This document shows positions 1 through 64,000 of a stretch of 64,000 nt of DNA, in pieces (the first letter of the stretch is position 1; each line of letters starts with the position of its first letter). The position numbers were made by a program, and so were the translations under genes. The DNA is from Agrococcus jenensis (GTDB lineage Bacteria > Actinomycetota > Actinomycetes > Actinomycetales > Microbacteriaceae), in assembly GCF_003752465.1 (NCBI RefSeq), contig NZ_RKHJ01000001.1:2790001-2854000 (forward strand), in the 5' to 3' direction. Under the pieces are notes generated by a model, which was not told the DNA's origin, ran no database searches, and saw only the letters and a program-made list of their open reading frames with translations.

Positions 1-2524
1 TCGCGGCGAGCACCCGTGCCGCCTGCTCGCGCTGGCGCTCGCGCAGCACGGCGCGCCGCGCGGCCTCCTCAGCGCGCGCCCGCTGCGCCTCGACGTCGCG
101 GGCGAGCGACTCGGCGCGGGCGAGCTCGGCGCGCACGCGCTCGCGCGCCGTCTCGAGCTCGATGCGCAGGTCCGTCTCGGCCGTGCGCGCGGCCTCCAGC
201 TCCTGCAGCATCCCGTCGCGCGCGGACGCGTCGAGCATCGGCCGCGGCTTGGCCTGGAAGCGCTCGAGGGCGAGCTGCGCAGCCTCGACGCCCTCCGCGG
301 CCTCGCGGATGCCCTGCCTCGCCTCGGCGAGCGCGGCCTCGGCCCGCTGGTGCTCACCGGTCGCCGACTCGAGCCGGGCCCGAGCCCGGCTGCGCTGCTC
401 GCCGCGCGCCGCCGACGCCGCGTCGTGCGCGCGGAGCTCCTCGAGCGCCTCCTGCGCGCCGCGCTTGGCCTGCTGGTGCGCCTGGCGCGCGTCCTCGAGC
501 GCGCCCGCCTCCCGCTCGATCGCGGTCGAGAGCTCGTCGAGCCGCTCGGTCGCCGCGTCGCGCTCGGCGAGCAGCTCGAGCCGCGACTGCGCGTCGTCGC
601 TGCCGCCGCGCAGCAGGTACTCGCTCACGTAGTCGCCGCGCCTCGTCACGATCGTCACCGGCGCGCCGAGCTCGAGCGCCGCGATCGCCGGCCCCGCCTG
701 CTGCGCCGCCTCGAGCGAGTCGACGACGAACGTGAACGCGAGCACGCCCAGCACGCCGGCCGGCGCATCCACGACCGACGGCGCGTGCACGGCCCCCTCG
801 ATGGGCCGCACGCCGGGCCGCATGGGCGTCGCATCCGCGACGACCGCCTCGACGCGGCCGAGGCCGGCCTCGTGCGCGTGCTCGATCGCGGCCGCAGCGG
901 CCTCGCGCGTGTCGGCGAGCACCGCCTCGCCGAGCGTGCCGAGCGCCGCCGCGATCGCCGCCTCGAAGCCCTTCTTGACCTTCACCCGCTCGGCCACCAG
1001 GCCTCGGAGTCCCGGGATGCCCGCATCGACGAGACCGGCGGACGCGTTCGCGGTCGCGAGCGCCGCCGTGAGGGCCGAGGTGCGGGCGGCGAGCGCATCG
1101 CGCTCGCGCTCGACCGCGTGGAGCGCCTCGCGCCGCTCGTCGAGGTCGGCGGAGAGTGCAGCCTGCCGGTCGTCGGCGTCGCGGTAGCGCTGCGCGAGCG
1201 ACTCGGCGTCGCCGTCGGCCTGATCATCGCCGAGGTCGGTGGCGGCGCCCTGCGCGTCGGCGAGCCGCTGCTCGGCGTTCGCGAGCGCACTCGCGCGTCG
1301 CGCGACCTCCGCCTCGCGGGCGGCGAGCGTCGACTGCGCGACCTCGACCTTCGAGCGATGGGCGGCAGCCTCGAGGTCGTGGCGCGAGACCAGCGCGGCC
1401 TGCGCGGCGATCTCCTCGTCGAGCGAGTCGAGCCCGGCGCGGGCCAGCGCGGTCGCCGACGCGGCCTTGCCCAGGCGACCCTCGGCATCCGCCACCCGAG
1501 CGCCGAGCGCCGCGGCCTCGTCGCGCGCGGCCTGCACCATGTCGGGCGTGATGAGCGGTGCCGCGTCGCCGACCTCCGGCGCCTCCTCGAGCAGCGCGAG
1601 CCGCTGCCCCGCGAGCGCGTGCAGCGACTGCAGGCGCGAGAGCTCCCGCTCGAGCGCGTGGGCGACGGTGCGGGCCCGGTCGACGTCGTCGCCGACCATC
1701 GACTCCTCGATGCGGCCGGCGCGCAGGCGCGCCTGCTCGAGCTGCTCCTGCAGCACGATCCGCTCCGACTTGCGCTCCGACTCCGAGCGGGCGGCCGACT
1801 CCAGCTGCTGGCGCAGCCCGATGACCTCGTCGGCCATGAGCCGTGCGCGAGCGTCGCGGACGGTCGCCTGGATGGTCGCGGCCTCCTTCGCGATCTCGGC
1901 CTGCTGACCGAGGGGCTTGAGCTGGCGGCGGATCTCGCCCGTGAGGTCCTGCAGCCGCGTGAGGTTCGCCTGCATCGCGTCGAGCTTGCGGAGCGTCTTC
2001 TCCTTGCGCCGCCGGTGCTTGAGGATGCCCGCGGCCTCCTCGATGTAGCCGCGGCGATCCGCCGGCGTCGCCTGCAGGACGTTGTCGAGCTGACCCTGGC
2101 CGACGATGACGTGCATCTCGCGGCCGAGGCCCGAGTCGCTCAGCAGCTCCTGCACGTCGAGCAGGCGGCAGGACTCGCCGTTGATCGCGTACTCGGAGCC
2201 GCCGTTGCGGAAGAGCGTGCGCGAGATCTGCACCTCGGCGTACTCGATCGGCAGCGCGCCGTCGGCGTTGTCGATCGTCAGCTCGACGTGCGCGCGGCCG
2301 AGCGGCCCCGTCGTCGCGGTGCCGGCGAAGATGACGTCCTCCATCTTGCCGCCGCGGAGCGTCTTCGCGCCCTGCTCCCCCATCACCCAGGCGAGGGCGT
2401 CGACGACGTTCGACTTGCCCGACCCGTTCGGGCCGACGACGCACGTGACGCCCGGCTCGAACTGGAAGGTCGTCGGGCGCGCGAACGACTTGAAGCCCTT
2501 GACGGTGAGGGTCTTGAGGTGCAT
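1..2524 (-). CDS. smc: Chromosome segregation protein SMC (3' end outside window)
   Basis: SMC is the ATPase of the bacterial condensin complex (with ScpA/ScpB) that organises and segregates the nucleoid. Translating the minus strand from ATG at 2524 gives about 841 residues with no stop before the window edge. The N-terminal head begins MHLKTLTVKGFKSF and carries Walker A GPNGSGKS at residues 31-38. It is followed by the typical stretch with GEQGAKTLRGGKMEDVIF and a Q-loop region. Long Glu/Ala/Arg-rich heptad segments (coiled coil) follow, then a hinge-like segment around residues 500-620. The second coiled coil begins before the sequence leaves the window. The C-terminal signature motif and Walker B lie beyond base 1. 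It faces away from the GNAT genes. In related actinobacteria smc usually follows mutM closely; here about 5.6 kb of other genes lie between them. Confidence 0.96.
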   Translation of the reverse strand, partial: MHLKTLTVKGFKSFARPTTFQFEPGVTCVVGPNGSGKSNVVDALAWVMGEQGAKTLRGGKMEDVIFAGTATTGPLGRAHVELTIDNADGALPIEYAEVQISRTLFRNGGSEYAINGESCRLLDVQELLSDSGLGREMHVIVGQGQLDNVLQATPADRRGYIEEAAGILKHRRRKEKTLRKLDAMQANLTRLQDLTGEIRRQLKPLGQQAEIAKEAATIQATVRDARARLMADEVIGLRQQLESAARSESERKSERIVLQEQLEQARLRAGRIEESMVGDDVDRARTVAHALERELSRLQSLHALAGQRLALLEEAPEVGDAAPLITPDMVQAARDEAAALGARVADAEGRLGKAASATALARAGLDSLDEEIAAQAALVSRHDLEAAAHRSKVEVAQSTLAAREAEVARRASALANAEQRLADAQGAATDLGDDQADGDAESLAQRYRDADDRQAALSADLDERREALHAVERERDALAARTSALTAALATANASAGLVDAGIPGLRGLVAERVKVKKGFEAAIAAALGTLGEAVLADTREAAAAAIEHAHEAGLGRVEAVVADATPMRPGVRPIEGAVHAPSVVDAPAGVLGVLAFTFVVDSLEAAQQAGPAIAALELGAPVTIVTRRGDYVSEYLLRGGSDDAQSRLELLAERDAATERLDELSTAIEREAGALEDARQAHQQAKRGAQEALEELRAHDAASAARGEQRSRARARLESATGEHQRAEAALAEARQGIREAAEGVEAAQLALERFQAKPRPMLDASARDGMLQELEAARTAETDLRIELETARERVRAELARAESLARDVEAQRARAEEAARRAVLRERQREQAARVLAA

Positions 2525-2572
2525 GCGGCTCCCGGGTCGGTGCTGGGAACACCGTAGCCGGGCGATCGCTCG

Positions 2573-2602
2573 TTGCGCCGACGGCACGCGCGCGGCTACT
2601 CT
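2573..2602 (+). promoter_or_regulatory. Candidate sigma-70-type promoter for the GNAT operon
   Basis: In the 124-bp gap between the divergent smc and GNAT genes there is TTGCGC (2573-2578), an 18-bp spacer and TACTCT (2597-2602), about 47 bp before the ATG at 2649. The match to -35/-10 consensus is only moderate, so this is a suggestion from spacing and position. Confidence 0.3.
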
Positions 2603-2648
2603 GCAAGGCTGCCCGCCGGCACGGTGCCGGTGCGAGCGGCGGAATCCC

Positions 2649-3725
2649 ATGCAGATCGACATCCGCCCCATGGTGCTGCCGGCGCACCCGGACGAGGACG
2701 GCCCGGCGGGCGACGAGTTCCGCCTCGCGCACGCCTACAACGAGCGCAGCAACGCCGAGCGCTACGGCGAGGGCCTCTACGTGAACACCCCGGTCGAGTT
2801 CCTCGCCTCGCTGCAGCCGAACGCCGACTACCGGCTCGACCGGCTGCACGCGTGGGACGGCGACCGGCTCGTGGGCATCATCACCGTCTACTCGAACCTG
2901 CTCGACTCGACCGACGTCGTCGAGGCGCAGCCCGAGCTCTCGAGCGAGCTGAGCGCCGCCGAGCAGCACGAGCTCGCCGAGGCCCTCACCGAGCGCGCCC
3001 ACGAGCTGGCGGCCGCGGCCGGGCGCTCGACGGTCATCATGTCGACCGTCGGCGCCGCCGAGGGCGCCGTCACCGCGACGAGCGGCTTCGGGGGTGCCGA
3101 CCCCGCGCATCCGGAGGCCGCGCCGCTCGTGCGCCGCGGCTACGCCCTCGAGCAGGTCTACCGGGTGAGCGTGGCCGAGCTCGCCGACCTGCCCGACCTC
3201 GATGCGCGGCTCGTTGCGGCAGCGGCCGGTGCCCCGGCGTACGAGCTCGTGCGCTGGATCGGCGGCACGCCCGCTGAGCACCGGCCGGCGATGCGGACGC
3301 TCTACGAGCGCATGTCGACGGATGCGCCGATCGGCAACCTCGCCTGGGAGGAGGAGGTCTGGGACGAGCCGCGGCTGGCGGAGTTCGAGCGCACGGTGCA
3401 GGCGGGCGGCCGGACGCTGCTCACGGTCGCCGCGCGCGAGCGGTCGACCGGCGAGCTCGGCGGCTTCTCGACGCTCATCCTCCCGCTCAGCGGTGCGACC
3501 GCCCGCCAGCACGACACCCTCGTCACGAAGCCGCACCGCGGCCACGGCCTCGGCATGCTCATGAAGCTCGACAACCTCGTGCGGCTCCGCGAGCTGCGGC
3601 CGGAGCTCGTGCGCGTCGTCACCTGGAACGCCGAGGAGAACCGGCCGATGCTCGCCGTGAACGAGGCATCCGGATTCGCACCGGTCGCCTACGAGGCGCA
3701 GTGGCAGTGGAAGGCGGAGCGATGA
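2649..3725 (+). CDS. Tandem-GNAT acetyltransferase, paralogue 1 (degenerate N-terminal domain)
   Basis: 358 residues, first of three overlapping paralogues. The C-terminal half is a GNAT fold: the acetyl-CoA loop HRGHGLGMLMK lies near residue 297, followed by [11 protein letters not shown] and a terminal GF motif as in the other two proteins. The N-terminal half aligns in position with their first GNAT domain (LVGIITVYSN strand). Where they have an R-x-x-G-x-G/A loop, this protein has an acidic segment rich in Glu/Leu (SSELSAAEQHELAEAL), so the first domain probably does not bind acetyl-CoA. Two-domain GNAT proteins of this size include mycothiol synthase, but I see nothing specific enough to name a substrate. 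ATG 2649 is chosen because it begins the conserved region and follows a purine-rich GCGGAA. The stop overlaps the next start (ATGA). Confidence 0.85.
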   Translation: MQIDIRPMVLPAHPDEDGPAGDEFRLAHAYNERSNAERYGEGLYVNTPVEFLASLQPNADYRLDRLHAWDGDRLVGIITVYSNLLDSTDVVEAQPELSSELSAAEQHELAEALTERAHELAAAAGRSTVIMSTVGAAEGAVTATSGFGGADPAHPEAAPLVRRGYALEQVYRVSVAELADLPDLDARLVAAAAGAPAYELVRWIGGTPAEHRPAMRTLYERMSTDAPIGNLAWEEEVWDEPRLAEFERTVQAGGRTLLTVAARERSTGELGGFSTLILPLSGATARQHDTLVTKPHRGHGLGMLMKLDNLVRLRELRPELVRVVTWNAEENRPMLAVNEASGFAPVAYEAQWQWKAER

Positions 3726-4807
3726 CGATCGAGATCATCGACGTGCAGGTGCCGGCCGCGTGGGACGACGACAGCGAGGGCGCCAGGCGGCTGCGGATGC
3801 TCGTCGACGTGCGCAACGCCGTGGTCGTCGACGGCTGGGGCGGCGACGAGAGCCACGCCTTCAGCTATCGGGAGGCCTGGGCGCAGTGGCAGAGCCAGGT
3901 GGGCGAGAGCGACGACCTCCGCACGGTCGCGCTCCTCGACGGCGTGCCCGCGGGGCGGGGCTACGCGTCGCGCGGCCTGCTCGAGGGGACGACGATCGCC
4001 GAGGTCGACGTGATGGTGCTGCCGAGCGCGCGGCGCCGCGGTGTCGGCGCTGCGCTCGCTGACGACCTCGTCGCGCGGATGCGGGAGCGCGGCGCGACGA
4101 CGTTCCAGGCGTGGGTCGACCACCACCCGGAGCCGGGACCGACGATGCCGTCGCCGACCGGCTTCGGCGAGATCCCCGCCGCGAGCGCGCAGGTGGCGCT
4201 GCTGCAGCGCTACGGCTTCGAGCTCGAGCAGATCGAGCGGGCGAGCGAGCTGCGCCTCGCGGCCGCCGTGCCTGCGCTGGCCGCGCACCGCGCCGATGCC
4301 GAGGCACATGCCGCGCCGCGGTACCGCGTCGAGACCTGGGAGGGTCGAGCACCGGCCGAGCGGGTCGCATCGCTCGCCGCGCTGCACGCGCGCATGTCGA
4401 CGGACGCGCCGTCGGCGGGCGTCGAGCACGAGGCCGAGGGCTGGGACGCGGAGCGGCTCGAGCGCTACGAGACGAGCCAGCTCGACGGCGGGCGCACGCT
4501 GCTGCGCGCGGTCGCGGTCGAGGCGTCGACGGGCGAGGTCGTCGCGTTCACGACGCTGGCGGGGCAGGGCGTCGCCGAGCCCTGGTACCAGCACGACACC
4601 CTCGTGCACGGCGAGCACCGCGGGCACCGGCTCGGCATGGCCGTGAAGGTCGCCAACCTGCTCGCGCTCGCGGAGCGCGACCCTGGGGGCGTCGTCCGCA
4701 CCTGGAACGCCGAGGAGAACCGCCCGATGCTGTCGGTGAACGAGGCGCTCGGGTTCGAGACGATCTGCCAGGGCGGGGTCTGGCAGCGGAAGGAGTCGGC
4801 AGCATGA
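3722..4807 (+). CDS. Tandem-GNAT acetyltransferase, paralogue 2
   Basis: 361 residues with two GNAT domains. The first has an intact acetyl-CoA loop (ARRRGVGAALADD, near residue 103) after a typical beta-4 strand VDVMVLPS. The second has [11 protein letters not shown] near residue 299 and the family segment [19 protein letters not shown]. The start is the ATG of the ATGA overlap with the upstream gene; an in-frame ATG 21 bp earlier lies inside that gene and is less likely. The stop also overlaps the third gene by ATGA, so the three are almost certainly translated from one mRNA. The acyl acceptor is unknown. Small-molecule acetylation is typical of the superfamily, but that is inference. Confidence 0.87.
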   Translation: MTIEIIDVQVPAAWDDDSEGARRLRMLVDVRNAVVVDGWGGDESHAFSYREAWAQWQSQVGESDDLRTVALLDGVPAGRGYASRGLLEGTTIAEVDVMVLPSARRRGVGAALADDLVARMRERGATTFQAWVDHHPEPGPTMPSPTGFGEIPAASAQVALLQRYGFELEQIERASELRLAAAVPALAAHRADAEAHAAPRYRVETWEGRAPAERVASLAALHARMSTDAPSAGVEHEAEGWDAERLERYETSQLDGGRTLLRAVAVEASTGEVVAFTTLAGQGVAEPWYQHDTLVHGEHRGHRLGMAVKVANLLALAERDPGGVVRTWNAEENRPMLSVNEALGFETICQGGVWQRKESAA

Positions 4808-5895
4808 CCGGCACGGTGGAGTACCTGGAGCTCGAGGCTCCGGCCGACGACTTCGACGAGGCGGCGCTCTCGCGCATCGCGCGCTACGTCGCGACGGCCA
4901 ACCGCGTCACCCAGGACTTCTGGGGCGACGACTCGCGCGACACCACGGTCGGCGAGATCCTCGCGAGCATGCGCCACCAGGAGGACGAGGTCGTGCGCCG
5001 CTTCCTCGTCGTGGAGGACGGCCGCGACGTCGGCCGGTCGGTCGCCGCGCTCAACACCGAGGAGGGCGCATCCGTCGCCTACGTCTCCGCCTGGGTCGTG
5101 CCCGACGCGCGCGGGCACGGCCTGGGTCGGGCGATCGCCGAGCACACCGAGCGGGTCGCGATCGAGCTCGGTGCGACGACGCTGCAGGCGTGGGCCGACC
5201 ACCGGCCGCCGGTCGAGGGCGACGCCGCGGTCTCCCCCGTGAGCGGCCACGGCTCGGTGGCCGCGGATGCCGCGGCGCGGCTCGCCGTCGCGATGGGCTA
5301 CGCGCTCGAGCAGGTCGAGCGCATCTCCGAGCTCGACGTCGAGGCGGCCAGGGGTTCGCTCGAGCAGCACCGCGCGGATGCGGCGGCGACGGCGGGCGAC
5401 GCCTACGAGGCGCGCTCGTGGTCGGGTCGCACTCCGCCGGAGGTGCGCGACGGCATGGCGGCCCTGCACGCCCGGATGGCGACGGATGTCCCGAGCGCGG
5501 GGCTCGACACCGATGCGGAGCACTGGGATGCCGCGCGACTCGAGCGCACGGAGCGCGAGTTCGAGGAGGCGGGGCAGTCGATCCTGCAGGCCGCTGCGGT
5601 GCATCGCGCGACCGGCGACGTGGTCGCCTTCACGGTGCTGCTCGTGCCCGCCGAGGGTCGCCCGGCCACGCAGGAGGACACGCTCGTGCACGCCGACCAC
5701 CGCGGCCACCGGCTCGGGATGCTCGTGAAGGCGGAGAACCTGCTGCAGCTCGGCCGCCTCCACCCCGACCGCTCGCGCGTCGTCACCTGGAACGCCGAGG
5801 AGAACCGCCCGATGCTCGCCGTGAACGAGGCGCTCGGCTTCACGCCGGTCGGTGCCGAGGGCGGCTGGCAGAAGCGCGTCTCCCCCGCCGGTTGA
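4804..5895 (+). CDS. Tandem-GNAT acetyltransferase, paralogue 3
   Basis: 363 residues and the last of the overlapping trio. The N-terminal GNAT domain has [19 protein letters not shown] (loop near residue 102). It also shares with paralogue 2 a following TLQAW/TFQAW strand and a D-H-(R/H)-P loop. The C-terminal domain has [11 protein letters not shown] near residue 299 and [19 protein letters not shown]. The start overlaps the previous stop (ATGA at 4804-4807). An aldehyde dehydrogenase starts 28 bp downstream on the same strand and may be cotranscribed. Three adjacent paralogues with identical 4-bp overlaps indicate in-place duplication that kept translational coupling. Function beyond acyl-CoA-dependent transfer is not predictable from the sequence. 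Confidence 0.87.
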
Positions 5896-5923
5896 GCACA
5901 GCGCGACCTGCGACCATGGCCGG

Positions 5924-7327
5924 ATGAGCGAAATCCGCACCGAAGCCCCGCCCGCCGCATCCGTCGACGGCATCGCCGCCGAGCTGCGGGCCGCGGTCGA
6001 TCGCGGCGTCACCCGGCCGAGGGCGTATCGCGAGCAGCAGCTCGAGGGGCTCGTGCGCATGCTGCTGCAGCACGCGTCGGAGTGGGAGGCGGCGCTGAAG
6101 GCCGACCTCGGCAAGAGCGAGATCGAGGCGCACCTCACCGAGATCGGCTACGTCGTCGCGGAGGCGCGCGCGGCACGCAGGAGCCTCCGTCGCTGGATGG
6201 CACCCACGCGGGTCGCGGCACCGCTCGCCCTGCAGCCGGCGACCGCGCGCACCGTCGCGGAGCCGCTCGGAGCGACGCTCATCATCGCGCCGTGGAACTA
6301 CCCGCTGCACCTCGCCCTCGCGCCGCTCATCGGGGCGATCGCCGCCGGCGACGCCGCCGTGGTGAAGCCGAGCGAGCTCGCGCCCGCCACCTCGCGGCTG
6401 CTCGCGCGCCTCGCGCCCGAGCACCTCGACCCGAGGTCGGTGCGGGTGGTCGAGGGCGCCGTCGACGAGACGACGGCGCTGCTCGAGCAGCGCTGGGACC
6501 TCATCTTCTACACCGGCAACGGCACCGTCGCGCGCGTCGTCGCCGCGGCCGCCGCCAAGCACCTGACGCCGACCGTGCTCGAGCTCGGCGGCAAGAGCCC
6601 CGTCTACGTGCACCGCTCGGCCGACATCGCGGCTGCCGCGCGCCGCATCGCGTGGGGCAAGTGGATCAACGCCGGGCAGACCTGCGTCGCCCCCGACCAC
6701 ATCCGCGTCGACCGGGAGGTCGCCGACGAGCTCGTCGAGCAGCTGCGCCGCGCGACCGCCGAGCAGCTCGGCGACGCGCGCACATCACCCGACTTCGCGC
6801 GCATCGTCAACGGGCGCCACCTCGAGCGCCTGCGCGGCCTGCTCGGCAGCGGCTCCGTGGTCACCGGCGGCGAGGTGGACGCCGATGCGCGCTACATCGC
6901 GCCCACGATCCTCACCGACGTCGCGGAGGATGCGCCGGTGATGCAGGAGGAGATCTTCGGCCCGATCCTGCCGGTGCTGCCCGTCGACGGCGTCGACGGC
7001 TTCATCGAGACGATGAGCGGGCGCGACAAGCCGCTCGCGCTCTACGTCTTCGCACGGGACCGGGATGCCGTGCGGCGCGTCGAGCGCGAGACCTCGTCGG
7101 GCGGGCTCGGCATCAACATCGCCGTCGCGCACGTCGGCGCGGCGGGGCTGCCGTTCGGCGGCGTGGGCGAGAGCGGCTCGGGCGCGTACCACGGGCGGCA
7201 CTCGTTCGAGGTCTTCAGCCACCGGAAGGCCGTGCTCTCGAAGCCGACCGCGGTCGACACGCTGCGGGTGATCTACCCGCCGTTCACCGAGCTGCGCGGC
7301 AGGATCGCGAAGCGCATCCTCGGCTGA
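5924..7327 (+). CDS. NAD(P)-dependent aldehyde dehydrogenase
   Basis: 467 residues, oxidising an aldehyde to the acid. Catalytic elements are all present: PWNYP (Asn125), the cofactor lysine segment VVKPSE, general-base Glu220 in LELGGKSP, nucleophile Cys254 in [10 protein letters not shown], and [10 protein letters not shown]. The moderate length and the NYPL form of the oxyanion motif resemble the class-3/coniferyl-aldehyde-dehydrogenase group. The substrate cannot be deduced. I start at ATG 5924 ([10 protein letters not shown]). The longer open frame begins inside the upstream acetyltransferase and adds 24 residues without family similarity. It follows the GNAT trio by 28 bp and is followed by an intergenic repeat cluster. 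Confidence 0.93.
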
Positions 7328-7339
7328 CCCCCTCGCGGA

Positions 7340-7462
7340 TCGAGTAGCAGTGCGAAGCACCGCGTACCTGCTGATCGAGTAGCAGCCGAAGGCCGCGTAT
7401 CGAGATCACCGCGCCACATGCTGATCGAGTAGCTGCCGAAGGCCGCGTATCGAGATCACCGC
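7340..7462. repeat. Short tandem intergenic repeats (GATCGAGTAGC...GTATCGAGATC type)
   Basis: Two 42-bp copies (7371-7412 and 7421-7462) differ at one base and are spaced 50 bp apart. A shorter, diverged copy sits at 7340-7370. Each unit starts with CTGATCGAGTAGC and ends with GTATCGAGATCACCGC. The unit carries imperfect inverted symmetry around ATCGAG/CTCGAT-like ends. The last copy runs into the convergent DUF2461 gene and supplies its stop codon (TGA, 7458-7456). I recall similar GAGTAGC...GTATCGAGA repeats as common between convergent genes in Microbacteriaceae, but that is from memory and not tested here. Confidence 0.8.
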
Positions 7463-8085
7463 TTCGGCGCCACGTGCTTCGCCGCCCACGCGACGAGCGG
7501 CTGCAGATCCTCCACCGTGTCGAAGAGCGCGTCGAGCAGCGCCGGTCCGGCATCCGCCGGCTCGACGTGCCGGCGCGCGGTGAGCCACTTGTAGCGCAGC
7601 AGCTCGATGCGCGGATGCTGCGGGTCGACACCGCGAGGCGCCGTCTTCACCGCCTCCCCACCCGGCTCGTAGCCCGCGCGCTCGAGCTCGGCGACGATGC
7701 CCTCGAGCTCGGTGCCCGGCGCGACCGCCTCCACGGCGGCGCGGTAGGCCTTCGTGAGCGTCGCGTCGCCGAAGAAGCCGCCGCCGAGCGAGACACCGGT
7801 CGCGTCGAGGTTGAGGAACCAGCCGATGCCGGACGCGCGCTGCGCGAAGAGCCCCTGCCGCGTCTTGTACGGCGTCTTGTCGTTCGCGAAGCGCACATCC
7901 CGGTAGGGACGGTAGATCTTCACGGTGCTCGCGACCGGCTCGAGCTCCTCGGCGAGCGCCTCGAACGGCGCGCGCACGGCCTCGTCGTAGCGGTGCTTGT
8001 TGGCGAGCCACCAGGGCTTCTCGTTGTTCGCCTCCAGCTCGCGGTAGAACGCGAACGCATCGTCACCGAATCCGTCGAATGCCAT
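7456..8085 (-). CDS. DUF2461 family protein
   Basis: 209 residues matching the DUF2461 (TIGR02453) family. It has an N-terminal F-x-F-Y-R-E-L-x-x-N-N-x-K-x-W-x segment (FYRELEANNEKPWW), then YRPYRDVRFANDKTPYKT and the glycine-rich GVSLGGGFFGD. The family is widespread and of unknown biochemical role; nothing here adds a function. It is convergent with the aldehyde dehydrogenase gene. Its stop codon and last bases lie inside an intergenic repeat copy. mutM ends 36 bp upstream of its start, on the same strand. Confidence 0.9.
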   Translation of the reverse strand: MAFDGFGDDAFAFYRELEANNEKPWWLANKHRYDEAVRAPFEALAEELEPVASTVKIYRPYRDVRFANDKTPYKTRQGLFAQRASGIGWFLNLDATGVSLGGGFFGDATLTKAYRAAVEAVAPGTELEGIVAELERAGYEPGGEAVKTAPRGVDPQHPRIELLRYKWLTARRHVEPADAGPALLDALFDTVEDLQPLVAWAAKHVAPKR

Positions 8086-8120
8086 CCCTCGAGCCTACGA
8101 CGCGGCGCCTCCTGGTCGCG

Positions 8121-9032
8121 TCAGACGGCGATGCCGCGCGGCCGCCGCTGGCACCGCGGGCACCGCGTCGACGAGCGGTTCGCCCACGGCTCTCGCACCA
8201 TCGTCGAGCCGCAGCGGGGGCACGGCAGGCCTCCGCGCCCGTAGGCGTTGAGGCTGTGCGCGAAGTACCCGGCCTGGCCGTTGACGTTCACGTACTGCGC
8301 GTCGAAGGAGGTGCCGCCCTCGGCGAGCGCGAGGTCGAGCACGTCTCGCACGTCGGCGAGCAGCGCGAGCGCCCGCGCCTGGGTGAGGCGCTCCCCCGGC
8401 GTCGCGTAGTGCAGCCGACTGCGCCACAGCGCCTCGTCGGCGTAGATGTTGCCGATGCCCGAGACGAGCGTCTGGTCGAGCAGTGCCGCCTTCACGCCCT
8501 GGCGGCGCATCCGCAGGCGTCGGGCGACAGCGGATGCGTCGAACGCCGGATCGATCGGATCGAGCGCGATGTGCGCAGCCTGATCGGGCACGCCGTCGAC
8601 GGTGGGCCGCACGGCGAGGCCACCGAACAGGCGCTGGTCGGCGAACCGCACCTCGACGGGGCCGTGCCCAGAAGGATGCAACGCCGGCTGGTCGAGCAGC
8701 AGCCGGATGCGCGTGTGCCGGTCCGCGGCAGCGCCTGGCTCGCGCACGAGCATCTGGCCCGACATACCGAGGTGGGCCAGCAGCGCCTCCGGCCGATGCA
8801 TGTCCGCACCGTGAGCACCGATCTCGCCCTCGAGCGGCACCCACAGGAACTTGCCCCGGCGGGCGGGCACGCCGAGCGTGCGTCCGACGAGGGTCGCCTC
8901 GAAGTCCTCGGGTCCCCCGGTGTGTCGCGAGAGCGAGCGCACGTCGAGCACCTCGACGCCCTCGATGCGAGCGCCGGTGACAGCGGGCGCGAGGCCGGCG
9001 CGGACCACCTCGACCTCCGGCAGCTCCGGCAC
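8121..9032 (-). CDS. mutM: Formamidopyrimidine-DNA glycosylase (MutM/Fpg)
   Basis: 303 residues. MutM removes 8-oxoguanine and other oxidised purines and nicks the abasic site. The mature N-terminus PELPEVE (catalytic Pro2 and Glu3) directly follows a GTG start at 9032. The conserved lysine segment is ARRGKFLWV. The H2TH region has QTLVSGIGNIYADEALW. The C-terminal zinc finger has two CxxC pairs (CPRCGSTM and TRCPRCQ). The GTG is chosen over longer frames because the protein must begin P-E-L-P after Met removal. It is separated from the rnc stop by one base, so the two are translated as an operon, an order common in actinobacteria. Confidence 0.97.
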   Translation of the reverse strand: MPELPEVEVVRAGLAPAVTGARIEGVEVLDVRSLSRHTGGPEDFEATLVGRTLGVPARRGKFLWVPLEGEIGAHGADMHRPEALLAHLGMSGQMLVREPGAAADRHTRIRLLLDQPALHPSGHGPVEVRFADQRLFGGLAVRPTVDGVPDQAAHIALDPIDPAFDASAVARRLRMRRQGVKAALLDQTLVSGIGNIYADEALWRSRLHYATPGERLTQARALALLADVRDVLDLALAEGGTSFDAQYVNVNGQAGYFAHSLNAYGRGGLPCPRCGSTMVREPWANRSSTRCPRCQRRPRGIAV

Positions 9033-9033
9033 G

Positions 9034-9726
9034 TCAGGACCGCGCGGGGTCCGCGGCGGTGAGCCGGCCGTGCGCGGCCAGCGCGGCGGCCATCTCGGCG
9101 ACCTTCTTGCTCGTCCCCGAGCCGGTCGCCACAGCCTCGCCGTCGATCCGCACGGTCGCGGTGAAGGTGCGCGCGTGGTCGGGGCCGGTGGCATCCACCT
9201 CGTAGACGGGGGCGCCGACGCCCTGGGCGGCAGCGACCTCCTGCAGCGCGGTCTTCGGGTCGAGCGCGGCGCCGGTGCGGCCCGGGTCGTCGAGCAGTGG
9301 ACCGACGAGCCGCAGCACGAGCGCGGCGGATGCGGCGTGACCGGCGCTGAGGAACGCGGCACCGAAGATCGCCTCGACGGTGTCGGCGAGGATCGACGGC
9401 TTGTCGGCACCGCCGGATGCCGCCTCGCCCTTGCCGAGCCGGATGTGCTCGCCGAGCCCGATGCTGCGCGCGACCTCCGCGAGCGCGACCGACGAGACGA
9501 CGCCGGCACGGCGCTTCGCCAGCTCACCCTCGGTGGCGTCGGGAAAGCGGCGGTAGAGCTCGATCGTGATCGCCTGGCCGAGGATCGAGTCGCCGAGGAA
9601 CTCGAGGCGCTCGTTGTGTGGCGTCCCGCCGTGCTCGTACGCCCACGACCGATGCGTGAGCGCCAACGACAGCAGCCCGGGGTCGATGTCGACCCCGAGC
9701 TGCTCGAGCAGTCGGTGCTCCGTCAC
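9034..9726 (-). CDS. rnc: Ribonuclease III
   Basis: 230 residues. RNase III cleaves double-stranded RNA in rRNA processing and mRNA decay. The signature NERLEFLGDSIL lies at residues 38-49, with the metal-binding acidic residues of the family and a second acidic cluster ADTVEAIFGAAF. A C-terminal double-stranded-RNA-binding domain spans about residues 155-225 (PKTALQEVAAAQG ... GSGTSKKVAEMAAALAA). It lies 10 bp downstream of rpmF and 1 bp upstream of mutM, within one transcriptional block. Confidence 0.97.
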   Translation of the reverse strand: MTEHRLLEQLGVDIDPGLLSLALTHRSWAYEHGGTPHNERLEFLGDSILGQAITIELYRRFPDATEGELAKRRAGVVSSVALAEVARSIGLGEHIRLGKGEAASGGADKPSILADTVEAIFGAAFLSAGHAASAALVLRLVGPLLDDPGRTGAALDPKTALQEVAAAQGVGAPVYEVDATGPDHARTFTATVRIDGEAVATGSGTSKKVAEMAAALAAHGRLTAADPARS

Positions 9727-9736
9727 AGGACGGAGA

Positions 9737-9940
9737 TCAGACGTCAGCGACCTTGCGGCCCTTGTACTCCATGTACAGCGGGGTGCCGGCGGAGTCCTCG
9801 ACGACCTTCGCGCGGTGCGGGAGGCTGTAGACGGTCTTGCCGCCCTCGATCGTCTTCACGAGCTTGGGCACGACGGCCTTCCACTGCGAACGGCGCGCAC
9901 GCGTGTTGGACCGCGACATCTTCCTCTTGGGAACAGCCAT
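9737..9940 (-). CDS. rpmF: 50S ribosomal protein bL32
   Basis: 67 residues, typical length. It begins [19 protein letters not shown] after Met, the hallmark of L32. It has no cysteines, so it is the zinc-independent (C-minus) form rather than the CxxC...CxxC form. It lies 3 bp after the DUF177/YceD gene and 10 bp before rnc. Confidence 0.98.
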
Positions 9941-9943
9941 TGC

Positions 9944-10504
9944 TCACTCCTTCTTCGGCGCCTGGGCGCCATCTTCCGACTTGTCGTCGGTCACGTCTTC
10001 GGTGAAACCCTGGAGCGCTGCCCATCGGGGATCGATGGTCTCCTTCGGCACGTATTCCGTGCCAGGCTCGAGCCGTTCCCCTGTCTCCGGGTCGAGCCCA
10101 GAGCAGTCCGGTCGATCGACCGGTTGGAACGGCAGCGCCAGCACGACCGCGTCCCGGACCACCGGAAGCAGGTCGACAGTTTCGTCGACCACGAGGTAGT
10201 CGGTTTCCGACGCACCAGCATACGCGAACAGCTCGAGGAAGTCGACTTCGACATCCAGGTCGAACTCCACGAGGCACCGCGAGCACGTGGCGAGCGCGGT
10301 GACGAAGGCCTCGCCGGTGACGAGGATGCCCTCGTGGACGCTCTCGAGCCGGGCGTCGAGCTCGACGGGCTGGTCGGGCAGCACGGTCGCGAGACCCTCG
10401 CCGACCTTCTCGCCGAAGGGGGCGGTCTCCTCGACCTCGCGCATCCGACCCGGCTTCTGCACGATGTCGCGCACAGACAGCGTGAAGGGGTGGGGGGTGG
10501 GCAT
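9944..10504 (-). CDS. DUF177 / YceD family protein
   Basis: 186 residues. It belongs to the YceD/DUF177 family, which is nearly always encoded just before rpmF. The family has been linked to large-subunit rRNA/ribosome accumulation, but its mechanism is not settled. Recognisable parts are the beta-strand region with GEAFVTALATCSRCLVEF (CxxC), the acidic middle, and the C-terminal ETIDPRWAALQGF followed by a Lys/Asp-rich tail. It heads the minus-strand operon yceD-rpmF-rnc-mutM. The 248-bp gap upstream, shared with the divergent HNH gene, contains the triple repeat at 10530-10695. Confidence 0.93.
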   Translation of the reverse strand: MPTPHPFTLSVRDIVQKPGRMREVEETAPFGEKVGEGLATVLPDQPVELDARLESVHEGILVTGEAFVTALATCSRCLVEFDLDVEVDFLELFAYAGASETDYLVVDETVDLLPVVRDAVVLALPFQPVDRPDCSGLDPETGERLEPGTEYVPKETIDPRWAALQGFTEDVTDDKSEDGAQAPKKE

Positions 10505-10529
10505 GCCTCCAGTCTAGGCGACCGCTCCC

Positions 10530-10695
10530 GCCGGTCGAGCCGGTCCGCGCGCGCAGCGCCCTGACCGAGTCGAGACCACCCCCCTGCCGGTCGAGCCGGT
10601 CCGGGCGCGCAGCGCCCCGACCGAGTCGAGACCACCCCTGCCGCCGGTCGAGCCGGTCCGGGCGCGCAGCGCCCCGACCGAGTCGAGGCCACCCC
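10530..10695. repeat. Three tandem ~53-bp hairpin-forming intergenic repeats
   Basis: Three near-identical copies lie at 10530-10582, 10586-10638 and 10643-10695 (period 56-57 bp). Each unit contains CGGTC-C-GGGCGC, a GCA loop and GCGCCC-C-GACCG, a 5+6-bp stem with one C:C mismatch. This is flanked by GGTCGAG at the start and AGTCGAGACC at the end. Copy 1 differs by a few bases inside the stem; copies 2 and 3 differ at one position. They fill most of the gap between divergent yceD and the DUF222-HNH gene. Confidence 0.85.
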
Positions 10696-10752
10696 ATCCC
10701 GGGTTCTCCACAGCCCCCATCCGATGTCAGTGGCCCGTGGTGTACTGCGCTC

Positions 10753-12258
10753 ATGGACGACTGGGGGATCGACGGCGAGGGCTACATCGCCGCGATCCGC
10801 GCGGGTGCGATCGACCCGTTCGGCCGCACCGCCGACGAGCTGCAGGCGGAGCTCGACGCGCACGACGAGGAGTGGGCGGAGCGGCTGATCGCGATGACGC
10901 CTGCGGAGCTCGACGCGGTCGTCGAGGGCCGCATGGAGGTCCCGCAGCTGCCGCGGCCGGCGGAGTCCGAGCCGATGCGGCTGCTGCGGCTCGAGGAGCA
11001 GTTCGCGGGCCGGGTGAAGGCGCTCGAGGCGCAGCGGGCGAGGCTGGAAGCCGAGGAGCGCGAGATGCTCGCCGCCCGCCTCGACCGGGTGCGGGCCGAT
11101 GGCGGGGAGGTCGTGACCGGGCTGCGGGAGGCGGCGTCGATCCTCGCGGTCGAGCTGCGCCAGTCGGATCGCGGCATCGAGCAGCGCATGTCGGCCGCCT
11201 GGACGATCGTGCACGAGCTGCCGCTCGCGCACGCCGCCCACAAGTCGGGCCGGATCTCCGGCAGCCACCTGCGAGTGATCGAGCAGGAGACCCGGCCCGT
11301 GCGGGCTGACGACGCGGTCGACGCGACGCACAGGGCACGGGTCGAGGCGGAGCTCGTCGCGATCGCCGAGGACACGACGCCGTCGCGGCTGCGGTCGCGG
11401 GCGAAGCTCGTCATCGACCGGGTGCTGACCGCGCCGCTGCAGCAACGGCACGACATCGCCCGCGAGCGCCGCGACGTGTACCTGGTCGACGCGGGCGACG
11501 GGATGGTCGACCTCGGCGCCCGGCTGCCGGCGCTGGTGGGGACGGCGATCTTCGACCGGCTCACGCAGGCCGCGAAGGGCAAGGCCAAGGACGACGGGCG
11601 CACGTTCGACCAGTTCCGCGCCGACGCGTTCGCCGAGCTGCTGCTCGCCGGGGTCTGCCCCGACGACCTCCACGGCATCAGCCCGATCACGGCGACGGTT
11701 ACGATCACCATCCCTGCGACTGAGCTCCTCGGCGACCCGGGCGCGACCGACGTGCCGGAGCTGCGGTTCCCCGCGCTCCTCGACGGGAAGATCCTCGTCG
11801 ACTCGGCCACCATCCGGTCGCTGGCGGCAGAGACGATCACGTGGGAGCGGCTCTTCCTGCACCCGGTGACCGGGCTGCCGGTCACCGTCGACACGTACAC
11901 GCCGAACCGCGCGCAGCGGCGCGCGCTTCGCGCCCGGGACGGGCACTGCCGCTGGCCCGGCTGCTCGAACCCCGTCCACCGCGCCGACCTCGACCACACC
12001 CAGGACTGGGCCAAGGGCGGGAAGACGACGATCGGCAACCTCGCCCACCTGTGCCGCCGCCACCACGTCATGAAGCACTCGACCAGGTGGACCGTGAGGC
12101 AGCTGCCCGGCGGCGTGCTCGAGTGGACCTCACCCCTCGGCCGCATCATCCGCGACGAGCCAGAACCCCAAGGACCGGTCTTCGTCGAGCGCGACCCGAT
12201 CTGGGGACTCCCCGTCACCGCCGCCACCGGACCGCCCGGCGACCCGCCACCCTTCTGA
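10753..12258 (+). CDS. DUF222 / HNH endonuclease domain protein (13E12 repeat family)
   Basis: 501 residues. The N-terminal two-thirds is the DUF222 (13E12-type) domain, rich in Glu/Arg/Ala helices. The C-terminus carries an HNH nuclease signature at about residues 399-442: CRWPGCSNP, then ADLDHTQDWAKGG, NLAHLCRRHH and a final MKH. These proteins are multicopy in many actinobacterial genomes. The name comes from the REP13E12 repeats of Mycobacterium tuberculosis, and their role (selfish element or nuclease) is not established. The start follows directly after the 10530-10695 repeat cluster, which may be linked to the element. It reads divergently from yceD and convergently to the ZIP gene. 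Confidence 0.92.
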   Translation: MDDWGIDGEGYIAAIRAGAIDPFGRTADELQAELDAHDEEWAERLIAMTPAELDAVVEGRMEVPQLPRPAESEPMRLLRLEEQFAGRVKALEAQRARLEAEEREMLAARLDRVRADGGEVVTGLREAASILAVELRQSDRGIEQRMSAAWTIVHELPLAHAAHKSGRISGSHLRVIEQETRPVRADDAVDATHRARVEAELVAIAEDTTPSRLRSRAKLVIDRVLTAPLQQRHDIARERRDVYLVDAGDGMVDLGARLPALVGTAIFDRLTQAAKGKAKDDGRTFDQFRADAFAELLLAGVCPDDLHGISPITATVTITIPATELLGDPGATDVPELRFPALLDGKILVDSATIRSLAAETITWERLFLHPVTGLPVTVDTYTPNRAQRRALRARDGHCRWPGCSNPVHRADLDHTQDWAKGGKTTIGNLAHLCRRHHVMKHSTRWTVRQLPGGVLEWTSPLGRIIRDEPEPQGPVFVERDPIWGLPVTAATGPPGDPPPF

Positions 12259-12287
12259 GCCGACTCGCGTCAGGCACGCCGCCGCGG

Positions 12288-13076
12288 TCAGGCGAGCGAC
12301 AGCACGAACGACAGCACGAAGCCCGCTGCCGTGCTCATCGCGACGGCGGGGCCACCGTGCTCGTACGCCTCGGGCATGAGCGTGTCGGCGAGCGAGGCGA
12401 TCACGGCGCCGGCCGCGAACGCGAGCGGCAGCGATATCGACTCGGGGTCGACCGACGCGAGCGGCCCGGCACCCAGGACCACCGCGCCGACGAGCAGCAC
12501 CGCGCACGCCGTCCAGAGCCCGAGGATCTTGGCTCGCGCCATCCCCTGCGTCCGCATCGACGATGCCCCGACGAGCGCCTCCGGCAGGTTCGAGACGAAG
12601 ATCGCCGCGAGCAGCGCGAGGCCGCCGGAGCCCTCCCCCAGCGAGACGCCGAGGGCCACGTTCTCGGGCACGCCGTCGAGCGTCACGGCAGCCAGCAGCG
12701 CGAGCCCTGCCGCACCCCTGGTCGTCGCCTTCGTCGCGCTGCGATCGGAGGCCGCCGCATCGGTGTCGAGCTTCGCGCTGCCCTGCACCTCGTCCGCGGG
12801 CTTGCCCTTCCCGGGCTGCGCGGCCCGATCGAGCAGCGCGCTCAACCCGGTGAAGACGGCCGCGCCCAGGAACAGTCCCACCGCGGCACGCCAGATGCCG
12901 CCCATCTCGTAGGCGTCCTCGAAGAGCTCGAAGGCGAGCGCGGTGATGAGCGCGCCGGCGGCGAACGAGAGCAGGATCGCGAGCAGCCGCTTGGGCAGGT
13001 CGAAGCGGACCCCGACGAGCGCGCCGATGATGAGCGCGCTCGAGGCGACGATGCCAAAGATGAGCGACTCCCCCAT
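12288..13076 (-). CDS. ZIP family metal transporter
   Basis: 262 residues, an integral membrane protein with about eight hydrophobic segments. The first starts at IFGIVASSALIIGALVG, and a cytoplasmic loop rich in Lys/Asp lies around residues 85-115. ZIP hallmarks are the amphipathic helix TLDGVPENVALGVSLGE, where the usual His-x-x-x-E is replaced by D-G-x-P-E, and SNLPEALVG two helices later. ZIP proteins import zinc or other divalent cations; the ion cannot be assigned. ATG 13076 is chosen because upstream codons in the same frame encode no membrane or family sequence. Confidence 0.9.
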   Translation of the reverse strand: MGESLIFGIVASSALIIGALVGVRFDLPKRLLAILLSFAAGALITALAFELFEDAYEMGGIWRAAVGLFLGAAVFTGLSALLDRAAQPGKGKPADEVQGSAKLDTDAAASDRSATKATTRGAAGLALLAAVTLDGVPENVALGVSLGEGSGGLALLAAIFVSNLPEALVGASSMRTQGMARAKILGLWTACAVLLVGAVVLGAGPLASVDPESISLPLAFAAGAVIASLADTLMPEAYEHGGPAVAMSTAAGFVLSFVLSLA

Positions 13077-13185
13077 GCGGGAAGCGTACGTCCGGGAGCC
13101 GCGTCGTGGGGGACAGATCTCCGCCGCGCCTTCGCGAGCGCGCCGGCTGCGCGCCGGGCCGCGAGCGCGATGCCATGATGCACTC

Positions 13186-14622
13186 GTGCCAACGACGCGC
13201 GCCGTCCCCCTCGCCCTCATCGGCTGGCTCGTGTGCGTCGAGCTCACGAGCGGCGTGCTGCAGGGCTGGTACGTGACCCTCACGCCCGACATCGCGCGGC
13301 ACCTCTCGGTCACCGACGCCGACGTCAACTGGTTCGAGGCCGGGCAGCTGCTGCTGTCGGCGCTCATGGTGCCGGTGCTCGCGAAGCTCGGCGACATGCA
13401 CGGCCACAAGCGGATGCTGCTCGTCGCGACCGCGCTCACCGCCGGCGCGAGCTGGTGGATGGCCTTCGCAGGTGACTTCTGGAGCTACCTCATCGCCTTC
13501 TCGCTGCAGGGCGCCTACGCCGTCTGGCTGCCGCTCGAGGTCGCGCTCATCTTCGACCGCGGACGTCGCACGGGTGCCGCACCTTCAACGACGAGGCGCG
13601 CGGCGGGACTGCTCGTCATCGCGCTCGAGGCGGGCGCGATCCTGGGGGCGCTCGGCTCTGCGATCGCTCTCGGCGCCTTCGGCGAGGCGATGGCGCCGAC
13701 GCTCATGGTGCCGGCCGCGATGGTGACGCTCACCTTCTTCGCGATCCTGTGGGGCGTGCCCGAGTCGGAGCCGCTCCCCGGCCGCAGCCTCGACGCCGGC
13801 GGCTTCGTGCTGCTCGCGCTCTCGCTGCTCACGATCACCTCGGGACTCACCTTCCTCAAGATCGGCGGAGCGGATGCGTGGTGGGGCTGGGCGGTGATGC
13901 TCATCGGCGTCACGCTCCTGCTCCCCTTCGGCCGCTGGGTGCTCGGCAAGGACGACCCCGCGATCGACCTGCGCGTCATGCGCCGCCCCGAGATGTGGCC
14001 CGTGCAGCTCACGGCCGGCCTCGTCGGGGTCAGCCTGCTCGGCGCGCAGACGCCGCTCGCCACCTACGCCGGCACCGACCCGTCGCTCGGCTACGGCCTC
14101 GGCCTCGATGCGTCGGGGCGCTCGATCCTCATCGGCGTCTACCTGCTGTCGCTCATCGTCGGCGCCGCCACCCTCGCCGTGCTGTCGACGCGCATCCGCC
14201 CCCGACTGCTGCTCATCGTCGCGGCGACCCTGGTGGGCATCGGCTACCTGCTGCTCGTGCCGTTCCACCTCGAGATCTGGCAGGTCTTCGCATGCATGGC
14301 GATCGCAGGCGTCGGCTCGGGCGCCCTCGTCGGCGCGCTCCCCGCGGCAGCCGCTGCCGCGGCACCGCGCGGGCAGACCGGCGTCGCCACCGCCATGACG
14401 AACACGACGAAGACCATCGGCGGCTCCTTCGCGTCGTCGATCTTCGCGATCGTGCTCGCGGTCGGCGCGATCGGCACCGCGGCGAGCATCGGCGGCTACC
14501 TCGTCGTCTGGATCGTCTGCGGCGTCACCGCGCTCGTCGCGGCCGTCGGGCTCGTGGCGGTGCCGCGGCTCGCGTTCGCCGACCCCGAGCCGGCACGGGA
14601 AGCCACGACGCCGACGCGCTGA
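13186..14622 (+). CDS. MFS transporter
   Basis: 478 residues with about 14 hydrophobic segments, like the drug:H+ antiporter-2 type. The loop between helices 2 and 3 has AKLGDMHGHKRMLL, matching the MFS G-x-L-x-D-x-x-G-x-(K/R) motif A. The late segment GVATAMTNTTKTIGGSF is also typical. The start is GTG 13186; nearby ATGs (13175, 13178) are in other frames. It is divergent from the ZIP gene, with about 110 bp between, and convergent with the SDR gene (7 bp). Substrate unknown. Confidence 0.88.
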   Translation: MPTTRAVPLALIGWLVCVELTSGVLQGWYVTLTPDIARHLSVTDADVNWFEAGQLLLSALMVPVLAKLGDMHGHKRMLLVATALTAGASWWMAFAGDFWSYLIAFSLQGAYAVWLPLEVALIFDRGRRTGAAPSTTRRAAGLLVIALEAGAILGALGSAIALGAFGEAMAPTLMVPAAMVTLTFFAILWGVPESEPLPGRSLDAGGFVLLALSLLTITSGLTFLKIGGADAWWGWAVMLIGVTLLLPFGRWVLGKDDPAIDLRVMRRPEMWPVQLTAGLVGVSLLGAQTPLATYAGTDPSLGYGLGLDASGRSILIGVYLLSLIVGAATLAVLSTRIRPRLLLIVAATLVGIGYLLLVPFHLEIWQVFACMAIAGVGSGALVGALPAAAAAAAPRGQTGVATAMTNTTKTIGGSFASSIFAIVLAVGAIGTAASIGGYLVVWIVCGVTALVAAVGLVAVPRLAFADPEPAREATTPTR

Positions 14623-14629
14623 GGCCCGG

Positions 14630-15418
14630 CTACTGCTTGGCGACGAGCGGCCCGCGGTGCACCATCCACGGGTGCGTCTGCGCGACGGGCTTGATGATCG
14701 TCTCGTCGATCGAGACGTGGCCCGGCAGCGCGAGGATGTCGGTCATCACCTGCGCGACGTCGTCGGCCGACAGCGGGTCCTGCACGTCCTTGTAGACGGC
14801 ATCCGCCTTCTCCTGGTCGCCCTCGAAGCGCACGAGCGAGAACTCCTCGGTCCACACCATGCCGGGCGCGACCTCCATGACGCGGATCGGCTCGCCGTGC
14901 AGCTCGAGCCGCAGCACGTCGACGAGCTGCTTCTCGGCCGACTTCGCCGCGTTGTAGCCCGAGCCGCCCGAGTAGGCGACGGTCGCGGCGATCGAGGTGA
15001 CGACCATGATCTCGGCGTAGCCGCCCGGCGCATCGTCCGTCGCTCGGGTCGACGCCCGCAGCAGCGGCAGCACCGCGTCGATGACGCGCTTCGCGGCGAT
15101 GACGTTCGACTCGAACATCCAGCGCCAGTCCTCGATCGTCGTCTCGGCGAGGGGTGCCGCGCCCTTGGCGCCGCCCGCGACCTGCACGAGGCTCGTCGGC
15201 CGGAACGCCGCCGCGGCCTCGGCGAGCCGGGCGATGTCGCCCTCGTCGGTGAGGTCGGCCGCGAGCACCTCGCAGCCGATGTCCGCGGCGAGCGCCTCGA
15301 GCCGCTCCGCGCGGCGGGCGACCGCCAGCACCTGCCAACCGCGCTCGACGGCCTGCCTCGCGACCGCCTCCCCGATGCCGCTCGACGCACCCGTGACGAT
15401 GATCCGCTTCTCGCTCAT
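14630..15418 (-). CDS. Short-chain dehydrogenase/reductase
   Basis: 262 residues with the classical SDR pattern: cofactor motif TGASSGIG at residues 9-16, an Asp after beta-3 (ADLTDE), VTSIAA with the catalytic Ser, and the active-site Y-x-x-x-K in GYNAAKSAEKQ. After the active site APGMVWTEEF is the usual P-G segment. ATG 15418 (MSEKRIIV) is preferred over an in-frame ATG four codons upstream. Substrate unknown. It is divergent from metY. Confidence 0.92.
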   Translation of the reverse strand: MSEKRIIVTGASSGIGEAVARQAVERGWQVLAVARRAERLEALAADIGCEVLAADLTDEGDIARLAEAAAAFRPTSLVQVAGGAKGAAPLAETTIEDWRWMFESNVIAAKRVIDAVLPLLRASTRATDDAPGGYAEIMVVTSIAATVAYSGGSGYNAAKSAEKQLVDVLRLELHGEPIRVMEVAPGMVWTEEFSLVRFEGDQEKADAVYKDVQDPLSADDVAQVMTDILALPGHVSIDETIIKPVAQTHPWMVHRGPLVAKQ

Positions 15419-15558
15419 GCCGCAATGCAAGCACCGGATGCGCCGCGAGCGCCAATCGCGTCTGTTACGCCGTGCGTCGGGCCGGGCTGGCCACCGCCGC
15501 GCATCCGCTCCACCCTGGGGCGAGCACGTCGATCAGCCGACAGCCGAGGAGGCGCACC

Positions 15559-16878
15559 ATGAGCGACTGGAAGTTCGAGACCCTGCAGGTCCACGCGGGG
15601 GCGCAGCCCGACCCCACGACGAAGGCGCGCATCACGCCCGTCTACCGCACGACCTCGTACGTGTTCGACAACGCCGACCACGCCGCCCGGCTGTTCGGGC
15701 TCGCGGAGTTCGGCAACATCTACTCGCGCATCATGAACCCCACGAACGACGTCGTCGAGCAGCGGCTCGCGGCCCTCGAGGGAGGCGCAGCGGCGCTCCT
15801 CCTGTCGTCCGGCCAGGCGGCGACCACCTACGCGATCCTCAACATCGCGAGCGCCGGCGACCACATCGTCTCGTCGTCGTCGATCTACGGCGGCACGTAC
15901 AACCTCTTCAACTTCACGCTGAAGCGCCTCGGCGTCGACGTCACCTTCGTCGAGGACCAGGACGACCTCGACGAGTGGCGCCGCGCGATCCGCCCGAACA
16001 CGAAGCTGCTGTTCGCCGAGACGATCGGCAACCCGCGCATCAACCTGCTCGACATCGCCGGCGTCTCCGGCGTCGCGCACGACGCGGGCGTCCCGCTCGT
16101 CGTCGACAACACGATCGCGACGCCGTACCTGATCCGCCCGCTCGAGCACGGCGCCGACATCGTCGTGCACTCGGCGACGAAGTTCCTCGGCGGCCACGGC
16201 TCGGTCGTCGCCGGCGCGATCGTCGACGGCGGCCGCTTCGCGTGGTCGCAGTCCGACAAGTTCCCCGGCCTCACCGAGCCCGACGAGTCGTATCACGGCG
16301 TCACCTTCGCCGAGGCGCTCGGCGACCAGATCGCCTACATCATCAAGGCGCGCGTCACGCTGCTCCGCGACGTCGGCGCATCGTCCTCCCCCGACTCCGC
16401 CTGGCAGCTGCTGCAGGGCATCGAGACGCTCTCGCTGCGCCTCGACCGCCACGTCGAGAACGCGACCGCGGTCGCGCAGTTCCTCGAGTCACACCCGCAG
16501 GTCGCGGGCGTGCACTACGCCGGCCTGCCCTCGAGCCCCTGGCACGAGCGCGGCAAGCAGATCGCCCCGCGCGGCACCGGCGCGGTGCTCTCGTTCGAGC
16601 TCGTCGGCGGCGTCGAGGCGGGCAAGGCGCTCGTCGAGTCGCTGTCGCTCTTCAGCCACCTCGCCAACATCGGCGACGTGCGCTCGCTCGTCATCCACCC
16701 GGCGTCGACGACGCACGCGCAGCTCACCCCCGAGCAGCAGCTCACCGCGGGCGTCACGCCCGGGCTCGTGCGGCTCTCGGTCGGCATCGAGCACGTCGAC
16801 GACCTCATCGCCGACCTCGGCACCGGGCTCGAGGCGGCGGCCGCGAAGGCGGCCGCGCTCGAGGCCGCCGCGGTCTGA
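15559..16878 (+). CDS. metY: O-acetylhomoserine sulfhydrylase-type PLP enzyme
   Basis: 439 residues. It belongs to the Cys/Met-metabolism PLP family and converts O-acetyl-L-homoserine plus sulfide or another thiol donor to homocysteine or methionine. The PLP lysine is Lys208 in [12 protein letters not shown]. The phosphate-binding SSGQAATTY, the DNT segment ([10 protein letters not shown]) and [10 protein letters not shown] are all present. The start at ATG 15559 follows GAGGAGGCGCACC, a strong ribosome-binding site. The N-terminus [14 protein letters not shown] is typical for MetY. The next gene, metX, makes its substrate, so the pair is a methionine module. I saw no SAM riboswitch in the 140 bp upstream. 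Confidence 0.95.
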
Positions 16879-16897
16879 GCCGAGACGGCGGGCACCC

Positions 16898-18130
16898 GTG
16901 GACTGGCAGCTGAGCGACGACGTCCAGCCTGCCTCCAGGGTGCCCGCCGCGCGGCTCGTCGACGCGCTGCCGTTCGGCGACCCGTCGACGACCGGCCACT
17001 CCCGACCCGTCCCGGTCACCGGCGCCTGGCGCCCCGGTGACGACCCGGGCGATCGCCGCTTCGCGCGCATCGGTGACATCGACGTCGAGGCGGGCGGCAC
17101 GATCTCGGATGCGGTGCTCGCGTACGAGACGTGGGGTCGCCTGAACGACGCGCGCGACAACGCCGTGCTCGTCGCCCACGCGCTCACCGGCGACAGCCAC
17201 GTGCGCGGCGACGCGGGTCCCGGGCATCCGACCGCCGGCTGGTGGGCTGACGTCGTCGGGCCGGGACTGCCGATCGACACCGAACGGTTCTTCGTCGTCG
17301 CGCCCAACATGCTCGGCGGCTGCCAGGGCTCGACCGGTCCAGCGTCGCTCGCCGCCGACGGCGTCGAGTGGGGCTCCCGCTTCCCGCGCGTCACCGTGCG
17401 CGACCAGGTCGAGGCGCAGCGCCGGCTCGCCGACCGGCTCGGCATCGGCCGCTGGCACGCCGTCGTCGGCGGTTCGATGGGCGGCATGCACGCGCTCGAG
17501 TGGGCCATCACGCATCCCGAGCGGGTCGGCGCCGCCGCCCTGCTCGCCTCGAACGCCGCGACGAGCGCCGACCAGATCGCCGCGAACTCGCTGCAGATCG
17601 AGGCGGTCACGACCGACCCCGGCTGGCTCGGCGGCGACTTCTACGACCTCCCCGGGCACGCCGGCCCGGCTCGCGGGCTCGCGCTCGCCCGACGGATGGC
17701 CATGCTCGGCTACCGCTCCCCGCACGAGCTCAACGAGCGGTTCCGGCGCGAGTGGCAGTCGAGCGTCGACCCGCTCGCGGGCGGCCGGTTCCAGGTCGAG
17801 TCGTACCTCGACGTGCACGGGAACCGCTTCACCCGCCGGTTCGACGCGGGCTCCTACGTGCGGCTCGTCGACGCCATGTCGACCCACGACGTCGGCCGCG
17901 GCCGCGGCGGCGTGGAGGCGGCGCTCGAGCGCGTCAGCTCACCGACGCTCGTCGTCGGCATCTCGAGCGACCGGCTCTTCCCCGTCGCCGACCAGCAGCG
18001 GCTCGCCGCCGGGCTGCCGACCAGCGTGTCGGGCGCCGAGCCCGTCGTGCTCGAGAGCGGCTTCGGCCATGACGGGTTCCTCATCGAGACCGGCCGCGTT
18101 GGCGACCTGCTCGCGCCGCTCCTCGCCTGA
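16898..18130 (+). CDS. metX: Homoserine O-acetyltransferase
   Basis: 410 residues, alpha/beta hydrolase fold. It acetylates homoserine from acetyl-CoA, the committed step before MetY. Nucleophile Ser193 lies in VVGGSMGGMHALEWA, the acid is in SSDRLFPV, and the histidine is near residue 391 in GFGHDGF. NMLGGCQGSTGP is a MetX family mark. The start is GTG 16898, 19 bp after metY. About 45 N-terminal residues precede the usual fold, slightly longer than the shortest homologues. The last 192 bp overlap the 3' end of a convergent glycosyltransferase-like gene. Confidence 0.95.
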   Translation: MDWQLSDDVQPASRVPAARLVDALPFGDPSTTGHSRPVPVTGAWRPGDDPGDRRFARIGDIDVEAGGTISDAVLAYETWGRLNDARDNAVLVAHALTGDSHVRGDAGPGHPTAGWWADVVGPGLPIDTERFFVVAPNMLGGCQGSTGPASLAADGVEWGSRFPRVTVRDQVEAQRRLADRLGIGRWHAVVGGSMGGMHALEWAITHPERVGAAALLASNAATSADQIAANSLQIEAVTTDPGWLGGDFYDLPGHAGPARGLALARRMAMLGYRSPHELNERFRREWQSSVDPLAGGRFQVESYLDVHGNRFTRRFDAGSYVRLVDAMSTHDVGRGRGGVEAALERVSSPTLVVGISSDRLFPVADQQRLAAGLPTSVSGAEPVVLESGFGHDGFLIETGRVGDLLAPLLA

Positions 18131-19306
18131 CACCGCGAACGGTCCGCGCCGACCGGCGCGCAGCAGCATCACCACCGATCCCACCAGGATCGCGACGTGC
18201 AGCAGGTTCCGCACCGTCAGCAGCAGCACCGCCCCGGGGTCGCCGACGACGAGCCAGTCGTAGCTCCACGGGAACTGCACCTGCGTGGCGACCGACACCG
18301 CGAGGATCGCGCCGACGCCGATCCAGTGGCGGCGCGCGCCGAGCTCCGCGAGCAGCAGCGCGGGCACCGTCAGCCACAGCACGAACTGCGGCGATCCCAC
18401 CTTGTTCGTGACGATCATCGCCGCCACGAGCGCCACTGCGAGCCAGACGATCGCCTCACGGCCGTGCGAGCGCCGCACCGCGAGCGCGCCGAGCGCGCAC
18501 AGCACCACGACGGCGCCGACGAGCAGCGGCGTCGCGAGCGCCGCGACCATCCCGACGCCGTCGCTGTCGACCTGGTACGTCCAGATGTCGCGGTCGAAGT
18601 AGACGTAGGCGTCGTCGCCGGTCGTGAGCCACATGTAGGGCGTCGCGGCGACCGCCTCGATCTGCAGCCCCCGGTCCTCCTGCTGCGTGAGGAACGACAG
18701 CGCGTGGCCGGAGCCGAGCAGCGCGGCGACGCCGAGCACGGCGGCAGAGACGATCGCGCCCGCGGCGAGCACCCGCAGGCGCTCGCGCCGCGCGATGAGC
18801 AGCGCGAGGTACAGCACGCCGGGCCAGACCTTCATCCACGCCGCGACCGTGAAGGCGGCCGCCGCGAGCCCCGGCCGCACGCCGCGCAGCACCGCGACGC
18901 CGATGATCGCGATCGCGACCGCGACGGTGTCGATGCGCGCGATCGCAACCGGCCCGAGCGCGAGCTGCAGCGCCAGCCACGTGCACGCGAGCACCGGCCC
19001 GCGCGGCACGCGCAGCAGCATGTGGAACGCCACGGCGTCGAGCGCCGTCACGAGCAGCACCCAGACGAGCGGCAGCGCGTCGGTGCCGAGCACGTTCGAG
19101 ACCAGGATGGGAGCCCACGCGAGCAGCGGGTACACCCACTCCACGTCGATGCCGAGCCACTCCCCCGCCTCGCCCTGCTGCACCCACGACGGGTAGACGT
19201 AGAGCACGTCGCCGAACGCGTCGGAGACGCTCGGCACGTTGAGGATCGCGAGGAGCGCGTGGACGCCGCCGAAGCCGAGCCACAGCCAGCCCCGCTCGCG
19301 CGTCAG
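17939..19306 (-). CDS. GT87-like polyprenyl-phosphate-mannose-type membrane glycosyltransferase
   Basis: About 455 residues, hydrophobic throughout, with roughly ten membrane segments. The segment FTVAAWMKVWPGVLYLALL followed by a short basic loop matches the DUF2029/GT87 pattern of mannosyltransferases that use lipid-linked mannose (as in phosphatidylinositol mannoside synthesis). SYDWLVVGDPG near the end fits that family as well. There is no ATG or GTG before the first membrane segment. The likeliest start is a CTG (19306) overlapping the TGA of the upstream CNNM gene, or a GTG further in (NVPSVSD), which would lose the first helix. The C-terminal ~63 residues are hydrophilic and fully antisense to metX, so the natural end may differ. 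Confidence 0.72.
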   Translation of the reverse strand: MTRERGWLWLGFGGVHALLAILNVPSVSDAFGDVLYVYPSWVQQGEAGEWLGIDVEWVYPLLAWAPILVSNVLGTDALPLVWVLLVTALDAVAFHMLLRVPRGPVLACTWLALQLALGPVAIARIDTVAVAIAIIGVAVLRGVRPGLAAAAFTVAAWMKVWPGVLYLALLIARRERLRVLAAGAIVSAAVLGVAALLGSGHALSFLTQQEDRGLQIEAVAATPYMWLTTGDDAYVYFDRDIWTYQVDSDGVGMVAALATPLLVGAVVVLCALGALAVRRSHGREAIVWLAVALVAAMIVTNKVGSPQFVLWLTVPALLLAELGARRHWIGVGAILAVSVATQVQFPWSYDWLVVGDPGAVLLLTVRNLLHVAILVGSVVMLLRAGRRGPFAVSGEERREQVANAAGLDEEPVMAEAALEHDGLGARHAGRQPGGEPLLVGDGEEPVARDADDERR

Positions 19307-20343
19307 AAGAGCCTCCTGGTCGCGTCGCGCACCTCGCCGACGAGCTCCTCGATGATGTCCTCGAGGAACAGCAGCCCGGTCGTGTCGCCGTTCGCGTCGA
19401 ACGAGCGCGCGATGTGCGCACCGGTCGAGCGCATGAGCGCCAGCGCGTCCTCGACCTCCGCCTCCTGGTAGATCGAGGCGAGCTGTCGGATGCGCTTGGC
19501 CGGCACGGGCTGCTCGGCCTCGTCGTCGTCGGCGCCCAGCACGTCCTTGATGTGCACGTAGCCGCTCGGCTGGCCGTCGGCGTCGGTGATCACGTAGCGC
19601 GAGAAGCCGCGCTCGCGCACGGCCTGCTCGATGTCGGCGGGCGTCGCACCGACCGGCATCGCCACGATCTCCGACAGCGGCAGGGCCACCTCGCGCACGC
19701 GCCGCTCCGTGAACTCGAACGTGCGCGAGATCGCGCCGGTGGGGTCGAAGAGCAGCCCCTCGCGCTTCGACGTCTCGACGATCGTCTCGACCTCGTCGAT
19801 CGTGAAGGCGCTCGCGGCCTCGTCGACCGGCTCGACGCGCACGAGCCGCAGGATGCCGTTCGCCACCGCGTTCATGAGCCAGATGACGGGCTTGAACACG
19901 CGGGAGATGAGCACGAGCGGGGGCGCGAGCAGCAGCACGGCCCGGTCGGGGACCGAGAACGCGGCGTTCTTCGGCACCATCTCGCCGAGCACGACGTGCA
20001 GGTAGGTGACGAGCAGCAGCGCGATGATGAACGCGACGACCGAGACCACCTCCGGCGCGAGGCCCGTCCACGACAGCGGCCCCTCGAGCAGGTGGTGGAT
20101 CGCCGGCTCCGACACGTTCAGGATCAGCAGCGAGCAGATCGTGATGCCGAGCTGACACATCGCGAGCATGAGCGAGACGTGCTCCATCGCCCACAGCGCG
20201 AGCTTCGCCGCGCGGTTGCCGCGGTCGGCGAGCGGCTCGATCTGGCTGCGTCGCGCCGAGATGACGGCGAACTCCGCGCCGACGAAGAAGGCGTTCGCCA
20301 CCAGCAGGATGACGAGCCACATGATGCCGAGCCAGTCGCTCAT
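19303..20343 (-). CDS. CNNM/HlyC-CorC family membrane protein (short form)
   Basis: 346 residues. The DUF21/CNNM transmembrane domain covers about residues 1-180 (NAFFVGAEFAVISARR near the start; VLGEMVPKNAAFSVPD in the middle). It is followed by two CBS domains to the end (FSRYVITDADGQPSGYVHIKDVL and GLLFLEDIIEELVGEV). The terminal CorC_HlyC ligand domain found in the neighbour is absent. Proteins of this family are implicated in Mg2+ or other cation efflux, but the role of a given member is uncertain. The start overlaps the upstream paralogue by ATGA (20340-20343). Confidence 0.92.
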   Translation of the reverse strand: MSDWLGIMWLVILLVANAFFVGAEFAVISARRSQIEPLADRGNRAAKLALWAMEHVSLMLAMCQLGITICSLLILNVSEPAIHHLLEGPLSWTGLAPEVVSVVAFIIALLLVTYLHVVLGEMVPKNAAFSVPDRAVLLLAPPLVLISRVFKPVIWLMNAVANGILRLVRVEPVDEAASAFTIDEVETIVETSKREGLLFDPTGAISRTFEFTERRVREVALPLSEIVAMPVGATPADIEQAVRERGFSRYVITDADGQPSGYVHIKDVLGADDDEAEQPVPAKRIRQLASIYQEAEVEDALALMRSTGAHIARSFDANGDTTGLLFLEDIIEELVGEVRDATRRLF

Positions 20344-21650
20344 CGTGCGCCCTCCTGCTGCTGCTGGTGCTCGACGAACCGCACCCGGTCGACCCGGCGG
20401 CCGTCGATGCGCTCGACGCGGAGCGAGCCGCCCTCGACCGGGACGGTGTCGCCGACGACCGGCACGGTGCCGAGCGCGGCCATGATGTAGCCGCCGATCG
20501 TCTCGTAGGGGCCGTCCTCCGGCACCTCGACGCGGGCGCGCTCGCGCAGCTCGTCCGGGCGGAAGGAGCCGGGGAACGTCACCCAGCCGGGGCCGCGCAC
20601 GACCTCGACGTGCATCCGGTCGTGCTCGTCGGAGACCTCGCCGACGACCTCCTCCACGAGGTCCTCAAGCGTCGTGATGCCGGCGGTGCCGCCGTACTCG
20701 TCGATGACGATCGCCATCTGGTAGCCGCGCTCCTTGAGGTCGGCGAGCAGCGCGTCGAGCTTGACCGACTCGGGCACGCGGTGCGGCTCCTCGGCGATCG
20801 CCCCGACCGGCACGTCGGCGCGGCGGTCGCGCGGCACCGAGATCGCCTGCTTGATGTGCGCGATGCCGAGCACGTCGTCGAGGTCGTCGTCGTAGACGGG
20901 GAAGCGGCTGAGGCCGGTCGCGTGCGACAGCGCGATGAGGTCGGCGACGGATGCGGAGCGGTCGACGGCCTGCACGCGCGGCCGCGGGGTCATGACGTCG
21001 CCGGCGCTCAGCTCCGAGAAGCGCAGCGTGCGCGAGAGCAGCGTCGCCGCGCCCGCGTCGAGCGCGCCCTCCATCGCGCTGCGGCGCACAAGGGTCGACA
21101 GCTCCTCGGCGGTGCGCGCGCCCGAGAGCTCCTCCTTCGGCTCGAGGCCGATCGAGCGGAGGATGCCGTTGGCCGAGCCGTTGAGCGCGAGCACGGCGGG
21201 CTTGAACACCGCGGTGAAGGCGCGCTGGAAGGGGGTGACTGCGATGGCGGTGCCGAGCGGCTTCGCGAGCGCGAAGTTCTTGGGCACGAGCTCGCCGATG
21301 ATCATCGACAGCACGGTCGCGCCGGTGATCGCGATCACGCTCGAGATCGGATCGGCGAAGTCCTCCGGCATCCCCCACGAGACCAGCACGGGGGTGAGCA
21401 GCCGCGAGATCGCGGGCTCCATCGTGTAGCCCGTGAGGAGCGTGGTGAGCGTGATGCCGAGCTGCGCGCTCGAGAGGTGCGTCGAGGTCTGGCGGAGCGC
21501 CTTGATGGTGCCCTCGAGCCGGGATTCCCCGCGCTCGCGCCGCGCCTCGAGCTCCGCGCGGTTCAGGTTCACCAGCGCGAACTCGCTCGCGACGAAGAGG
21601 CCGGTTCCGATCGTCAGCACGACGCCGATGCAGATCAGCAGCACGTCCAT
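20340..21650 (-). CDS. CNNM/HlyC-CorC family membrane protein (full form)
   Basis: 436 residues. A DUF21 transmembrane domain ([37 protein letters not shown]) is followed by a CBS pair ([39 protein letters not shown]). The C-terminal CorC_HlyC domain begins around residue 350. It is the first gene of a two-gene overlapping operon with the shorter paralogue, possibly extending to the GT87-like gene. The family is linked to magnesium/cobalt export and resistance; the partner ion is not evident here. Confidence 0.93.
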
Positions 21651-21738
21651 CAGCGGATCGGTCCCGGCTCGGGACTATGACTGGGGTCGTCGTTCACCCG
21701 GGCATCCTACCGGCGCTCGCCGTGCGGAGCCCACTCGG

Positions 21739-23181
21739 TCACCACGAGACCGGCAGCGCCTTGCCCTCCTCGTAGCCCGCCGCAGACTGCACGCCGACGC
21801 GTGCCCGCTCGCGGAACGCCGGCACGCTGTCGGCGCCCGCGTACGTGAACGACGAGCGCACGCCCGCGGTGATCATGTCGACGAGGTCCTCGACGCTCGG
21901 GCGCTGCGGGTCGAGCAGGATCGTCGAGGACGAGATGCCCTCGGCGAAGAGGCGCTTGCGCGCGAGCTCGTACGGGTCGAGCCCGCCGAACCTGCCCTCG
22001 ACGGCCTTCGTCGAGGCCATGCCCCACGACTCCTTGTAGAGCCGGCCCTGCGGGTCGCGCTGCAGCCGGCCGGGCGCCTCGATCGTGCCTGCGAACCACG
22101 AGCCGATCATGACGCTCGAGGCGCCCGCGGCGAGGGCGAGCGCGACGTCGCGCGGATAGCGCACCCCGCCGTCCGCCCACACGCGCGCGCCCAGCTCGTG
22201 CGCGGTCGCGGCGGTGTCGAGCACTGCCGAGAACTGCGGCCGGCCGACCGCGGTCATCATGCGGGTCGTGCACATGGCGCCGGGCCCGACGCCGACCTTG
22301 AGGATCGATGCGCCGGCGGCGACGAGGTCGCGCACGCCGTCGGCCGAGACCACGTTGCCCGCGGCCACGGGCAGGTCGTCGCCGATCGCGCGGCGCACCG
22401 CCTCGAGCGCGCGCAGCATCCCCTCCTGGTGGCCGTGAGCGGTGTCGACGACGATCACGTCGGCGCCAGCCTCGGCGAGCGCCTTCGCCTTCGCGCCGGG
22501 GTCGCCGTTGATGCCGACGGCCGCGGCCACGCTCAGGCGGCCGGATGCGTCGAGCGCGGGCAGGTAGAGGTCGGCGCGCAGCGCGCCGAGCCGCGAGGCG
22601 ATGCCGACGCAGCGGCCGTCCTCGACGACCGGGGCGACGTCGACGCCCTCGCGCTCGAGCGCCGCGAACATCGCGCGGCCGTCGCGGACGTCGTCCGAGC
22701 CGAGCACGGGCAGGTGCGAGTGCAGCAGGTCGCCGAGCCGCGCATCCGGGAGCGCCGACGCGAGCCGCTCGGCCGGGATCGCGCCGAGCATCGAGCCGTC
22801 GGGCGCCTCGACCACGACGCAGTGGCCCGGGATCGCGGGCACGCGCTCGAGCGCGTCCTGCACGACGTCGTCGGGGGCCGCGCGGTGCGGCGACTCGAGC
22901 GTCACGGACTGCGCCTTCACCCAGGCGATCGCTCGGCACGTCTCGTCGAGCGGCGGGTCCTGCGTGAGCACGGCGAGCGCGCCGCGTCGTGCGAGCGCCG
23001 CGGCCATGCGCGGGCCCGTGACCGAGCTCATGTTCGCCGCGACGATCGGCAGCGTCGCGCGCGTGCCGTCGTCCGGCGAGAGGTCGACGTCCATGCGGGA
23101 GCCGACGCCGCTGCGGCTGGGGACCAGGAAGACGTCGGAGTAGGTCAGGTCGTGCTCCGGCACGTCGCCGATGAATCGCAT
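21739..23181 (-). CDS. guaB1: GuaB1-family IMP dehydrogenase-related protein (probable GMP reductase)
   Basis: 480 residues, TIM-barrel IMPDH/GMPR superfamily with two CBS-like segments inserted (about residues 95-205). The catalytic loop cysteine is Cys304 in KVGVGPGAMCTTRMMTAVG; VVDTAHGHQEG and WADGGVRYPRDVALALAAG are the phosphate/nucleotide-binding parts. The GuaB1 subfamily occurs in actinobacteria beside true GuaB. The mycobacterial member has been described as a GMP reductase, converting GMP to IMP for purine salvage; assignment to this protein is by family. The gene lies 10 bp downstream of the polymerase-like gene on the same strand. Confidence 0.92.
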   Translation of the reverse strand: MRFIGDVPEHDLTYSDVFLVPSRSGVGSRMDVDLSPDDGTRATLPIVAANMSSVTGPRMAAALARRGALAVLTQDPPLDETCRAIAWVKAQSVTLESPHRAAPDDVVQDALERVPAIPGHCVVVEAPDGSMLGAIPAERLASALPDARLGDLLHSHLPVLGSDDVRDGRAMFAALEREGVDVAPVVEDGRCVGIASRLGALRADLYLPALDASGRLSVAAAVGINGDPGAKAKALAEAGADVIVVDTAHGHQEGMLRALEAVRRAIGDDLPVAAGNVVSADGVRDLVAAGASILKVGVGPGAMCTTRMMTAVGRPQFSAVLDTAATAHELGARVWADGGVRYPRDVALALAAGASSVMIGSWFAGTIEAPGRLQRDPQGRLYKESWGMASTKAVEGRFGGLDPYELARKRLFAEGISSSTILLDPQRPSVEDLVDMITAGVRSSFTYAGADSVPAFRERARVGVQSAAGYEEGKALPVSW

Positions 23182-23191
23182 GGCCCCAACG

Positions 23192-24790
23192 CTACTTCGC
23201 CTGGCTCCAGTCGCCGACGACCGCCGCCTGCACCGGGAACTCGATCGGGAAGCCGCCGAAGAGCGTGCGGCCGGCGAGCGCCGCCGCCTCGCGCACGGCC
23301 TCCGCGACCTCCTCGGCGCGCTCCGCGGGCGCCTGCACGATCACCTCGTCGTGCAGGAAGCACACGAGCGCCGCGCCCTCGACGTCGCGGATCGCCCGCC
23401 GCACCCCGGCCATCCACGCGAGCGCCCACTCGGCCGCCGTGCCCTGGACGACGAAGTTGCGCGTGAACCTGCCCCACGCGCGCGCCTGCCGACCGCCGCG
23501 CTCGTCGTCGCGCCAACGGGGCGGCAGCGGCGACGCGCGGCCGAGCCACGTGCGCACGCGCTCGCGCCGCTCCCCCGCCCTCGCGGCGGCCTCGACCGCC
23601 GCCATCGCGCGCGGGTAGGCGCGCCCGAGCCTCGGCAGCACGGCCGCCGCCTCACCGGTCGTGCCGCCGTAGAGCGCGCCGAGCATGCCGAGCTTCGCGT
23701 GCTCGCGGGTGTCGACGACGCCGCGGTCGACGAGCGCCTGGTAGAGGTCGGCGCCCCTGCCCGCGTCGGCGAGCGCCTCGTCGCGGGCGAGCGCCGCGAG
23801 CGCGCGCGGCTCGAGCTGCGCCGCGTCGGCCACCACGAGCCGCATGCCCGGCTCGGCCGCGACCGCGCCGCGGATCTGCCGCGCGATCTGCATCGCACCC
23901 GAGCCCTCCGTCGCCCAGCGCCCGGTGACGACGCCGCCGGGCACGTACTCGATCGCGAGCCGGCAGCGGCCGCGCTCGTCGACGCGCGCCCAGCGCTGCG
24001 CCCACGACCAGCCGTTCGCGGTGTGCAGCCGCGACATCCGCTTGTAGGCCACGAGCGGCTCGATCACCGGGTGGTCGTGCTCGCGCAGCTCCCAGCGCGA
24101 GGTGGAGGCGACGTCGACGCCCGCGCGCCGCAGCGCCCGCAGCACCTCCTGCGGCGAGTCGGGGTTGAGCGCCGGGTCGCCGAGGGCTTCGCGGATCTCG
24201 GTCGCGAGCGCCTCCATCCGCCGCGGCCTGCCCGCCGCGCCGATCGGCGCGGCGCGCTCGCCGAGCGCCTCGACGAGCAGCGCGTCGTGCCGCGCGCGGT
24301 CGAACGGCAGCCCCTCGCGGCTCAGCTCGACCGCGACGACCGCGCCCATCGACTCGGCGGCCGCGAGCATCGCGAGCCCGGGGTCGTCGCCGATCACCGC
24401 GTCCTGCAGCCGCAGCTGCTCGGCGAGCGCGTCGAGCGGCTCCGCCTCCGGCGCGAGCGAGAAGAGCCCCTCGGCGTCGGAGCGCAGCGAGCGCGCCCAG
24501 CGCTCCTCGGCGGGCAGCCCGCGCGCCTCGGCGAGGATGCGGTGCACGAGCCGCACGTCGCGCACGCGGTCGATCGGCACCGCGGCGTCGAGCAGCACCG
24601 GCGCGACCGCCTTCGCGTCCTGCCAGACGATGCGCGCCGGCGAGCGGCCGCCCAGGCGGTCGTCGCGCCCGACGTCGGCCGCCGGGTGGATGCGCACGTC
24701 CGTCGCCCTGCCATCGACGAGCGTCGCGACCGCGATGCGCGCGCCGCGCTCGAGGGGCACGACGCCGACGTCGCCAGGTCCGGCATCCAC
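23192..24790 (-). CDS. Family-A DNA polymerase-like protein with degenerate exonuclease region
   Basis: About 532 residues from GTG 24790. The C-terminal half is a pol I-type polymerase. Motif A is MRLVVADAAQLEPRALAALA, the O-helix region HAKLGMLGALYGGTTGEA contains a lysine and the Y-G pair, and motif C is VCFLHDEVIV. The N-terminal ~150 residues align in place with a 3'-5' exonuclease but show few of its acidic residues. Stand-alone actinobacterial proteins of this sort are annotated as bifunctional exonuclease/polymerase, and their role in vivo (repair?) is unclear. At about 530 residues it is much shorter than PolA. The start could also be a GTG ten codons in. Confidence 0.85.
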   Translation of the reverse strand: MDAGPGDVGVVPLERGARIAVATLVDGRATDVRIHPAADVGRDDRLGGRSPARIVWQDAKAVAPVLLDAAVPIDRVRDVRLVHRILAEARGLPAEERWARSLRSDAEGLFSLAPEAEPLDALAEQLRLQDAVIGDDPGLAMLAAAESMGAVVAVELSREGLPFDRARHDALLVEALGERAAPIGAAGRPRRMEALATEIREALGDPALNPDSPQEVLRALRRAGVDVASTSRWELREHDHPVIEPLVAYKRMSRLHTANGWSWAQRWARVDERGRCRLAIEYVPGGVVTGRWATEGSGAMQIARQIRGAVAAEPGMRLVVADAAQLEPRALAALARDEALADAGRGADLYQALVDRGVVDTREHAKLGMLGALYGGTTGEAAAVLPRLGRAYPRAMAAVEAAARAGERRERVRTWLGRASPLPPRWRDDERGGRQARAWGRFTRNFVVQGTAAEWALAWMAGVRRAIRDVEGAALVCFLHDEVIVQAPAERAEEVAEAVREAAALAGRTLFGGFPIEFPVQAAVVGDWSQAK

Positions 24791-24851
24791 GTCGTCGACA
24801 CTATTCTGCGCAACCCACAGTCGGATGCGGCACGATGGACCTGGAGACGCG

Positions 24852-25358
24852 ATGACAGCGCAAGTGGTGGTGCTCAACGCGACGCTCGAGCCGATCGGCG
24901 TCGCATCGCTGCAGCGCGCGGTCGCGTTCATCGTCAAGGAGCGCGCGCAGATCGTGCTGGCCGCCGACGGCACCATCCGCTCGAACTCGCTCGAGCTGCC
25001 GGTGCCCCGCGTCGTGGTCTTCAACGACTACGTGCAGATCCCCCACACGCGCCTCTACGACCGGATGCCGTGGAGCCGCCGCGGCGTGCTCGACCGCGAC
25101 CGGCGGCGGTGCGCCTACTGCGAGGGCCCGGGCGCGACGATCGACCACATCCACCCCGCCTCGCGCGGCGGCGAGTCGACATGGCTCAACACCATCACCG
25201 CGTGCGTCGCGTGCAACGGGGCGAAGGGTGATCGCACGCCCTCGGAGGCGGGGATGCCGCTGCGCTTCGAGCCGCGCGTGGTGTGGCGGCGCGAGGTCAT
25301 GCTGCTCGCGGTCGAGGCGGCAGGCGTCGACCTCGCCGAGCTCGGCCTCACGCACTGA
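24852..25358 (+). CDS. HNH endonuclease family protein
   Basis: 168 residues. N-terminal strands (VVVLNATLEPIGVASLQRA) are followed by a compact zinc/HNH module: CAYCEG, then TIDHIHPASRGGESTWLN and ACVACNGAKGDRTP, i.e. CxxC, DH, N and CxxC. This is a common, usually single-copy HNH protein of actinobacteria whose substrate is unknown. It is distinct from the DUF222-type protein at 10.7 kb. It is divergent from the polymerase-like gene, with 61 bp between the starts. Confidence 0.93.
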   Translation: MTAQVVVLNATLEPIGVASLQRAVAFIVKERAQIVLAADGTIRSNSLELPVPRVVVFNDYVQIPHTRLYDRMPWSRRGVLDRDRRRCAYCEGPGATIDHIHPASRGGESTWLNTITACVACNGAKGDRTPSEAGMPLRFEPRVVWRREVMLLAVEAAGVDLAELGLTH

Positions 25359-25446
25359 GCCCCAGCGCGCGCCACTATGCTGGAAGGACACGTGGCCGCG
25401 GACTGCCTGCGGCATGCCCGAGATTTCGGAAGAGGCGATCGATACC

Positions 25447-28400
25447 GTGTCCAGCCCTGCGGACGACAGCGACTTCGGAGCGAACGAGTGGCTCGTCGAG
25501 GAGCAGTACCAGCTCTTCGCCAAGGACAAGAGCGCCGTCGCCCAGTCATGGTGGCCCATCCTCGAGCGGTACGCGGCACAGCGCGCCTCCCGAGATGCGA
25601 CCACGAGCATGAGCGGGGCGACGACGCCGCCCGCTGCGCCTGAGGCGGCGGCGGCGGAGGCGGCTGCGCCCGCGGCGGCACCGCCCGCCCCCGCGGCCGC
25701 CCCCGCAGCGAGCGCCGCGCCGTCGCGGCCCGCGCCGCCCCGGAAGCCGGTGCGCGCCGAGTCGCGCCCGGACGGCCCCGTCGACTCCGGCAAGGGCCAG
25801 CGCGCCCAGGATGCGCCCCAGGAGCAGAAGGAGGGCCAGGCCGAGACGCCCGCGCCCGCCCGCGCCGACGGCGCCATCGTCGCCCGCACCACGCGCCAGG
25901 CCGCCCGCCCCACGCCCGTCCCGGCCGACGCGCCGAGCGCCGGTGCGAAGCAGGCGGCGAAGGCCGAGCAGGCTCCCTCCGAGCAGCCCGTCGTCACGAC
26001 GCTCCGCGGCATGCCGAAGTCGCTCGCCGCCAACATGGACAAGTCGCTCGCGGTCCCGACCGCGACGAGCGTCCGCACCGTGCCGGCCAAGCTGATGATC
26101 GACCAGCGCATCGTCATCAACAACCACCTGCGCCGCACGCGCGGCGGCAAGGTCTCGTTCACGCACATCATCGGGTACGCGATCGTCCAGGCGCTCAAGG
26201 CGTTCCCGAGCCAGAACGTCTACTACGACGAGGTCGACGGCAAGCCCTCGCTCGTCGCCCCGCCGCACATCAACCTCGGCATCGCGATCGACATGCCGAA
26301 GCCCGACGGCAGCCGCGCGCTGCTCGTGCCGAGCATCAAGGCGTGCGAGACGATGGACTTCTCGGAGTTCGTCGCGGCCTACGAGGCGATCGTCAAGAAG
26401 GCGCGCGCCAACAAGCTCGAGGCCGGCGACTTCGCGGGCACGACGATCTCGCTCACGAACCCCGGCGGCATCGGCACCGTGCACTCCGTGCCGCGCCTCA
26501 TGCAGGGCCAGGGCTGCATCATCGGCGTCGGCGCGCTCGACTACCCCGCCGAGTTCATGGGCTCGAGCCCCGAGCGGCTGGCCGACGCGGGCGTCGGCAA
26601 GACCGTCACGATGACCTCGACCTACGACCACCGCGTCATCCAGGGCGCGGGCTCCGGCGAGTTCCTCCGCATCGTGAACAACCTGCTCGTCGGCGACCAG
26701 GACTTCTACCGCGGCATCTTCGCCGACCTGCGCATCCCCTACGAGCCCATCAAGTGGTCGACCGACGTCTCGGTCCGCGCCGCCGACGAGCTCTCGAAGC
26801 AGACGCGCGTCGCGCAGCTCATCAACTCGTTCCGCGTGCGCGGCCACCTGATGGCCGACATCGACCCGCTCGAGTACGTGCAGCGCACGCACCCCGACCT
26901 CGAGATCGAGCAGCACGGGCTGTCGTTCTGGGACCTCGACCGCGAGTTCGTCACCGGCGGGTTCGGCGGCAAGCGCTCGGCGCTGCTGCGCGACATCCTC
27001 GGCGTGCTCCGCGACTCGTACTGCCGCACGATCGGCATCGAGTACATGCACATCGCCGACCCGGCGCAGCGCCAGTGGTTCCAGAGCCACCTCGAGGTGC
27101 CCTACGTCAAGCCGACGCACGACGAGCAGATGCGCATCCTGCGCAAGCTCAACGAGGCCGAGGCGTTCGAGACGTTCCTGCAGACCAAGTACGTCGGCCA
27201 GAAGCGCTTCTCGCTCGAGGGTGCCGAGTCGATGATCGCCTTCCTCGACGCGCTCCTCGCGGGCAGCGCTGAGGCCGGCCTCGACGAGGTCGCGATCGGC
27301 ATGCCGCACCGCGGCCGCCTCAACGTGCTCACCTCGATCGCGGGCAAGACCTACGGCCAGGTGTTCCAGGAGTTCGAGGGCGCAGCCGTCTTCCAGGGCT
27401 CTGGCGACGTGAAGTACCACCTCGGCAACTCGGGTGAGTTCACGGCCGCCGATGGCTCGACCGTGCCGGTCTACCTCGCGGCCAACCCGTCGCACCTCGA
27501 GGCCGTCAACGGCGTGCTCGAGGGCATCGTGCGCGCCAAGCAGGACCGCATCGGCGACGGCGAGGCATCGGTGCTCCCCGTGCTCGTGCACGGCGACGCC
27601 GCGATGGCCGGCCAGGGCGTGGTCTTCGAGACGCACCAGCTCTCGCAGCTGCGCGCGTACAAGACCGGCGGCACGATCCACCTGGTCGTGAACAACCAGG
27701 TCGGCTTCACCACGCCGCCCTCGGAGTCGCGCTCGTCCACCTACGCGACCGACGTCGCGAAGGCGATCCACGCGCCCGTGCTGCACGTGAACGGCGACGA
27801 TCCCGAGGCGGTCGTGCGCGTTGCGGAGCTCGCGTTCCAGTACCGCCAGGAGTTCAAGCGCGACATCGTCATCGACCTCATCTGCTACCGCCGCCGCGGG
27901 CACAACGAGGGCGACGACCCGACCATGACGCAGCCGCTCATGTACTCGCTCATCGAGGCGAAGCGCTCCGTCCGCACCCTCTACGCCGAGAACCTCGTCG
28001 GCCGCGGTGACATCACCGAGGAGGAGTACCAGGCGGCGCAGGCGGACTTCCAGGGCAAGCTCGAGCAGGCGTTCATGGAGACGCACGCGGCCGCGACCGG
28101 CTCGATGCCCGCCGTGACGCCGACGCCCGCTCCCGAGCAGCTCGTGGGCGAGCCCGAGACGACCGGCGTCGAACCGTCGGTCATCGAGGCGATCGGCGAC
28201 GCGCACGGCAACCCGCCCGAGGGCTTCGAGGTGCACCCGAAGGTGCAGCAGGTGCTCGACAAGCGCGTCAAGGCGACCCGCGAGGGCGGCATCGACTGGG
28301 CGTTCGGCGAGCTGCTGGCGCTCGGCTCGCTGCTGATCGAGGGCACGCCCGTGCGCATGTCCGGGCAGGACACGCGTCGCGGCACGTTCGTGCAGCGCCA

Positions 28401-29310
28401 CGCGGTCATGCACGACCGCACGAACGGCCAGGAGTGGCTCCCGCTCGCCAACCTGGGCGAGGACCAGGGCCGCCTCTCGATGTACGACTCGCTGCTGAGC
28501 GAGTACGCGTCGATGGCGTTCGAGTACGGCTACTCCGTCGAGCGCCCCGACGCGCTCGTGCTGTGGGAGGCGCAGTTCGGCGACTTCGCCAACGGCGCGC
28601 AGATCGTCATCGACGAGTTCATCGCCTCCGCCGAGCAGAAGTGGAACCAGCAGTCGTCGCTCGTGCTGCTGCTGCCGCACGGCTACGAGGGCGCCGGTCC
28701 GGACCACTCGTCGGCCCGCATCGAGCGCTTCCTGCAGCTGTCGGCCGAGCGCAACATGACGATCGCGCGACCGTCGACCCCGGCGAACCACTTCCACCTG
28801 CTGCGCCGGCAGGCGTACGCGCGGCCGCGCCGGCCGCTCGTCGTCTTCACGCCCAAGGCCATGCTGCGCCTGCGCGACGCGACGAGCCCGGTCGAGGACT
28901 TCACGAGCGGCCGCTTCCAGCCGGTGATCGACGACCGGCAGGTGCAGGATCCCGGAGCGGTCACGCGCGTGCTCCTGCACTCCGGCAAGGTGCACTACGA
29001 CCTCAAGGCCGAGCTCGCCAAGCGCGGCCGCACCGACATCGCGCTCGTGCGCGTCGAGCAGCTGTACCCGCTGCCGATCGACGAGATCAACGCGACCGTC
29101 GACCGCTACCCCAACGCCTCGCTCGTCTGGGTGCAGGAGGAGCCGCTCAACCAGGGCGCATGGCCCTTCATGCACCTGGCGCTCCCCCGGCACCTGCACG
29201 GCCGCACGCTCAAGGTCGTCAGCCGGGCTCCCGCTGCGAGCCCGGCGACCGGTTCTGCGAAGCGCTCCGCGCAGGAGCTGTCGGCGATCCTGGAGTCCGC
29301 TCTGGGCTGA
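25447..29310 (+). CDS. kgd: Multifunctional 2-oxoglutarate metabolism enzyme (2-oxoglutarate decarboxylase / E1-E2o fusion)
   Basis: 1287 residues. Kgd is the thiamine-diphosphate E1 of the 2-oxoglutarate dehydrogenase complex fused to an E2-like acyltransferase, typical of actinobacteria. Parts in order: N-terminal FGANEWLVEEQYQLF; an Ala/Pro linker at about residues 55-185; an acyltransferase core with TYDHRVIQGA (catalytic His395); then the E1 portion with MPHRGRLNVL, GDAAMAGQGVVFETHQLSQL, VNNQVGFTT and SGQDTRRGTF. There is no lipoyl domain. The start is GTG 25447, preceded by GGAAGAGG at good spacing; an in-frame ATG 11 codons earlier is possible. It acts in the TCA cycle. The linker is longer than I would expect, making the protein slightly longer than the ~1230 residues of the mycobacterial enzyme. 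Confidence 0.96.
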   Translation: MSSPADDSDFGANEWLVEEQYQLFAKDKSAVAQSWWPILERYAAQRASRDATTSMSGATTPPAAPEAAAAEAAAPAAAPPAPAAAPAASAAPSRPAPPRKPVRAESRPDGPVDSGKGQRAQDAPQEQKEGQAETPAPARADGAIVARTTRQAARPTPVPADAPSAGAKQAAKAEQAPSEQPVVTTLRGMPKSLAANMDKSLAVPTATSVRTVPAKLMIDQRIVINNHLRRTRGGKVSFTHIIGYAIVQALKAFPSQNVYYDEVDGKPSLVAPPHINLGIAIDMPKPDGSRALLVPSIKACETMDFSEFVAAYEAIVKKARANKLEAGDFAGTTISLTNPGGIGTVHSVPRLMQGQGCIIGVGALDYPAEFMGSSPERLADAGVGKTVTMTSTYDHRVIQGAGSGEFLRIVNNLLVGDQDFYRGIFADLRIPYEPIKWSTDVSVRAADELSKQTRVAQLINSFRVRGHLMADIDPLEYVQRTHPDLEIEQHGLSFWDLDREFVTGGFGGKRSALLRDILGVLRDSYCRTIGIEYMHIADPAQRQWFQSHLEVPYVKPTHDEQMRILRKLNEAEAFETFLQTKYVGQKRFSLEGAESMIAFLDALLAGSAEAGLDEVAIGMPHRGRLNVLTSIAGKTYGQVFQEFEGAAVFQGSGDVKYHLGNSGEFTAADGSTVPVYLAANPSHLEAVNGVLEGIVRAKQDRIGDGEASVLPVLVHGDAAMAGQGVVFETHQLSQLRAYKTGGTIHLVVNNQVGFTTPPSESRSSTYATDVAKAIHAPVLHVNGDDPEAVVRVAELAFQYRQEFKRDIVIDLICYRRRGHNEGDDPTMTQPLMYSLIEAKRSVRTLYAENLVGRGDITEEEYQAAQADFQGKLEQAFMETHAAATGSMPAVTPTPAPEQLVGEPETTGVEPSVIEAIGDAHGNPPEGFEVHPKVQQVLDKRVKATREGGIDWAFGELLALGSLLIEGTPVRMSGQDTRRGTFVQRHAVMHDRTNGQEWLPLANLGEDQGRLSMYDSLLSEYASMAFEYGYSVERPDALVLWEAQFGDFANGAQIVIDEFIASAEQKWNQQSSLVLLLPHGYEGAGPDHSSARIERFLQLSAERNMTIARPSTPANHFHLLRRQAYARPRRPLVVFTPKAMLRLRDATSPVEDFTSGRFQPVIDDRQVQDPGAVTRVLLHSGKVHYDLKAELAKRGRTDIALVRVEQLYPLPIDEINATVDRYPNASLVWVQEEPLNQGAWPFMHLALPRHLHGRTLKVVSRAPAASPATGSAKRSAQELSAILESALG

Positions 29311-29362
29311 CCCGGGGTACTGATCCCGGCCTCCGCTGAGCAACGCCTCAGCACCGCCCGAC

Positions 29363-29394
29363 GATCCCCGCACGAGTCTCCTCGTGCGGGGATC
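29363..29394 (+). terminator. Intrinsic-terminator-like hairpin after kgd
   Basis: A perfect 14-bp stem (GATCCCCGCACGAG at 29363-29376; its complement at 29381-29394) with a TCTC loop. It sits 53 bp after the kgd stop. A T-poor tail (TTCGCTTG) follows, so termination may not need a U-tract. It separates kgd from the EPS locus. Confidence 0.8.
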
Positions 29395-29420
29395 TTCGCT
29401 TGTCGCGCATCCCTCATTTC

Positions 29421-29449
29421 CACATACTGTTTGGAAACAACGTTATGTG
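29421..29449 (+). promoter_or_regulatory. Operator-like site upstream of the EPS priming transferase
   Basis: The outer inverted repeat CACATA ... TATGTG (29421-29426 and 29444-29449) encloses the palindrome-like GTTTGGAAAC (29429-29438) and AACGTTAT. Read on the minus strand the core is TAACGTTGTTTCCAAAC. It matches the pattern AAC-N3-GTT-N3/4-AAAC also found before the array proteins and at 59277. It lies about 38 bp before the GTG at 29487. The binding factor is unknown. Confidence 0.5.
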
Positions 29450-29486
29450 AGGGGTCGCGACGAGTCGCCGCCCTGCTCGGAAGAGG

Positions 29487-31037
29487 GTGGTGCAGGTGCA
29501 GCGTGCTTGGCAAGGCACATCGCGCAAGCTCGGTGCGATCCCAGCCGCACTCCCGGTCGCGGCACCGGTCGCGCTCCCCGGCGCGCAGTCGCCGCGCGCC
29601 ACACCCTCGCTCGCCCGACGCCTGCTGCAGGAGCGCCGCACCCGCCTGCGCCTGACGCTGACGGACCTCGCGATCGTCGCCGCGGCGACGCTCCTCGTCG
29701 CCACCGTCACAGCGCCGGCCGGCGCGACCGCGCTCGAGCCGGTCCCGCTCGAGCAGGTGCTCGCAGCGCCCGCGCTCGTCGTGCTCGCGTGGCTCATCGC
29801 GCTCACCGCCATCAGCTCCCGCGACTCCGCGGTGCTCGGCGCCGGCGCGACGGAGTACCGCCGCGTCGTGCACGCGACGGGCCTCGCCTTCGCCGCGCTC
29901 GCCGCCCTCGCGCTCGCCGTCGACTGGCCCGCGCTCCGGCTGCAGCTGCTCATCGCGCTGCCGGCCGGCATGGTCGCCCTGCTCATCGGCCGCTGGCAGT
30001 GGCGCCGGTGGCTGCTGGCCCGGCGCCGCGACGGCGAATGGGCATCGCGCACCATCCTCGTCGGCGACCACGACGAGGTCGCCTACGTGCTCGAGCGGCT
30101 CGGCCGCGCGCCCGACCTGGGCTACCACGTGATCGCCGCCGCGGTCGCCGGCCACCAGGGCGACCCGCTCGAGCTGCGCGGCCGGAGCGTGCCCGTGCTG
30201 AGCGCCCACGCAGGGATCGCCGAGATGGCCGAGCGCATGGGCGCCGACACCGTGATCCTCGCGGCGAAGCCCGACGCCGACCCCGCCTACCTCACGCGGC
30301 TCAGCCGGCAGCTCGAGGGCACCTGCGCCGAGCTCGTGCTCTTCTCCCGGCTGACGGACGTCGCCGGCCCCCGCATCTCCTTCCGACCCGTCGATGGCCT
30401 CCCGCTCATCCAGGTCCGGATCCCCACCTTCGACGGCGGCGAGCACGTGCTGAAGCGCGCGCTCGACGTCGTCGTCTCCTCCTGCGCGCTGCTGGCGGTC
30501 GGGGTGCTGGCCGTGCCGATCGCGATCGCGATCCGGCTCGACTCCCCCGGGCCGATCCTCTTCCGCCAGCAGCGCGTCGGCCGCGACGGGCGCACCTTCG
30601 CGATGCTGAAGTTCCGCACCATGCACGTCGACGCCGAGCAGGCGCTCGCAGCGCTGCTGGAGCGCAACGAGGGCGCGGGACCGCTCTTCAAGCTGCATGA
30701 CGACCCGCGCATCACCCGCGTCGGCGCCTTCCTGCGCAGGCACTCGCTCGACGAGCTGCCGCAGTTCTGGAACGCGCTCAAGGGCGACATGAGCGTCGTC
30801 GGTCCGCGCCCGCCGCTGCCCAGCGAGGCGACCAGCTACGACGGCGTCGCGATGCGGCGGCTGTACCTCAAGCCCGGCATCACGGGCCTCTGGCAGATCA
30901 GCGGGCGCAGCGACCTCTCGTGGGACGAGAGCGTGCGCCTCGACCTCCGCTACGTCGAGAACTGGTCGGTGATGCAGGACCTCATGATCATGGTCCGCAC
31001 CGCCCGCGTCGTCATCCACCCGTCCGGCGCGTACTGA
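29487..31037 (+). CDS. Exopolysaccharide priming sugar-phosphate transferase (polyprenyl glycosylphosphotransferase)
   Basis: 516 residues. It transfers a sugar-1-phosphate to undecaprenyl phosphate, the first step of repeat-unit assembly. Four or five membrane segments occupy about residues 55-185, then a nucleotide-binding-like domain (RTILVGDHDEVAYVL). After the re-entrant helix near residue 330 comes the catalytic domain, with GRTFAMLKFRTM, ITRVGAFLRRHSLDELPQFW, LKGDMSVVGPRPPLPSE and YLKPGITGLWQISGRS. The GTG start follows GGAAGAGG; a second GTG one codon later is equally possible. It opens a plus-strand run with two following genes and defines the beginning of the EPS locus. Confidence 0.94.
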   Translation: MVQVQRAWQGTSRKLGAIPAALPVAAPVALPGAQSPRATPSLARRLLQERRTRLRLTLTDLAIVAAATLLVATVTAPAGATALEPVPLEQVLAAPALVVLAWLIALTAISSRDSAVLGAGATEYRRVVHATGLAFAALAALALAVDWPALRLQLLIALPAGMVALLIGRWQWRRWLLARRRDGEWASRTILVGDHDEVAYVLERLGRAPDLGYHVIAAAVAGHQGDPLELRGRSVPVLSAHAGIAEMAERMGADTVILAAKPDADPAYLTRLSRQLEGTCAELVLFSRLTDVAGPRISFRPVDGLPLIQVRIPTFDGGEHVLKRALDVVVSSCALLAVGVLAVPIAIAIRLDSPGPILFRQQRVGRDGRTFAMLKFRTMHVDAEQALAALLERNEGAGPLFKLHDDPRITRVGAFLRRHSLDELPQFWNALKGDMSVVGPRPPLPSEATSYDGVAMRRLYLKPGITGLWQISGRSDLSWDESVRLDLRYVENWSVMQDLMIMVRTARVVIHPSGAY

Positions 31038-31067
31038 GCCGCCGACACCACCACCTGAGGAGACACC

Positions 31068-32240
31068 ATGCGCATCGCGATGCTCGGCACCCGCGGCGTT
31101 CCCGCCAGCTACGGCGGATTCGAGACTGCGGCTGAGGAGGTCGGCGCTCGCCTCGTCGAGCGCGGGCACGACGTCACCGTCTACGGCGACGACACCCAGC
31201 CGGAGATCACGTCCTACCGGGGCATGCACGTCGTCCACGTGCCGGCCCTCCGCCTGAAGCAGGCGGAGACGCTGACCCGCACGGGGATCGCGACGCTGCG
31301 CGCGATGGCCGGTCGGCGGCCCGACGCCGCGTTCGTCTTCAATGCGGCGAACGCCCCGTACGTCCCCCTGCTGCGGGCGCGCGGCATCCCCGTCGCCGTC
31401 CACATGGACGGGCTCGAGTGGCGGCGCTCCAAGTGGGGCGGCGCCGGCCGCGCCTACTATCGCTGGGCCGAGTCGTTCGCAGTCCAGACGGCGGATGCGC
31501 TCATCGCCGACGCGCCGGGGATCGCCGACTACTACCGGGAGGAGTTCGATGTGCCGACAGAGCTCATCCGGTACGGCGCGCCGATCCTGAGCGGCACAGA
31601 CGCCTCGCTGCTGGAGCCGCTCGACCTCGTCGACGGGGGCTACCACGTCGCGGTCGCCCGCTTCGAGCCGGAGAACCACATCCTCGAGATCGTGCAGGGC
31701 TACCGGGAGAGCAGCGCGACGCGGCCGCTCGTCGTCGTCGGCGCCGCACCCTACAGCGCCGCCTACACGCAGGCGATCCACGAGGCAGCGGCGGGCGACC
31801 CGCGCATCCGCCTGATCGGGACCGTCTACGACAGCGATCTGCTCGACGCGCTCTACGCGCACGCGCGCACGTACGTGCACGGCCACTCGGTCGGCGGCAC
31901 GAACCCCTCGTTGCTGCGCGCGATGGGCGCCGGTGCCGCCACCATCGCCTTCGACGTCGGGTTCAACCGCGAGGTGCTCGCCGACGACGGCTGGTTCTTC
32001 GGCGACCCGCGTCAGCTGGCGCGCGTGTTCGACGCCGTCGAGGCCGACGACGCCACCGTGCTGGCGCGCGGGCTGCGCTCCCGCGAGCGAGCCGCTCGCG
32101 TGTTCCGCTGGGACGACGTCGCCGACGACTACGAGCAGCTCGCGATGCGACTGCGAGAGGGCAGCTCGGTGCATCAGCTCGCGCGCCACGCCCGACGGGC
32201 CGTGCCGGCACAGGCCAGTGCCGGACTCGTCCTGTCGTGA
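31068..32240 (+). CDS. GT4-type glycosyltransferase (DUF1972/rhamnosyltransferase-like)
   Basis: 390 residues, GT-B fold. The N-terminus MRIAMLGTRGVPASYGGFET is the mark of the DUF1972 group, often called rhamnosyltransferases. VHMDGLEWRRSKWG is the group's conserved acceptor-domain segment. The nucleotide-sugar region has GHSVGGTNPSLLRAMGAG with the E-x7-E position replaced as is usual in this group. It starts at ATG 31068 after CTGAGGAGACACC. Sugar specificity is not determined. It overlaps the next gene by GTGA. Confidence 0.92.
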   Translation: MRIAMLGTRGVPASYGGFETAAEEVGARLVERGHDVTVYGDDTQPEITSYRGMHVVHVPALRLKQAETLTRTGIATLRAMAGRRPDAAFVFNAANAPYVPLLRARGIPVAVHMDGLEWRRSKWGGAGRAYYRWAESFAVQTADALIADAPGIADYYREEFDVPTELIRYGAPILSGTDASLLEPLDLVDGGYHVAVARFEPENHILEIVQGYRESSATRPLVVVGAAPYSAAYTQAIHEAAAGDPRIRLIGTVYDSDLLDALYAHARTYVHGHSVGGTNPSLLRAMGAGAATIAFDVGFNREVLADDGWFFGDPRQLARVFDAVEADDATVLARGLRSRERAARVFRWDDVADDYEQLAMRLREGSSVHQLARHARRAVPAQASAGLVLS

Positions 32241-33202
32241 CCGCCCCGCTCACCTTCGTCACCGTCGTCTTCGAGCCCGAGCTGCCACTGCTGCGACTGC
32301 AGGCTCGCTCGCTCGCCCGCTACCTCGATCCGGACTGCGTCGCAGCGATCATCGTGCTCGACAACTGCGCGGGCGGCATGGGCCGCCACGCACGGCGTGC
32401 GGTGCTCGCGCGATTCGGGCCCGTGCTCGCGCCGCGCGTGTCGTTCGTGCGCACGGCGCAGCTCGGCATGGTCGGCAGCACGGATGGATGGCGCAGCCAG
32501 CAGGCGGCGAAGCTGCTCGTGGCCCGGCGCATCACCACACCGCACTACGTGATCCTCGACGCCAAGAACCACCTGATCGGGCCTGCCGGCGCCGACGACT
32601 TCGTCGATGCCGCGGGCACCGCCCGCGGCGGCACGCACTCCTACGCCGCGCATCCGCTCCGCGAGGGCCTCGAGCGCACGCTGCGCTACCTCGGCGCCGA
32701 CGACGACACGGTCGAGCGGATGATCGCCGACTTCCCGCGCACGGTGACACCCTTCGTGGCCGACACCGAGCTCGCGCGCCGCATGATGGACGACATCGAG
32801 GCAGAGGCCCGTGAGTCGTTCGGCGACGCCTTCGAGCGCGCGGGACTGCTGGAGTTCTTCCTCTACTCCGGTTGGTCGCTGCTGCGGGGCCCGGGCTCGC
32901 CGGTCAACGGCGACACGATCCCCGCGCCGATCCTGTGGCCGGCGCGCGCCACCGAGGACGGCGCGGCGGACGCGATCCGCGAGGCGACCGAGTCCGGGGC
33001 CGCGTGGTTCGCCGTGCACCGTCGTGCCCTCGCCCGAGCGGATGCGCCGACCCGCCGCCGCATCGCGCGGCTGTGGTCCGACCGCGGCCTCATGTCGCCC
33101 GCGGAGGCCGCCCGCTTCGTGCGGCGGTTCCGGCTGGCCTACGCGCCCGCGACCGCCCGCGCGCGGGTCGGCAGGCGGTTGTCACGCCTTGGGCACCGCT
33201 GA
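32237..33202 (+). CDS. DUF6492-like protein in the EPS locus
   Basis: 321 residues from GTG 32237, whose GTGA overlaps the stop of the glycosyltransferase. It begins TFVTVVFEPELPLLRLQARS, a Rossmann-like first strand as in GT-A glycosyltransferases. It has VILDAKNHLIGP, where D-x-K/N could replace the usual DxD. FVADTELARRMMDDIE and FLYSGWSLLRG follow. I recognise it as resembling the DUF6492 family found in capsule loci. A nucleotide-sugar transferase function is plausible but not shown. The last 21 bp overlap the convergent BY-kinase gene. Confidence 0.82.
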   Translation: MTAPLTFVTVVFEPELPLLRLQARSLARYLDPDCVAAIIVLDNCAGGMGRHARRAVLARFGPVLAPRVSFVRTAQLGMVGSTDGWRSQQAAKLLVARRITTPHYVILDAKNHLIGPAGADDFVDAAGTARGGTHSYAAHPLREGLERTLRYLGADDDTVERMIADFPRTVTPFVADTELARRMMDDIEAEARESFGDAFERAGLLEFFLYSGWSLLRGPGSPVNGDTIPAPILWPARATEDGAADAIREATESGAAWFAVHRRALARADAPTRRRIARLWSDRGLMSPAEAARFVRRFRLAYAPATARARVGRRLSRLGHR

Positions 33203-34609
33203 ATGCCGCACTCGCGCGACCGGCCGCTTCTGCCGACGCTCAGCGCTGGGATCGTCGGCGTAGTAGGTGTTGCGGTGCTTCGACGGGCGAGCCCGATTGA
33301 GCACGATGCCCAGGATCCGCCCACCCGCCGACTCGATCGAGCGGATCGTGTTCGCGAGCTGGGGCCGGCGGGTCTTCGACGCGTCCACGACGATCACGAC
33401 GCCGTCGGCGAGCGGGGCGATCAGGTTCGAGTCGGCCACGGTCAGCACGGGCGGCGAGTCGATGATGACGACGTCGTAGCGCTCCGACGCGTCGTCGAGC
33501 ACCGACCGGAACGCCTCCGAGGTCACCACGGTCGCGGGGTTCGGGGGCAGCGCGCCAGAGGTCAGCACGTCGGGGCCGTGCTCACGCCATCCCACGATGG
33601 CCCGCGACAGGTCGATGCCGCCCATGAGCGCCGTCGTGAGGCCCACCGAGCCGTCCAGCCCGAACAGCTCGTCGACCCGCGGGCGGCGCAGGTCCGCGTC
33701 GATCACGAGCGTCCGATCGCCCGAGTCGGCGAGCGTCACCGCGAGGTTGGTCGAGAAGGTCGACTTGCCCTCGCCGGGCGACGACGAGGTGACGAGGAGG
33801 CGGCGCGACGTGCCGTCGAGCGTGGTGAAGGCGAGCGCCGACTGGATCCGCCGCATGTCCTCCGACACCGGGTCGTGCGGCTCGCGCGCCGAGATGAGCC
33901 CAGCGCCCACGCCGCGCGTGGCGCGCGTCACGACACCCAGCACCGGCAGGTCGGTGACCCTGGCGACGGCCGCCTCGTTGCGCACCCGCGTGTCGGCGAG
34001 GGTCGCGACGAACGCCGTGAGCACGCCGAGCAGGAAGCCGATCGCCGCCGCGAGCAGTGCGTCACGCGTCTTGTTCGGGGTGGTCTGCACCGTCGGCGCG
34101 ACCGCGTCGTCGATGACCGAGGCACTGATCGACGCGGCGCCCTCGACGCTCTCGGCGCCGACATCCAGCACCACGACGGCCAGCTGCTCGGCGACGCTGT
34201 TGGCGATGGCGGCCGCGCGCTCGGGTTCGGACGACGTGGCGGCCACCTCGAGGATGACCGTGTCCTGCGGGACGGTGATCGAGACCGACCGCGCCAGCTC
34301 CCGCGGCGTGCTCTGCAGGTCCAGCTCGTCGATCACGCGCTCCAGCACCCTGGACGACGTGGCGAGCCGGCCGAACGACAGCATCTGGTTCTGCGTGTAG
34401 GTGGATCCCTGGTTCAGGTCTGCGCCGCTCGTGCCCTGGTTGAGCGCGAAGTAGAGGGACGCTGCGGACTGGTACCGCGGCGGGGTGCTCGCGGACACCG
34501 CGTAGCCGATGCCGCCGCCGAGCACCGCGAAGCCCACGATGAGGATCCAGTACTTCCGCACCGCTTCCCAGGCGTGCGTCAGCGTCCACGTCGCCGGAGC
34601 GGGATTCAT
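33182..34609 (-). CDS. Wzz-type chain-length regulator fused to BY-kinase (CpsD/Wzc-like)
   Basis: 475 residues. Wzz-like N-terminal part: membrane segments at about residues 21-42 and 184-204 flank an extracytoplasmic domain. The cytoplasmic bacterial tyrosine kinase has Walker A SSSPGEGKST (275-284), Walker A' VIDADLRRP (302-310) and Walker B DVVIIDSPPV. The C-terminal tail has only a small Tyr pair (NTYYADD), fewer than the clusters of proteobacterial Wzc. These proteins set polysaccharide chain length and coordinate export by cyclic autophosphorylation. The LMW phosphatase at 54.8 kb is the likely opposing enzyme. It is divergent from the flippase. Confidence 0.94.
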   Translation of the reverse strand: MNPAPATWTLTHAWEAVRKYWILIVGFAVLGGGIGYAVSASTPPRYQSAASLYFALNQGTSGADLNQGSTYTQNQMLSFGRLATSSRVLERVIDELDLQSTPRELARSVSITVPQDTVILEVAATSSEPERAAAIANSVAEQLAVVVLDVGAESVEGAASISASVIDDAVAPTVQTTPNKTRDALLAAAIGFLLGVLTAFVATLADTRVRNEAAVARVTDLPVLGVVTRATRGVGAGLISAREPHDPVSEDMRRIQSALAFTTLDGTSRRLLVTSSSPGEGKSTFSTNLAVTLADSGDRTLVIDADLRRPRVDELFGLDGSVGLTTALMGGIDLSRAIVGWREHGPDVLTSGALPPNPATVVTSEAFRSVLDDASERYDVVIIDSPPVLTVADSNLIAPLADGVVIVVDASKTRRPQLANTIRSIESAGGRILGIVLNRARPSKHRNTYYADDPSAERRQKRPVARVRHSAVPKA

Positions 34610-34851
34610 CGCTTCCCCCCGCGCGGCGCCGGAGAGCGGTTCGACGCGATGTGCTCGCCGGAGCTGCGGGTCCTCATGGGGGTTACACTACTTCTCCCAG
34701 CCGCGGAAACCTGCCGAGCGCGCATCCTTCATGAGGCGATGCTCGGGGGACGCACAGTCAGGCAGCCGTCGCCGGGCGCGGACCGAGGTCTGTGCGAGAC
34801 GAAGGGGGGCCCGGTGCGCGTGCTCGCTCGCCCTGCCCGCGGTACGGGCTG
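34610..34851. other. Divergent intergenic region between BY-kinase and flippase
   Basis: 242 bp without a gene. An imperfect inverted sequence GGTTACACT ... GGAAACC (34681-34711) lies near the middle. TACACT at 34684-34689 could serve as a -10 box for the flippase, leaving a ~160-base leader. I see no copy of the AAC-N3-GTT motif here and no strong hairpin. Confidence 0.35.
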
Positions 34852-36327
34852 ATGGCCTCGTCCTCGCTCGCGCACGCCGCCGCACGCGGCTCGCTCTTCA
34901 CGCTCGGCGCGCAGGCCGCACGGATCGTGCTGCAGCTCGTCTCGGTGGTCGTGCTGGCGCGGCTGCTCACGCCGCACGACTACGGCCTGCTCGCGATCGT
35001 GCTCGTCCTCGTCGGCCTCGGCGAGATCTTCCGCGACTTCGGGCTCACCTCGGCCTCCATCCAGGCCCCCACCCTCTCCTCGGGCCAGCGCGACAACCTG
35101 TTCTGGATCAACGCGTTGATCGGCATGGGGCTCGCGGTGCTGATGCTGCTCGGCTCGTGGCCGCTCGGCGCGGTCACCGGCGAGCCCGAGATCGTCGGGA
35201 TGGCGCAGTGGCTCTCGCTGACGTTCGTGCTGAACGGCCTCGCGACGCAGCACCGGGCGAGCCTCATGCGCGCGCTGCGCCTGCGTCCGCTCGCGATCGC
35301 CGACGTGGCGTCCGCCGCGATCGGCCTCGCCGTGGCGATCGTGGTGGCGCTCGCGGGCGGCGGCTTCTGGGCGCTCGTCGCGCAGCAGCTCACGGCTGGC
35401 ACCGTCGCGCTCGTCGGCGTGGTGATCGGGGGCGGCTGGCTCCCGGGGCGGTACGCCCGGCACGAGAGCGTGCGGTCGATGGTCTCGCTGGGCTGGAACC
35501 TAGTCGCCGCGAACCTCGTCCAGTACGGCGCACGCCAGGTCGACACGATCGTCGTCGGCGTCCGCTTCGGCACGTCGAGCCTCGGCCTGTACAACCGGTC
35601 CTTCCACCTCATCATGACCCCGCTCGGCCAGGTGCGATCGCCCCTGCAGTCGGTCGCGCTGCCGGTGCTCGCCCGCCTCCAGCAGGACCTGCCGAGGTTC
35701 GACACCTACGTCACCGCGGCGCAGCTGGCGCTCGGATACCTCATCGGCATCCCGCTCGCGCTCGTCGCAGGCCTCGCCGATCCCGTGGTCGTCATCATGC
35801 TCGGCGACGCGTGGGCGGATGCGTCGCCCCTGCTGCGGATGTTCGCCATCGCGGGGCTGCTGACGACGCTGTCGTACGTCGGCTACTGGGTCTACCTGGC
35901 GCGCGGCCTGGGCGGGCAGCTGCTGCGGTTCACGCTGTGCACCGCGGTCATCAAGATCGCGTGCATCGCCGTCGGCTCGTTCTTCGGGGTGGTCGGGGTC
36001 GTGGTGGCGATCGCGGTGTACCACGCGATCGAGTGGCCGATCTCGCTCGCCTGGCTGTCCCGCATCACGCCGATGCCGACGCGTCGGCTCTACGCCGGTG
36101 CACTGCGCATCGTGGGCGTCGCGACCTTCGCCGGCACGGCTGCCTGGGCGGCCGGCGCCGCGGTCGCGGCACTCGGGCCATGGGCGCAGGTGGGTGTGGG
36201 TTCGGCCGCCGGCCTGCTCCTCGCCGCCGCGGCGCTCGTGGTGCCCGCCTACCGCCGTGATGCGGGCTCGCTGCTCGGCTTCATGCGCCTGATGGTGACC
36301 CGGCAGCGGACCGCGGACGCGTCATAG
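34852..36327 (+). CDS. Polysaccharide flippase (Wzx/lipopolysaccharide biosynthesis family)
   Basis: 491 residues with 12-14 membrane segments. The N-terminus GSLFTLGAQAARIVLQLVS followed by LARLLTPHDYGLLAIVLV is typical of the MATE-like/polysaccharide-transport (PST) family, which flips lipid-linked repeat units across the membrane. The later segment RQVDTIVVGVRFGTSSLGLY is also characteristic. The start ATG 34852 (MASSSLAHA) is preferred because the family similarity begins there. It is convergent with the polymerase/ligase-like gene (26 bp). Confidence 0.93.
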   Translation: MASSSLAHAAARGSLFTLGAQAARIVLQLVSVVVLARLLTPHDYGLLAIVLVLVGLGEIFRDFGLTSASIQAPTLSSGQRDNLFWINALIGMGLAVLMLLGSWPLGAVTGEPEIVGMAQWLSLTFVLNGLATQHRASLMRALRLRPLAIADVASAAIGLAVAIVVALAGGGFWALVAQQLTAGTVALVGVVIGGGWLPGRYARHESVRSMVSLGWNLVAANLVQYGARQVDTIVVGVRFGTSSLGLYNRSFHLIMTPLGQVRSPLQSVALPVLARLQQDLPRFDTYVTAAQLALGYLIGIPLALVAGLADPVVVIMLGDAWADASPLLRMFAIAGLLTTLSYVGYWVYLARGLGGQLLRFTLCTAVIKIACIAVGSFFGVVGVVVAIAVYHAIEWPISLAWLSRITPMPTRRLYAGALRIVGVATFAGTAAWAAGAAVAALGPWAQVGVGSAAGLLLAAAALVVPAYRRDAGSLLGFMRLMVTRQRTADAS

Positions 36328-36353
36328 CTGCCTGACTGCGCCTGCGTCGCCGC

Positions 36354-37646
36354 TCATGGGATTCGCCTCGCGGATGACCACGTGCCGCCCGCCGGCTCCA
36401 GGCCCACGGGCAGCGGCTGGCTCGACCGGTCGCGGAGCGCATCCGCATCGTCCTGCATCGCGGTCCACGCGACCGCGAGGCCGGTCAGGAACCACAGGAA
36501 CGACCCGAACTGCGTGATGAGCGCGACCGCGAACAGCGCCGGCACCTGGCACACCACCGCGATCGACGCGGGATTCGCGCGCCCCCGCAGGACGTTGAGG
36601 ATGAGCGCGACGAGCAGTGCCGCCACGAGCAGCACCGGCACCCAGCCGAAGCGCAGCGCGATCAGCAGCAGCGCGTTGTCCACCGAGCCGGCGAAGGTGC
36701 CGAAGTACACGCCGCCCTCGATGCGCCCCTGCCAGTCGCCGGCACTGCCGAACAGCCGCACCTCGGAGACCAGCGAGAGCAGCCCGGTGCGGTAGTCGGC
36801 GCTGCCGGACGCCTCGTCGCCGGCGTCGGAGAAGACATCGCCGAGGAACGGCACCAGGATCGCGATCGCGGTCACGCCGCCGACGACGACCCACCAGCGC
36901 GCGGCGCGGCGGATGCCCGGCATCACGACGATGCTGACCGCGATCGTGAGCGCGACGGTGATGATGCCGATGCGGCTGAACGACACGACGACCGCGCCGA
37001 CGAGCACCGCGAGCGAGAGCACGATGGCGGGCGCCGACCACCGCGTCCCGAGCACGAACGCCGATGCCATCGCGAGCGAGGCGCCGAGCGCGATCGCGTG
37101 ACCGAACGCGCCTTCGGCCCGCAGGAAGTCCGACCGCGGCTGCAGGTTCCCCCACTCGGCGAACGGTCCCGGCCCGGGGATGAGGACGAAGAAGTTCGAC
37201 CCCGTCGCGAACTCGACCAGCGCGAGGATCCCGGCGACCGTCGCGAACGCTGCGATCGTACGGGTGACGAACAGCGCCGGCACGCGCGCCAGCACCATCC
37301 GGCCCCAGGCGTACGGGACGACCCACTGCAGGATCGCGATCACCGAGTGCGAGAGCGTCGCGAGCTGCAGCGCGAACAGGATCAGCACGAGCAGTGCGAA
37401 CACCGCGACGAACGCATCCGAGATCGCGAGGCGCACGTCGGCGAAGTTCGAGGCGATCGCTGCCAGCGTGACGAGCGTGATCGCGGCCCAGAAGAAGCTG
37501 ACCGTGACCCCGACCCAGATGGGCACCAGGAACAGCACGAACGCCCACATCACGAACGTCGTCCGCGGGCTCGCGCGGAAGACGAACAGGGCGACCATGC
37601 CCGCGCAGAGCGCGAGCGGCGCCAGCACCAGGATGGAGTTGCTCAT
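36354..37646 (-). CDS. O-antigen ligase/polymerase-like membrane protein
   Basis: 430 residues with about 11-12 membrane segments. The long periplasmic-type loop between late helices (about residues 265-320) contains SADYRTGLLSLVSEVRLFG, as in Wzy/WaaL-family proteins that polymerise or ligate repeat units. It begins ATG 37646 (MSNSILVLAP); a TTG three codons earlier is possible. Only 34 bp separate it from the stop of the upstream surface-protein gene and I see no terminator between, so the two may be cotranscribed. The C-terminal ~40 residues are hydrophilic. Confidence 0.88.
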   Translation of the reverse strand: MSNSILVLAPLALCAGMVALFVFRASPRTTFVMWAFVLFLVPIWVGVTVSFFWAAITLVTLAAIASNFADVRLAISDAFVAVFALLVLILFALQLATLSHSVIAILQWVVPYAWGRMVLARVPALFVTRTIAAFATVAGILALVEFATGSNFFVLIPGPGPFAEWGNLQPRSDFLRAEGAFGHAIALGASLAMASAFVLGTRWSAPAIVLSLAVLVGAVVVSFSRIGIITVALTIAVSIVVMPGIRRAARWWVVVGGVTAIAILVPFLGDVFSDAGDEASGSADYRTGLLSLVSEVRLFGSAGDWQGRIEGGVYFGTFAGSVDNALLLIALRFGWVPVLLVAALLVALILNVLRGRANPASIAVVCQVPALFAVALITQFGSFLWFLTGLAVAWTAMQDDADALRDRSSQPLPVGLEPAGGTWSSARRIP

Positions 37647-37680
37647 CGGGCTCAATGTAGCCGTCGGGCGCCCACCGCCG

Positions 37681-40600
37681 TCACTGGAGGTCGGTCACGC
37701 GGAACGCGTCGATCGAGAACACGCCGGTCGAGGTCGACGAGCTGGCGCGGTTGGCGTGCACGCCCACCGACCCCTGTGTGTTCGCTCCGGTCGCGTCCGT
37801 CACGCTCACCTGCCAGGCGGCAGGCCGCGGCGTGCCGGCGCGCCAGATGCTCGCGTCGACCGTCGTGCTCGTCGACCCGGTCACCTCCACCTCGAGCGTG
37901 AACCAGTCCCCTGCCGCCCGAGTGATGCCGGGCACCTGGTAGCTGCGCAGCACCGTCGAGCCGTGCTGCACCACCAACCAGACGGTCCCGTTGTCGCGCA
38001 GCCACACCCGCACCCGGTAGTCGCCCGCCGACGTCGACCGCGTGATCACGCCGACGTACGCGGAACCGGTCGCCGGCGCCTGGTCGAGCCGCAGGTCCAT
38101 CGAGACCCGCACATCGCTCAGCGCGAGCGAGCTCAGCCGCAGGTCGCGCGTCGACCCGGCACCGAGGTTCAGCCTGCCGACGCCGCCGGCGACGGACGCG
38201 GGCGTCGCGGTGCCCGTGATCGTCCACGGGCCGCCCACGTCTGACGTGCCCCAACCCGAAGCGACGGTGCGCGAGAAGTCGTCCGACGCGGCGAAGGTCG
38301 CCGCTGCCGGCGCGTCCGGCTGCGTCACCTGGATGACGCGGGTGGTCGTGGCGGTCGCGCCGTCGTCATCGGTCACGGTGAGCGTCACGGTGTAGCTGCC
38401 CGCCGCTCCGTAGCGGTGCGTCGACGTCGCACCCGAGGTGCTCGCCGTCCCGTCGCCCCAGTTCCAGCTCCACGACACGATGCTGCCGTCCGGATCCGAC
38501 GAGCCCGACCCGTTCACCGCCGCATCCAGATCGTCGATCGTGGCGGTGAACGATGCCGTCGGGGCGACGTTCGGAGCCTCGACGGTCGCGTTCCGCGTGG
38601 CGGTGCTGCTCAGCCCGCGGCCGTCCGTGACGGTCAGGACGACCGGGTAGGTACCTGCCCGCCCGTAGACATGGGTCGGCGAGACGCCGGTGCCCGTCGT
38701 GCCGTCACCGAACTGCCACGCGTAGGAGGCGATCGTCGAGCCGGACGCGGCGGTCGATCCCGACGCGTCGAAGCTCGCGGTGAGCGCGCTCGTCGTGGAC
38801 TCGAACGCGGCCGTCGGCGCCTGCTGCCCGGAGCCGACCGCGTAGTGCGTCGAGACCTGGCCGCTCGAGAGCGCCGATCCGTAGACCGCGACCTCGTCGA
38901 TCGCGCCGCGCAAGTACATGGACGACGGCGCACTGGGCCACGAGCTCAGGTTGTCGCCGCCGATCCTCCAGTAGCCGCTGTACGTCTGCGCGGTCGTGAC
39001 CATGAGCTGGGCGACTTGCACGCCGTCGACGTAGAGCGTCATGCCGTCGGCGCCCTGCGTCGCCACCACGTGGTGCCAGCGACCGTCGTTGTACGCGGCC
39101 GGGGACGAGATCGTGCGGATCACACCGCCCGGGCGCACGCCGAAGGTGAGCCTGCCGTCGTTCCGCATGTAGATGTGACGGTCGTAGCTGGTCGACGAGC
39201 CGGTCTGCCAGCTGCCGAGGCCGATGAGCTTGCCGCCCTGGGTGGTCGTGGTGTTGAACCACAGCTCGGTCGAGAACGCGCTCGGTGCCCTGCCGATCAC
39301 GTTGGACGACACGCGGCCGTTCGTCGTGCCGTCGAAGCTCGACGCCGACTCACCGGTGACGCCCGCGACCGCGCCCGGCGAGATGGTGGTCGCGCCGCTG
39401 CCGAACAGCGGTGTCGTGGATTCGCCCCAGTCCGTCCGGGAGGAGCCCAGCGGGTAGTAGAGGAAGGCACCGTCATCGAGCACGGCGTTGGCGTAGGCCG
39501 ACGTCTGACCGCTCGCGACGGTCACCGTGACCGCCGGGCTCGTCACGGCGTTGCCGTTCCGGTCGACCGCTCGCACCGTATAGGTATGGCTGGTGCCCGG
39601 CGTGAGGCCGGTGTCGGTGAAGGTCACCTGCGGCTGCGACCACCAGCTCGACGGCACGACGCGCGACTGCAGCACGCCGGCGGCGCCGGCCCGTCTGAGC
39701 TCGTAGGTGAGGTCGCGGTCGTCGCGGTCCCAGTTGCCGCGGATCGAGATGCGGGCGCGCCCCGCGACGACGGACGTGGCCGTGGGGGCTCCCCAGGTCG
39801 CGCTGGCGATGCGCGGGCCCTGCTTCGGCCCGTTCGGCGGTGTGGTCGAGAAGCGCACGAGCCCCTCGTAGCGGAGGTTGTTCACGCTGGTGAACTCGCC
39901 GCCGACGGAGAGGTACTGGCCGTTGCCCGTCATCGACAGCCCGGCCTGGTTGAGGCCGGAGGTCCGGCCGATGGTGAAGTCCGGGTACCAGGCGAAGGGC
40001 GCAGGGGCGGGGGTGCCGCTCCAGTTCTTGTATCCGCCGGACGGCGTGCGGGTGAGCGTGCCCTGCGCGGACGCGGTGAAGGCCTCGACGTACCGGTAGG
40101 TGCGCGGGTTCAGCTCGGGGGCGAGGCCGGCGGTGTCACACGCGTGGGTGTGGCTCGTCGCGTAGACCGTCTCACCCGTCGAGAAGACGCCGTAGTGATC
40201 GCCGTGGCAGTCGGCCACCCAGCGGATGGCGCCGGTGCCCGCCTCTGCCGCGAACACGCCCTCGAGGTTGCCCACGGTGGAGTTCGACGTCACCCAGCCG
40301 GTGCCGTACACGCCCGAACCATCGGTGGAGAGCGCGAAGATCCCGGCCTTGCCGGCGTAGTCGCCCTCGGACCAGCCGTTGATGACGGTCTTCGACGCCG
40401 CCCACGCTGCGTCCAGGGCGCCGGTCACCGGGTCGAGGGGGGCGAGGCCGCGCTGGACGACGCCGTTCGTGCGGTAGAAGCGGCCCCCGACGATCACGTG
40501 GGAGCCACCCGGGTCGATGACGAGTGCGTCCCCCTGCAGGTCGATCGTCGGCGCCCACGAGCGCAGGGCAGCGTTCGCAGTGGCGAACGCAGCGAGGTTC

Positions 40601-41205
40601 TGCCGCGCGACCCCGTTCGCCTGCGTGAAGCGTCCTGTGACGTAGACCGTCTCGCCCGTCGCCGCGATGCCGAACACACCGGCGCCGCCGATCGAGGCGT
40701 TGAAGCCGGGCAGCAGCGCACCGGTCGTCGGGTTGAGCACGGCGAAGTTGCGTCGCGTCTCGCCGTTGACCGACGTGAACGACCCGCCGATGTAGAGGCG
40801 CGTGCCGTCAGGAGAGGCTGCCACGGCGCGGATGGGACCGTTGACCTGCGGGGCGAACGACAGCAGGTTCCCGGTGCGGATGTCGTAGGCGAGGATGTTG
40901 CTGCGCGGCGTCAGGCTCGTGCCCGGTGCCGCCAGCGGCGCGCGCGCGTTCGCGAAGCCGCCGCCCGCATAGACGGTGGTGCCGATCACCGTCTGCGCCC
41001 AGACGTAGCCGTTGTCGATCTGCACCGTGGGCAGCGGGTCCGCGGTGACGACCGAGCTGGTGCGCTGCTGCAGCGTGACCGGACCTGTCCCCGCGGCGTT
41101 GGCGACGGTCAGGCCGGAGGTCAGCATCGCGCCGGTCGCGACGGTGGCGAGCGCTGCGAGCAGCACGGCGCGCAGGGGGCGGCGAGAGCGCATGGCGGTG
41201 TCCAT
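37681..41205 (-). CDS. Secreted multidomain surface protein, array paralogue 1 (propeller-FN3-LamG-PKD-PKD)
   Basis: 1174 residues. Signal peptide at about residues 1-38 (hydrophobic core after RRPLRAV, cleavage after VANAA). Residues 45-455 are a repetitive beta-propeller-like part (SPDGTRLYIGGSFTSVNG units); two cysteines (333, 356) in CHGDHYGVFSTGETVYATSH and the following HACDT could pair. Then FN3-like 464-564, LamG/concanavalin-like 570-792 (GRWHHVVATQG), PKD 797-877 (YAWQFGDGTT), PKD 880-962 (WSWNWGDGTA) and a terminal beta domain 972-1174. There is no LPXTG signal or C-terminal helix. Such architecture suggests glycan binding or a matrix role; this is inference. ATG 41205 lies three bases after a leader ORF stop; an in-frame ATG four codons later is possible. 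Confidence 0.9.
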   Translation of the reverse strand: MDTAMRSRRPLRAVLLAALATVATGAMLTSGLTVANAAGTGPVTLQQRTSSVVTADPLPTVQIDNGYVWAQTVIGTTVYAGGGFANARAPLAAPGTSLTPRSNILAYDIRTGNLLSFAPQVNGPIRAVAASPDGTRLYIGGSFTSVNGETRRNFAVLNPTTGALLPGFNASIGGAGVFGIAATGETVYVTGRFTQANGVARQNLAAFATANAALRSWAPTIDLQGDALVIDPGGSHVIVGGRFYRTNGVVQRGLAPLDPVTGALDAAWAASKTVINGWSEGDYAGKAGIFALSTDGSGVYGTGWVTSNSTVGNLEGVFAAEAGTGAIRWVADCHGDHYGVFSTGETVYATSHTHACDTAGLAPELNPRTYRYVEAFTASAQGTLTRTPSGGYKNWSGTPAPAPFAWYPDFTIGRTSGLNQAGLSMTGNGQYLSVGGEFTSVNNLRYEGLVRFSTTPPNGPKQGPRIASATWGAPTATSVVAGRARISIRGNWDRDDRDLTYELRRAGAAGVLQSRVVPSSWWSQPQVTFTDTGLTPGTSHTYTVRAVDRNGNAVTSPAVTVTVASGQTSAYANAVLDDGAFLYYPLGSSRTDWGESTTPLFGSGATTISPGAVAGVTGESASSFDGTTNGRVSSNVIGRAPSAFSTELWFNTTTTQGGKLIGLGSWQTGSSTSYDRHIYMRNDGRLTFGVRPGGVIRTISSPAAYNDGRWHHVVATQGADGMTLYVDGVQVAQLMVTTAQTYSGYWRIGGDNLSSWPSAPSSMYLRGAIDEVAVYGSALSSGQVSTHYAVGSGQQAPTAAFESTTSALTASFDASGSTAASGSTIASYAWQFGDGTTGTGVSPTHVYGRAGTYPVVLTVTDGRGLSSTATRNATVEAPNVAPTASFTATIDDLDAAVNGSGSSDPDGSIVSWSWNWGDGTASTSGATSTHRYGAAGSYTVTLTVTDDDGATATTTRVIQVTQPDAPAAATFAASDDFSRTVASGWGTSDVGGPWTITGTATPASVAGGVGRLNLGAGSTRDLRLSSLALSDVRVSMDLRLDQAPATGSAYVGVITRSTSAGDYRVRVWLRDNGTVWLVVQHGSTVLRSYQVPGITRAAGDWFTLEVEVTGSTSTTVDASIWRAGTPRPAAWQVSVTDATGANTQGSVGVHANRASSSTSTGVFSIDAFRVTDLQ

Positions 41206-41208
41206 CTG

Positions 41209-41337
41209 TCAGCGGGTGCTTCCCGCGAGGACCGCGAACGGCTCCCCCGCGGCGTCGTTGGCGGCGATCCGATCCGCGAAGACGAGAGCCACTGCCGTCG
41301 AGCGTCCTGCTCGACGGATCCGGGGTCGTGCGTTCAC
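41209..41337 (-). pseudogene. Leader ORF, internally deleted lipoprotein remnant (unit 1)
   Basis: An open frame of 42 codons from GTG 41337 to TGA 41209, ending 3 bp before the array gene start (TGACAGATG). Its end (NDAAGEPFAVLAGSTR) matches the end of the lipoprotein at 52.8 kb (NYAAGEPLAVFTGRAP). Its first part (RIRRAGRSTAVAL) matches that protein's N-terminus. The ~190 codons between are missing. It could be a decayed copy or a kept upstream ORF for translational coupling. Confidence 0.55.
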
Positions 41338-41395
41338 AGCTCTCTCCAGACGTCCGTTGCCGGCGGCCGACGATGACGCTCGCCGGCGACCCGGC

Positions 41396-41491
41396 GCGGC
41401 ATGGATGCCGCCTTGCATCGAGCGTATGGATAACAGTGTTCGAGAAACGACCGCTCGCGCCAATCATCAGCGGAACCCGCGCCGGGCTTGA
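41396..41491 (-). promoter_or_regulatory. Conserved promoter/leader module of array unit 1
   Basis: Reading toward the gene: a conserved 31-bp block (41461-41491 on the plus strand, CAATCATCAGCGGAACC...), the operator-like core GGATAACAGTGTTCGAGAAAC (41428-41448; shown by halves AAC-AGT-GTT), a TACGCT box (candidate -10, on the minus strand), then a 7-bp-stem hairpin GCGGCAT-CC-ATGCCGC (41396-41411). The same order recurs in units 2, 3 and 4. Confidence 0.6.
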
Positions 41492-41549
41492 TCTTCCTGA
41501 GCCGTTCGCGAGGCGGCGTCGACACCGCGCCCGCCGGGCGGAGCACCGC

Positions 41550-41586
41550 GACGGCCCCGCCCTCGCATCGCGCGAGCGGGGCCGTC
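41550..41586 (-). terminator. Terminator-like hairpin downstream of array paralogue 2
   Basis: GACGGCCCCGC (41550-41560) pairs with GCGGGGCCGTC (41576-41586), with inner CTCG/CGAG pairs. It lies 52 bp beyond the paralogue 2 stop on the minus strand and separates it from the unit 1 promoter. There is no T-tract, as is common in high-GC actinobacteria. Confidence 0.75.
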
Positions 41587-41637
41587 ACGAAGGACTCGCC
41601 GGTCAGGCTCCCTCGAGCCGCCCGGCGCTCGCCTCCG

Positions 41638-44600
41638 TCATCCGAGGTTCGTCACCCGGAATGCGTCGATCGAGAACACGCCGGTCGAGGTCGACGTGCT
41701 GCTGCGGTTCGCGTGCACGCCGACCGACCCCTGCGGGTTCGATCCGGTCGCGTCGGTGACGCTCACCTGCCAGGCCGCGGGCCGCGGCGTGCCGGTGCGC
41801 CAGATGCTGGCCGCGACGGTCGTGCTCGTCGAGCCGGTCACCTCCACCTCGAGCGTGAACCAGTCCCCGGCCGCACGTGTCAGACCCGGCACCTGGTAGC
41901 TGCGCAGCACCGTCGAGCCGTGCTGCACCACGAGCCAGACGGTCCCGTTGTCGCGCAGCCAGACCCGCACCCGGTAGTCGCCGGCCGACGTCGACCGCGT
42001 GATCACGCCGAGGTAGGCAGAACCGGTCGCGGGCGCCTGGTCGAGCCTCAGGTCCATCGAGACCCGCACATCGCTCAGGGATACGCCGTTCAGCCGCAGG
42101 TCCCGCGTCGACCCGGCCCCCAGCGCGAGCGTGCCGACGCCGTTGCCCACCGACGCGGGCGTCGCGGTGCCCGTGACGGTCCACGGACCGCCGACCTCCG
42201 ACGTGCCCCAGCCCGGGGCCACCGTGCGAGAGAAGTCATCCGAGGCCGCGAAGGTGGCCGGCGGCACGACCGGCTCGGTCGCTTCGACGACACCGGTCGT
42301 CGTCGCCGTCGCACCGTCGTCATCGGTCACCGTGAGCGTCACCGTGTAGCTCCCGGCCGCCCCGTAGCGGTGCGTCGAGGTCGCACCCGAGGTGCTCGCG
42401 GTGCCATCGCCCCAGTTCCAGCTCCACGACACGACGCCGCCATCCGGGTCCGAGGAGCCCGAGCCGTTCACCGCCGCATCGAGGTCGTCGATCGTGCTGG
42501 TGAACGACGCCGTCGGACCGACGTTGGCGGCCTCGACCGTGACGTCCTGCGTGATCGCTTCGCTCAGGCCGCGATCGTCGGTGACGGTCAGGGTGACCGC
42601 GTAGGTGCCGGGCTGGCCGTAGAGGTGTGTCGGCGTGATGCCGGTCCCGGTCGCGCCGTCACCGAACTGCCACCCGTAGGAGGTGATCGTCGAGCCGCTC
42701 GCAGCTGCCGAGTCGGACGCGTCGAAGCTCGCGGTGAGCGCACTCGTCGTGGCCGCGAAGGCGGCCGTCGGCGCCTGGAGACCGGATCCGACCGCGTAGT
42801 GCGTCGAGACCTGGCTGCTCGAGAGCGCCGTGCTGTAGACGGCGACCTCGTCGATCGCGCCCCGGAACGAGGCCGACGACGGCTGCGCCGGCCACCCGTT
42901 CAGGTTGTCGCCGCCGATCCTCCAGTAGCCGGCGTAGTTCTGCGCCGTGGTGACGGTCGCGTCCTGCGCGACTCGTGCTCCGTCGACGTAGAGCGCGATG
43001 CCCTCAGCTCCTTGCGTCGCCACGACGTGGTGCCAGCGGCCGTCGTTGTACGAGGCGGTCGACGAGACCGTCCGCACCTGCCCCGGGTAGACGCCGAAGG
43101 TCAGTCGTCCGTCGTTGTGCATGTAGATGTGGCGGTCGTAGCTGCCCGACCAGTCGGTCTGCGAGCTGCCGAAGCCCATCAGCTTGCCGCCCTGCGTGGT
43201 CGTGGTGTTGAACCACAGCTCGGTCGAGAACGTGCTGGGCACGGTGGCGCTCGAGGCGGACGACACACGGCCGTTCGCCGTGCCATCGAAGCCCGACGCC
43301 GACTCGCCCGTCACACCCGCGACCGCGCCCGGCGACACATCCGTCGCGCCGGGGCCGAACAGCGGGGTGCTGGAACCGCCCCAGTCGGATCGGTTCGTGC
43401 CGAGCGGGTAGTAGAGCGTGGCTGCGTCATCGAGCACGGCGTTGGCGTAGGCGGACGAGTCCCCGTCCGCGATCGTCACGGTCGAGGCCTGGCTCGTCAC
43501 GGCGTTGCCGTTGCCGTCGACCACCCGCACCGTGTAGGTGTGGCTCGCCCCCGGCGTCAGACCCGTGTCGTTGAAGGTGATCTGCGGCTGCGACCACCAG
43601 CTCGACGGGACGACCTGCGACTGGACGACGCCTGCTGTGCCGGCCCGTCGCAGCTCGTACGTGAGGTCGCGGTCGTCGCGGTCCCAGTTGCCGCGGATCG
43701 TGATCCGCGCCCGGCCGGCGACCACGGAGGTCGCGGAGGGCGCGCCCCAGGTCGCGCTCGCGATGCGCGGGCCCTGCTTCGGCCCATTCGGCGGCGCCAC
43801 CGCGAAGCGCACGAGGCCCTCGTAGCGCAGGTTGTTGACGCTCCCGAACTCGCCCGCGACCGACAGGAACTGGTCGTTGCCGGTCATCGAGAGCCCTGCC
43901 TGGTTGAGGCCGGAGGTGCGTCCCACGGTGAAGTCGGGGTACCACGCGTACGGCGCGGGCGCCGGCGTGCCGCTCCAGTCCTTGTAGATGCTGCTCACCG
44001 AGGGGCTGCGGGTCAGCGTGCCCTCGGCGGTGGCGCTGAAGGCCCCGACGTAGCGGTACGTGCGCGGGTTGAGCTCGGGCGCGAGGCCCGCGCTGTCGCA
44101 CTCGTGCGTGTGGCTCGTGGCGTAGACCGTCTCGCCGGTCGAGAAGACGCCGTAGTGGTCGCCGTGGCAGTCTGCCACCCAGCGGATCGCACCCGTGCCC
44201 GCCTCAGCCGCGAACACTCCCTCGAGGTTGCCCGCGTTCACGTCGGCGTACACCCAGCCCGTGCCGTACACGCCCGAGTCGTCGGTGGAGAGCGCGAAGA
44301 TGCCCGCCTTGCCGGCGGTCGCGCCAGAGGACCATCCGTTGACGACGGTCTTCGACGCGGCCCACGCGGTGTCGATGGCGCCGGTCACCGGGTCGAGCGG
44401 GGCCAGACCCCGCTGGACCACGCCGTTCGTGAGGTAGAAGCGGCCACCCACGATCACGTGCGATCCGTCGGGGTCGATGACCATCGCGTCGCCCTGGCGG
44501 TCGAGCGTCGGTGCCCACGACCGGAGCGCGCCGTTGGCAGTCGCGAAGGCGGCGAGGTTCTGCCGGGCGACGCCGTTGGCCTGCGTGAAGAGGCCCGTCG

Positions 44601-45165
44601 CGTACACGGTGTCGCCGGTCGTCGCGATGCCGTAGACGCCGGTGCCGCCGATCGACGCGTTGAACCCCGGCAGCAGCGCGCCGGTGGTCGGGTTGAGCGC
44701 CGCGAAGTTGTAGCGGGTCTGGCCGTTGACCGAGCTGAAGGAGCCGCCGATGTAGAGGCGCGTGCCGTCCGCGGATGCCGCGACCGCGCGGATCGGGCCG
44801 TTCACCTGCGGCGCGAACGACAGCAGGTTTCCGGTCCGGATGTCGTAGGACAGGATGTTGCTCCGCGGCGTCAGGCTCGTCCCGGGTGCCGCGAGCGGCG
44901 CGCGCGCGTTGGCGAAGCCGCCGCCGGCGAACACGGTGCTGCCGATCATGGTCTGCGCCCAGACGTAGCCGTTGTCGATCTGCACCGTGGGCAGCGGGTC
45001 CGCGGTGACCATCGAGCCGGTGCGCTGCTGCAGGGTGACCGGACCGGTCCCGGCAGCGGTCGCGACGGTCAGGCCCGAGGTCACCAAGGCGCCGGTGGCG
45101 ACGGCAGCGAGGGCGGTGAGCAGGACGGCGCGCAGAGGGCGGCGAAGGCGCATGGTGATGTCCAT
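41638..45165 (-). CDS. Secreted multidomain surface protein, array paralogue 2
   Basis: 1175 residues, collinear with paralogue 1 throughout: signal peptide, propeller-like region, FN3, LamG, two PKD units and the terminal beta domain. Differences: the signal is MDITMRLRRPLRAVLL; the loop before YKDWSGTPAP is TRSPSVSSI; and the LamG segment reads GQVRTVSSTASYNDGRW. The paired cysteines are kept (VADCHGDHYGVF; THECDSAG). Its C-terminal domain has LSVNG-to-LNGVSLSDVRVSM changes relative to paralogues 1 and 3. ATG 45165 follows TGACAG as in unit 1. It is bounded by terminator hairpins on both sides, so it is probably its own transcript. Confidence 0.9.
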   Translation of the reverse strand: MDITMRLRRPLRAVLLTALAAVATGALVTSGLTVATAAGTGPVTLQQRTGSMVTADPLPTVQIDNGYVWAQTMIGSTVFAGGGFANARAPLAAPGTSLTPRSNILSYDIRTGNLLSFAPQVNGPIRAVAASADGTRLYIGGSFSSVNGQTRYNFAALNPTTGALLPGFNASIGGTGVYGIATTGDTVYATGLFTQANGVARQNLAAFATANGALRSWAPTLDRQGDAMVIDPDGSHVIVGGRFYLTNGVVQRGLAPLDPVTGAIDTAWAASKTVVNGWSSGATAGKAGIFALSTDDSGVYGTGWVYADVNAGNLEGVFAAEAGTGAIRWVADCHGDHYGVFSTGETVYATSHTHECDSAGLAPELNPRTYRYVGAFSATAEGTLTRSPSVSSIYKDWSGTPAPAPYAWYPDFTVGRTSGLNQAGLSMTGNDQFLSVAGEFGSVNNLRYEGLVRFAVAPPNGPKQGPRIASATWGAPSATSVVAGRARITIRGNWDRDDRDLTYELRRAGTAGVVQSQVVPSSWWSQPQITFNDTGLTPGASHTYTVRVVDGNGNAVTSQASTVTIADGDSSAYANAVLDDAATLYYPLGTNRSDWGGSSTPLFGPGATDVSPGAVAGVTGESASGFDGTANGRVSSASSATVPSTFSTELWFNTTTTQGGKLMGFGSSQTDWSGSYDRHIYMHNDGRLTFGVYPGQVRTVSSTASYNDGRWHHVVATQGAEGIALYVDGARVAQDATVTTAQNYAGYWRIGGDNLNGWPAQPSSASFRGAIDEVAVYSTALSSSQVSTHYAVGSGLQAPTAAFAATTSALTASFDASDSAAASGSTITSYGWQFGDGATGTGITPTHLYGQPGTYAVTLTVTDDRGLSEAITQDVTVEAANVGPTASFTSTIDDLDAAVNGSGSSDPDGGVVSWSWNWGDGTASTSGATSTHRYGAAGSYTVTLTVTDDDGATATTTGVVEATEPVVPPATFAASDDFSRTVAPGWGTSEVGGPWTVTGTATPASVGNGVGTLALGAGSTRDLRLNGVSLSDVRVSMDLRLDQAPATGSAYLGVITRSTSAGDYRVRVWLRDNGTVWLVVQHGSTVLRSYQVPGLTRAAGDWFTLEVEVTGSTSTTVAASIWRTGTPRPAAWQVSVTDATGSNPQGSVGVHANRSSTSTSTGVFSIDAFRVTNLG

Positions 45166-45221
45166 CTGTCAGAGGTTGTGCACGTGAGGCCGCGAGGACG
45201 CTGCTCACCGGCGAACCGGAA

Positions 45222-45317
45222 GCGGCGTCATCGCCGCCTGAGAGCGAGCGTATGGATAACGTCGTTCCGAAACGACCGGCGCGCCGCAATCATCAGCGGA
45301 ACCCGCGTCGGGCCTGA
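45222..45317 (-). promoter_or_regulatory. Conserved promoter/leader module of array unit 2
   Basis: Block 45287-45317, operator-like core ATAACGTCGTTCCGAAAC (45256-45273), TACGCT box, hairpin GCGGCG-ATGA-CGCCGC (45222-45237, minus sense). Here the leader between hairpin and ATG is only about 55 bases. It lacks the lipoprotein N-terminal sequence seen in units 1 and 3; only the tail GTCCTCGCGG...CTGACAG remains. Confidence 0.6.
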
Positions 45318-45339
45318 GGATCGCGATCGGCACGAACAG

Positions 45340-45376
45340 GACGACCCCGCCCGCGCAGCGCGCGGGCGGGGTCGTC
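45340..45376 (-). terminator. Terminator-like hairpin downstream of array paralogue 3
   Basis: A perfect 17-bp GC-rich stem with a 3-base loop: GACGACCCCGCCCGCGC (45340-45356), AGC, and its complement to 45376. It is 18 bp past the stop of paralogue 3 on the minus strand. This is the strongest hairpin in the window after the kgd one; no T-tract. Confidence 0.82.
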
Positions 45377-45394
45377 ATCGGCCGAGGGTCTCCG

Positions 45395-48300
45395 TCACCC
45401 GAGGTTCGTCACCCGGAATGCGTCGATCGAGAACAGGCCGGTCGAGGTCGCCGTGCTGCTCCGGTTGGCGTGCACGCCGACCGAGCCCTGCGGGTTCGAT
45501 CCGGTCGCGTCCGTCACGCTCACCTGCCAGGCGGCAGGCCGCGGCGTGCCGGCGCGCCAGATGCTCGCGTCGACCGTCGTGCTCGTCGACCCGGTCACCT
45601 CCACCTCGAGCGTGAACCAGTCCCCTGCCGCGCGAGCGATGCCAGGCACCTGGTAGCTGCGCAGCACCGTCGAGCCGTGCTGCACCACCAACCAGACGGT
45701 CCCGTTGTCGCGCAGCCACACCCGCACCCGGTAGTCGCCCGCCGACGTCGACCGCGTGATCACGCCGACGTACGCGGAACCGGTCGCCGGCGCCTGGTCG
45801 AGCCGCAGGTCCATCGAGACCCGCACGTCGCTCAGCGCGAGCGAGCTCAGCCGCAGATCTCGGGTCGAGCCCGCTCCGAGGGAGAGCGTGCCCAGTCCGC
45901 TGCCGACGGACGCGGGCGTCGCAGTCCCGGTGATCGTCCAGGGACCGCCGACATCCGATGTGCCCCAGCCAGAAGCGACCGTGCGCGAGAAGTCGTCGCG
46001 GGCGGCGAACGTCGCCGGCGGCGGGACGTCCGGCTCCGTCGCCTGGACGACCCGTGTCGTCGTGGCAGTCGCGCCGTCGTCGTCGGTCACGGTGAGCGTC
46101 ACGGTGTAGCTGCCCGCCGCGCCGTAGCGGTGCGTCGACGTCGCACCCGAGGTGCTCGCCGTCCCGTCGCCCCAGTTCCAGCTCCAGGCGACGACGCTGC
46201 CGTCCGGATCCGACGAGCCCGAGCCGTTCACCGCGGCGTCGAGATCGCTGACCGTGCTGGTGAAGGATGCCGTGGGACCGACGTTCGCGGCCTGGACCGT
46301 GACGTTCTGCGTGATGGCATCGCTCAGCCCGCGGCTGTCGGTGACCGTGAGCGTGACGCCGTAGGTGCCGGACTGGCTGTAGGCGTGGCTCGGGGAGACG
46401 CCGGTGCCGGTCGCGCCGTCACCGAACTGCCACGCGTACGAGGCGATGGTCGAGCCGGACGCGGCGGTCGAGCCGGAGGCATCGAAGCTCGCGGTGAGCG
46501 CGCTGGTCGTGGACTGGAACGCGGCCGTCGGCGCCTGCTGCCCGGATCCGACCGCGTAGTGCGTCGAGACCTGGCTGCTCGAGAGCGCCGCGCTGTAGAC
46601 GGCGACCTCGTCGATCGCGCCGCGGAAGTAGCTCGACGACGGTGCGCTGGGCCACGAGCCGAGGTTGTCGCCGCCGATCCGCCAGAAGCCGGTGTAGCCC
46701 TGCGCCGTGGTCACGGTCGTGTCCTGCGCCACGCGCGTGCCGTCGACGTAGAGCGCGATGCCGCCCGCCCCCTGCGTCGCCACCACGTGGTGCCAGCGGC
46801 CGTCGTTGTACGACGCGGTGGACGAGATGGTGCGCACCTGCCCCGGGTAGACACCGAAGGTCAGCCGACCGCTGTTCTGCATGTAGACGTGGCGGTCGTA
46901 GCTGCTCGACGAGCCGGTCTGCGCGCTGCCGAAGCCCATGAGCTTGCCGCCCTGCGTGGTCGTGGTGTTGAACCACAGCTCGGTCGAGAACGCGCCAGGC
47001 ACGGTCGAGCTGGAGCCCGACGACACGCGGCCGCTCGTCGTGCCGTTGAAGCTCGACGCGGACTCGCCGGTCACGCCTGCCACCGCGCCGGGTGACACAT
47101 CCGTCGCGCCCGAGCCGAACAGCGGCGTGCTCGTGCCACCCCAGTCGGAGCGGTTCGAGCCCAGCGGGTAGTAGAGCGTGGCCCCGTCGTCGAGCACAGC
47201 GTTGGCGTAGGCCGACGTCTGCCCGCTCGCGACGGTCACCGTCGCGGCCTGGCTCGTCACGGCGTTGCCGTTCCCGTCGACCACGCGCACCGTGTAGCTC
47301 TGCGTCGTCCCCGGTGTCAGCCCTGTGTCGTTGAACGTGACCTGCGGCTGCGACCACCAGCCCGAGGGCACGACCTGCGACCGGATCACGCCGGCGGTGC
47401 CCGCGCGGCGCAGCTCGTAGGTGAGGTCGCGGTCGTCGCGGTCCCAGTTGCCGCGGATCGAGATGCGGGCGCGGCCGGCGACGACCGACGTCACGGTCGG
47501 CGCGCCCCAGGTCGCGCTGGCGATGCGCGGGCCCTGCTTCGGCCCGTTCGGCGGGGTGGTCGAGAAGCGCACGAGCCCCTCGTAGCGGAGGTTGTTCACG
47601 CTGGTGAACTCGCCGCCGATGGAGAGGTACTGGCCGTTGCCCGTCATCGACAGCCCGGCCTGGTTGAGACCCGACGTGCGACCGATGGTGAAGTCGGGGT
47701 ACCACGCATACGGCGCGGGGGCGGGCGTGCCGCTCCAGTCCTTGTAGATGCTGCCGGTCGTCGGGCTGCGGGTCAGCGTGCCCTCCGCGGTGGCGGTGAA
47801 CGCCTCGACGTAGCGGTAGGTGCGAGGGTTCAGCTCCGGCGCGAGGCCCGCGGTGTCGCAGGCGTGCGTGTGGCTCGTCGTGTAGACGACGTCGCCGGTG
47901 GAGTAGACGCCGTAGTGGTCGCCGTGGCAGTCGGCGACCCATCGGATCGCACCGGTCCCCGCTTCTGCGGCGAACGTGCCCTCGAGGTTGCCGATCGACG
48001 TGTTCGCGTACACCCAACCGGTGCCGTACACGCCCGAATCGTCGACGTTGAGCGAGAAGATGCCGGCCTTGCCGGCGAAGTCGCCCTCGGACCAGCCGTT
48101 GATGACGGTCTTGGACGCAGCCCAGGCCGTGTCGAGGGCGCCGGTGACCGGGTCGAGCGGGGCGAGACCGCGCTGCACCACGCCGTTCGTGCGATAGAAG
48201 CGGCCGCCTGCGATCACGTGCGAGCCACCCGGGTCGATCACGAGCGCGTCGCCCTGGAGGTCGATCGTGGGAGCCCACGAACGAAGGGCGCCGTTGGCCG

Positions 48301-48913
48301 TCGCGAAGGCGGCGAGGTTCTGCCGTGCCACCCCGTTGGCCTGCGTGAACCGTCCGGTCACGTACACGGTGTCGTTCATGGTCGCGATGCCGAAGACCCC
48401 CGCGCCACCGATCGAGGCGTTGAACCCGGGCAGCAGCGCTCCGGTGGTCGGGTTGAGCGCGGCGAAGTTGAAGCGCGTCTGGCCGTTGACGGAGGTGAAG
48501 GACCCGCCGATGTACAGGCGGGTGCCGTCAGGAGAGGCCGCCACCGCGCGGATGGGGCCGTTCACCTGCGGTGCGAACGACAGCAGGTTCCCAGTGCGGA
48601 TGTCGTAGGCGAGGATGTTGCTGCGCGGTGTCAGGCTCGTGCCTGGCGAGGCGAGCGGCGCGCGCGCGTTGGCGAAGCCGCCGCCGGCGTAGACCGTGTT
48701 GCCGATCATGGCCTGTGCCCACACGTAGCCGTTGTCGATCTGGACGGTGGCGAGCGGATCAGCGGTGACGACCGAGCTGGTGCGCTGCTGCAGCGTCACC
48801 GGGCCGGTGCCCGCGGCGTTCGCGACCGTCAGTCCGGAGGCGAGCATCGCACCGGTCGCGACGGTGGCGAGCGCGGCGAGCAGCACGGCGCGCAGCGGTT
48901 GGCGAGAGCGCAT
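45395..48913 (-). CDS. Secreted multidomain surface protein, array paralogue 3
   Basis: 1172 residues with the same architecture as paralogue 1. The first ATG of units 1 and 2 (ATGGAC) has become GGGACT here, so translation must begin at the second Met (MRSRQPLRAVLL), preceded by GAGAGGGA at suitable spacing. The signal peptide is complete. It keeps both cysteines (VADCHGDHYGVY; THACDTAG), with the variant segment STGDVVYTTSH. Its C-terminal domain is almost identical to that of paralogue 1 over 342 bp (45515-45856 versus 37801-38142), while flanking parts differ more, suggesting gene conversion. It is isolated by hairpins at 45340 and 49233. Confidence 0.9.
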   Translation of the reverse strand: MRSRQPLRAVLLAALATVATGAMLASGLTVANAAGTGPVTLQQRTSSVVTADPLATVQIDNGYVWAQAMIGNTVYAGGGFANARAPLASPGTSLTPRSNILAYDIRTGNLLSFAPQVNGPIRAVAASPDGTRLYIGGSFTSVNGQTRFNFAALNPTTGALLPGFNASIGGAGVFGIATMNDTVYVTGRFTQANGVARQNLAAFATANGALRSWAPTIDLQGDALVIDPGGSHVIAGGRFYRTNGVVQRGLAPLDPVTGALDTAWAASKTVINGWSEGDFAGKAGIFSLNVDDSGVYGTGWVYANTSIGNLEGTFAAEAGTGAIRWVADCHGDHYGVYSTGDVVYTTSHTHACDTAGLAPELNPRTYRYVEAFTATAEGTLTRSPTTGSIYKDWSGTPAPAPYAWYPDFTIGRTSGLNQAGLSMTGNGQYLSIGGEFTSVNNLRYEGLVRFSTTPPNGPKQGPRIASATWGAPTVTSVVAGRARISIRGNWDRDDRDLTYELRRAGTAGVIRSQVVPSGWWSQPQVTFNDTGLTPGTTQSYTVRVVDGNGNAVTSQAATVTVASGQTSAYANAVLDDGATLYYPLGSNRSDWGGTSTPLFGSGATDVSPGAVAGVTGESASSFNGTTSGRVSSGSSSTVPGAFSTELWFNTTTTQGGKLMGFGSAQTGSSSSYDRHVYMQNSGRLTFGVYPGQVRTISSTASYNDGRWHHVVATQGAGGIALYVDGTRVAQDTTVTTAQGYTGFWRIGGDNLGSWPSAPSSSYFRGAIDEVAVYSAALSSSQVSTHYAVGSGQQAPTAAFQSTTSALTASFDASGSTAASGSTIASYAWQFGDGATGTGVSPSHAYSQSGTYGVTLTVTDSRGLSDAITQNVTVQAANVGPTASFTSTVSDLDAAVNGSGSSDPDGSVVAWSWNWGDGTASTSGATSTHRYGAAGSYTVTLTVTDDDGATATTTRVVQATEPDVPPPATFAARDDFSRTVASGWGTSDVGGPWTITGTATPASVGSGLGTLSLGAGSTRDLRLSSLALSDVRVSMDLRLDQAPATGSAYVGVITRSTSAGDYRVRVWLRDNGTVWLVVQHGSTVLRSYQVPGIARAAGDWFTLEVEVTGSTSTTVDASIWRAGTPRPAAWQVSVTDATGSNPQGSVGVHANRSSTATSTGLFSIDAFRVTNLG

Positions 48914-48926
48914 GGCAGAGTCCCTC

Positions 48927-49025
48927 TCAGGCGGTTGTTCCGTTGAAGGCCGCGAGCGGCTCGCCCGCGGCGAGAGCCGCTGCCGTCGAGCGTCGCGCTG
49001 GACGGCTTCGGCGTGGTGCGATCAC
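48927..49025 (-). pseudogene. Leader ORF, internally deleted lipoprotein remnant (unit 3)
   Basis: 32 codons from GTG 49025 to TGA 48927. The frame reads MIAPRRSRPARRSTAAA and then AAGEPLAAFNGTTA. The first part matches the lipoprotein N-terminus (VIAPRRTRRARGATAVAVA) and the second matches its C-terminus (AAGEPLAVFTGRAP). Roughly 200 codons between, including the lipobox, are missing in frame. The upstream ATG of the lipoprotein is ATC here. It ends 13 bp before the array ATG. Confidence 0.6.
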
Positions 49026-49080
49026 GGCTCTCCAGATGGGTCGGTAGCGGCCGATGACGCTGCTCGCCGGCGGACCGGGA

Positions 49081-49175
49081 GCGGCGACGATGCCGCCTTG
49101 CAGCGAGCGTAGGCATAACACCGTTCGGAAACGCCCGATGGCGGCAATCAACAGGGAAATCCGCGCCGGGCTTGA
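49081..49175 (-). promoter_or_regulatory. Conserved promoter/leader module of array unit 3
   Basis: Block 49145-49175 (CAATCAACAGGGAAATCC...), operator-like core CATAACACCGTTCGGAAAC (49114-49132), TACGCT box, then hairpin GCGGC-ATCGTC-GCCGC (49081-49096, minus sense). This fills most of the 363-bp gap upstream of paralogue 3, together with the leader ORF and the next terminator. Confidence 0.6.
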
Positions 49176-49232
49176 GTCTCCTGACCCTGTGCTCGTGGCG
49201 GCGGAGCCCGCCTCCCGCTGAGGACCGAGAGG

Positions 49233-49267
49233 GCTGCCCCGCGCACGCACCGCCCGCGCGGGGCCAG
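49233..49267 (-). terminator. Terminator-like hairpin downstream of array paralogue 4
   Basis: GCTGCCCCGCGC and GCGCGGGGCCAGC pair with one bulged base around a loop of about 10 bases (49233-49267). It lies 9 bp after the stop of paralogue 4 on the minus strand. Confidence 0.65.
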
Positions 49268-49276
49268 CGCCCTCCG

Positions 49277-52200
49277 TCACCCGAGGTTCGTCACCCGGAA
49301 CGCATCGATCGAGAAGAGCCCGGCGGCGGTCGCCGCGCTGCTGCGGTTGGCGTGCACGCCGACCGAGCCGCTCAGGTTCGATCCGGTCGCATCCGTCACG
49401 CTGACCTGCCACGCCGCGGGCTGCTGCGTGCCGGCGCGCCAGATGCTCGCGTCGACGGTGGTGCTGGTCGTGCCCGTCACCTGCACCTCGAGCGTGAACC
49501 AGTCACCGGCCGCTCGGGTGATGCCCGGCACCTGATAGGTGCGCAGCACCGTCGACCCGTGCTGCACGACGAGCGATACCGTCCCGTTGTCGCGCAGCCA
49601 GACCCGCACGCGGTAGTCGCCCGCCGACGTCGACCGGGTGATGACGCCCAGGTACGCGGAGCCCGTAGCCGGCGCCTGGTCCAGCCGCAGGTCCATCGAC
49701 ACCCGCACGTCGCTGAGCGAGAGGCCGCTGAGCCGGAGGTCGCGCGTCGACCCGGCGCCCAGGCTCAGGGTGCCGACGCCGTCGGCGACCGCAGCCGGCG
49801 CCGCCGTGCCGGTGATCGTCCACGGCCCGCCGACGTCAGCGCTCCCCCAGCCCGGCGAGACCGTGCGCGAGAAGTCGTCCGACGCCGCGAAGGTCGCGGG
49901 GGGCGGCAGGTCCGGCTCGGTTGCTTCGATGACACCCGTCGCCGAGCTCGTGGCGCCGTCATCATCGGTCACGGTGAGCGTCACGGTGTAGCTGCCCGCC
50001 GACCCGTACCGGTGCGTCGACGTCGCGCCGGAGGTGGTCGCCGAGCCGTCGCCCCAGCTCCAGCTCCAGGCGACGACGCTGCCGTCGGGATCCGTCGAGG
50101 CTGCGCCGTCCACAGCGGCGTCGAGGTCGTCGACCGTGCTGGTGAACGAGGCGTTCGGTCCGACGTTCGGGGCCTCGACGGTGATCTCCTGCGTGATGGC
50201 ATCGCTGAGCCCGCGGCCGTCGGTCACCGTCAGCGTGACCGCGTAGGTGCCGGCCTCGCCGTAGGTGTGCGTCGGGGCGACTCCGGTGCCGCTCGCACCA
50301 TCACCGAACTGCCAGTCGTACGAGGTGATCGTCGACCCGCCCGCAGCCGAGGAGCCCGCAGCGTCGAAGCTCGCGGCCAGCAGGTCCGCCGTGGCCTGGA
50401 AGGTCGCGGTCGGCGCCTGGAATCCCGAGCCGACGGCGTAGTGCGTCGAGACCTGGGCGCTCGTGAGCGCCGAGCCGTAGACGGCGACCTCGTCGATCGT
50501 GCCGCGGAAGTAGCTCGACGACGGGGCGCCCGGCCACGAGCCCAGGGCGTCGCCGCCGATCCTCCAGAAGCCGTTGTACGCCTGGGCAGTCGTGACCGTC
50601 GTGTCCTGCGCCACGCGGTTCCCGTCGACGAAGAGCGCGATGCCGTCCGCCCCCTGCGTCGCCACCACGTGGTGCCAGCGCCCGTCGTTGTACGACGCGG
50701 TCGACGAGATCGTCCGCACCTGCCCCGGGTAGACGCCGAACGTCAGCCGCCCGCTGTTCTGCATGTAGACGTGGCGGTCGTAGCTGCCCGACGAGCCGGT
50801 CTGCGCGCTGCCGAAGCCCATGAGCTTGCCGCCCTGCGTGGTCGTGGTGTTGAACCACAGCTCGGTCGAGAAGGTGCCGGGCGCCGTCGAGCTGGAGCCC
50901 GAGGACACGCGCGCGTTCGTCGTGCCGTTGAAGCTCGACGCTGACTCGCCCGTCACGCCCGCCACCGCTCCGGGCGACACGTCGGTCACGCGGTTGCCGA
51001 ACAGCGGCGTGCTCGATCCGCCCCAGTCGGAGCGGTTCGTCCCGAGCGGGTAGTAGAGCGTCGCACCGTCATCGAGCACCGCGTTCACGTACTCGGACGT
51101 CTTCCCGCTCGCGACCGTCACGGTCGCAGCCTGGCTCGTCACGGCGTTGCCGTTGCCGTCGACGACCCGCACCGTGTACGTGTGGCTCGCTCCCGGGGTC
51201 AGCCCGGTGTCGGTGAAGGCGACCTGCGGCTGCGCCCACCAGCTCGACGGGACGACGCGCGACTGGATGACGCTGGCCGTTCCCGCCCGTCGCAGCTCGT
51301 ACGTGAGGTCGCGGTCGTCGCGGTCCCAGTTGCCGCGGATGGAGATCCGTGCTCGCCCGGCGACGACCGACGTGACGGTGGGCGCGCCCCAGGTCGCGCT
51401 CGCGACGCGGGGGCCCTGCTTCGGGCCGTTCGGTGGCGCGACTCCGAAGCGGACGAGGCCCTCGTAGCGCTGGTTGTTGACGCTCCCGAACTCGCCGCCG
51501 ACCGAGACGTACTGATCGTTGCCCGTCATCGACAGGCCTGCCTGGTTCAGCCCGGACGTGCGGCCGACCGTGAAGTCCGGGTACCACGCATAGGGGGCAG
51601 GGGCGGGCGTGCCGCTCCAGTCCTTGTAGATGCTGCTCACCGAGGGGCTGCGCGTGAGCGTGCCCTCTGCGGTCGCGCTGAACGCCTCCACGTACCGGTA
51701 GCTGCGGGGGTTGAGCTCCGGGGCGAGGCCTGCGGTGTCGCACTCGTGCGTGTGGCTCGTCGCGTAGACGGTCTCCCCGGTGGAGAAGACGCCGTAGTGG
51801 TCGCCGTGGCAGTCGGCGACCCAGCGGATGGCGCCGGTGCCGGCGTCGGCGGCGAAGACGCCCTCGAGGTTGCCGATCGAGGTGTTCGCATAGACCCAGC
51901 CGGTGCCGTAGACGCCGGAGTCGTCGACCGCGAGCGCGAAGATGCCCGCCTTGCCGGCGTAGGTGCCCTCCGACCAGCCGTTGATGACGGTCTTCGACGC
52001 GGCCCAGGCGGTGTCGAGGGCGCCGCTCACGGGGTCGAGCGGGGCGAGGCCGCGCTGGACCACCCCGTTGGTGAGGTAGAAGCGGCCGCCCACGATGACG
52101 TGCGACCCGCCTGGATCGATCACCAGGGCGTCGCCCTGCAGGTCGACCGTGGGCGCCCACGACCGGAGCGCGCCGTCGGCCATCGCGAAGGCGGCGAGGT

Positions 52201-52807
52201 TCTGCCGCGCGACGCCGTTCGCCTGCGTGAAGAGGCCGGTGACGTAGACGGTGTCGCTCGTGGTCGCGATGCCGTAGACGCCGCTGCCGCCGATCGAGGC
52301 GTTGAAGTCGGGCAGCAGCGCTCCGGTGGTCGGGTTGAGGGCCGCGATGTTGAAGCGGGTCTGGCCGTTCACCGAGGTGAACGATCCGCCGATGTAGAGG
52401 CGCGTGCCGTCGGGCGAGGCGGCGACGGCGCGGATGGGGCCGTTGACCTGCGGGGCGAACGACAGCAGGTTCCCGGTCCGGATGTCGTAGGAGAGGATGT
52501 TGCTCCGCGGCGTCAGGCTCGTGCCCGGTGCCGCCAGCGGCGCGCGCGCGTTCGCGAAGCCGCCGCCCGCATAGACGGTGGTGCCGATCATCGTCTGCGC
52601 CCACACGTAGCCGTTGTCGATCTGCACCGTGGGCAGCGGGTCCGCGGTCACGACCGAGCTGGTGCGCTGCTGCAGCGTGACCGGGCCGGTCCCCGCGGCG
52701 TTGGCGACGGTCAGGCCGGAGGTCAGCAGCGCGCCGGTCGCGACGGTGGCGAGCGCTGCGAGCAGCACGGAGCGCAGCGGTTGGCGGGGGCGCGTGGTGA
52801 TGTCCAT
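49277..52807 (-). CDS. Secreted multidomain surface protein, array paralogue 4
   Basis: 1176 residues, same domain order. It starts at ATG 52807 (MDITTRPRQPLRSVLL). The second Met used by paralogue 3 is a Thr codon here, so this copy must use the first. The start is one base after the stop of the lipoprotein (TGAGATG), giving translational coupling. Its signal and propeller N-terminus (52507-52769) is nearly identical to paralogue 1 (40905-41167), while the PKD region diverges more (TATFQATADLLAASFDAAG). Paired cysteines are kept (VADCHGDHYGVF; THECDTAG). The C-terminal domain carries changes such as TVSLVVQHG and GTQQPAAW. Confidence 0.9.
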   Translation of the reverse strand: MDITTRPRQPLRSVLLAALATVATGALLTSGLTVANAAGTGPVTLQQRTSSVVTADPLPTVQIDNGYVWAQTMIGTTVYAGGGFANARAPLAAPGTSLTPRSNILSYDIRTGNLLSFAPQVNGPIRAVAASPDGTRLYIGGSFTSVNGQTRFNIAALNPTTGALLPDFNASIGGSGVYGIATTSDTVYVTGLFTQANGVARQNLAAFAMADGALRSWAPTVDLQGDALVIDPGGSHVIVGGRFYLTNGVVQRGLAPLDPVSGALDTAWAASKTVINGWSEGTYAGKAGIFALAVDDSGVYGTGWVYANTSIGNLEGVFAADAGTGAIRWVADCHGDHYGVFSTGETVYATSHTHECDTAGLAPELNPRSYRYVEAFSATAEGTLTRSPSVSSIYKDWSGTPAPAPYAWYPDFTVGRTSGLNQAGLSMTGNDQYVSVGGEFGSVNNQRYEGLVRFGVAPPNGPKQGPRVASATWGAPTVTSVVAGRARISIRGNWDRDDRDLTYELRRAGTASVIQSRVVPSSWWAQPQVAFTDTGLTPGASHTYTVRVVDGNGNAVTSQAATVTVASGKTSEYVNAVLDDGATLYYPLGTNRSDWGGSSTPLFGNRVTDVSPGAVAGVTGESASSFNGTTNARVSSGSSSTAPGTFSTELWFNTTTTQGGKLMGFGSAQTGSSGSYDRHVYMQNSGRLTFGVYPGQVRTISSTASYNDGRWHHVVATQGADGIALFVDGNRVAQDTTVTTAQAYNGFWRIGGDALGSWPGAPSSSYFRGTIDEVAVYGSALTSAQVSTHYAVGSGFQAPTATFQATADLLAASFDAAGSSAAGGSTITSYDWQFGDGASGTGVAPTHTYGEAGTYAVTLTVTDGRGLSDAITQEITVEAPNVGPNASFTSTVDDLDAAVDGAASTDPDGSVVAWSWSWGDGSATTSGATSTHRYGSAGSYTVTLTVTDDDGATSSATGVIEATEPDLPPPATFAASDDFSRTVSPGWGSADVGGPWTITGTAAPAAVADGVGTLSLGAGSTRDLRLSGLSLSDVRVSMDLRLDQAPATGSAYLGVITRSTSAGDYRVRVWLRDNGTVSLVVQHGSTVLRTYQVPGITRAAGDWFTLEVQVTGTTSTTVDASIWRAGTQQPAAWQVSVTDATGSNLSGSVGVHANRSSAATAAGLFSIDAFRVTNLG

Positions 52808-52808
52808 C

Positions 52809-53519
52809 TCAGGGGGCTCTTCCGGTGAAGACCGCGAGCGGTTCGCCTGCGGCGTAGTTGACCGTGACTGTGACGTTCCGGCCCGAGGCCGGGTCGAGCA
52901 TGAAGACGTAGGTGCCGGAGACGGTGGCGCCAGGCTCGATCATCCCGGAGAGCGGTGACGGCGAACCCGCCGTCGTGCCGACGCCGACCTCTCCGTCATC
53001 CGTGATGAGGGTGACGACGGCGGAGTCGACCTCCTGCGGCTCACCCGACTGGTTGCGGGCGGCGACGCTGACGCGCAGCGCGGGACCGTCCATCTCTCCG
53101 GGCGTCTCGGCGGTGACGGTGATCGCGTCGACGGCGACGATCTCGACCACGACGCCCGTGTCGAACGTGATGGCCTCGTCGAGCGCCGCCGTCGTCGTGG
53201 GCAGCGCCGCTGCCTCAGTGGGGCCGTCAGGGCCGGGCGTCGCGCCAGCTCCCGGCGCGGGCACGGCGGTGGCGCCGGGCGGGATGGTGGGCCCGGTGGC
53301 GGGCGGATCGCTCGCGTCCGGCGCAGTGCTCGGAGCAGCCGTCTGGCTCGCGTCCGGCGTCTCACTGGCGACCGCGGTCGCGGCCGGGTCAGCGGAGGTC
53401 GGTCCGCACCCCGTCACTCCCAGCACGACGAGCGCTGCGGCCCCCATGGCGACGGCCACCGCCGTCGCGCCTCGTGCTCGACGGGTCCGGCGTGGTGCGA
53501 TCACAGCTCTCCAAGACAT
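52809..53519 (-). CDS. Putative secreted lipoprotein heading array unit 4
   Basis: 236 residues. A basic N-terminus (RRTRRARG) and hydrophobic core lead to a lipobox, LGVTGC, near residue 37. Then comes a long Thr/Pro/Ala/Ser linker and a C-terminal beta domain of about 110 residues, with RVSVAARNQSGEPQEVDSA and GTYVFMLDPASGRNVTVTV. This is the pattern of the DUF4352-like extracellular domain (change-of-environment beta sandwich), though I cannot confirm that family. The stop is one base before paralogue 4. ATG 53519 is used; a GTG five codons later (MIAPRRT) is the start shared with the shortened leader ORF of unit 3 and may be the true one. Confidence 0.75.
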   Translation of the reverse strand: MSWRAVIAPRRTRRARGATAVAVAMGAAALVVLGVTGCGPTSADPAATAVASETPDASQTAAPSTAPDASDPPATGPTIPPGATAVPAPGAGATPGPDGPTEAAALPTTTAALDEAITFDTGVVVEIVAVDAITVTAETPGEMDGPALRVSVAARNQSGEPQEVDSAVVTLITDDGEVGVGTTAGSPSPLSGMIEPGATVSGTYVFMLDPASGRNVTVTVNYAAGEPLAVFTGRAP

Positions 53520-53562
53520 CGGTTGCTCACGGTCCACGACGGTGCTCGCCGGCGAGCCAGGA

Positions 53563-53657
53563 GCGGCGTCGACGCCGCCTGAGGTGAGCGTATGGACAAC
53601 ACCGTTCGAAAAGCGACCGACGGCGGCAATCATCAGCGGAAGCCGCGCCTGGCTTGA
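53563..53657 (-). promoter_or_regulatory. Conserved promoter/leader module of array unit 4 (lipoprotein operon)
   Basis: Block 53627-53657, operator-like core GACAACACCGTTCGAAAAG (53595-53613), TACGCT box and hairpin GCGGCG-TCGA-CGCCGC (53563-53578, a perfect palindrome). It drives the lipoprotein and, by coupling, paralogue 4. Confidence 0.6.
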
Positions 53658-53660
53658 GTA

Positions 53661-53719
53661 TGACGACAGCGTTCGCGAACAGTGTTCGCAATAGCCTGAC
53701 GGGGCGGCGCAGGCGCCGC
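53661..53719 (+). promoter_or_regulatory. Palindromic operator and leader hairpin before a divergent glycosyltransferase
   Basis: GTTCGCGAACAGTGTTCGCAA (halves 53671-53680 and 53683-53691) contains a perfect GTTCGCGAAC palindrome and the perfect 13-bp palindrome CGAACAGTGTTCG. A TATTGC/GCAATA box lies beside it. A hairpin GCGGCG-CAGG-CGCCGC follows at 53704-53719 in the leader of the plus-strand gene. This faces the minus-strand unit 4 promoter 15-65 bp away. Confidence 0.55.
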
Positions 53720-53744
53720 GCTTCACGCGACACGAGGGAGATCC

Positions 53745-54941
53745 ATGCGGATCCTCATGGACGGCTACTGGTGGCAGGACGGCCCGCAGGCGGCCAGGAC
53801 GGTGCAGCGCGAGCTCGTGCTCGCCTGGGCTCGGGCGTTCCCCGAGGACGAGGTGGTCGTCGCGCTGCGTCGTGACGCCGAGGCTGACGACCTCCCGGCC
53901 GACGCCGAGGCGGTGCGCACGCACCTGTGGCCCCACGCCGCCTCCAACCGCTGGGAGCTGCCCCTCCTCGCCGCCGGCGCGGGCACAGAGCTGACCGTCT
54001 GCCACAACTACACGCCAGCGGTCGGCCCCTCGCTCCTGTTCCTCCACGACGTCATGTTCGAGGAGCACCCGGAGTGGTTCTCGCTGGCCGAGCGGCTCTA
54101 CTTCAGCGCGATGCTCCCGTGGGCGCGGCGCGCGGCACTCGTGGCGACCTCGACGCGCACGGAGGCCGACCGCATCGCGCGGCATGCGCCGTCGCTGCCG
54201 CAGTCGATCGTGACCGGCCTGGGTGTGCCGCCGTCGCTCGACGGGGAGCCGCGGCGCCCCTCGCGCGTGCCCGCCGGCAGCGAGTTCGCGGTCACCGTCG
54301 GGCGGCTCAACGTGCGCAAGAACCTCGAGACGGCGATGCTCGCCGCCGTGCACTCCGCACGCATCTCCCCCGAGCGCCCGCTGTACGTCGTCGGCAGCAC
54401 CGCGCACTCGGGCGTCGGCGTGGCCGTCCCGGATGCCGCCCGCGCGCTGCTCGACGACGGCAGCATCGTGCTGCTCGGGCAGGTGCCCGACGACGAGCTC
54501 GCCTGGCTCTACGCCAATGCGTCGCTCACGATCGCGCTGAGCCTCGACGAGGGGTTCGGCATGCCCGCCGTCGAGGCCGCCCGCTTCGGCTCGCCGCTCG
54601 TCGCGAGCGACATCCCGGTGTTCCGCGAGACGGTCGAGGGCTACGCGGTCTTCGCCCCGCCCCTCGACGCCATGGCGACGGCGAGCACGCTCGACGCGGC
54701 CTGGGGCAACCGCCCCGACGTGGCGGCGCGCGAGCGCACCGTCAGCCGCTTCAGCTGGGACGCCGCGGCGCGCTCGCTCCGCGCGGCCGCCGACGTGCAC
54801 TCACTCGAGCGGTCGAGCACCCGTCAGGAGCGACGCCAGCTCGCGGGCGGCCTCATCCACCGCGCGCACCGTGCGTCGGTGCGCGCCCGCACCGAGGACG
54901 TGCCCGTCGCTGATGTCGAGCGGGTCCCGAGACTGCCGTGA
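53745..54941 (+). CDS. GT4-type glycosyltransferase
   Basis: 398 residues, GT-B fold. It begins MRILMDGYWWQDGPQAARTV. The C-terminal GT4 domain has FAVTVGRLNVRKNLETAMLA, the segment ALSLDEGFGMPAVEAARFG (donor-binding E-x7-E) and ASDIPVFRET. The ribosome-binding site GAGGGAG lies 6 bp before ATG 53745. Donor and acceptor are unknown. Its last 141 bp overlap the convergent phosphatase gene, so the final ~47 basic residues may not be conserved. Confidence 0.92.
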   Translation: MRILMDGYWWQDGPQAARTVQRELVLAWARAFPEDEVVVALRRDAEADDLPADAEAVRTHLWPHAASNRWELPLLAAGAGTELTVCHNYTPAVGPSLLFLHDVMFEEHPEWFSLAERLYFSAMLPWARRAALVATSTRTEADRIARHAPSLPQSIVTGLGVPPSLDGEPRRPSRVPAGSEFAVTVGRLNVRKNLETAMLAAVHSARISPERPLYVVGSTAHSGVGVAVPDAARALLDDGSIVLLGQVPDDELAWLYANASLTIALSLDEGFGMPAVEAARFGSPLVASDIPVFRETVEGYAVFAPPLDAMATASTLDAAWGNRPDVAARERTVSRFSWDAAARSLRAAADVHSLERSSTRQERRQLAGGLIHRAHRASVRARTEDVPVADVERVPRLP

Positions 54942-55430
54942 CGGCAGCAGCCCGCGCGGCCGCTTCGGCAGCTGCCGCAGGCCCCGATGGTCGTCGATGT
55001 AGCGCTGGAACGCGGCGAGCGCGTCCATGCCGGGCGTGCCGGGCTCCACGACGAACCCGCTGCCGAGCCACACCGCCTCCTGCAGGGTGAAGACCCGGCG
55101 TCGCCGCTCGGGCGCCGCGGCGACGACCGACGACCGGATCCCGCGCGAGGCGGTCAGCACGAGCGTCGCCTGGAGGGTCTCCTCCGGGTAGAGCGGTCGC
55201 GACCGGTGCAGGTCGGCGAGCTCGCGCCAGCGCTCGCCGGTGTGGAACGCCGCGACCTCCGGGCAGACGGTGCGGGCGCCGTCGACGCTCACGCCCGCGG
55301 TCGCGACCGGGACGGCGTCGTAGTCGGGCAGGCGCGCGAAGGCGCGTCGGAGGGTGAGCCCCGCCATCGGTGAGCGGCAGACGTTCGCCGCGCACACGAT
55401 CAGGATGCCGCCGTCGCGGTTGCCGTCCAT
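54801..55430 (-). CDS. Low-molecular-weight protein tyrosine phosphatase
   Basis: 209 residues. The P-loop ILIVCAANVCRSP has the C-x5-R-S pattern right at the N-terminus, and the general-acid Asp-Pro pair is near the C-terminus (SRDPLDISDGH). The middle is longer and more divergent than in classical ~150-residue enzymes. In EPS loci these enzymes dephosphorylate the BY-kinase (here at 33.2 kb), and the pairing is likely here too. It is translationally coupled to the upstream GT2 gene: one base between stop and ATG. Confidence 0.9.
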   Translation of the reverse strand: MDGNRDGGILIVCAANVCRSPMAGLTLRRAFARLPDYDAVPVATAGVSVDGARTVCPEVAAFHTGERWRELADLHRSRPLYPEETLQATLVLTASRGIRSSVVAAAPERRRRVFTLQEAVWLGSGFVVEPGTPGMDALAAFQRYIDDHRGLRQLPKRPRGLLPSRQSRDPLDISDGHVLGAGAHRRTVRAVDEAARELASLLTGARPLE

Positions 55431-55431
55431 G

Positions 55432-56373
55432 TCAGCGCCTCCCGGCGTGCTCGTGCAGCCGTGCCGTCGAGCGCCGGTGCGCCCGCACGATGCGGCGGCC
55501 GTCGCGCAGTCCTCGCAGGTAGCCGCGCCACGGCCGCCACGAGGCGACGAGCTGCTGCCGGCCGCCACGCAGCAGCACCCCGTAGCCGATGCGGGCCGAC
55601 GAGCGCGCCCAGCGGCGCACGTCGACGTCGGGGAGGTGCTTCACGGCGTACAGCATCCGATTGCGGATGTTGAAGTAGTAGTAGAGCTCGGACTTCGCAC
55701 GGGCGCTGCGACGCTCGGCGTGCGTGCCGCCCTGGTCGTGGACGACCTCGGCGTCGACGAGCTCCAGCCGCGCCCCCGCAGCGATCGCACGATGCGAGAG
55801 GTCGATGTCCTCCCAGTACAGGAAGTACTCCTCGTCGAAGCCACCCAGCAGCGTCCACAGCTCGGCGGAGATCGCGAAGCACGCGCCCGTCGCCCACTCC
55901 AGCCGCTCCGCGCCCGCGAACCGCGCGCGAGCGCGTGCACCGCGCGGGATGCCCTCGTCGAGGTACAGGTCGGCGCCGACGAACCACGGCTCACCGCTGC
56001 TCTGCACGATCCGCGGCGACGCGAGCAGCATCGGATCCTCGGCGACCGCCGAGACCAGGCGCGCGAGGCTGTCCCGCTCGATCGTCGCGTCCGGGTTGAG
56101 CGCGACGAGCACGCCGGCGCCCTGCTCGATCGCCCGGGCGGCGCCCGCGTTCGTGCCTCCCCCGAAGCCGTCGTTCGTGTCGAGCAGCACGGTGTCCCAA
56201 CCGTGCTCGCTCGCCAGCTGCCGCACGCGCTCGCGCTCGGCCGCGCCGCTGAAGCAGTCGACGACGATCACCCGCCCGGGTGGCACAGCGTCGAGCGACG
56301 CCGCGTGGTCGCGCAGCAGCGCGCTCGACGCGAAGTTGACGACGATGACCGCGAAGGGCGGGAGGTCGGTCAT
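55432..56373 (-). CDS. GT2-family glycosyltransferase
   Basis: 313 residues, GT-A fold. FAVIVVNFASSALLRDHAAS opens the fold; then DGFGGGTNAGAARAIEQGAG, the donor/metal region VALNPDATIERDSL (N-P-D replaces D-x-D) and GACFAISAELWTLLGGFDEE with EDIDLSHR. This is the rhamnosyltransferase-like WbbL/WcaA-type pattern. Specificity cannot be stated. The start overlaps the upstream CDP-alcohol phosphatidyltransferase gene by ATGA (56370-56373). Confidence 0.92.
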   Translation of the reverse strand: MTDLPPFAVIVVNFASSALLRDHAASLDAVPPGRVIVVDCFSGAAERERVRQLASEHGWDTVLLDTNDGFGGGTNAGAARAIEQGAGVLVALNPDATIERDSLARLVSAVAEDPMLLASPRIVQSSGEPWFVGADLYLDEGIPRGARARARFAGAERLEWATGACFAISAELWTLLGGFDEEYFLYWEDIDLSHRAIAAGARLELVDAEVVHDQGGTHAERRSARAKSELYYYFNIRNRMLYAVKHLPDVDVRRWARSSARIGYGVLLRGGRQQLVASWRPWRGYLRGLRDGRRIVRAHRRSTARLHEHAGRR

Positions 56374-57131
56374 GGCGCGGCGGTCCGCTCGCGGTCGATC
56401 GCGCGGATCTCGCGGAACCACTTGACCGACGCGAGCACGAGGAACGCGAGGTTCGCGAGCGCGAGCGCCCCGTAGGCCCAGAGGAAGCCGGTCGACCAGC
56501 CCCACAGCACGAAGACGAGGCACAGGAGCCCGAAGTCGGTGGGGACGAGGATCAGCGATCGCCCGAGCGTGCCGCTCCCCCGTTGATGCGTGGACGGCAC
56601 GCCGACCTTGCCCTTGAGCAGGTCGTTGAGCAGCATCGCGAAGAACGTCACCACGCCCACGATGGAGAACAGCAGCGGGACCAGCAGCCAGGGTGTGTCT
56701 CGGTAGGGCGTGTGCAGCCAGAGCGCGACGAGCACCGCGAGGTGCAGCGAGGCGATCTTGATCGCGTCGACGAAGTGGTCGAGCCACTCCCCCGAGAGGC
56801 TGCCGCCGCCGCCGAGGCGGGCGACCTGCCCGTCGGCCGAATCCCACGCGTAGCCCAGCACCAGCAGCAGCGCCACCACGACGCCCGTCCACCACTGCGC
56901 GGGGAGCGCGAGCAGCAGCACGATCGCGGCCAGGGAGTGCAGGGCACTGACCCCGGTCACCGTGTTGGGCGACCACCCCCATCGATACGCCGCCACCGCG
57001 AGCACCCGCCCGATCCGTCGGTTGACGTACACGGAGTACGCCGGTGCACCGCGGGCATGGCCCTTCTGCGCAGCGGCGAGCCGCCGATGGACATCGGCGA
57101 AGGAATCGACCATCTCGGGCACCTCGGTCAT
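56370..57131 (-). CDS. CDP-alcohol phosphatidyltransferase family membrane protein
   Basis: 253 residues with about six membrane segments. The complete CDP-AP motif is present: D97, D100-G101, A104-R105, G114, D118 and D122 (DSADGQVAR then GEWLDHFVD). These enzymes move a phospho-alcohol from a CDP-activated donor to another alcohol. The donor could be a CDP-polyol made by the TagD-like protein at 59.3 kb; this is inference. The N-terminus HRRLAAAQKGHARGAPAYS resembles myo-inositol/phosphatidyl-type enzymes but not decisively. It starts at ATG 57131 after GAGCGAGGTG. Confidence 0.92.
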   Translation of the reverse strand: MTEVPEMVDSFADVHRRLAAAQKGHARGAPAYSVYVNRRIGRVLAVAAYRWGWSPNTVTGVSALHSLAAIVLLLALPAQWWTGVVVALLLVLGYAWDSADGQVARLGGGGSLSGEWLDHFVDAIKIASLHLAVLVALWLHTPYRDTPWLLVPLLFSIVGVVTFFAMLLNDLLKGKVGVPSTHQRGSGTLGRSLILVPTDFGLLCLVFVLWGWSTGFLWAYGALALANLAFLVLASVKWFREIRAIDRERTAAP

Positions 57132-57227
57132 CCGCACCTCGCTCTGCCGCGCGGGCGGCCCGGCGCGATTGGGATGAGTGTAGGTGCTTGCGCGCCATGC
57201 GGCGCAACATGCGCCAGACTGTGCCGC

Positions 57228-58274
57228 ATGCGGAACGCCTCGCGCCCCTCGACGCCCGCCGTCCGCGTCATGCAGTCGTTCGGGCCGCCGCGCCCCACCA
57301 CCAACCCGTACATCCACATGCTCGACGCGGCGCTCGCCGAGACGGCGGGGGTCGACCACCTGCGCTTCGACCGCCGCCGGGCACTGCTCGGCCGCTACGA
57401 CGCGCTGCACCTGCACTGGCCGGAGCTGCTCCTGCGCGGCTCGAGCCCGTCGCGCACGCTCGCTCGCCGCGCCTTCGCGATGGCGCTGCGCCTGCGGCTC
57501 TCGGTCACCGAGGTCGCCCTGATCCACACCGTGCACAACGTGCGGCCGCACTCGGACTCGACGCGGTGGGAGCGCCGATACCTCGCGTGGCTGGATCGCA
57601 GGGTGGATCATCGCATCGTGCTCAACGAGCAGACCGAGCTCGCCCCTGGCGCGGCCTCGACCCTCATCCCGCACGGCCACTACCGCGACTGGTTCGCCTC
57701 CGTGCCGTCCGTGCCTCCCACCCCCGGGCTGCTGTCGTTCGTCGGCCTCGTGCGCCCGTACAAGGGCGTCGAGGAGCTGCTCGACGCGTTCGCGAGCACC
57801 GCCGCCACGGCGCCCGCGCTGCGGCTCAGGATCGCGGGCAGCCCCTCGAGCGCGCAGCTCGAGCGGGATGTGCGCGAGCGCGCGGGGGGCGACGCACGGG
57901 TCGAGCTGGACTTCCGCTACCTCACCGAGCCGGAGTTCGCGAACGTGGTTATGGAATCCGCGGGCGTGGTGCTACCGTACCGATTCATGCACAACTCCGG
58001 CAGCGCGCTCGCGGCCCTCTCGCTGCGGCGCCCCGTGCTGGTGCCGCGCACCGACGTCAACGAGGCACTCGCCCGGGAGGTCGGGCCCGGATGGGTCACG
58101 ATGTTCGACGGCGCGCTCACCGGAGCAGACCTCGAGCGCTTCGCCGAGGGCATCCACCCGCTCCCCACCGCAGCACCCGACCTCAGCGCCCGCGAGTGGG
58201 CGAGCGCGGGTGACGCGCACCGATCGGCGTACGTCGCGGCCGTCGCGCGCCGCCGCGGCGGGGCCCGCTCGTGA
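57228..58274 (+). CDS. Glycosyltransferase (GumK/GT4-like)
   Basis: 348 residues, GT-B fold. The N-terminal part has TTNPYIHMLDAAL and LHLHWPELLLRG; the middle has HTVHNVRPHSD. The donor domain has LSFVGLVRPYKGVEELLDAF and VVLPYRFMHNSGSALAALSL. The last two resemble GumK and GDP-mannose-type EPS glycosyltransferases. Start ATG 57228 is preferred; ATG at MQSFGPP, 14 codons later, is possible. It is divergent from the CDP-AP gene with 96 bp between. It overlaps the next gene by GTGA. Confidence 0.88.
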   Translation: MRNASRPSTPAVRVMQSFGPPRPTTNPYIHMLDAALAETAGVDHLRFDRRRALLGRYDALHLHWPELLLRGSSPSRTLARRAFAMALRLRLSVTEVALIHTVHNVRPHSDSTRWERRYLAWLDRRVDHRIVLNEQTELAPGAASTLIPHGHYRDWFASVPSVPPTPGLLSFVGLVRPYKGVEELLDAFASTAATAPALRLRIAGSPSSAQLERDVRERAGGDARVELDFRYLTEPEFANVVMESAGVVLPYRFMHNSGSALAALSLRRPVLVPRTDVNEALAREVGPGWVTMFDGALTGADLERFAEGIHPLPTAAPDLSAREWASAGDAHRSAYVAAVARRRGGARS

Positions 58275-59227
58275 GCGCCGCCGACCCCGCCGGCGCGGGC
58301 GCCGGACCCGCGGTGCTGGTCGCCGTGCCGACCTTCCGACGGGCCGAGCTGCTCCCCGACCTCATCGAGGCCATCCGGCTCGAGATGGCCGCGATCGCGC
58401 TGCCGAGCCGCATCCTGCTCGTCGACAACGACCCCGACCGCTCCGCGGAGGAGCCTGCGGCGGTGCTCGGCGTCGGACACCTGCACGAGCCCGTGCCCGG
58501 CATCGCAGCGACGCGGCAGGCGGCGCTCGACGCCGCGGCCGACCACGAGCTCGTGGTGATGATCGACGACGACCTCGTGCCCGAGCCGGGCTGGCTCGGC
58601 GGGCTCGTCGACGCCTGGACGCAGCACCGTCCCGCGGTCGTGATGGGCTACGTGCGCTACGTCTGGCCGGAGGGCACCGATCCCTGGGTCGCCGGCGGCG
58701 GCTTCCTGCGCCGCAGCCTGATCCCGACCGGCACGCGCCTCGCCGACCTCAAGACGGGCAACGTGCTCGTCGACGTCGCGCAGGTGCGTGCGCTCGACGT
58801 GCGCTTCGACGTCTCGCTCGGGCTCTCCGGAGGCTCCGACGTGCAGTTCGGGCGCGACCTCATCGACCACGGCGGGGTGATCGTCGCCTCCGCCGAGTCC
58901 GTCGCGCGCGACGACATCGCAGCAGCTCGGACGACGCGTGCCTTCGTCCGGCGGCGCGCGATCTGTCAGGGCCAGGTCCGCGCCCGGCTCTACACGCGAG
59001 CCGACTCGACCGGTGCGCGCATCGCCAAGCGCGCCGGGTTCCTGGTCGGCGGACTCGTGCGCGTGCCGGCGTTCGCCGCCGGCGAGACGCTCGCGCGCGT
59101 GCGCGGCGACGTCGCCGCGAGCGCGACGTTCCGCCGTCGCCGGTGGTTCGCGCAGGGACGCATCCAGGGTGCGCTCGGCCTCGACGAGTTCGAGTACGCC
59201 CGGCCCGCTGCGGCCGCCTCCGCTTGA
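58271..59227 (+). CDS. GT2-family glycosyltransferase
   Basis: 318 residues from GTG 58271 (GTGA overlap). GT-A fold: AVLVAVPTFRRAELLPDLIE, then ILLVDNDPD, EPVPGIAATRQAALDAA and the metal-binding VVMIDDDLVPEPGWL. These are typical of GT2 enzymes in capsule and EPS synthesis. Acceptor unknown. A C-terminal segment with basic helices (RAICQGQVRARLYTRADS) probably associates with the membrane. Confidence 0.9.
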   Translation: MSAADPAGAGAGPAVLVAVPTFRRAELLPDLIEAIRLEMAAIALPSRILLVDNDPDRSAEEPAAVLGVGHLHEPVPGIAATRQAALDAAADHELVVMIDDDLVPEPGWLGGLVDAWTQHRPAVVMGYVRYVWPEGTDPWVAGGGFLRRSLIPTGTRLADLKTGNVLVDVAQVRALDVRFDVSLGLSGGSDVQFGRDLIDHGGVIVASAESVARDDIAAARTTRAFVRRRAICQGQVRARLYTRADSTGARIAKRAGFLVGGLVRVPAFAAGETLARVRGDVAASATFRRRRWFAQGRIQGALGLDEFEYARPAAAASA

Positions 59228-59276
59228 CGCCTTCTTGGGCTGACCCTGGGGTCCGCCTGCGGCACTGGACGCTACG

Positions 59277-59298
59277 CTCGTAACAGTGTTCGCAAACC
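59277..59298. promoter_or_regulatory. Operator-like motif upstream of the TagD-like gene
   Basis: CTCGTAACAGTGTTCGCAAACC, given as halves CTCGTAACAGT and GTTCGCAAACC (59277-59298). It has the same AAC-N3-GTT-N3-AAAC core as the array promoters, about 36 bp before the ATG at 59334. TACGCT lies immediately upstream, as it does downstream of the core in the array promoters. Confidence 0.45.
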
Positions 59299-59333
59299 GG
59301 CGCCGCGTGCGTCGGTCGGAGGAGGGTGGCGCG

Positions 59334-59798
59334 ATGGCGCAACGGATCGGCTACGCCGCAGGGGCTTTCGACCTGTTCCACATCGGGCACCTCAACATCC
59401 TCAAGCACGCGCGCGAGCGGTGCGATGTGCTCATCGCCGGCGTCGTGAGCGACGAGATGCTGCGGCAGGTCAAGCGCATCGAGCCGATCGTGCCGACGCT
59501 CGAGCGCGTCGAGATCGTGCGAGCGGTCCGCTGGGTCGACGAGGTGCACGTCGAGACGGTGCCCGACAAGCTCGACACCTGGCGCGAGGTGGGCTTCACC
59601 CACTTCTTCAAGGGCGACGACTGGCGCGGCACCGAGAAGGGGCTGCGGCTCGAGCGCGAGTTCGCCGAGGTCGGGGTCGAGGTCGTCTACTTCCCCTACA
59701 CCGCGCACACCTCGAGCACCGTGCTGCGGCGGGCGCTCGCGCAGCTGACCGCGAACGCGGACGCCGCGGCGCTCCAGGCGCAGATCGCCCTCTCCTAG
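59334..59798 (+). CDS. TagD-like cytidylyltransferase (glycerol-3-phosphate cytidylyltransferase family)
   Basis: 154 residues. The nucleotidyltransferase motif is AFDLFHIGHLNILKHAR (H16-I-G-H19). The family also shows RWVDEVHVETVPDKLDTW and KGDDWRGTEKG, and VVYFPYTAHTSSTVLRR matches the TagD R-T-x-x-x-S-T-T motif. It would make a CDP-alcohol such as CDP-glycerol from CTP. ATG 59334 is chosen for its strong Shine-Dalgarno GGAGGAGGG; a more upstream ATG lies inside the operator motif. It is the last EPS-locus gene, convergent with the RamB-type gene (15 bp). Confidence 0.9.
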   Translation: MAQRIGYAAGAFDLFHIGHLNILKHARERCDVLIAGVVSDEMLRQVKRIEPIVPTLERVEIVRAVRWVDEVHVETVPDKLDTWREVGFTHFFKGDDWRGTEKGLRLEREFAEVGVEVVYFPYTAHTSSTVLRRALAQLTANADAAALQAQIALS

Positions 59799-59813
59799 CG
59801 ACGCGACGCGCGG

Positions 59814-61319
59814 CTAGGGGCGCGACGCCAGGAACCTGTAGACCTCGGTCTCGTCGACGCCCGGGAACGCGCCGGGCGGCAGCGCCGCCAGCAGGTGCGA
59901 GTGCGCCCTGGCGCTCGGCCAGGCCTGTCCGGACCACGCCTCGGCCAGCTCGGCGGGCGGCGTGCGGCAGCACGACGGATCCGGGCAGCGCGACACCGAG
60001 CGCTCCTTGGTCGCGCGGCCGCGGAACCACTTCGCCTGCGAGAACGGCACGCCGATCGAGAGCGAGAACTCCCCCGCCGCGCTGCGCTCCGTCATCGCCG
60101 TGCACCAGAACGTGCCGGCGGGCGTCTCGGTGTACTGCTCGAAGGCGTTCACCTTGTCGGCGACGTCGAAGACCTCGCGGCTCGTCCACCGCTTGCACAC
60201 CGGCTGGCCCTCGATCGCGCCGGTGTGATCGGCGGGGAACGTGACGCCGTCGTTCTCGTACGCCTTGTAGATGATCCCCGACTCGTGCACCTTCTGGAAG
60301 TGGAGCGGGATGCCGAGGTGCACGGTCGCGAGGTTGGTGAGCCGGTGCGCCGCGGTCTCGTACGACACCGCGAAGGCATCGCGGAGGTCCTCGATCGCGA
60401 GCTGCCGATCGGCCTTCGCCGCGCCGAGGAAGTCGACGGCGGCGCGCTCGGGCATGAGCAGCGCCGCCGCGAAGTAGTTCGTCTCGATGCGCTGCCGCAG
60501 GAAGCCGCCGTAGTCCGCCGGCACCGAATGGCCGAGCACGTGGTGGCCGAGCGCCTGCAGCAGCACCGAGCGCGGGTCGTGGTCGATGCGGCTCGAGCGC
60601 GAGAGGTAGATGCGCTTGCGCTTCAGGTCGGTGACCGACCTGGTCGAGTGCGGCAGGTCGCCGACGTGGTGCACGCTGAAGCCCAGCCGCTCGGTGATCG
60701 CCGCGATGAGGTGCTGCGACAGCGGACCGGACTGGTAGCCGACGCGGGCGAGCATCGCCGCCGCCTCCGCCTCGATCTCGGGGAAGTGGTTGTCGCGCGC
60801 GCGCATCTCGGCGCGCAGCTGCGTGTTGGCGCGCCGCGCCTCCTCGGGCGTCGCGACCCGCTCCTCGGCCGCCCGGTCGAGCTCGTCGACGAGCGCGAGC
60901 ATCGTCTCGAGCACGTCGTCGGGCGTGCGTGGCCCGATCCGCATGGTCGGGAGCCGCTTCTGCTGCCACGTCGACGACCGCATGGCGCGCTCGAGGCGCA
61001 GCTCGAGCTCGGCGCGGCGCGAGGGCGGCTCGGTGCCCGTCAGCCGCTCGAGCGTGACGCCGTAGAGCGCCGCGAGCTGCTGCAGCTGCGTGAACCGCGC
61101 CTCGCGCTTGCCCGTCTCGAAGCCGGAGAGCTGCGACGGCGCGAGGCCGATCGCGTCGTGCACCGCGTCGAGCGTCAGCCCGGCGGCCTTCCGCGCGTGC
61201 CGGAGCGATCGCCCGAGCTGCAGCGCATCCACGTGCGGGGAAGGTGACGCGGGTCGCGGGGGGCGATCCCACGACGCGGTGGCGCTGTGGTCGCTGGTCA
61301 TTGCGGTCTCGCTGCTCAT
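59814..61319 (-). CDS. ramB: RamB-type XRE / short-chain fatty acyl regulator (ImmA/IrrE-DUF2083 protein)
   Basis: 501 residues. XRE helix-turn-helix at about residues 35-90: [19 protein letters not shown], then [17 protein letters not shown]. The middle has the metallopeptidase-like helix [15 protein letters not shown], without a clear HExxH glutamate. The C-terminal ScfR/DUF2083 part contains cysteines ([36 protein letters not shown]). RamB represses glyoxylate and acetate genes in Corynebacterium, and this gene lies divergent to aceA as there. The symbol is by homology and context. ATG 61319, or ATG six codons later, may be the start. Confidence 0.85.
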
Positions 61320-61334
61320 GCGGGCACCCTACGC

Positions 61335-61360
61335 CATTCCTGCGGCATGTGGCAGGAATG
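61335..61360. promoter_or_regulatory. Perfect inverted repeat in the ramB-aceA intergenic region
   Basis: CATTCCTGC (61335-61343), 8-bp spacer GGCATGTG, GCAGGAATG (61352-61360). It is directly followed by GCAGAACTTCACTGC, which shares the AGAACTT half of the RamB site known from Corynebacterium. This is probably an autoregulatory/aceA operator. Identity of the binding protein is inferred from position. Confidence 0.6.
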
Positions 61361-61447
61361 CAGAACTTCACTGCGCGAACGCCGCCATGTGCCGTCGTCC
61401 TGCCCGCACAGTGGGTGCAGACCCACCCAGTGACCCAGGAGAACACC

Positions 61448-62776
61448 ATGACCGAGCAGCCCAGGACGACCCCGCACGACACCGCCCCGCAGGACGCAGC
61501 GCTGGCGACGGAGGCCGCGGAGCTCGAGCTCGAGTGGGCGGCCGACGCCCGCTGGCGCGGCATCCGGCGCGACTACAGCGCGGCGGATGTCGTGCGGCTG
61601 CGCGGCTCGGTCGTCGAGGAGCACACGCTCGCGCGCCGAGGCGCCGAGCGGCTGTTCGAGCGACTGCATGCCGACGAGGCGCCGGTGCGCGCGCTCGGCG
61701 CGCTGACGGGCAACCAGGCGGTGCAGCAGGTGCGCGCCGGCCTCGAGGCGATCTACCTCTCGGGCTGGCAGGTCGCGGCCGACGCCAACCTGTCGGGCCA
61801 GACCTATCCCGACCAGTCGCTGTACCCCTCGAACTCGGTGCCCGCGGTCGTGCGGCGGATCAACAACGCCCTGCAGCGCGCCGACCAGATCGAGCGCAGC
61901 GAGGGCGGCCGGACCGTCGCCGACTGGCTCGCGCCGATCGTCGCCGACGCGGAGGCCGGCTTCGGCGGCCCGCTCAACGCGTTCGAGCTCATGCGCAGCA
62001 TGATCTCGGCCGGCGCGGCAGGCGTGCACTGGGAGGACCAGCTCGCGAGCGAGAAGAAGTGCGGCCACCTGGGCGGCAAGGTGCTCATCCCCACGCAGCA
62101 GCACGTGCGCACGCTCAACGCCGCGCGGCTCGCCGCCGACGTCGAGGGCGTCCAGAGCGTCATCATCGCCCGCACCGATGCGGAGGCCGCGACCCTGCTC
62201 ACGAGCGACGTCGACGAGCGCGACCGCCCGTTCGTCACCGGCGAGCGCACGTCGGAGGGCTTCTACGAGGTGCGGAACGGCATCGAGCCGTGCATCGCCC
62301 GCGGCCGCGCCTACGCGCCCTACGCCGACCTGCTCTGGATGGAGACCGGCAAGCCCGACCTCGCGGTCGCCCGCCGCTTCGCCGAGGGCGTCAAGGAGGC
62401 GTTCCCCGACCAGCTGCTGGCCTACAACTGCTCGCCGTCGTTCAACTGGCGCAAGCACCTCGACGACGATCAGATCGCCGCGTTCCAGCGGGAGCTCGGC
62501 GCGATGGGATACCGCTTCCAGTTCATCACCCTCGCCGGCTTCCACGCGCTCAACCACTCGATGTTCGACCTGGCGAAGGGCTACGCCCAGCAGCACATGA
62601 CGGCGTACGTCGACCTGCAGGAGCGCGAGCTCGCCGCCGAGGCGCACGGCTACACGGCCACGAAGCACCAGCGCGAGGTCGGCACCGGCTGGTTCGACCT
62701 CGTCGCGACGACGCTCAACCCGACCTCGGGGACGCTCGCGCTCGCGGGCTCGACCGAGTCCGAGCAGTTCCACTGA
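61448..62776 (+). CDS. aceA: Isocitrate lyase
   Basis: 442 residues. It cleaves isocitrate to glyoxylate and succinate. The signature [11 protein letters not shown] carries the catalytic cysteine. NSGQ-type and metal-binding elements include [16 protein letters not shown] and [12 protein letters not shown], and also [12 protein letters not shown] and [12 protein letters not shown] 61448 (MTEQPRTT) follows GGAGAACACC. It forms a pair with aceB (34 bp). The aceA-aceB arrangement with a divergent ramB is similar to that of corynebacteria, where aceA and aceB are divergent, but here they are co-oriented. Confidence 0.96.
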
Positions 62777-62809
62777 ACCCGACCAGCACCGACCGCAGAG
62801 GACACGACC

Positions 62810-64000
62810 ATGCACGACCGCATCCGCATCACCGACACCGCCGAGGGCCAGGACCGGGTCCTGACCGATGAGGCCCTGGCGTTCCTGCTCGCGCTGCACG
62901 ACCGCTTCGAGCCCACGCGGCAGCAGCTGCTGCAGATCCGCCGCAAGCGCCGCGCGGCCTTCGCCGACGGCGACTCGCCGCGCTTCCTGGAGTCGACTCG
63001 CCGCATCCGCGAGGACGCCAGCTGGCGCGTGGCGCCGCCGGCCCCCGGGCTCGAGGACCGCCGCGTCGAGATCACCGGGCCGATCGAGCGCAAGATGACC
63101 ATCAACGCGCTCAACTCGGGCGCGAAGGTCTGGCTCGCCGACTGCGAGGACGCGTCGAGCCCGCTGTGGCGGAACGTGATCGCGAGCCAGGTGAACCTGC
63201 AGGACGCCATCCGCGACCGGATCGCGTTCACGAGCCCGGAGGGCAAGCGGTACCGCGTCACGGCCGAGACGACGCCGACGATCGTCGTCCGGCCGCGCGG
63301 CTGGCACCTCGACGAGCACCGCATCCTCGTCGACGGCACGCCCGTCTCGGGCGCGCTCGTCGACTTCGGGCTGCACGTCTTCCACAACGCCGACGAGCTC
63401 ATCGCCCGCGGGCGCGGCCCGTACTTCTACCTGCCGAAGCTCGAGAGCCACATCGAGGCGCGGCTGTGGAACGAGGTCTTCGTGGTGGCGCAGCACCTGC
63501 TCGTCATCCCGCAGGGCACGATCCGCGCGACCGTGCTCATCGAGACCATCACGGCGGCGTTCGAGATGGAGGAGATCCTCTTCGAGCTGCGAGAGCACTC
63601 GGCGGGCCTCAACGCCGGCCGATGGGACTACCTCTTCTCGATGATCAAGGCGTTCCGCCTGCGCGGCCCGGCCTTCGTGCTGCCCGACCGCTCGCAGCTC
63701 ACGATGACGGCGCCCTTCATGCGCGCCTACACCGAGCAGCTCGTGCGCGCGTGCCACCGGCGCGGCGCGCACGCGATCGGCGGGATGGCCGCGTTCGTGC
63801 CCAGCGCGAGGGACCCGGAAGCGACGGGGCGTGCGCTCGCGGCGGTCGCGGCCGACAAGGCGCGCGAGGCGGCCGACGGCTTCGACGGCTCGTGGGTCGC
63901 GCATCCGGGACTCGTCGCGACGTGCCGCGAGGCGTTCGACGCGGTGCTGGGCGAGCGCCCGAACCAGCTCGAGCGCACCAGGGAGGAGGTGCCGGTCGAC
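62810..64000 (+). CDS. aceB: Malate synthase A (3' end outside window)
   Basis: 397 codons are in the window, open to the end. It condenses glyoxylate with acetyl-CoA to malate. Seen: [58 protein letters not shown] and [15 protein letters not shown], and the Arg/Glu active-site segment of malate synthase A. The last portion ends at NQLERTREE. The catalytic Asp region near the C-terminus is missing from the window. It starts at ATG 62810 with a purine-rich AGAGGACAC upstream. Confidence 0.95.

Follow-up and report, generated by a model that had tools for sequence, protein, structure and literature searches.

Four collinear genes for giant proteins lie head to tail on the minus strand of the window, the 64,000-nucleotide stretch covering positions 2790001-2854000 of the one-contig, 2.96-Mb genome of Agrococcus jenensis. 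In the order D-C-B-A, they occupy positions 49277-52807 (copy D, 1176 aa), 45395-48913 (copy C, 1172 aa), 41638-45165 (copy B, 1175 aa) and 37681-41205 (copy A, 1174 aa), with copy A adjoining a wzy-like gene. The sequence-only reading of this stretch had described four tandem, full-length paralogues of near-constant length, almost without indels, inside an exopolysaccharide (EPS) locus, and this description holds: the four minus-strand open reading frames are 83.1-87.9% identical in pairwise protein comparison and 83.4-86.6% identical as DNA, and they align over 1177 columns with few gaps. Its placement of the array end at 53519 does not, since the array proper stops at 52807 and positions 52809-53504 (minus strand) hold a separate lipoprotein gene. 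Whole-gene dN/dS among the copies is 0.17-0.22 and dS is 0.38-0.47; with silent divergence of that size, the copies are not recent.

The neighbours of the array are those of a polysaccharide locus. An EPS initiating sugar transferase gene (29487-31037, plus strand; Bac_transf, 228.6 bits) is followed by a glycosyltransferase gene (31068-32240, plus), a chain-length or BY-kinase-like gene with Wzz and AAA regions (33182-34609, minus; Wzz 34.5 bits, AAA_31 49.4 bits), a wzx-like flippase gene (34792-36327, plus; Polysacc_synt_3, 223.7 bits) and the wzy-like gene directly behind A (36354-37655, minus). Beyond the head of the array lie a glycosyltransferase gene that diverges from it (53745-54941, plus) and a family 2 glycosyltransferase gene (55432-57210, minus). 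Each of these genes except the wzy-like one matches a Pfam family above its cut-off, including three parts of the Wzx/Wzy type: the initiating transferase, the flippase and the chain-length protein. By its gene content we read this as a Wzx/Wzy-type EPS locus, in which the putative polymerase gene is called wzy-like by position and neighbours, its Wzy_C score (24.9 bits) being below the cut-off of 31.7. The same position is taken by a wzy-like gene in L059, the closest relative whose DNA was compared. Further along the window, the frame at 57868-59283 is probably not a real gene, and 58271-59227 is the likelier one.

Promoter-like modules occur above chance at the array. They are found on the minus strand at 41420-41470 (before A), 45246-45296 (before B), 49105-49154 (before C) and 53586-53636 (before the lipoprotein gene and D), where the module reads CTGATGATTG ... 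GTTGTCCATACGCTC. With at most one mismatch, GTTATNCNTACGCTC has four matches in the 2.96-Mb genome, all before array units and one per unit, and its reversed control has 0 matches in the same 2.96 Mb. At the same tolerance, CTGATGATTG matches five times in the window against 0.97 expected, four times before array units and once on the opposite strand at 26092. Compared between units over 117-118 nt, the promoter-like block shows 72-82% identity, whereas 4-fold sites among A-D differ at 31-38%; the block is therefore somewhat better kept than silent sites. A comparable block precedes the lipoprotein gene of L059. That every copy has a promoter-like module of its own is borne out for A, B and C, but not for D, whose module precedes the lipoprotein gene because D starts 1 nt past the lipoprotein stop codon.

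The strong hairpins proposed behind most copies fare in a similar way. Those behind C (45340-45376, minus strand; a 17-bp perfect stem, MFE -44 for 65 nt, z -4.44) and B (41547-41589, minus; MFE -71.9 for 103 nt, z -3.42) are clear against shuffles, but the one behind D (49230-49270, minus; MFE -39.6 kcal/mol for 62 nt, z -1.71) is weak, with 8 of 200 shuffles as good, and behind A none stands out from shuffles (z -0.27). Therefore A and the wzy-like gene may be transcribed together.

Origin of the array and its head lipoprotein

The lipoprotein gene encodes 231 aa from a GTG start, with a lipobox (VTGC) and a DUF4352-like domain; the lipobox and ribosome-binding site were read by eye, and the DUF4352 (PF11611) scores of 18.3 bits at full length and 20.1 bits for the C-terminal part lie below the cut-off of 25.9. 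Its stop codon sits 1 nt before the ATG of D. The gene is whole before D only and nearly gone before B. Before C (48927-49025, minus strand) and before A (41209-41337, minus), in-frame remnants of 32 and 42 codons, respectively, retain its start and stop. In L059, where the order is lipoprotein, giant gene and wzy with a single giant copy, both junctions match the ends of the array: D retains the 5' lipoprotein side and A retains the 3' wzy junction. From the module in each unit, the lipoprotein remnants and these L059-like ends, it follows that the duplicated unit was promoter, lipoprotein gene and giant gene. After duplication, promoter and giant gene were kept in every unit and the lipoprotein gene was lost from the inner ones.

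Related arrays show a similar arrangement. Among 78 related loci, taken from the best 80 of 167 matches and so leaning to close kin, 14 carry two or three copies in tandem in the stretches examined. A lipoprotein match is present in nine of these 14, in eight of the nine before the first copy only, and in L038 before the first two of three copies; it is absent from the other five. Of four further arrays, three have a lipoprotein match, each before the first copy. Remnants of lipoprotein-upstream sequence lie before an inner copy in L038 and L039, and L039 also holds remnants of the 3' part of the lipoprotein gene; the same test on L085 found none.

Domains and predicted folds

All four proteins begin with a signal-peptide-like region (read by eye) that contains RRPLR in A and B and RQPLR in C and D. 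The sequence check found no C-terminal LPXTG in any of the four and no hydrophobic tail, and LPXTG is likewise absent from the last 80 residues of all 91 closed open reading frames of relatives. The copies thus look secreted without an LPXTG motif or a membrane anchor, as first proposed. A cytoplasmic function for A-D is unlikely, given the signal-peptide-like start and two conserved cysteines.

In all four copies, Pfam identifies Laminin_G_3 (PF13385; 77.6-84.1 bits, cut-off 27.6) and two stretches of PKD_4 (PF18911; 111-126.9 bits, cut-off 27). DUF5122 (PF17164; cut-off 27 bits) is reached by A (29.5), C (32.2) and D (31.5), with B below it (21.5), and Rax2 (PF12768) is below its cut-off in the two copies that match. 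No Pfam FN3 model reached E 0.001 in A-D, and the terminal domain has no Pfam family above cut-off, its best match being DUF7617 at E 0.6. A structure model of D residues 36-572 (pLDDT 94.9, pTM 0.93) shows a 7-bladed propeller and then an Ig-like beta domain at the place assigned to FN3. For residues 566-1176 the model has a pLDDT of 91.1 but a pTM of 0.54, and therefore the individual C-terminal domains can be trusted and their mutual arrangement cannot. The predicted order is a 7-bladed propeller, an Ig-like domain, a LamG jelly roll, two PKD spacers and a terminal CBM66-like jelly roll. Propeller, LamG part, two PKD domains and a terminal beta domain had all been named from the sequence; what had been called FN3 is a beta domain in the model that has no FN3 match in Pfam.

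In fold searches, the propeller matches WD40/G-beta-type proteins over the whole domain (Foldseek). The LamG jelly roll is closest to domain 4 of the arabinanase AbnA (PDB 5hon/5hp6; 16% identity), although by Pfam the array proteins have no GH43 domain. The terminal jelly roll matches a mycobacteriophage central fibre and, at 13% identity, the fold of Bacillus subtilis CBM66 (PDB 4azz). The jelly rolls may bind sugar, although a resemblance of fold is no proof of function. Searched against solved sequences, the family profile gave 39 rows at E <= 0.01, mostly PKD and LamG relatives. The few rows in other parts were weak and included a sybody, which aligns with the propeller, as well as an F5/8 type C protein and bacillolysin, which align towards the terminal domain. 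A viral library gave LamG-type phage proteins and also some minor tail proteins. The LamG jelly roll further resembles, at 11-17% identity, clostridial neurotoxin binding domains and their partners; this likeness is one of fold only, and we rejected the lead.

Relatives and age of the set

Agrococcus sp. UYP33 has at least four family proteins, each listed on a contig of 2,086,794 bases; four is a minimum, since the proteins had been clustered at 90%. In the tree, D pairs with UYP33 P0003 (support 100/99), B with P0007 (100/99) and C with P0012 (94/98), whereas A groups weakly with P0010 and P0015 (83/87) and is 85.1% identical to P0003 versus 84.4% to P0010. The copies of neither strain form a group of their own (4 changes each). 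With four copies in UYP33, and with B, C and D paired one to one at support of at least 94/98, we reject an assembly error as the source of the array, and the refuting case named earlier, such an error with one copy or none in close strains, does not hold; the set predates the split of the two strains. L059 has one copy in the stretch examined, which comes from a 65%-complete metagenome assembly (G019).

The gene is matched in 12 of 24 Agrococcus genomes. Counted by the N-terminal part, copy number is four in the window genome, two in G023 and one in each of the ten remaining genomes, with some of these assemblies incomplete. Eleven of the 12 have the gene within 10 kb of an EPS initiating sugar transferase gene; in the remaining one, G020, the two are on separate contigs. 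Ten of the 12 genomes without a match carry Bac_transf, and EPS synthesis therefore seems not to need the giant gene.

In the family scan, 1973 proteins reached E <= 0.001 among 7995 candidates scored (120 of them listed). Beyond the genus, tandem arrangements are seen again in Microbacterium, Cellulomonas, Nocardioides and elsewhere, usually headed by a single lipoprotein. In two genomes, G265 and G295, one contig holds four consecutive copies, and further copies are present; these counts come from 14 genomes picked mostly for hints of tandem copies, and the family scan scored at most two candidates per genome. One alignment (A5) holds 20 of 50 homologues after a length filter. A quick tree without bootstrap, which excludes the fourth G265 copy (three of four rows kept), matches of 330 residues or fewer and loci L016-L036, places the window set, L118, L065 and L060 each on one side of a starred branch, and several tandem sets are therefore separate in origin. 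For L038/L039, L106/L115/L117 and L111/L119, the copies of one species pair with those of another in unchanged order, so those other sets are not one group each. Taken together, all 19 sets need 24 changes on this tree, against a minimum of 18.

An EPS gene match is absent from 26 of the 78 related loci in the stretches examined, at least nine of which are cut by a contig end near the gene. In a Microbacterium branch with full flanks, the giant gene has non-EPS neighbours, and the neighbours of some EPS-less loci with full flanks form what we take to be a MoxR/DUF58 operon. The family is therefore not tied to EPS alone. Family members are also present in four EPS-gene loci of Clavibacter (L078, L080, L083 and L093).

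A candidate set of matrix lectins

The reading that we prefer, with a probability of roughly one half, is that A-D are a set of predicted secreted matrix lectins that bind and cross-link the EPS made at this locus, with one head lipoprotein likely serving all four. Two jelly rolls of sugar-binding type, held apart by the PKD spacers, would grip the polysaccharide produced by the surrounding wzx/wzy-type genes, and an anchorless giant would stay in the matrix through binding its own polymer. CBM66 binds levan. The lipoprotein could dock or mature the giants at the membrane; present mostly once per set, it would be a docking or assembly part that needs no match in number with them. That four diverged copies share one kind of promoter points to a set. 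The glycan-binding role first suggested for these proteins gains indirectly from the resemblance of both jelly rolls to carbohydrate-binding domains and from the proximity to an EPS transferase in Agrococcus, but the loci without an EPS gene match speak against an exclusive EPS role.

The main rival to this reading is an EPS-modifying enzyme, in which the polymer would be trimmed or modified at a catalytic or metal site of the propeller while the LamG and terminal domains would only hold the substrate. The propeller contains the motif D-C-H-G-D-x-Y ... Y-x-x-x-H-x-H-x-C, in which D332, C333, G335, Y338, Y348, H352, H354 and C356 are invariant across all 50 aligned rows (A-D included), D336 is kept in 49 and H334 in 43; C333 and C356 are the sole cysteines of each copy. 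Such near-invariance of Cys, His, Asp and Tyr residues would suit an active site, as would the likeness of the LamG part to an arabinanase domain. The Cys/His cluster may, however, be a mere disulfide and metal staple, and the propeller matches general WD40/G-beta folds, with no enzyme prominent among the matches listed and GH74 as one of 50 (Foldseek). We regard an enzyme as rather doubtful.

The next two rivals concern the reason for four copies, and the exchange of sequence between the copies bears on both. The longest run of shared polymorphism joins A and C over codons 1036-1091 (P 0.0005), and A and D share a run at codons 75-98 (P 0.001); runs are weaker for BD (P 0.0165), AB (P 0.038) and CD (P 0.0595), and BC has none (P 0.53). 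At silent sites only, the A/C (P 0.0005) and A/D (P 0.001) runs remain and the other four pairs fail 0.05. Between A and C, dS is 0.088 in the last 147 codons versus 0.482 in the propeller, which makes conversion the simpler reading in the terminal part. The clustered tracts fit gene conversion, to which differences in rate along the gene could add.

Under a plain dosage account, the four copies would be equivalent and would increase the output of a single matrix protein. Their common architecture and nearly equal length, the private promoter-like motif shared by all units and the conversion tracts would all be expected. Against this, B, C and D keep their identity across two strains, other sets show same-order orthologues across species, LamG and PKD1 diverge faster than other parts among A-D, and some copies in other genomes differ strongly in length. 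Plain dosage is unlikely in our view.

A variation system, which would generate new surface variants or phases by recombining the copies, is improbable. In its favour are mosaic structure along the gene, with 99 adjacent compatible informative sites versus 71.2 +- 6.6 in shuffles, and the UYP33 copies b and c, which are 99.3% alike over their terminal 147 residues versus 89.4% over residues 1-460. The clearest tracts homogenise parts instead of diversifying them, however, and three copies remain individually recognisable in both strains. Nor do the genes resemble a silent-cassette system of one expressed copy and partial silent ones: all four are full-length with their own starts, and each unit has a promoter-like motif. 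A protein search found no partial copy elsewhere in the genome, where one other gene matches in the terminal domain and PKD parts only. Of the dosage, variant or recombination function argued for earlier, the recombination between copies and their retention at full length have support, and plain dosage and variation are kept as rivals. The earlier reading did not bring out the lipoprotein gene, its remnants, the UYP33 copies or the existence of similar sets in other genomes.

Least probable is that the neighbouring Wzy-family protein ligates glycan onto the giants as Ser/Thr-rich acceptors to give a protein-polysaccharide conjugate: Wzy_C-type proteins include ligases, Ser and Thr make up 22.0-23.5% of A-D and wzy lies directly behind the giant gene in 26 of 64 loci, but in many loci a wzz-like match lies a few kb from the wzy-like match, as for a polymerase.

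For a set of matrix lectins, the pattern of divergence can be given a meaning. Purifying selection and gene conversion would hold the propeller and terminal domain alike, and the faster-changing LamG and PKD1 could suit each copy to its own ligand or its own site within the matrix. All dN/dS values lie far below 1, and relaxed constraint rather than tuning may account for the higher ones. More tentatively, Actinobacteria might assemble whole repertoires of lectins for their EPS. Such tandem sets would have arisen independently many times, would keep the identity of their copies across species, share a private promoter, combine gene conversion with diverging LamG/PKD heads and have one lipoprotein that loads the whole set; choice among the copies would then make the matrix layered or graded.

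Matrix proteins that are secreted and encoded alongside EPS genes are known from Vibrio cholerae (RbmA/Bap1) and Pseudomonas (CdrA/Psl). The array resembles them in that an extracellular protein of several domains is presumed to act on a single exopolysaccharide; unlike those proteins, the members of the array are actinobacterial, have another domain order and are lipoprotein-headed, tandem and preceded by a private promoter-like motif. Propeller repeats are shared with the DUF5122/Rax2 propellers, from which the array differs in its D-C-H-G-D-x-Y ... H-x-H-x-C motif and its bacterial EPS context. To our knowledge, little is known of the EPS matrix proteins of Actinobacteria. The recurrent lipoprotein and propeller-lectin module beside wzy is a concrete candidate for the means by which such cells retain their slime, and the tandem sets are a natural experiment in which promoter and giant gene were retained and the partner gene was lost from inner units. 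Among the literature matches listed, no paper deals with this gene set, and the main text of PMC13390465 contains none of the terms PKD, LamG and propeller. Proteins of the same family, named by domain only, stand in the databases as 'PKD domain-containing protein' in Agrococcus, Microbacterium, Brachybacterium and others.

Promoter-like modules and possible leader frames of the array

Because the core motif of the promoter-like modules preceding the four tandem giant genes A–D (minus strand; 41420–41470 before A, 45246–45296 before B, 49105–49154 before C and 53586–53636 before the lipoprotein gene and D) has no match elsewhere in the genome at ≤1 mismatch in a whole-genome motif search, the regulator of these modules may be dedicated to the array. 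The lipoprotein remnants before C (48927–49025) and A (41209–41337) both retain the lipoprotein GTG start and reading frame, as well as a stop codon located just 5′ of the giant's start. The remnants could serve as short leader frames translationally coupled to the giants.

An invariant Cys/His motif

Each giant contains only two cysteines, and both lie within an invariant D-C-H-G-D-x-Y ... H-x-H-x-C motif (residues 332–356 in A, B and D; 328–352 in C). It is possible that this motif constitutes a disulfide-stapled metal or active site.

Related genes outside the array

Besides A–D, a fifth gene of the window genome (G000) carries the terminal domain of the giants. It encodes a metallophosphoesterase and lies ~23 kb past the window (L035:4687–7848 = G000:C1:2876687–2879848); the domain is matched twice, flanking two PKD domains. 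A second terminal-domain gene is located ~30–35 kb from the EPS-locus gene in Agrococcus genomes G000, G002, G006, G012, G016, G018 and G023.

No EPS gene match is present in the DNA retrieved around the Microbacterium family members at loci L041, L043, L061–L064, L066, L068, L072, L074, L076 and L084. The L043 and L066 genes adjoin genes that resemble a MoxR/DUF58 operon. Some members of the family are short or have an apparent ricin-type domain at the end, and in several of these the tandem arrangement recurs.
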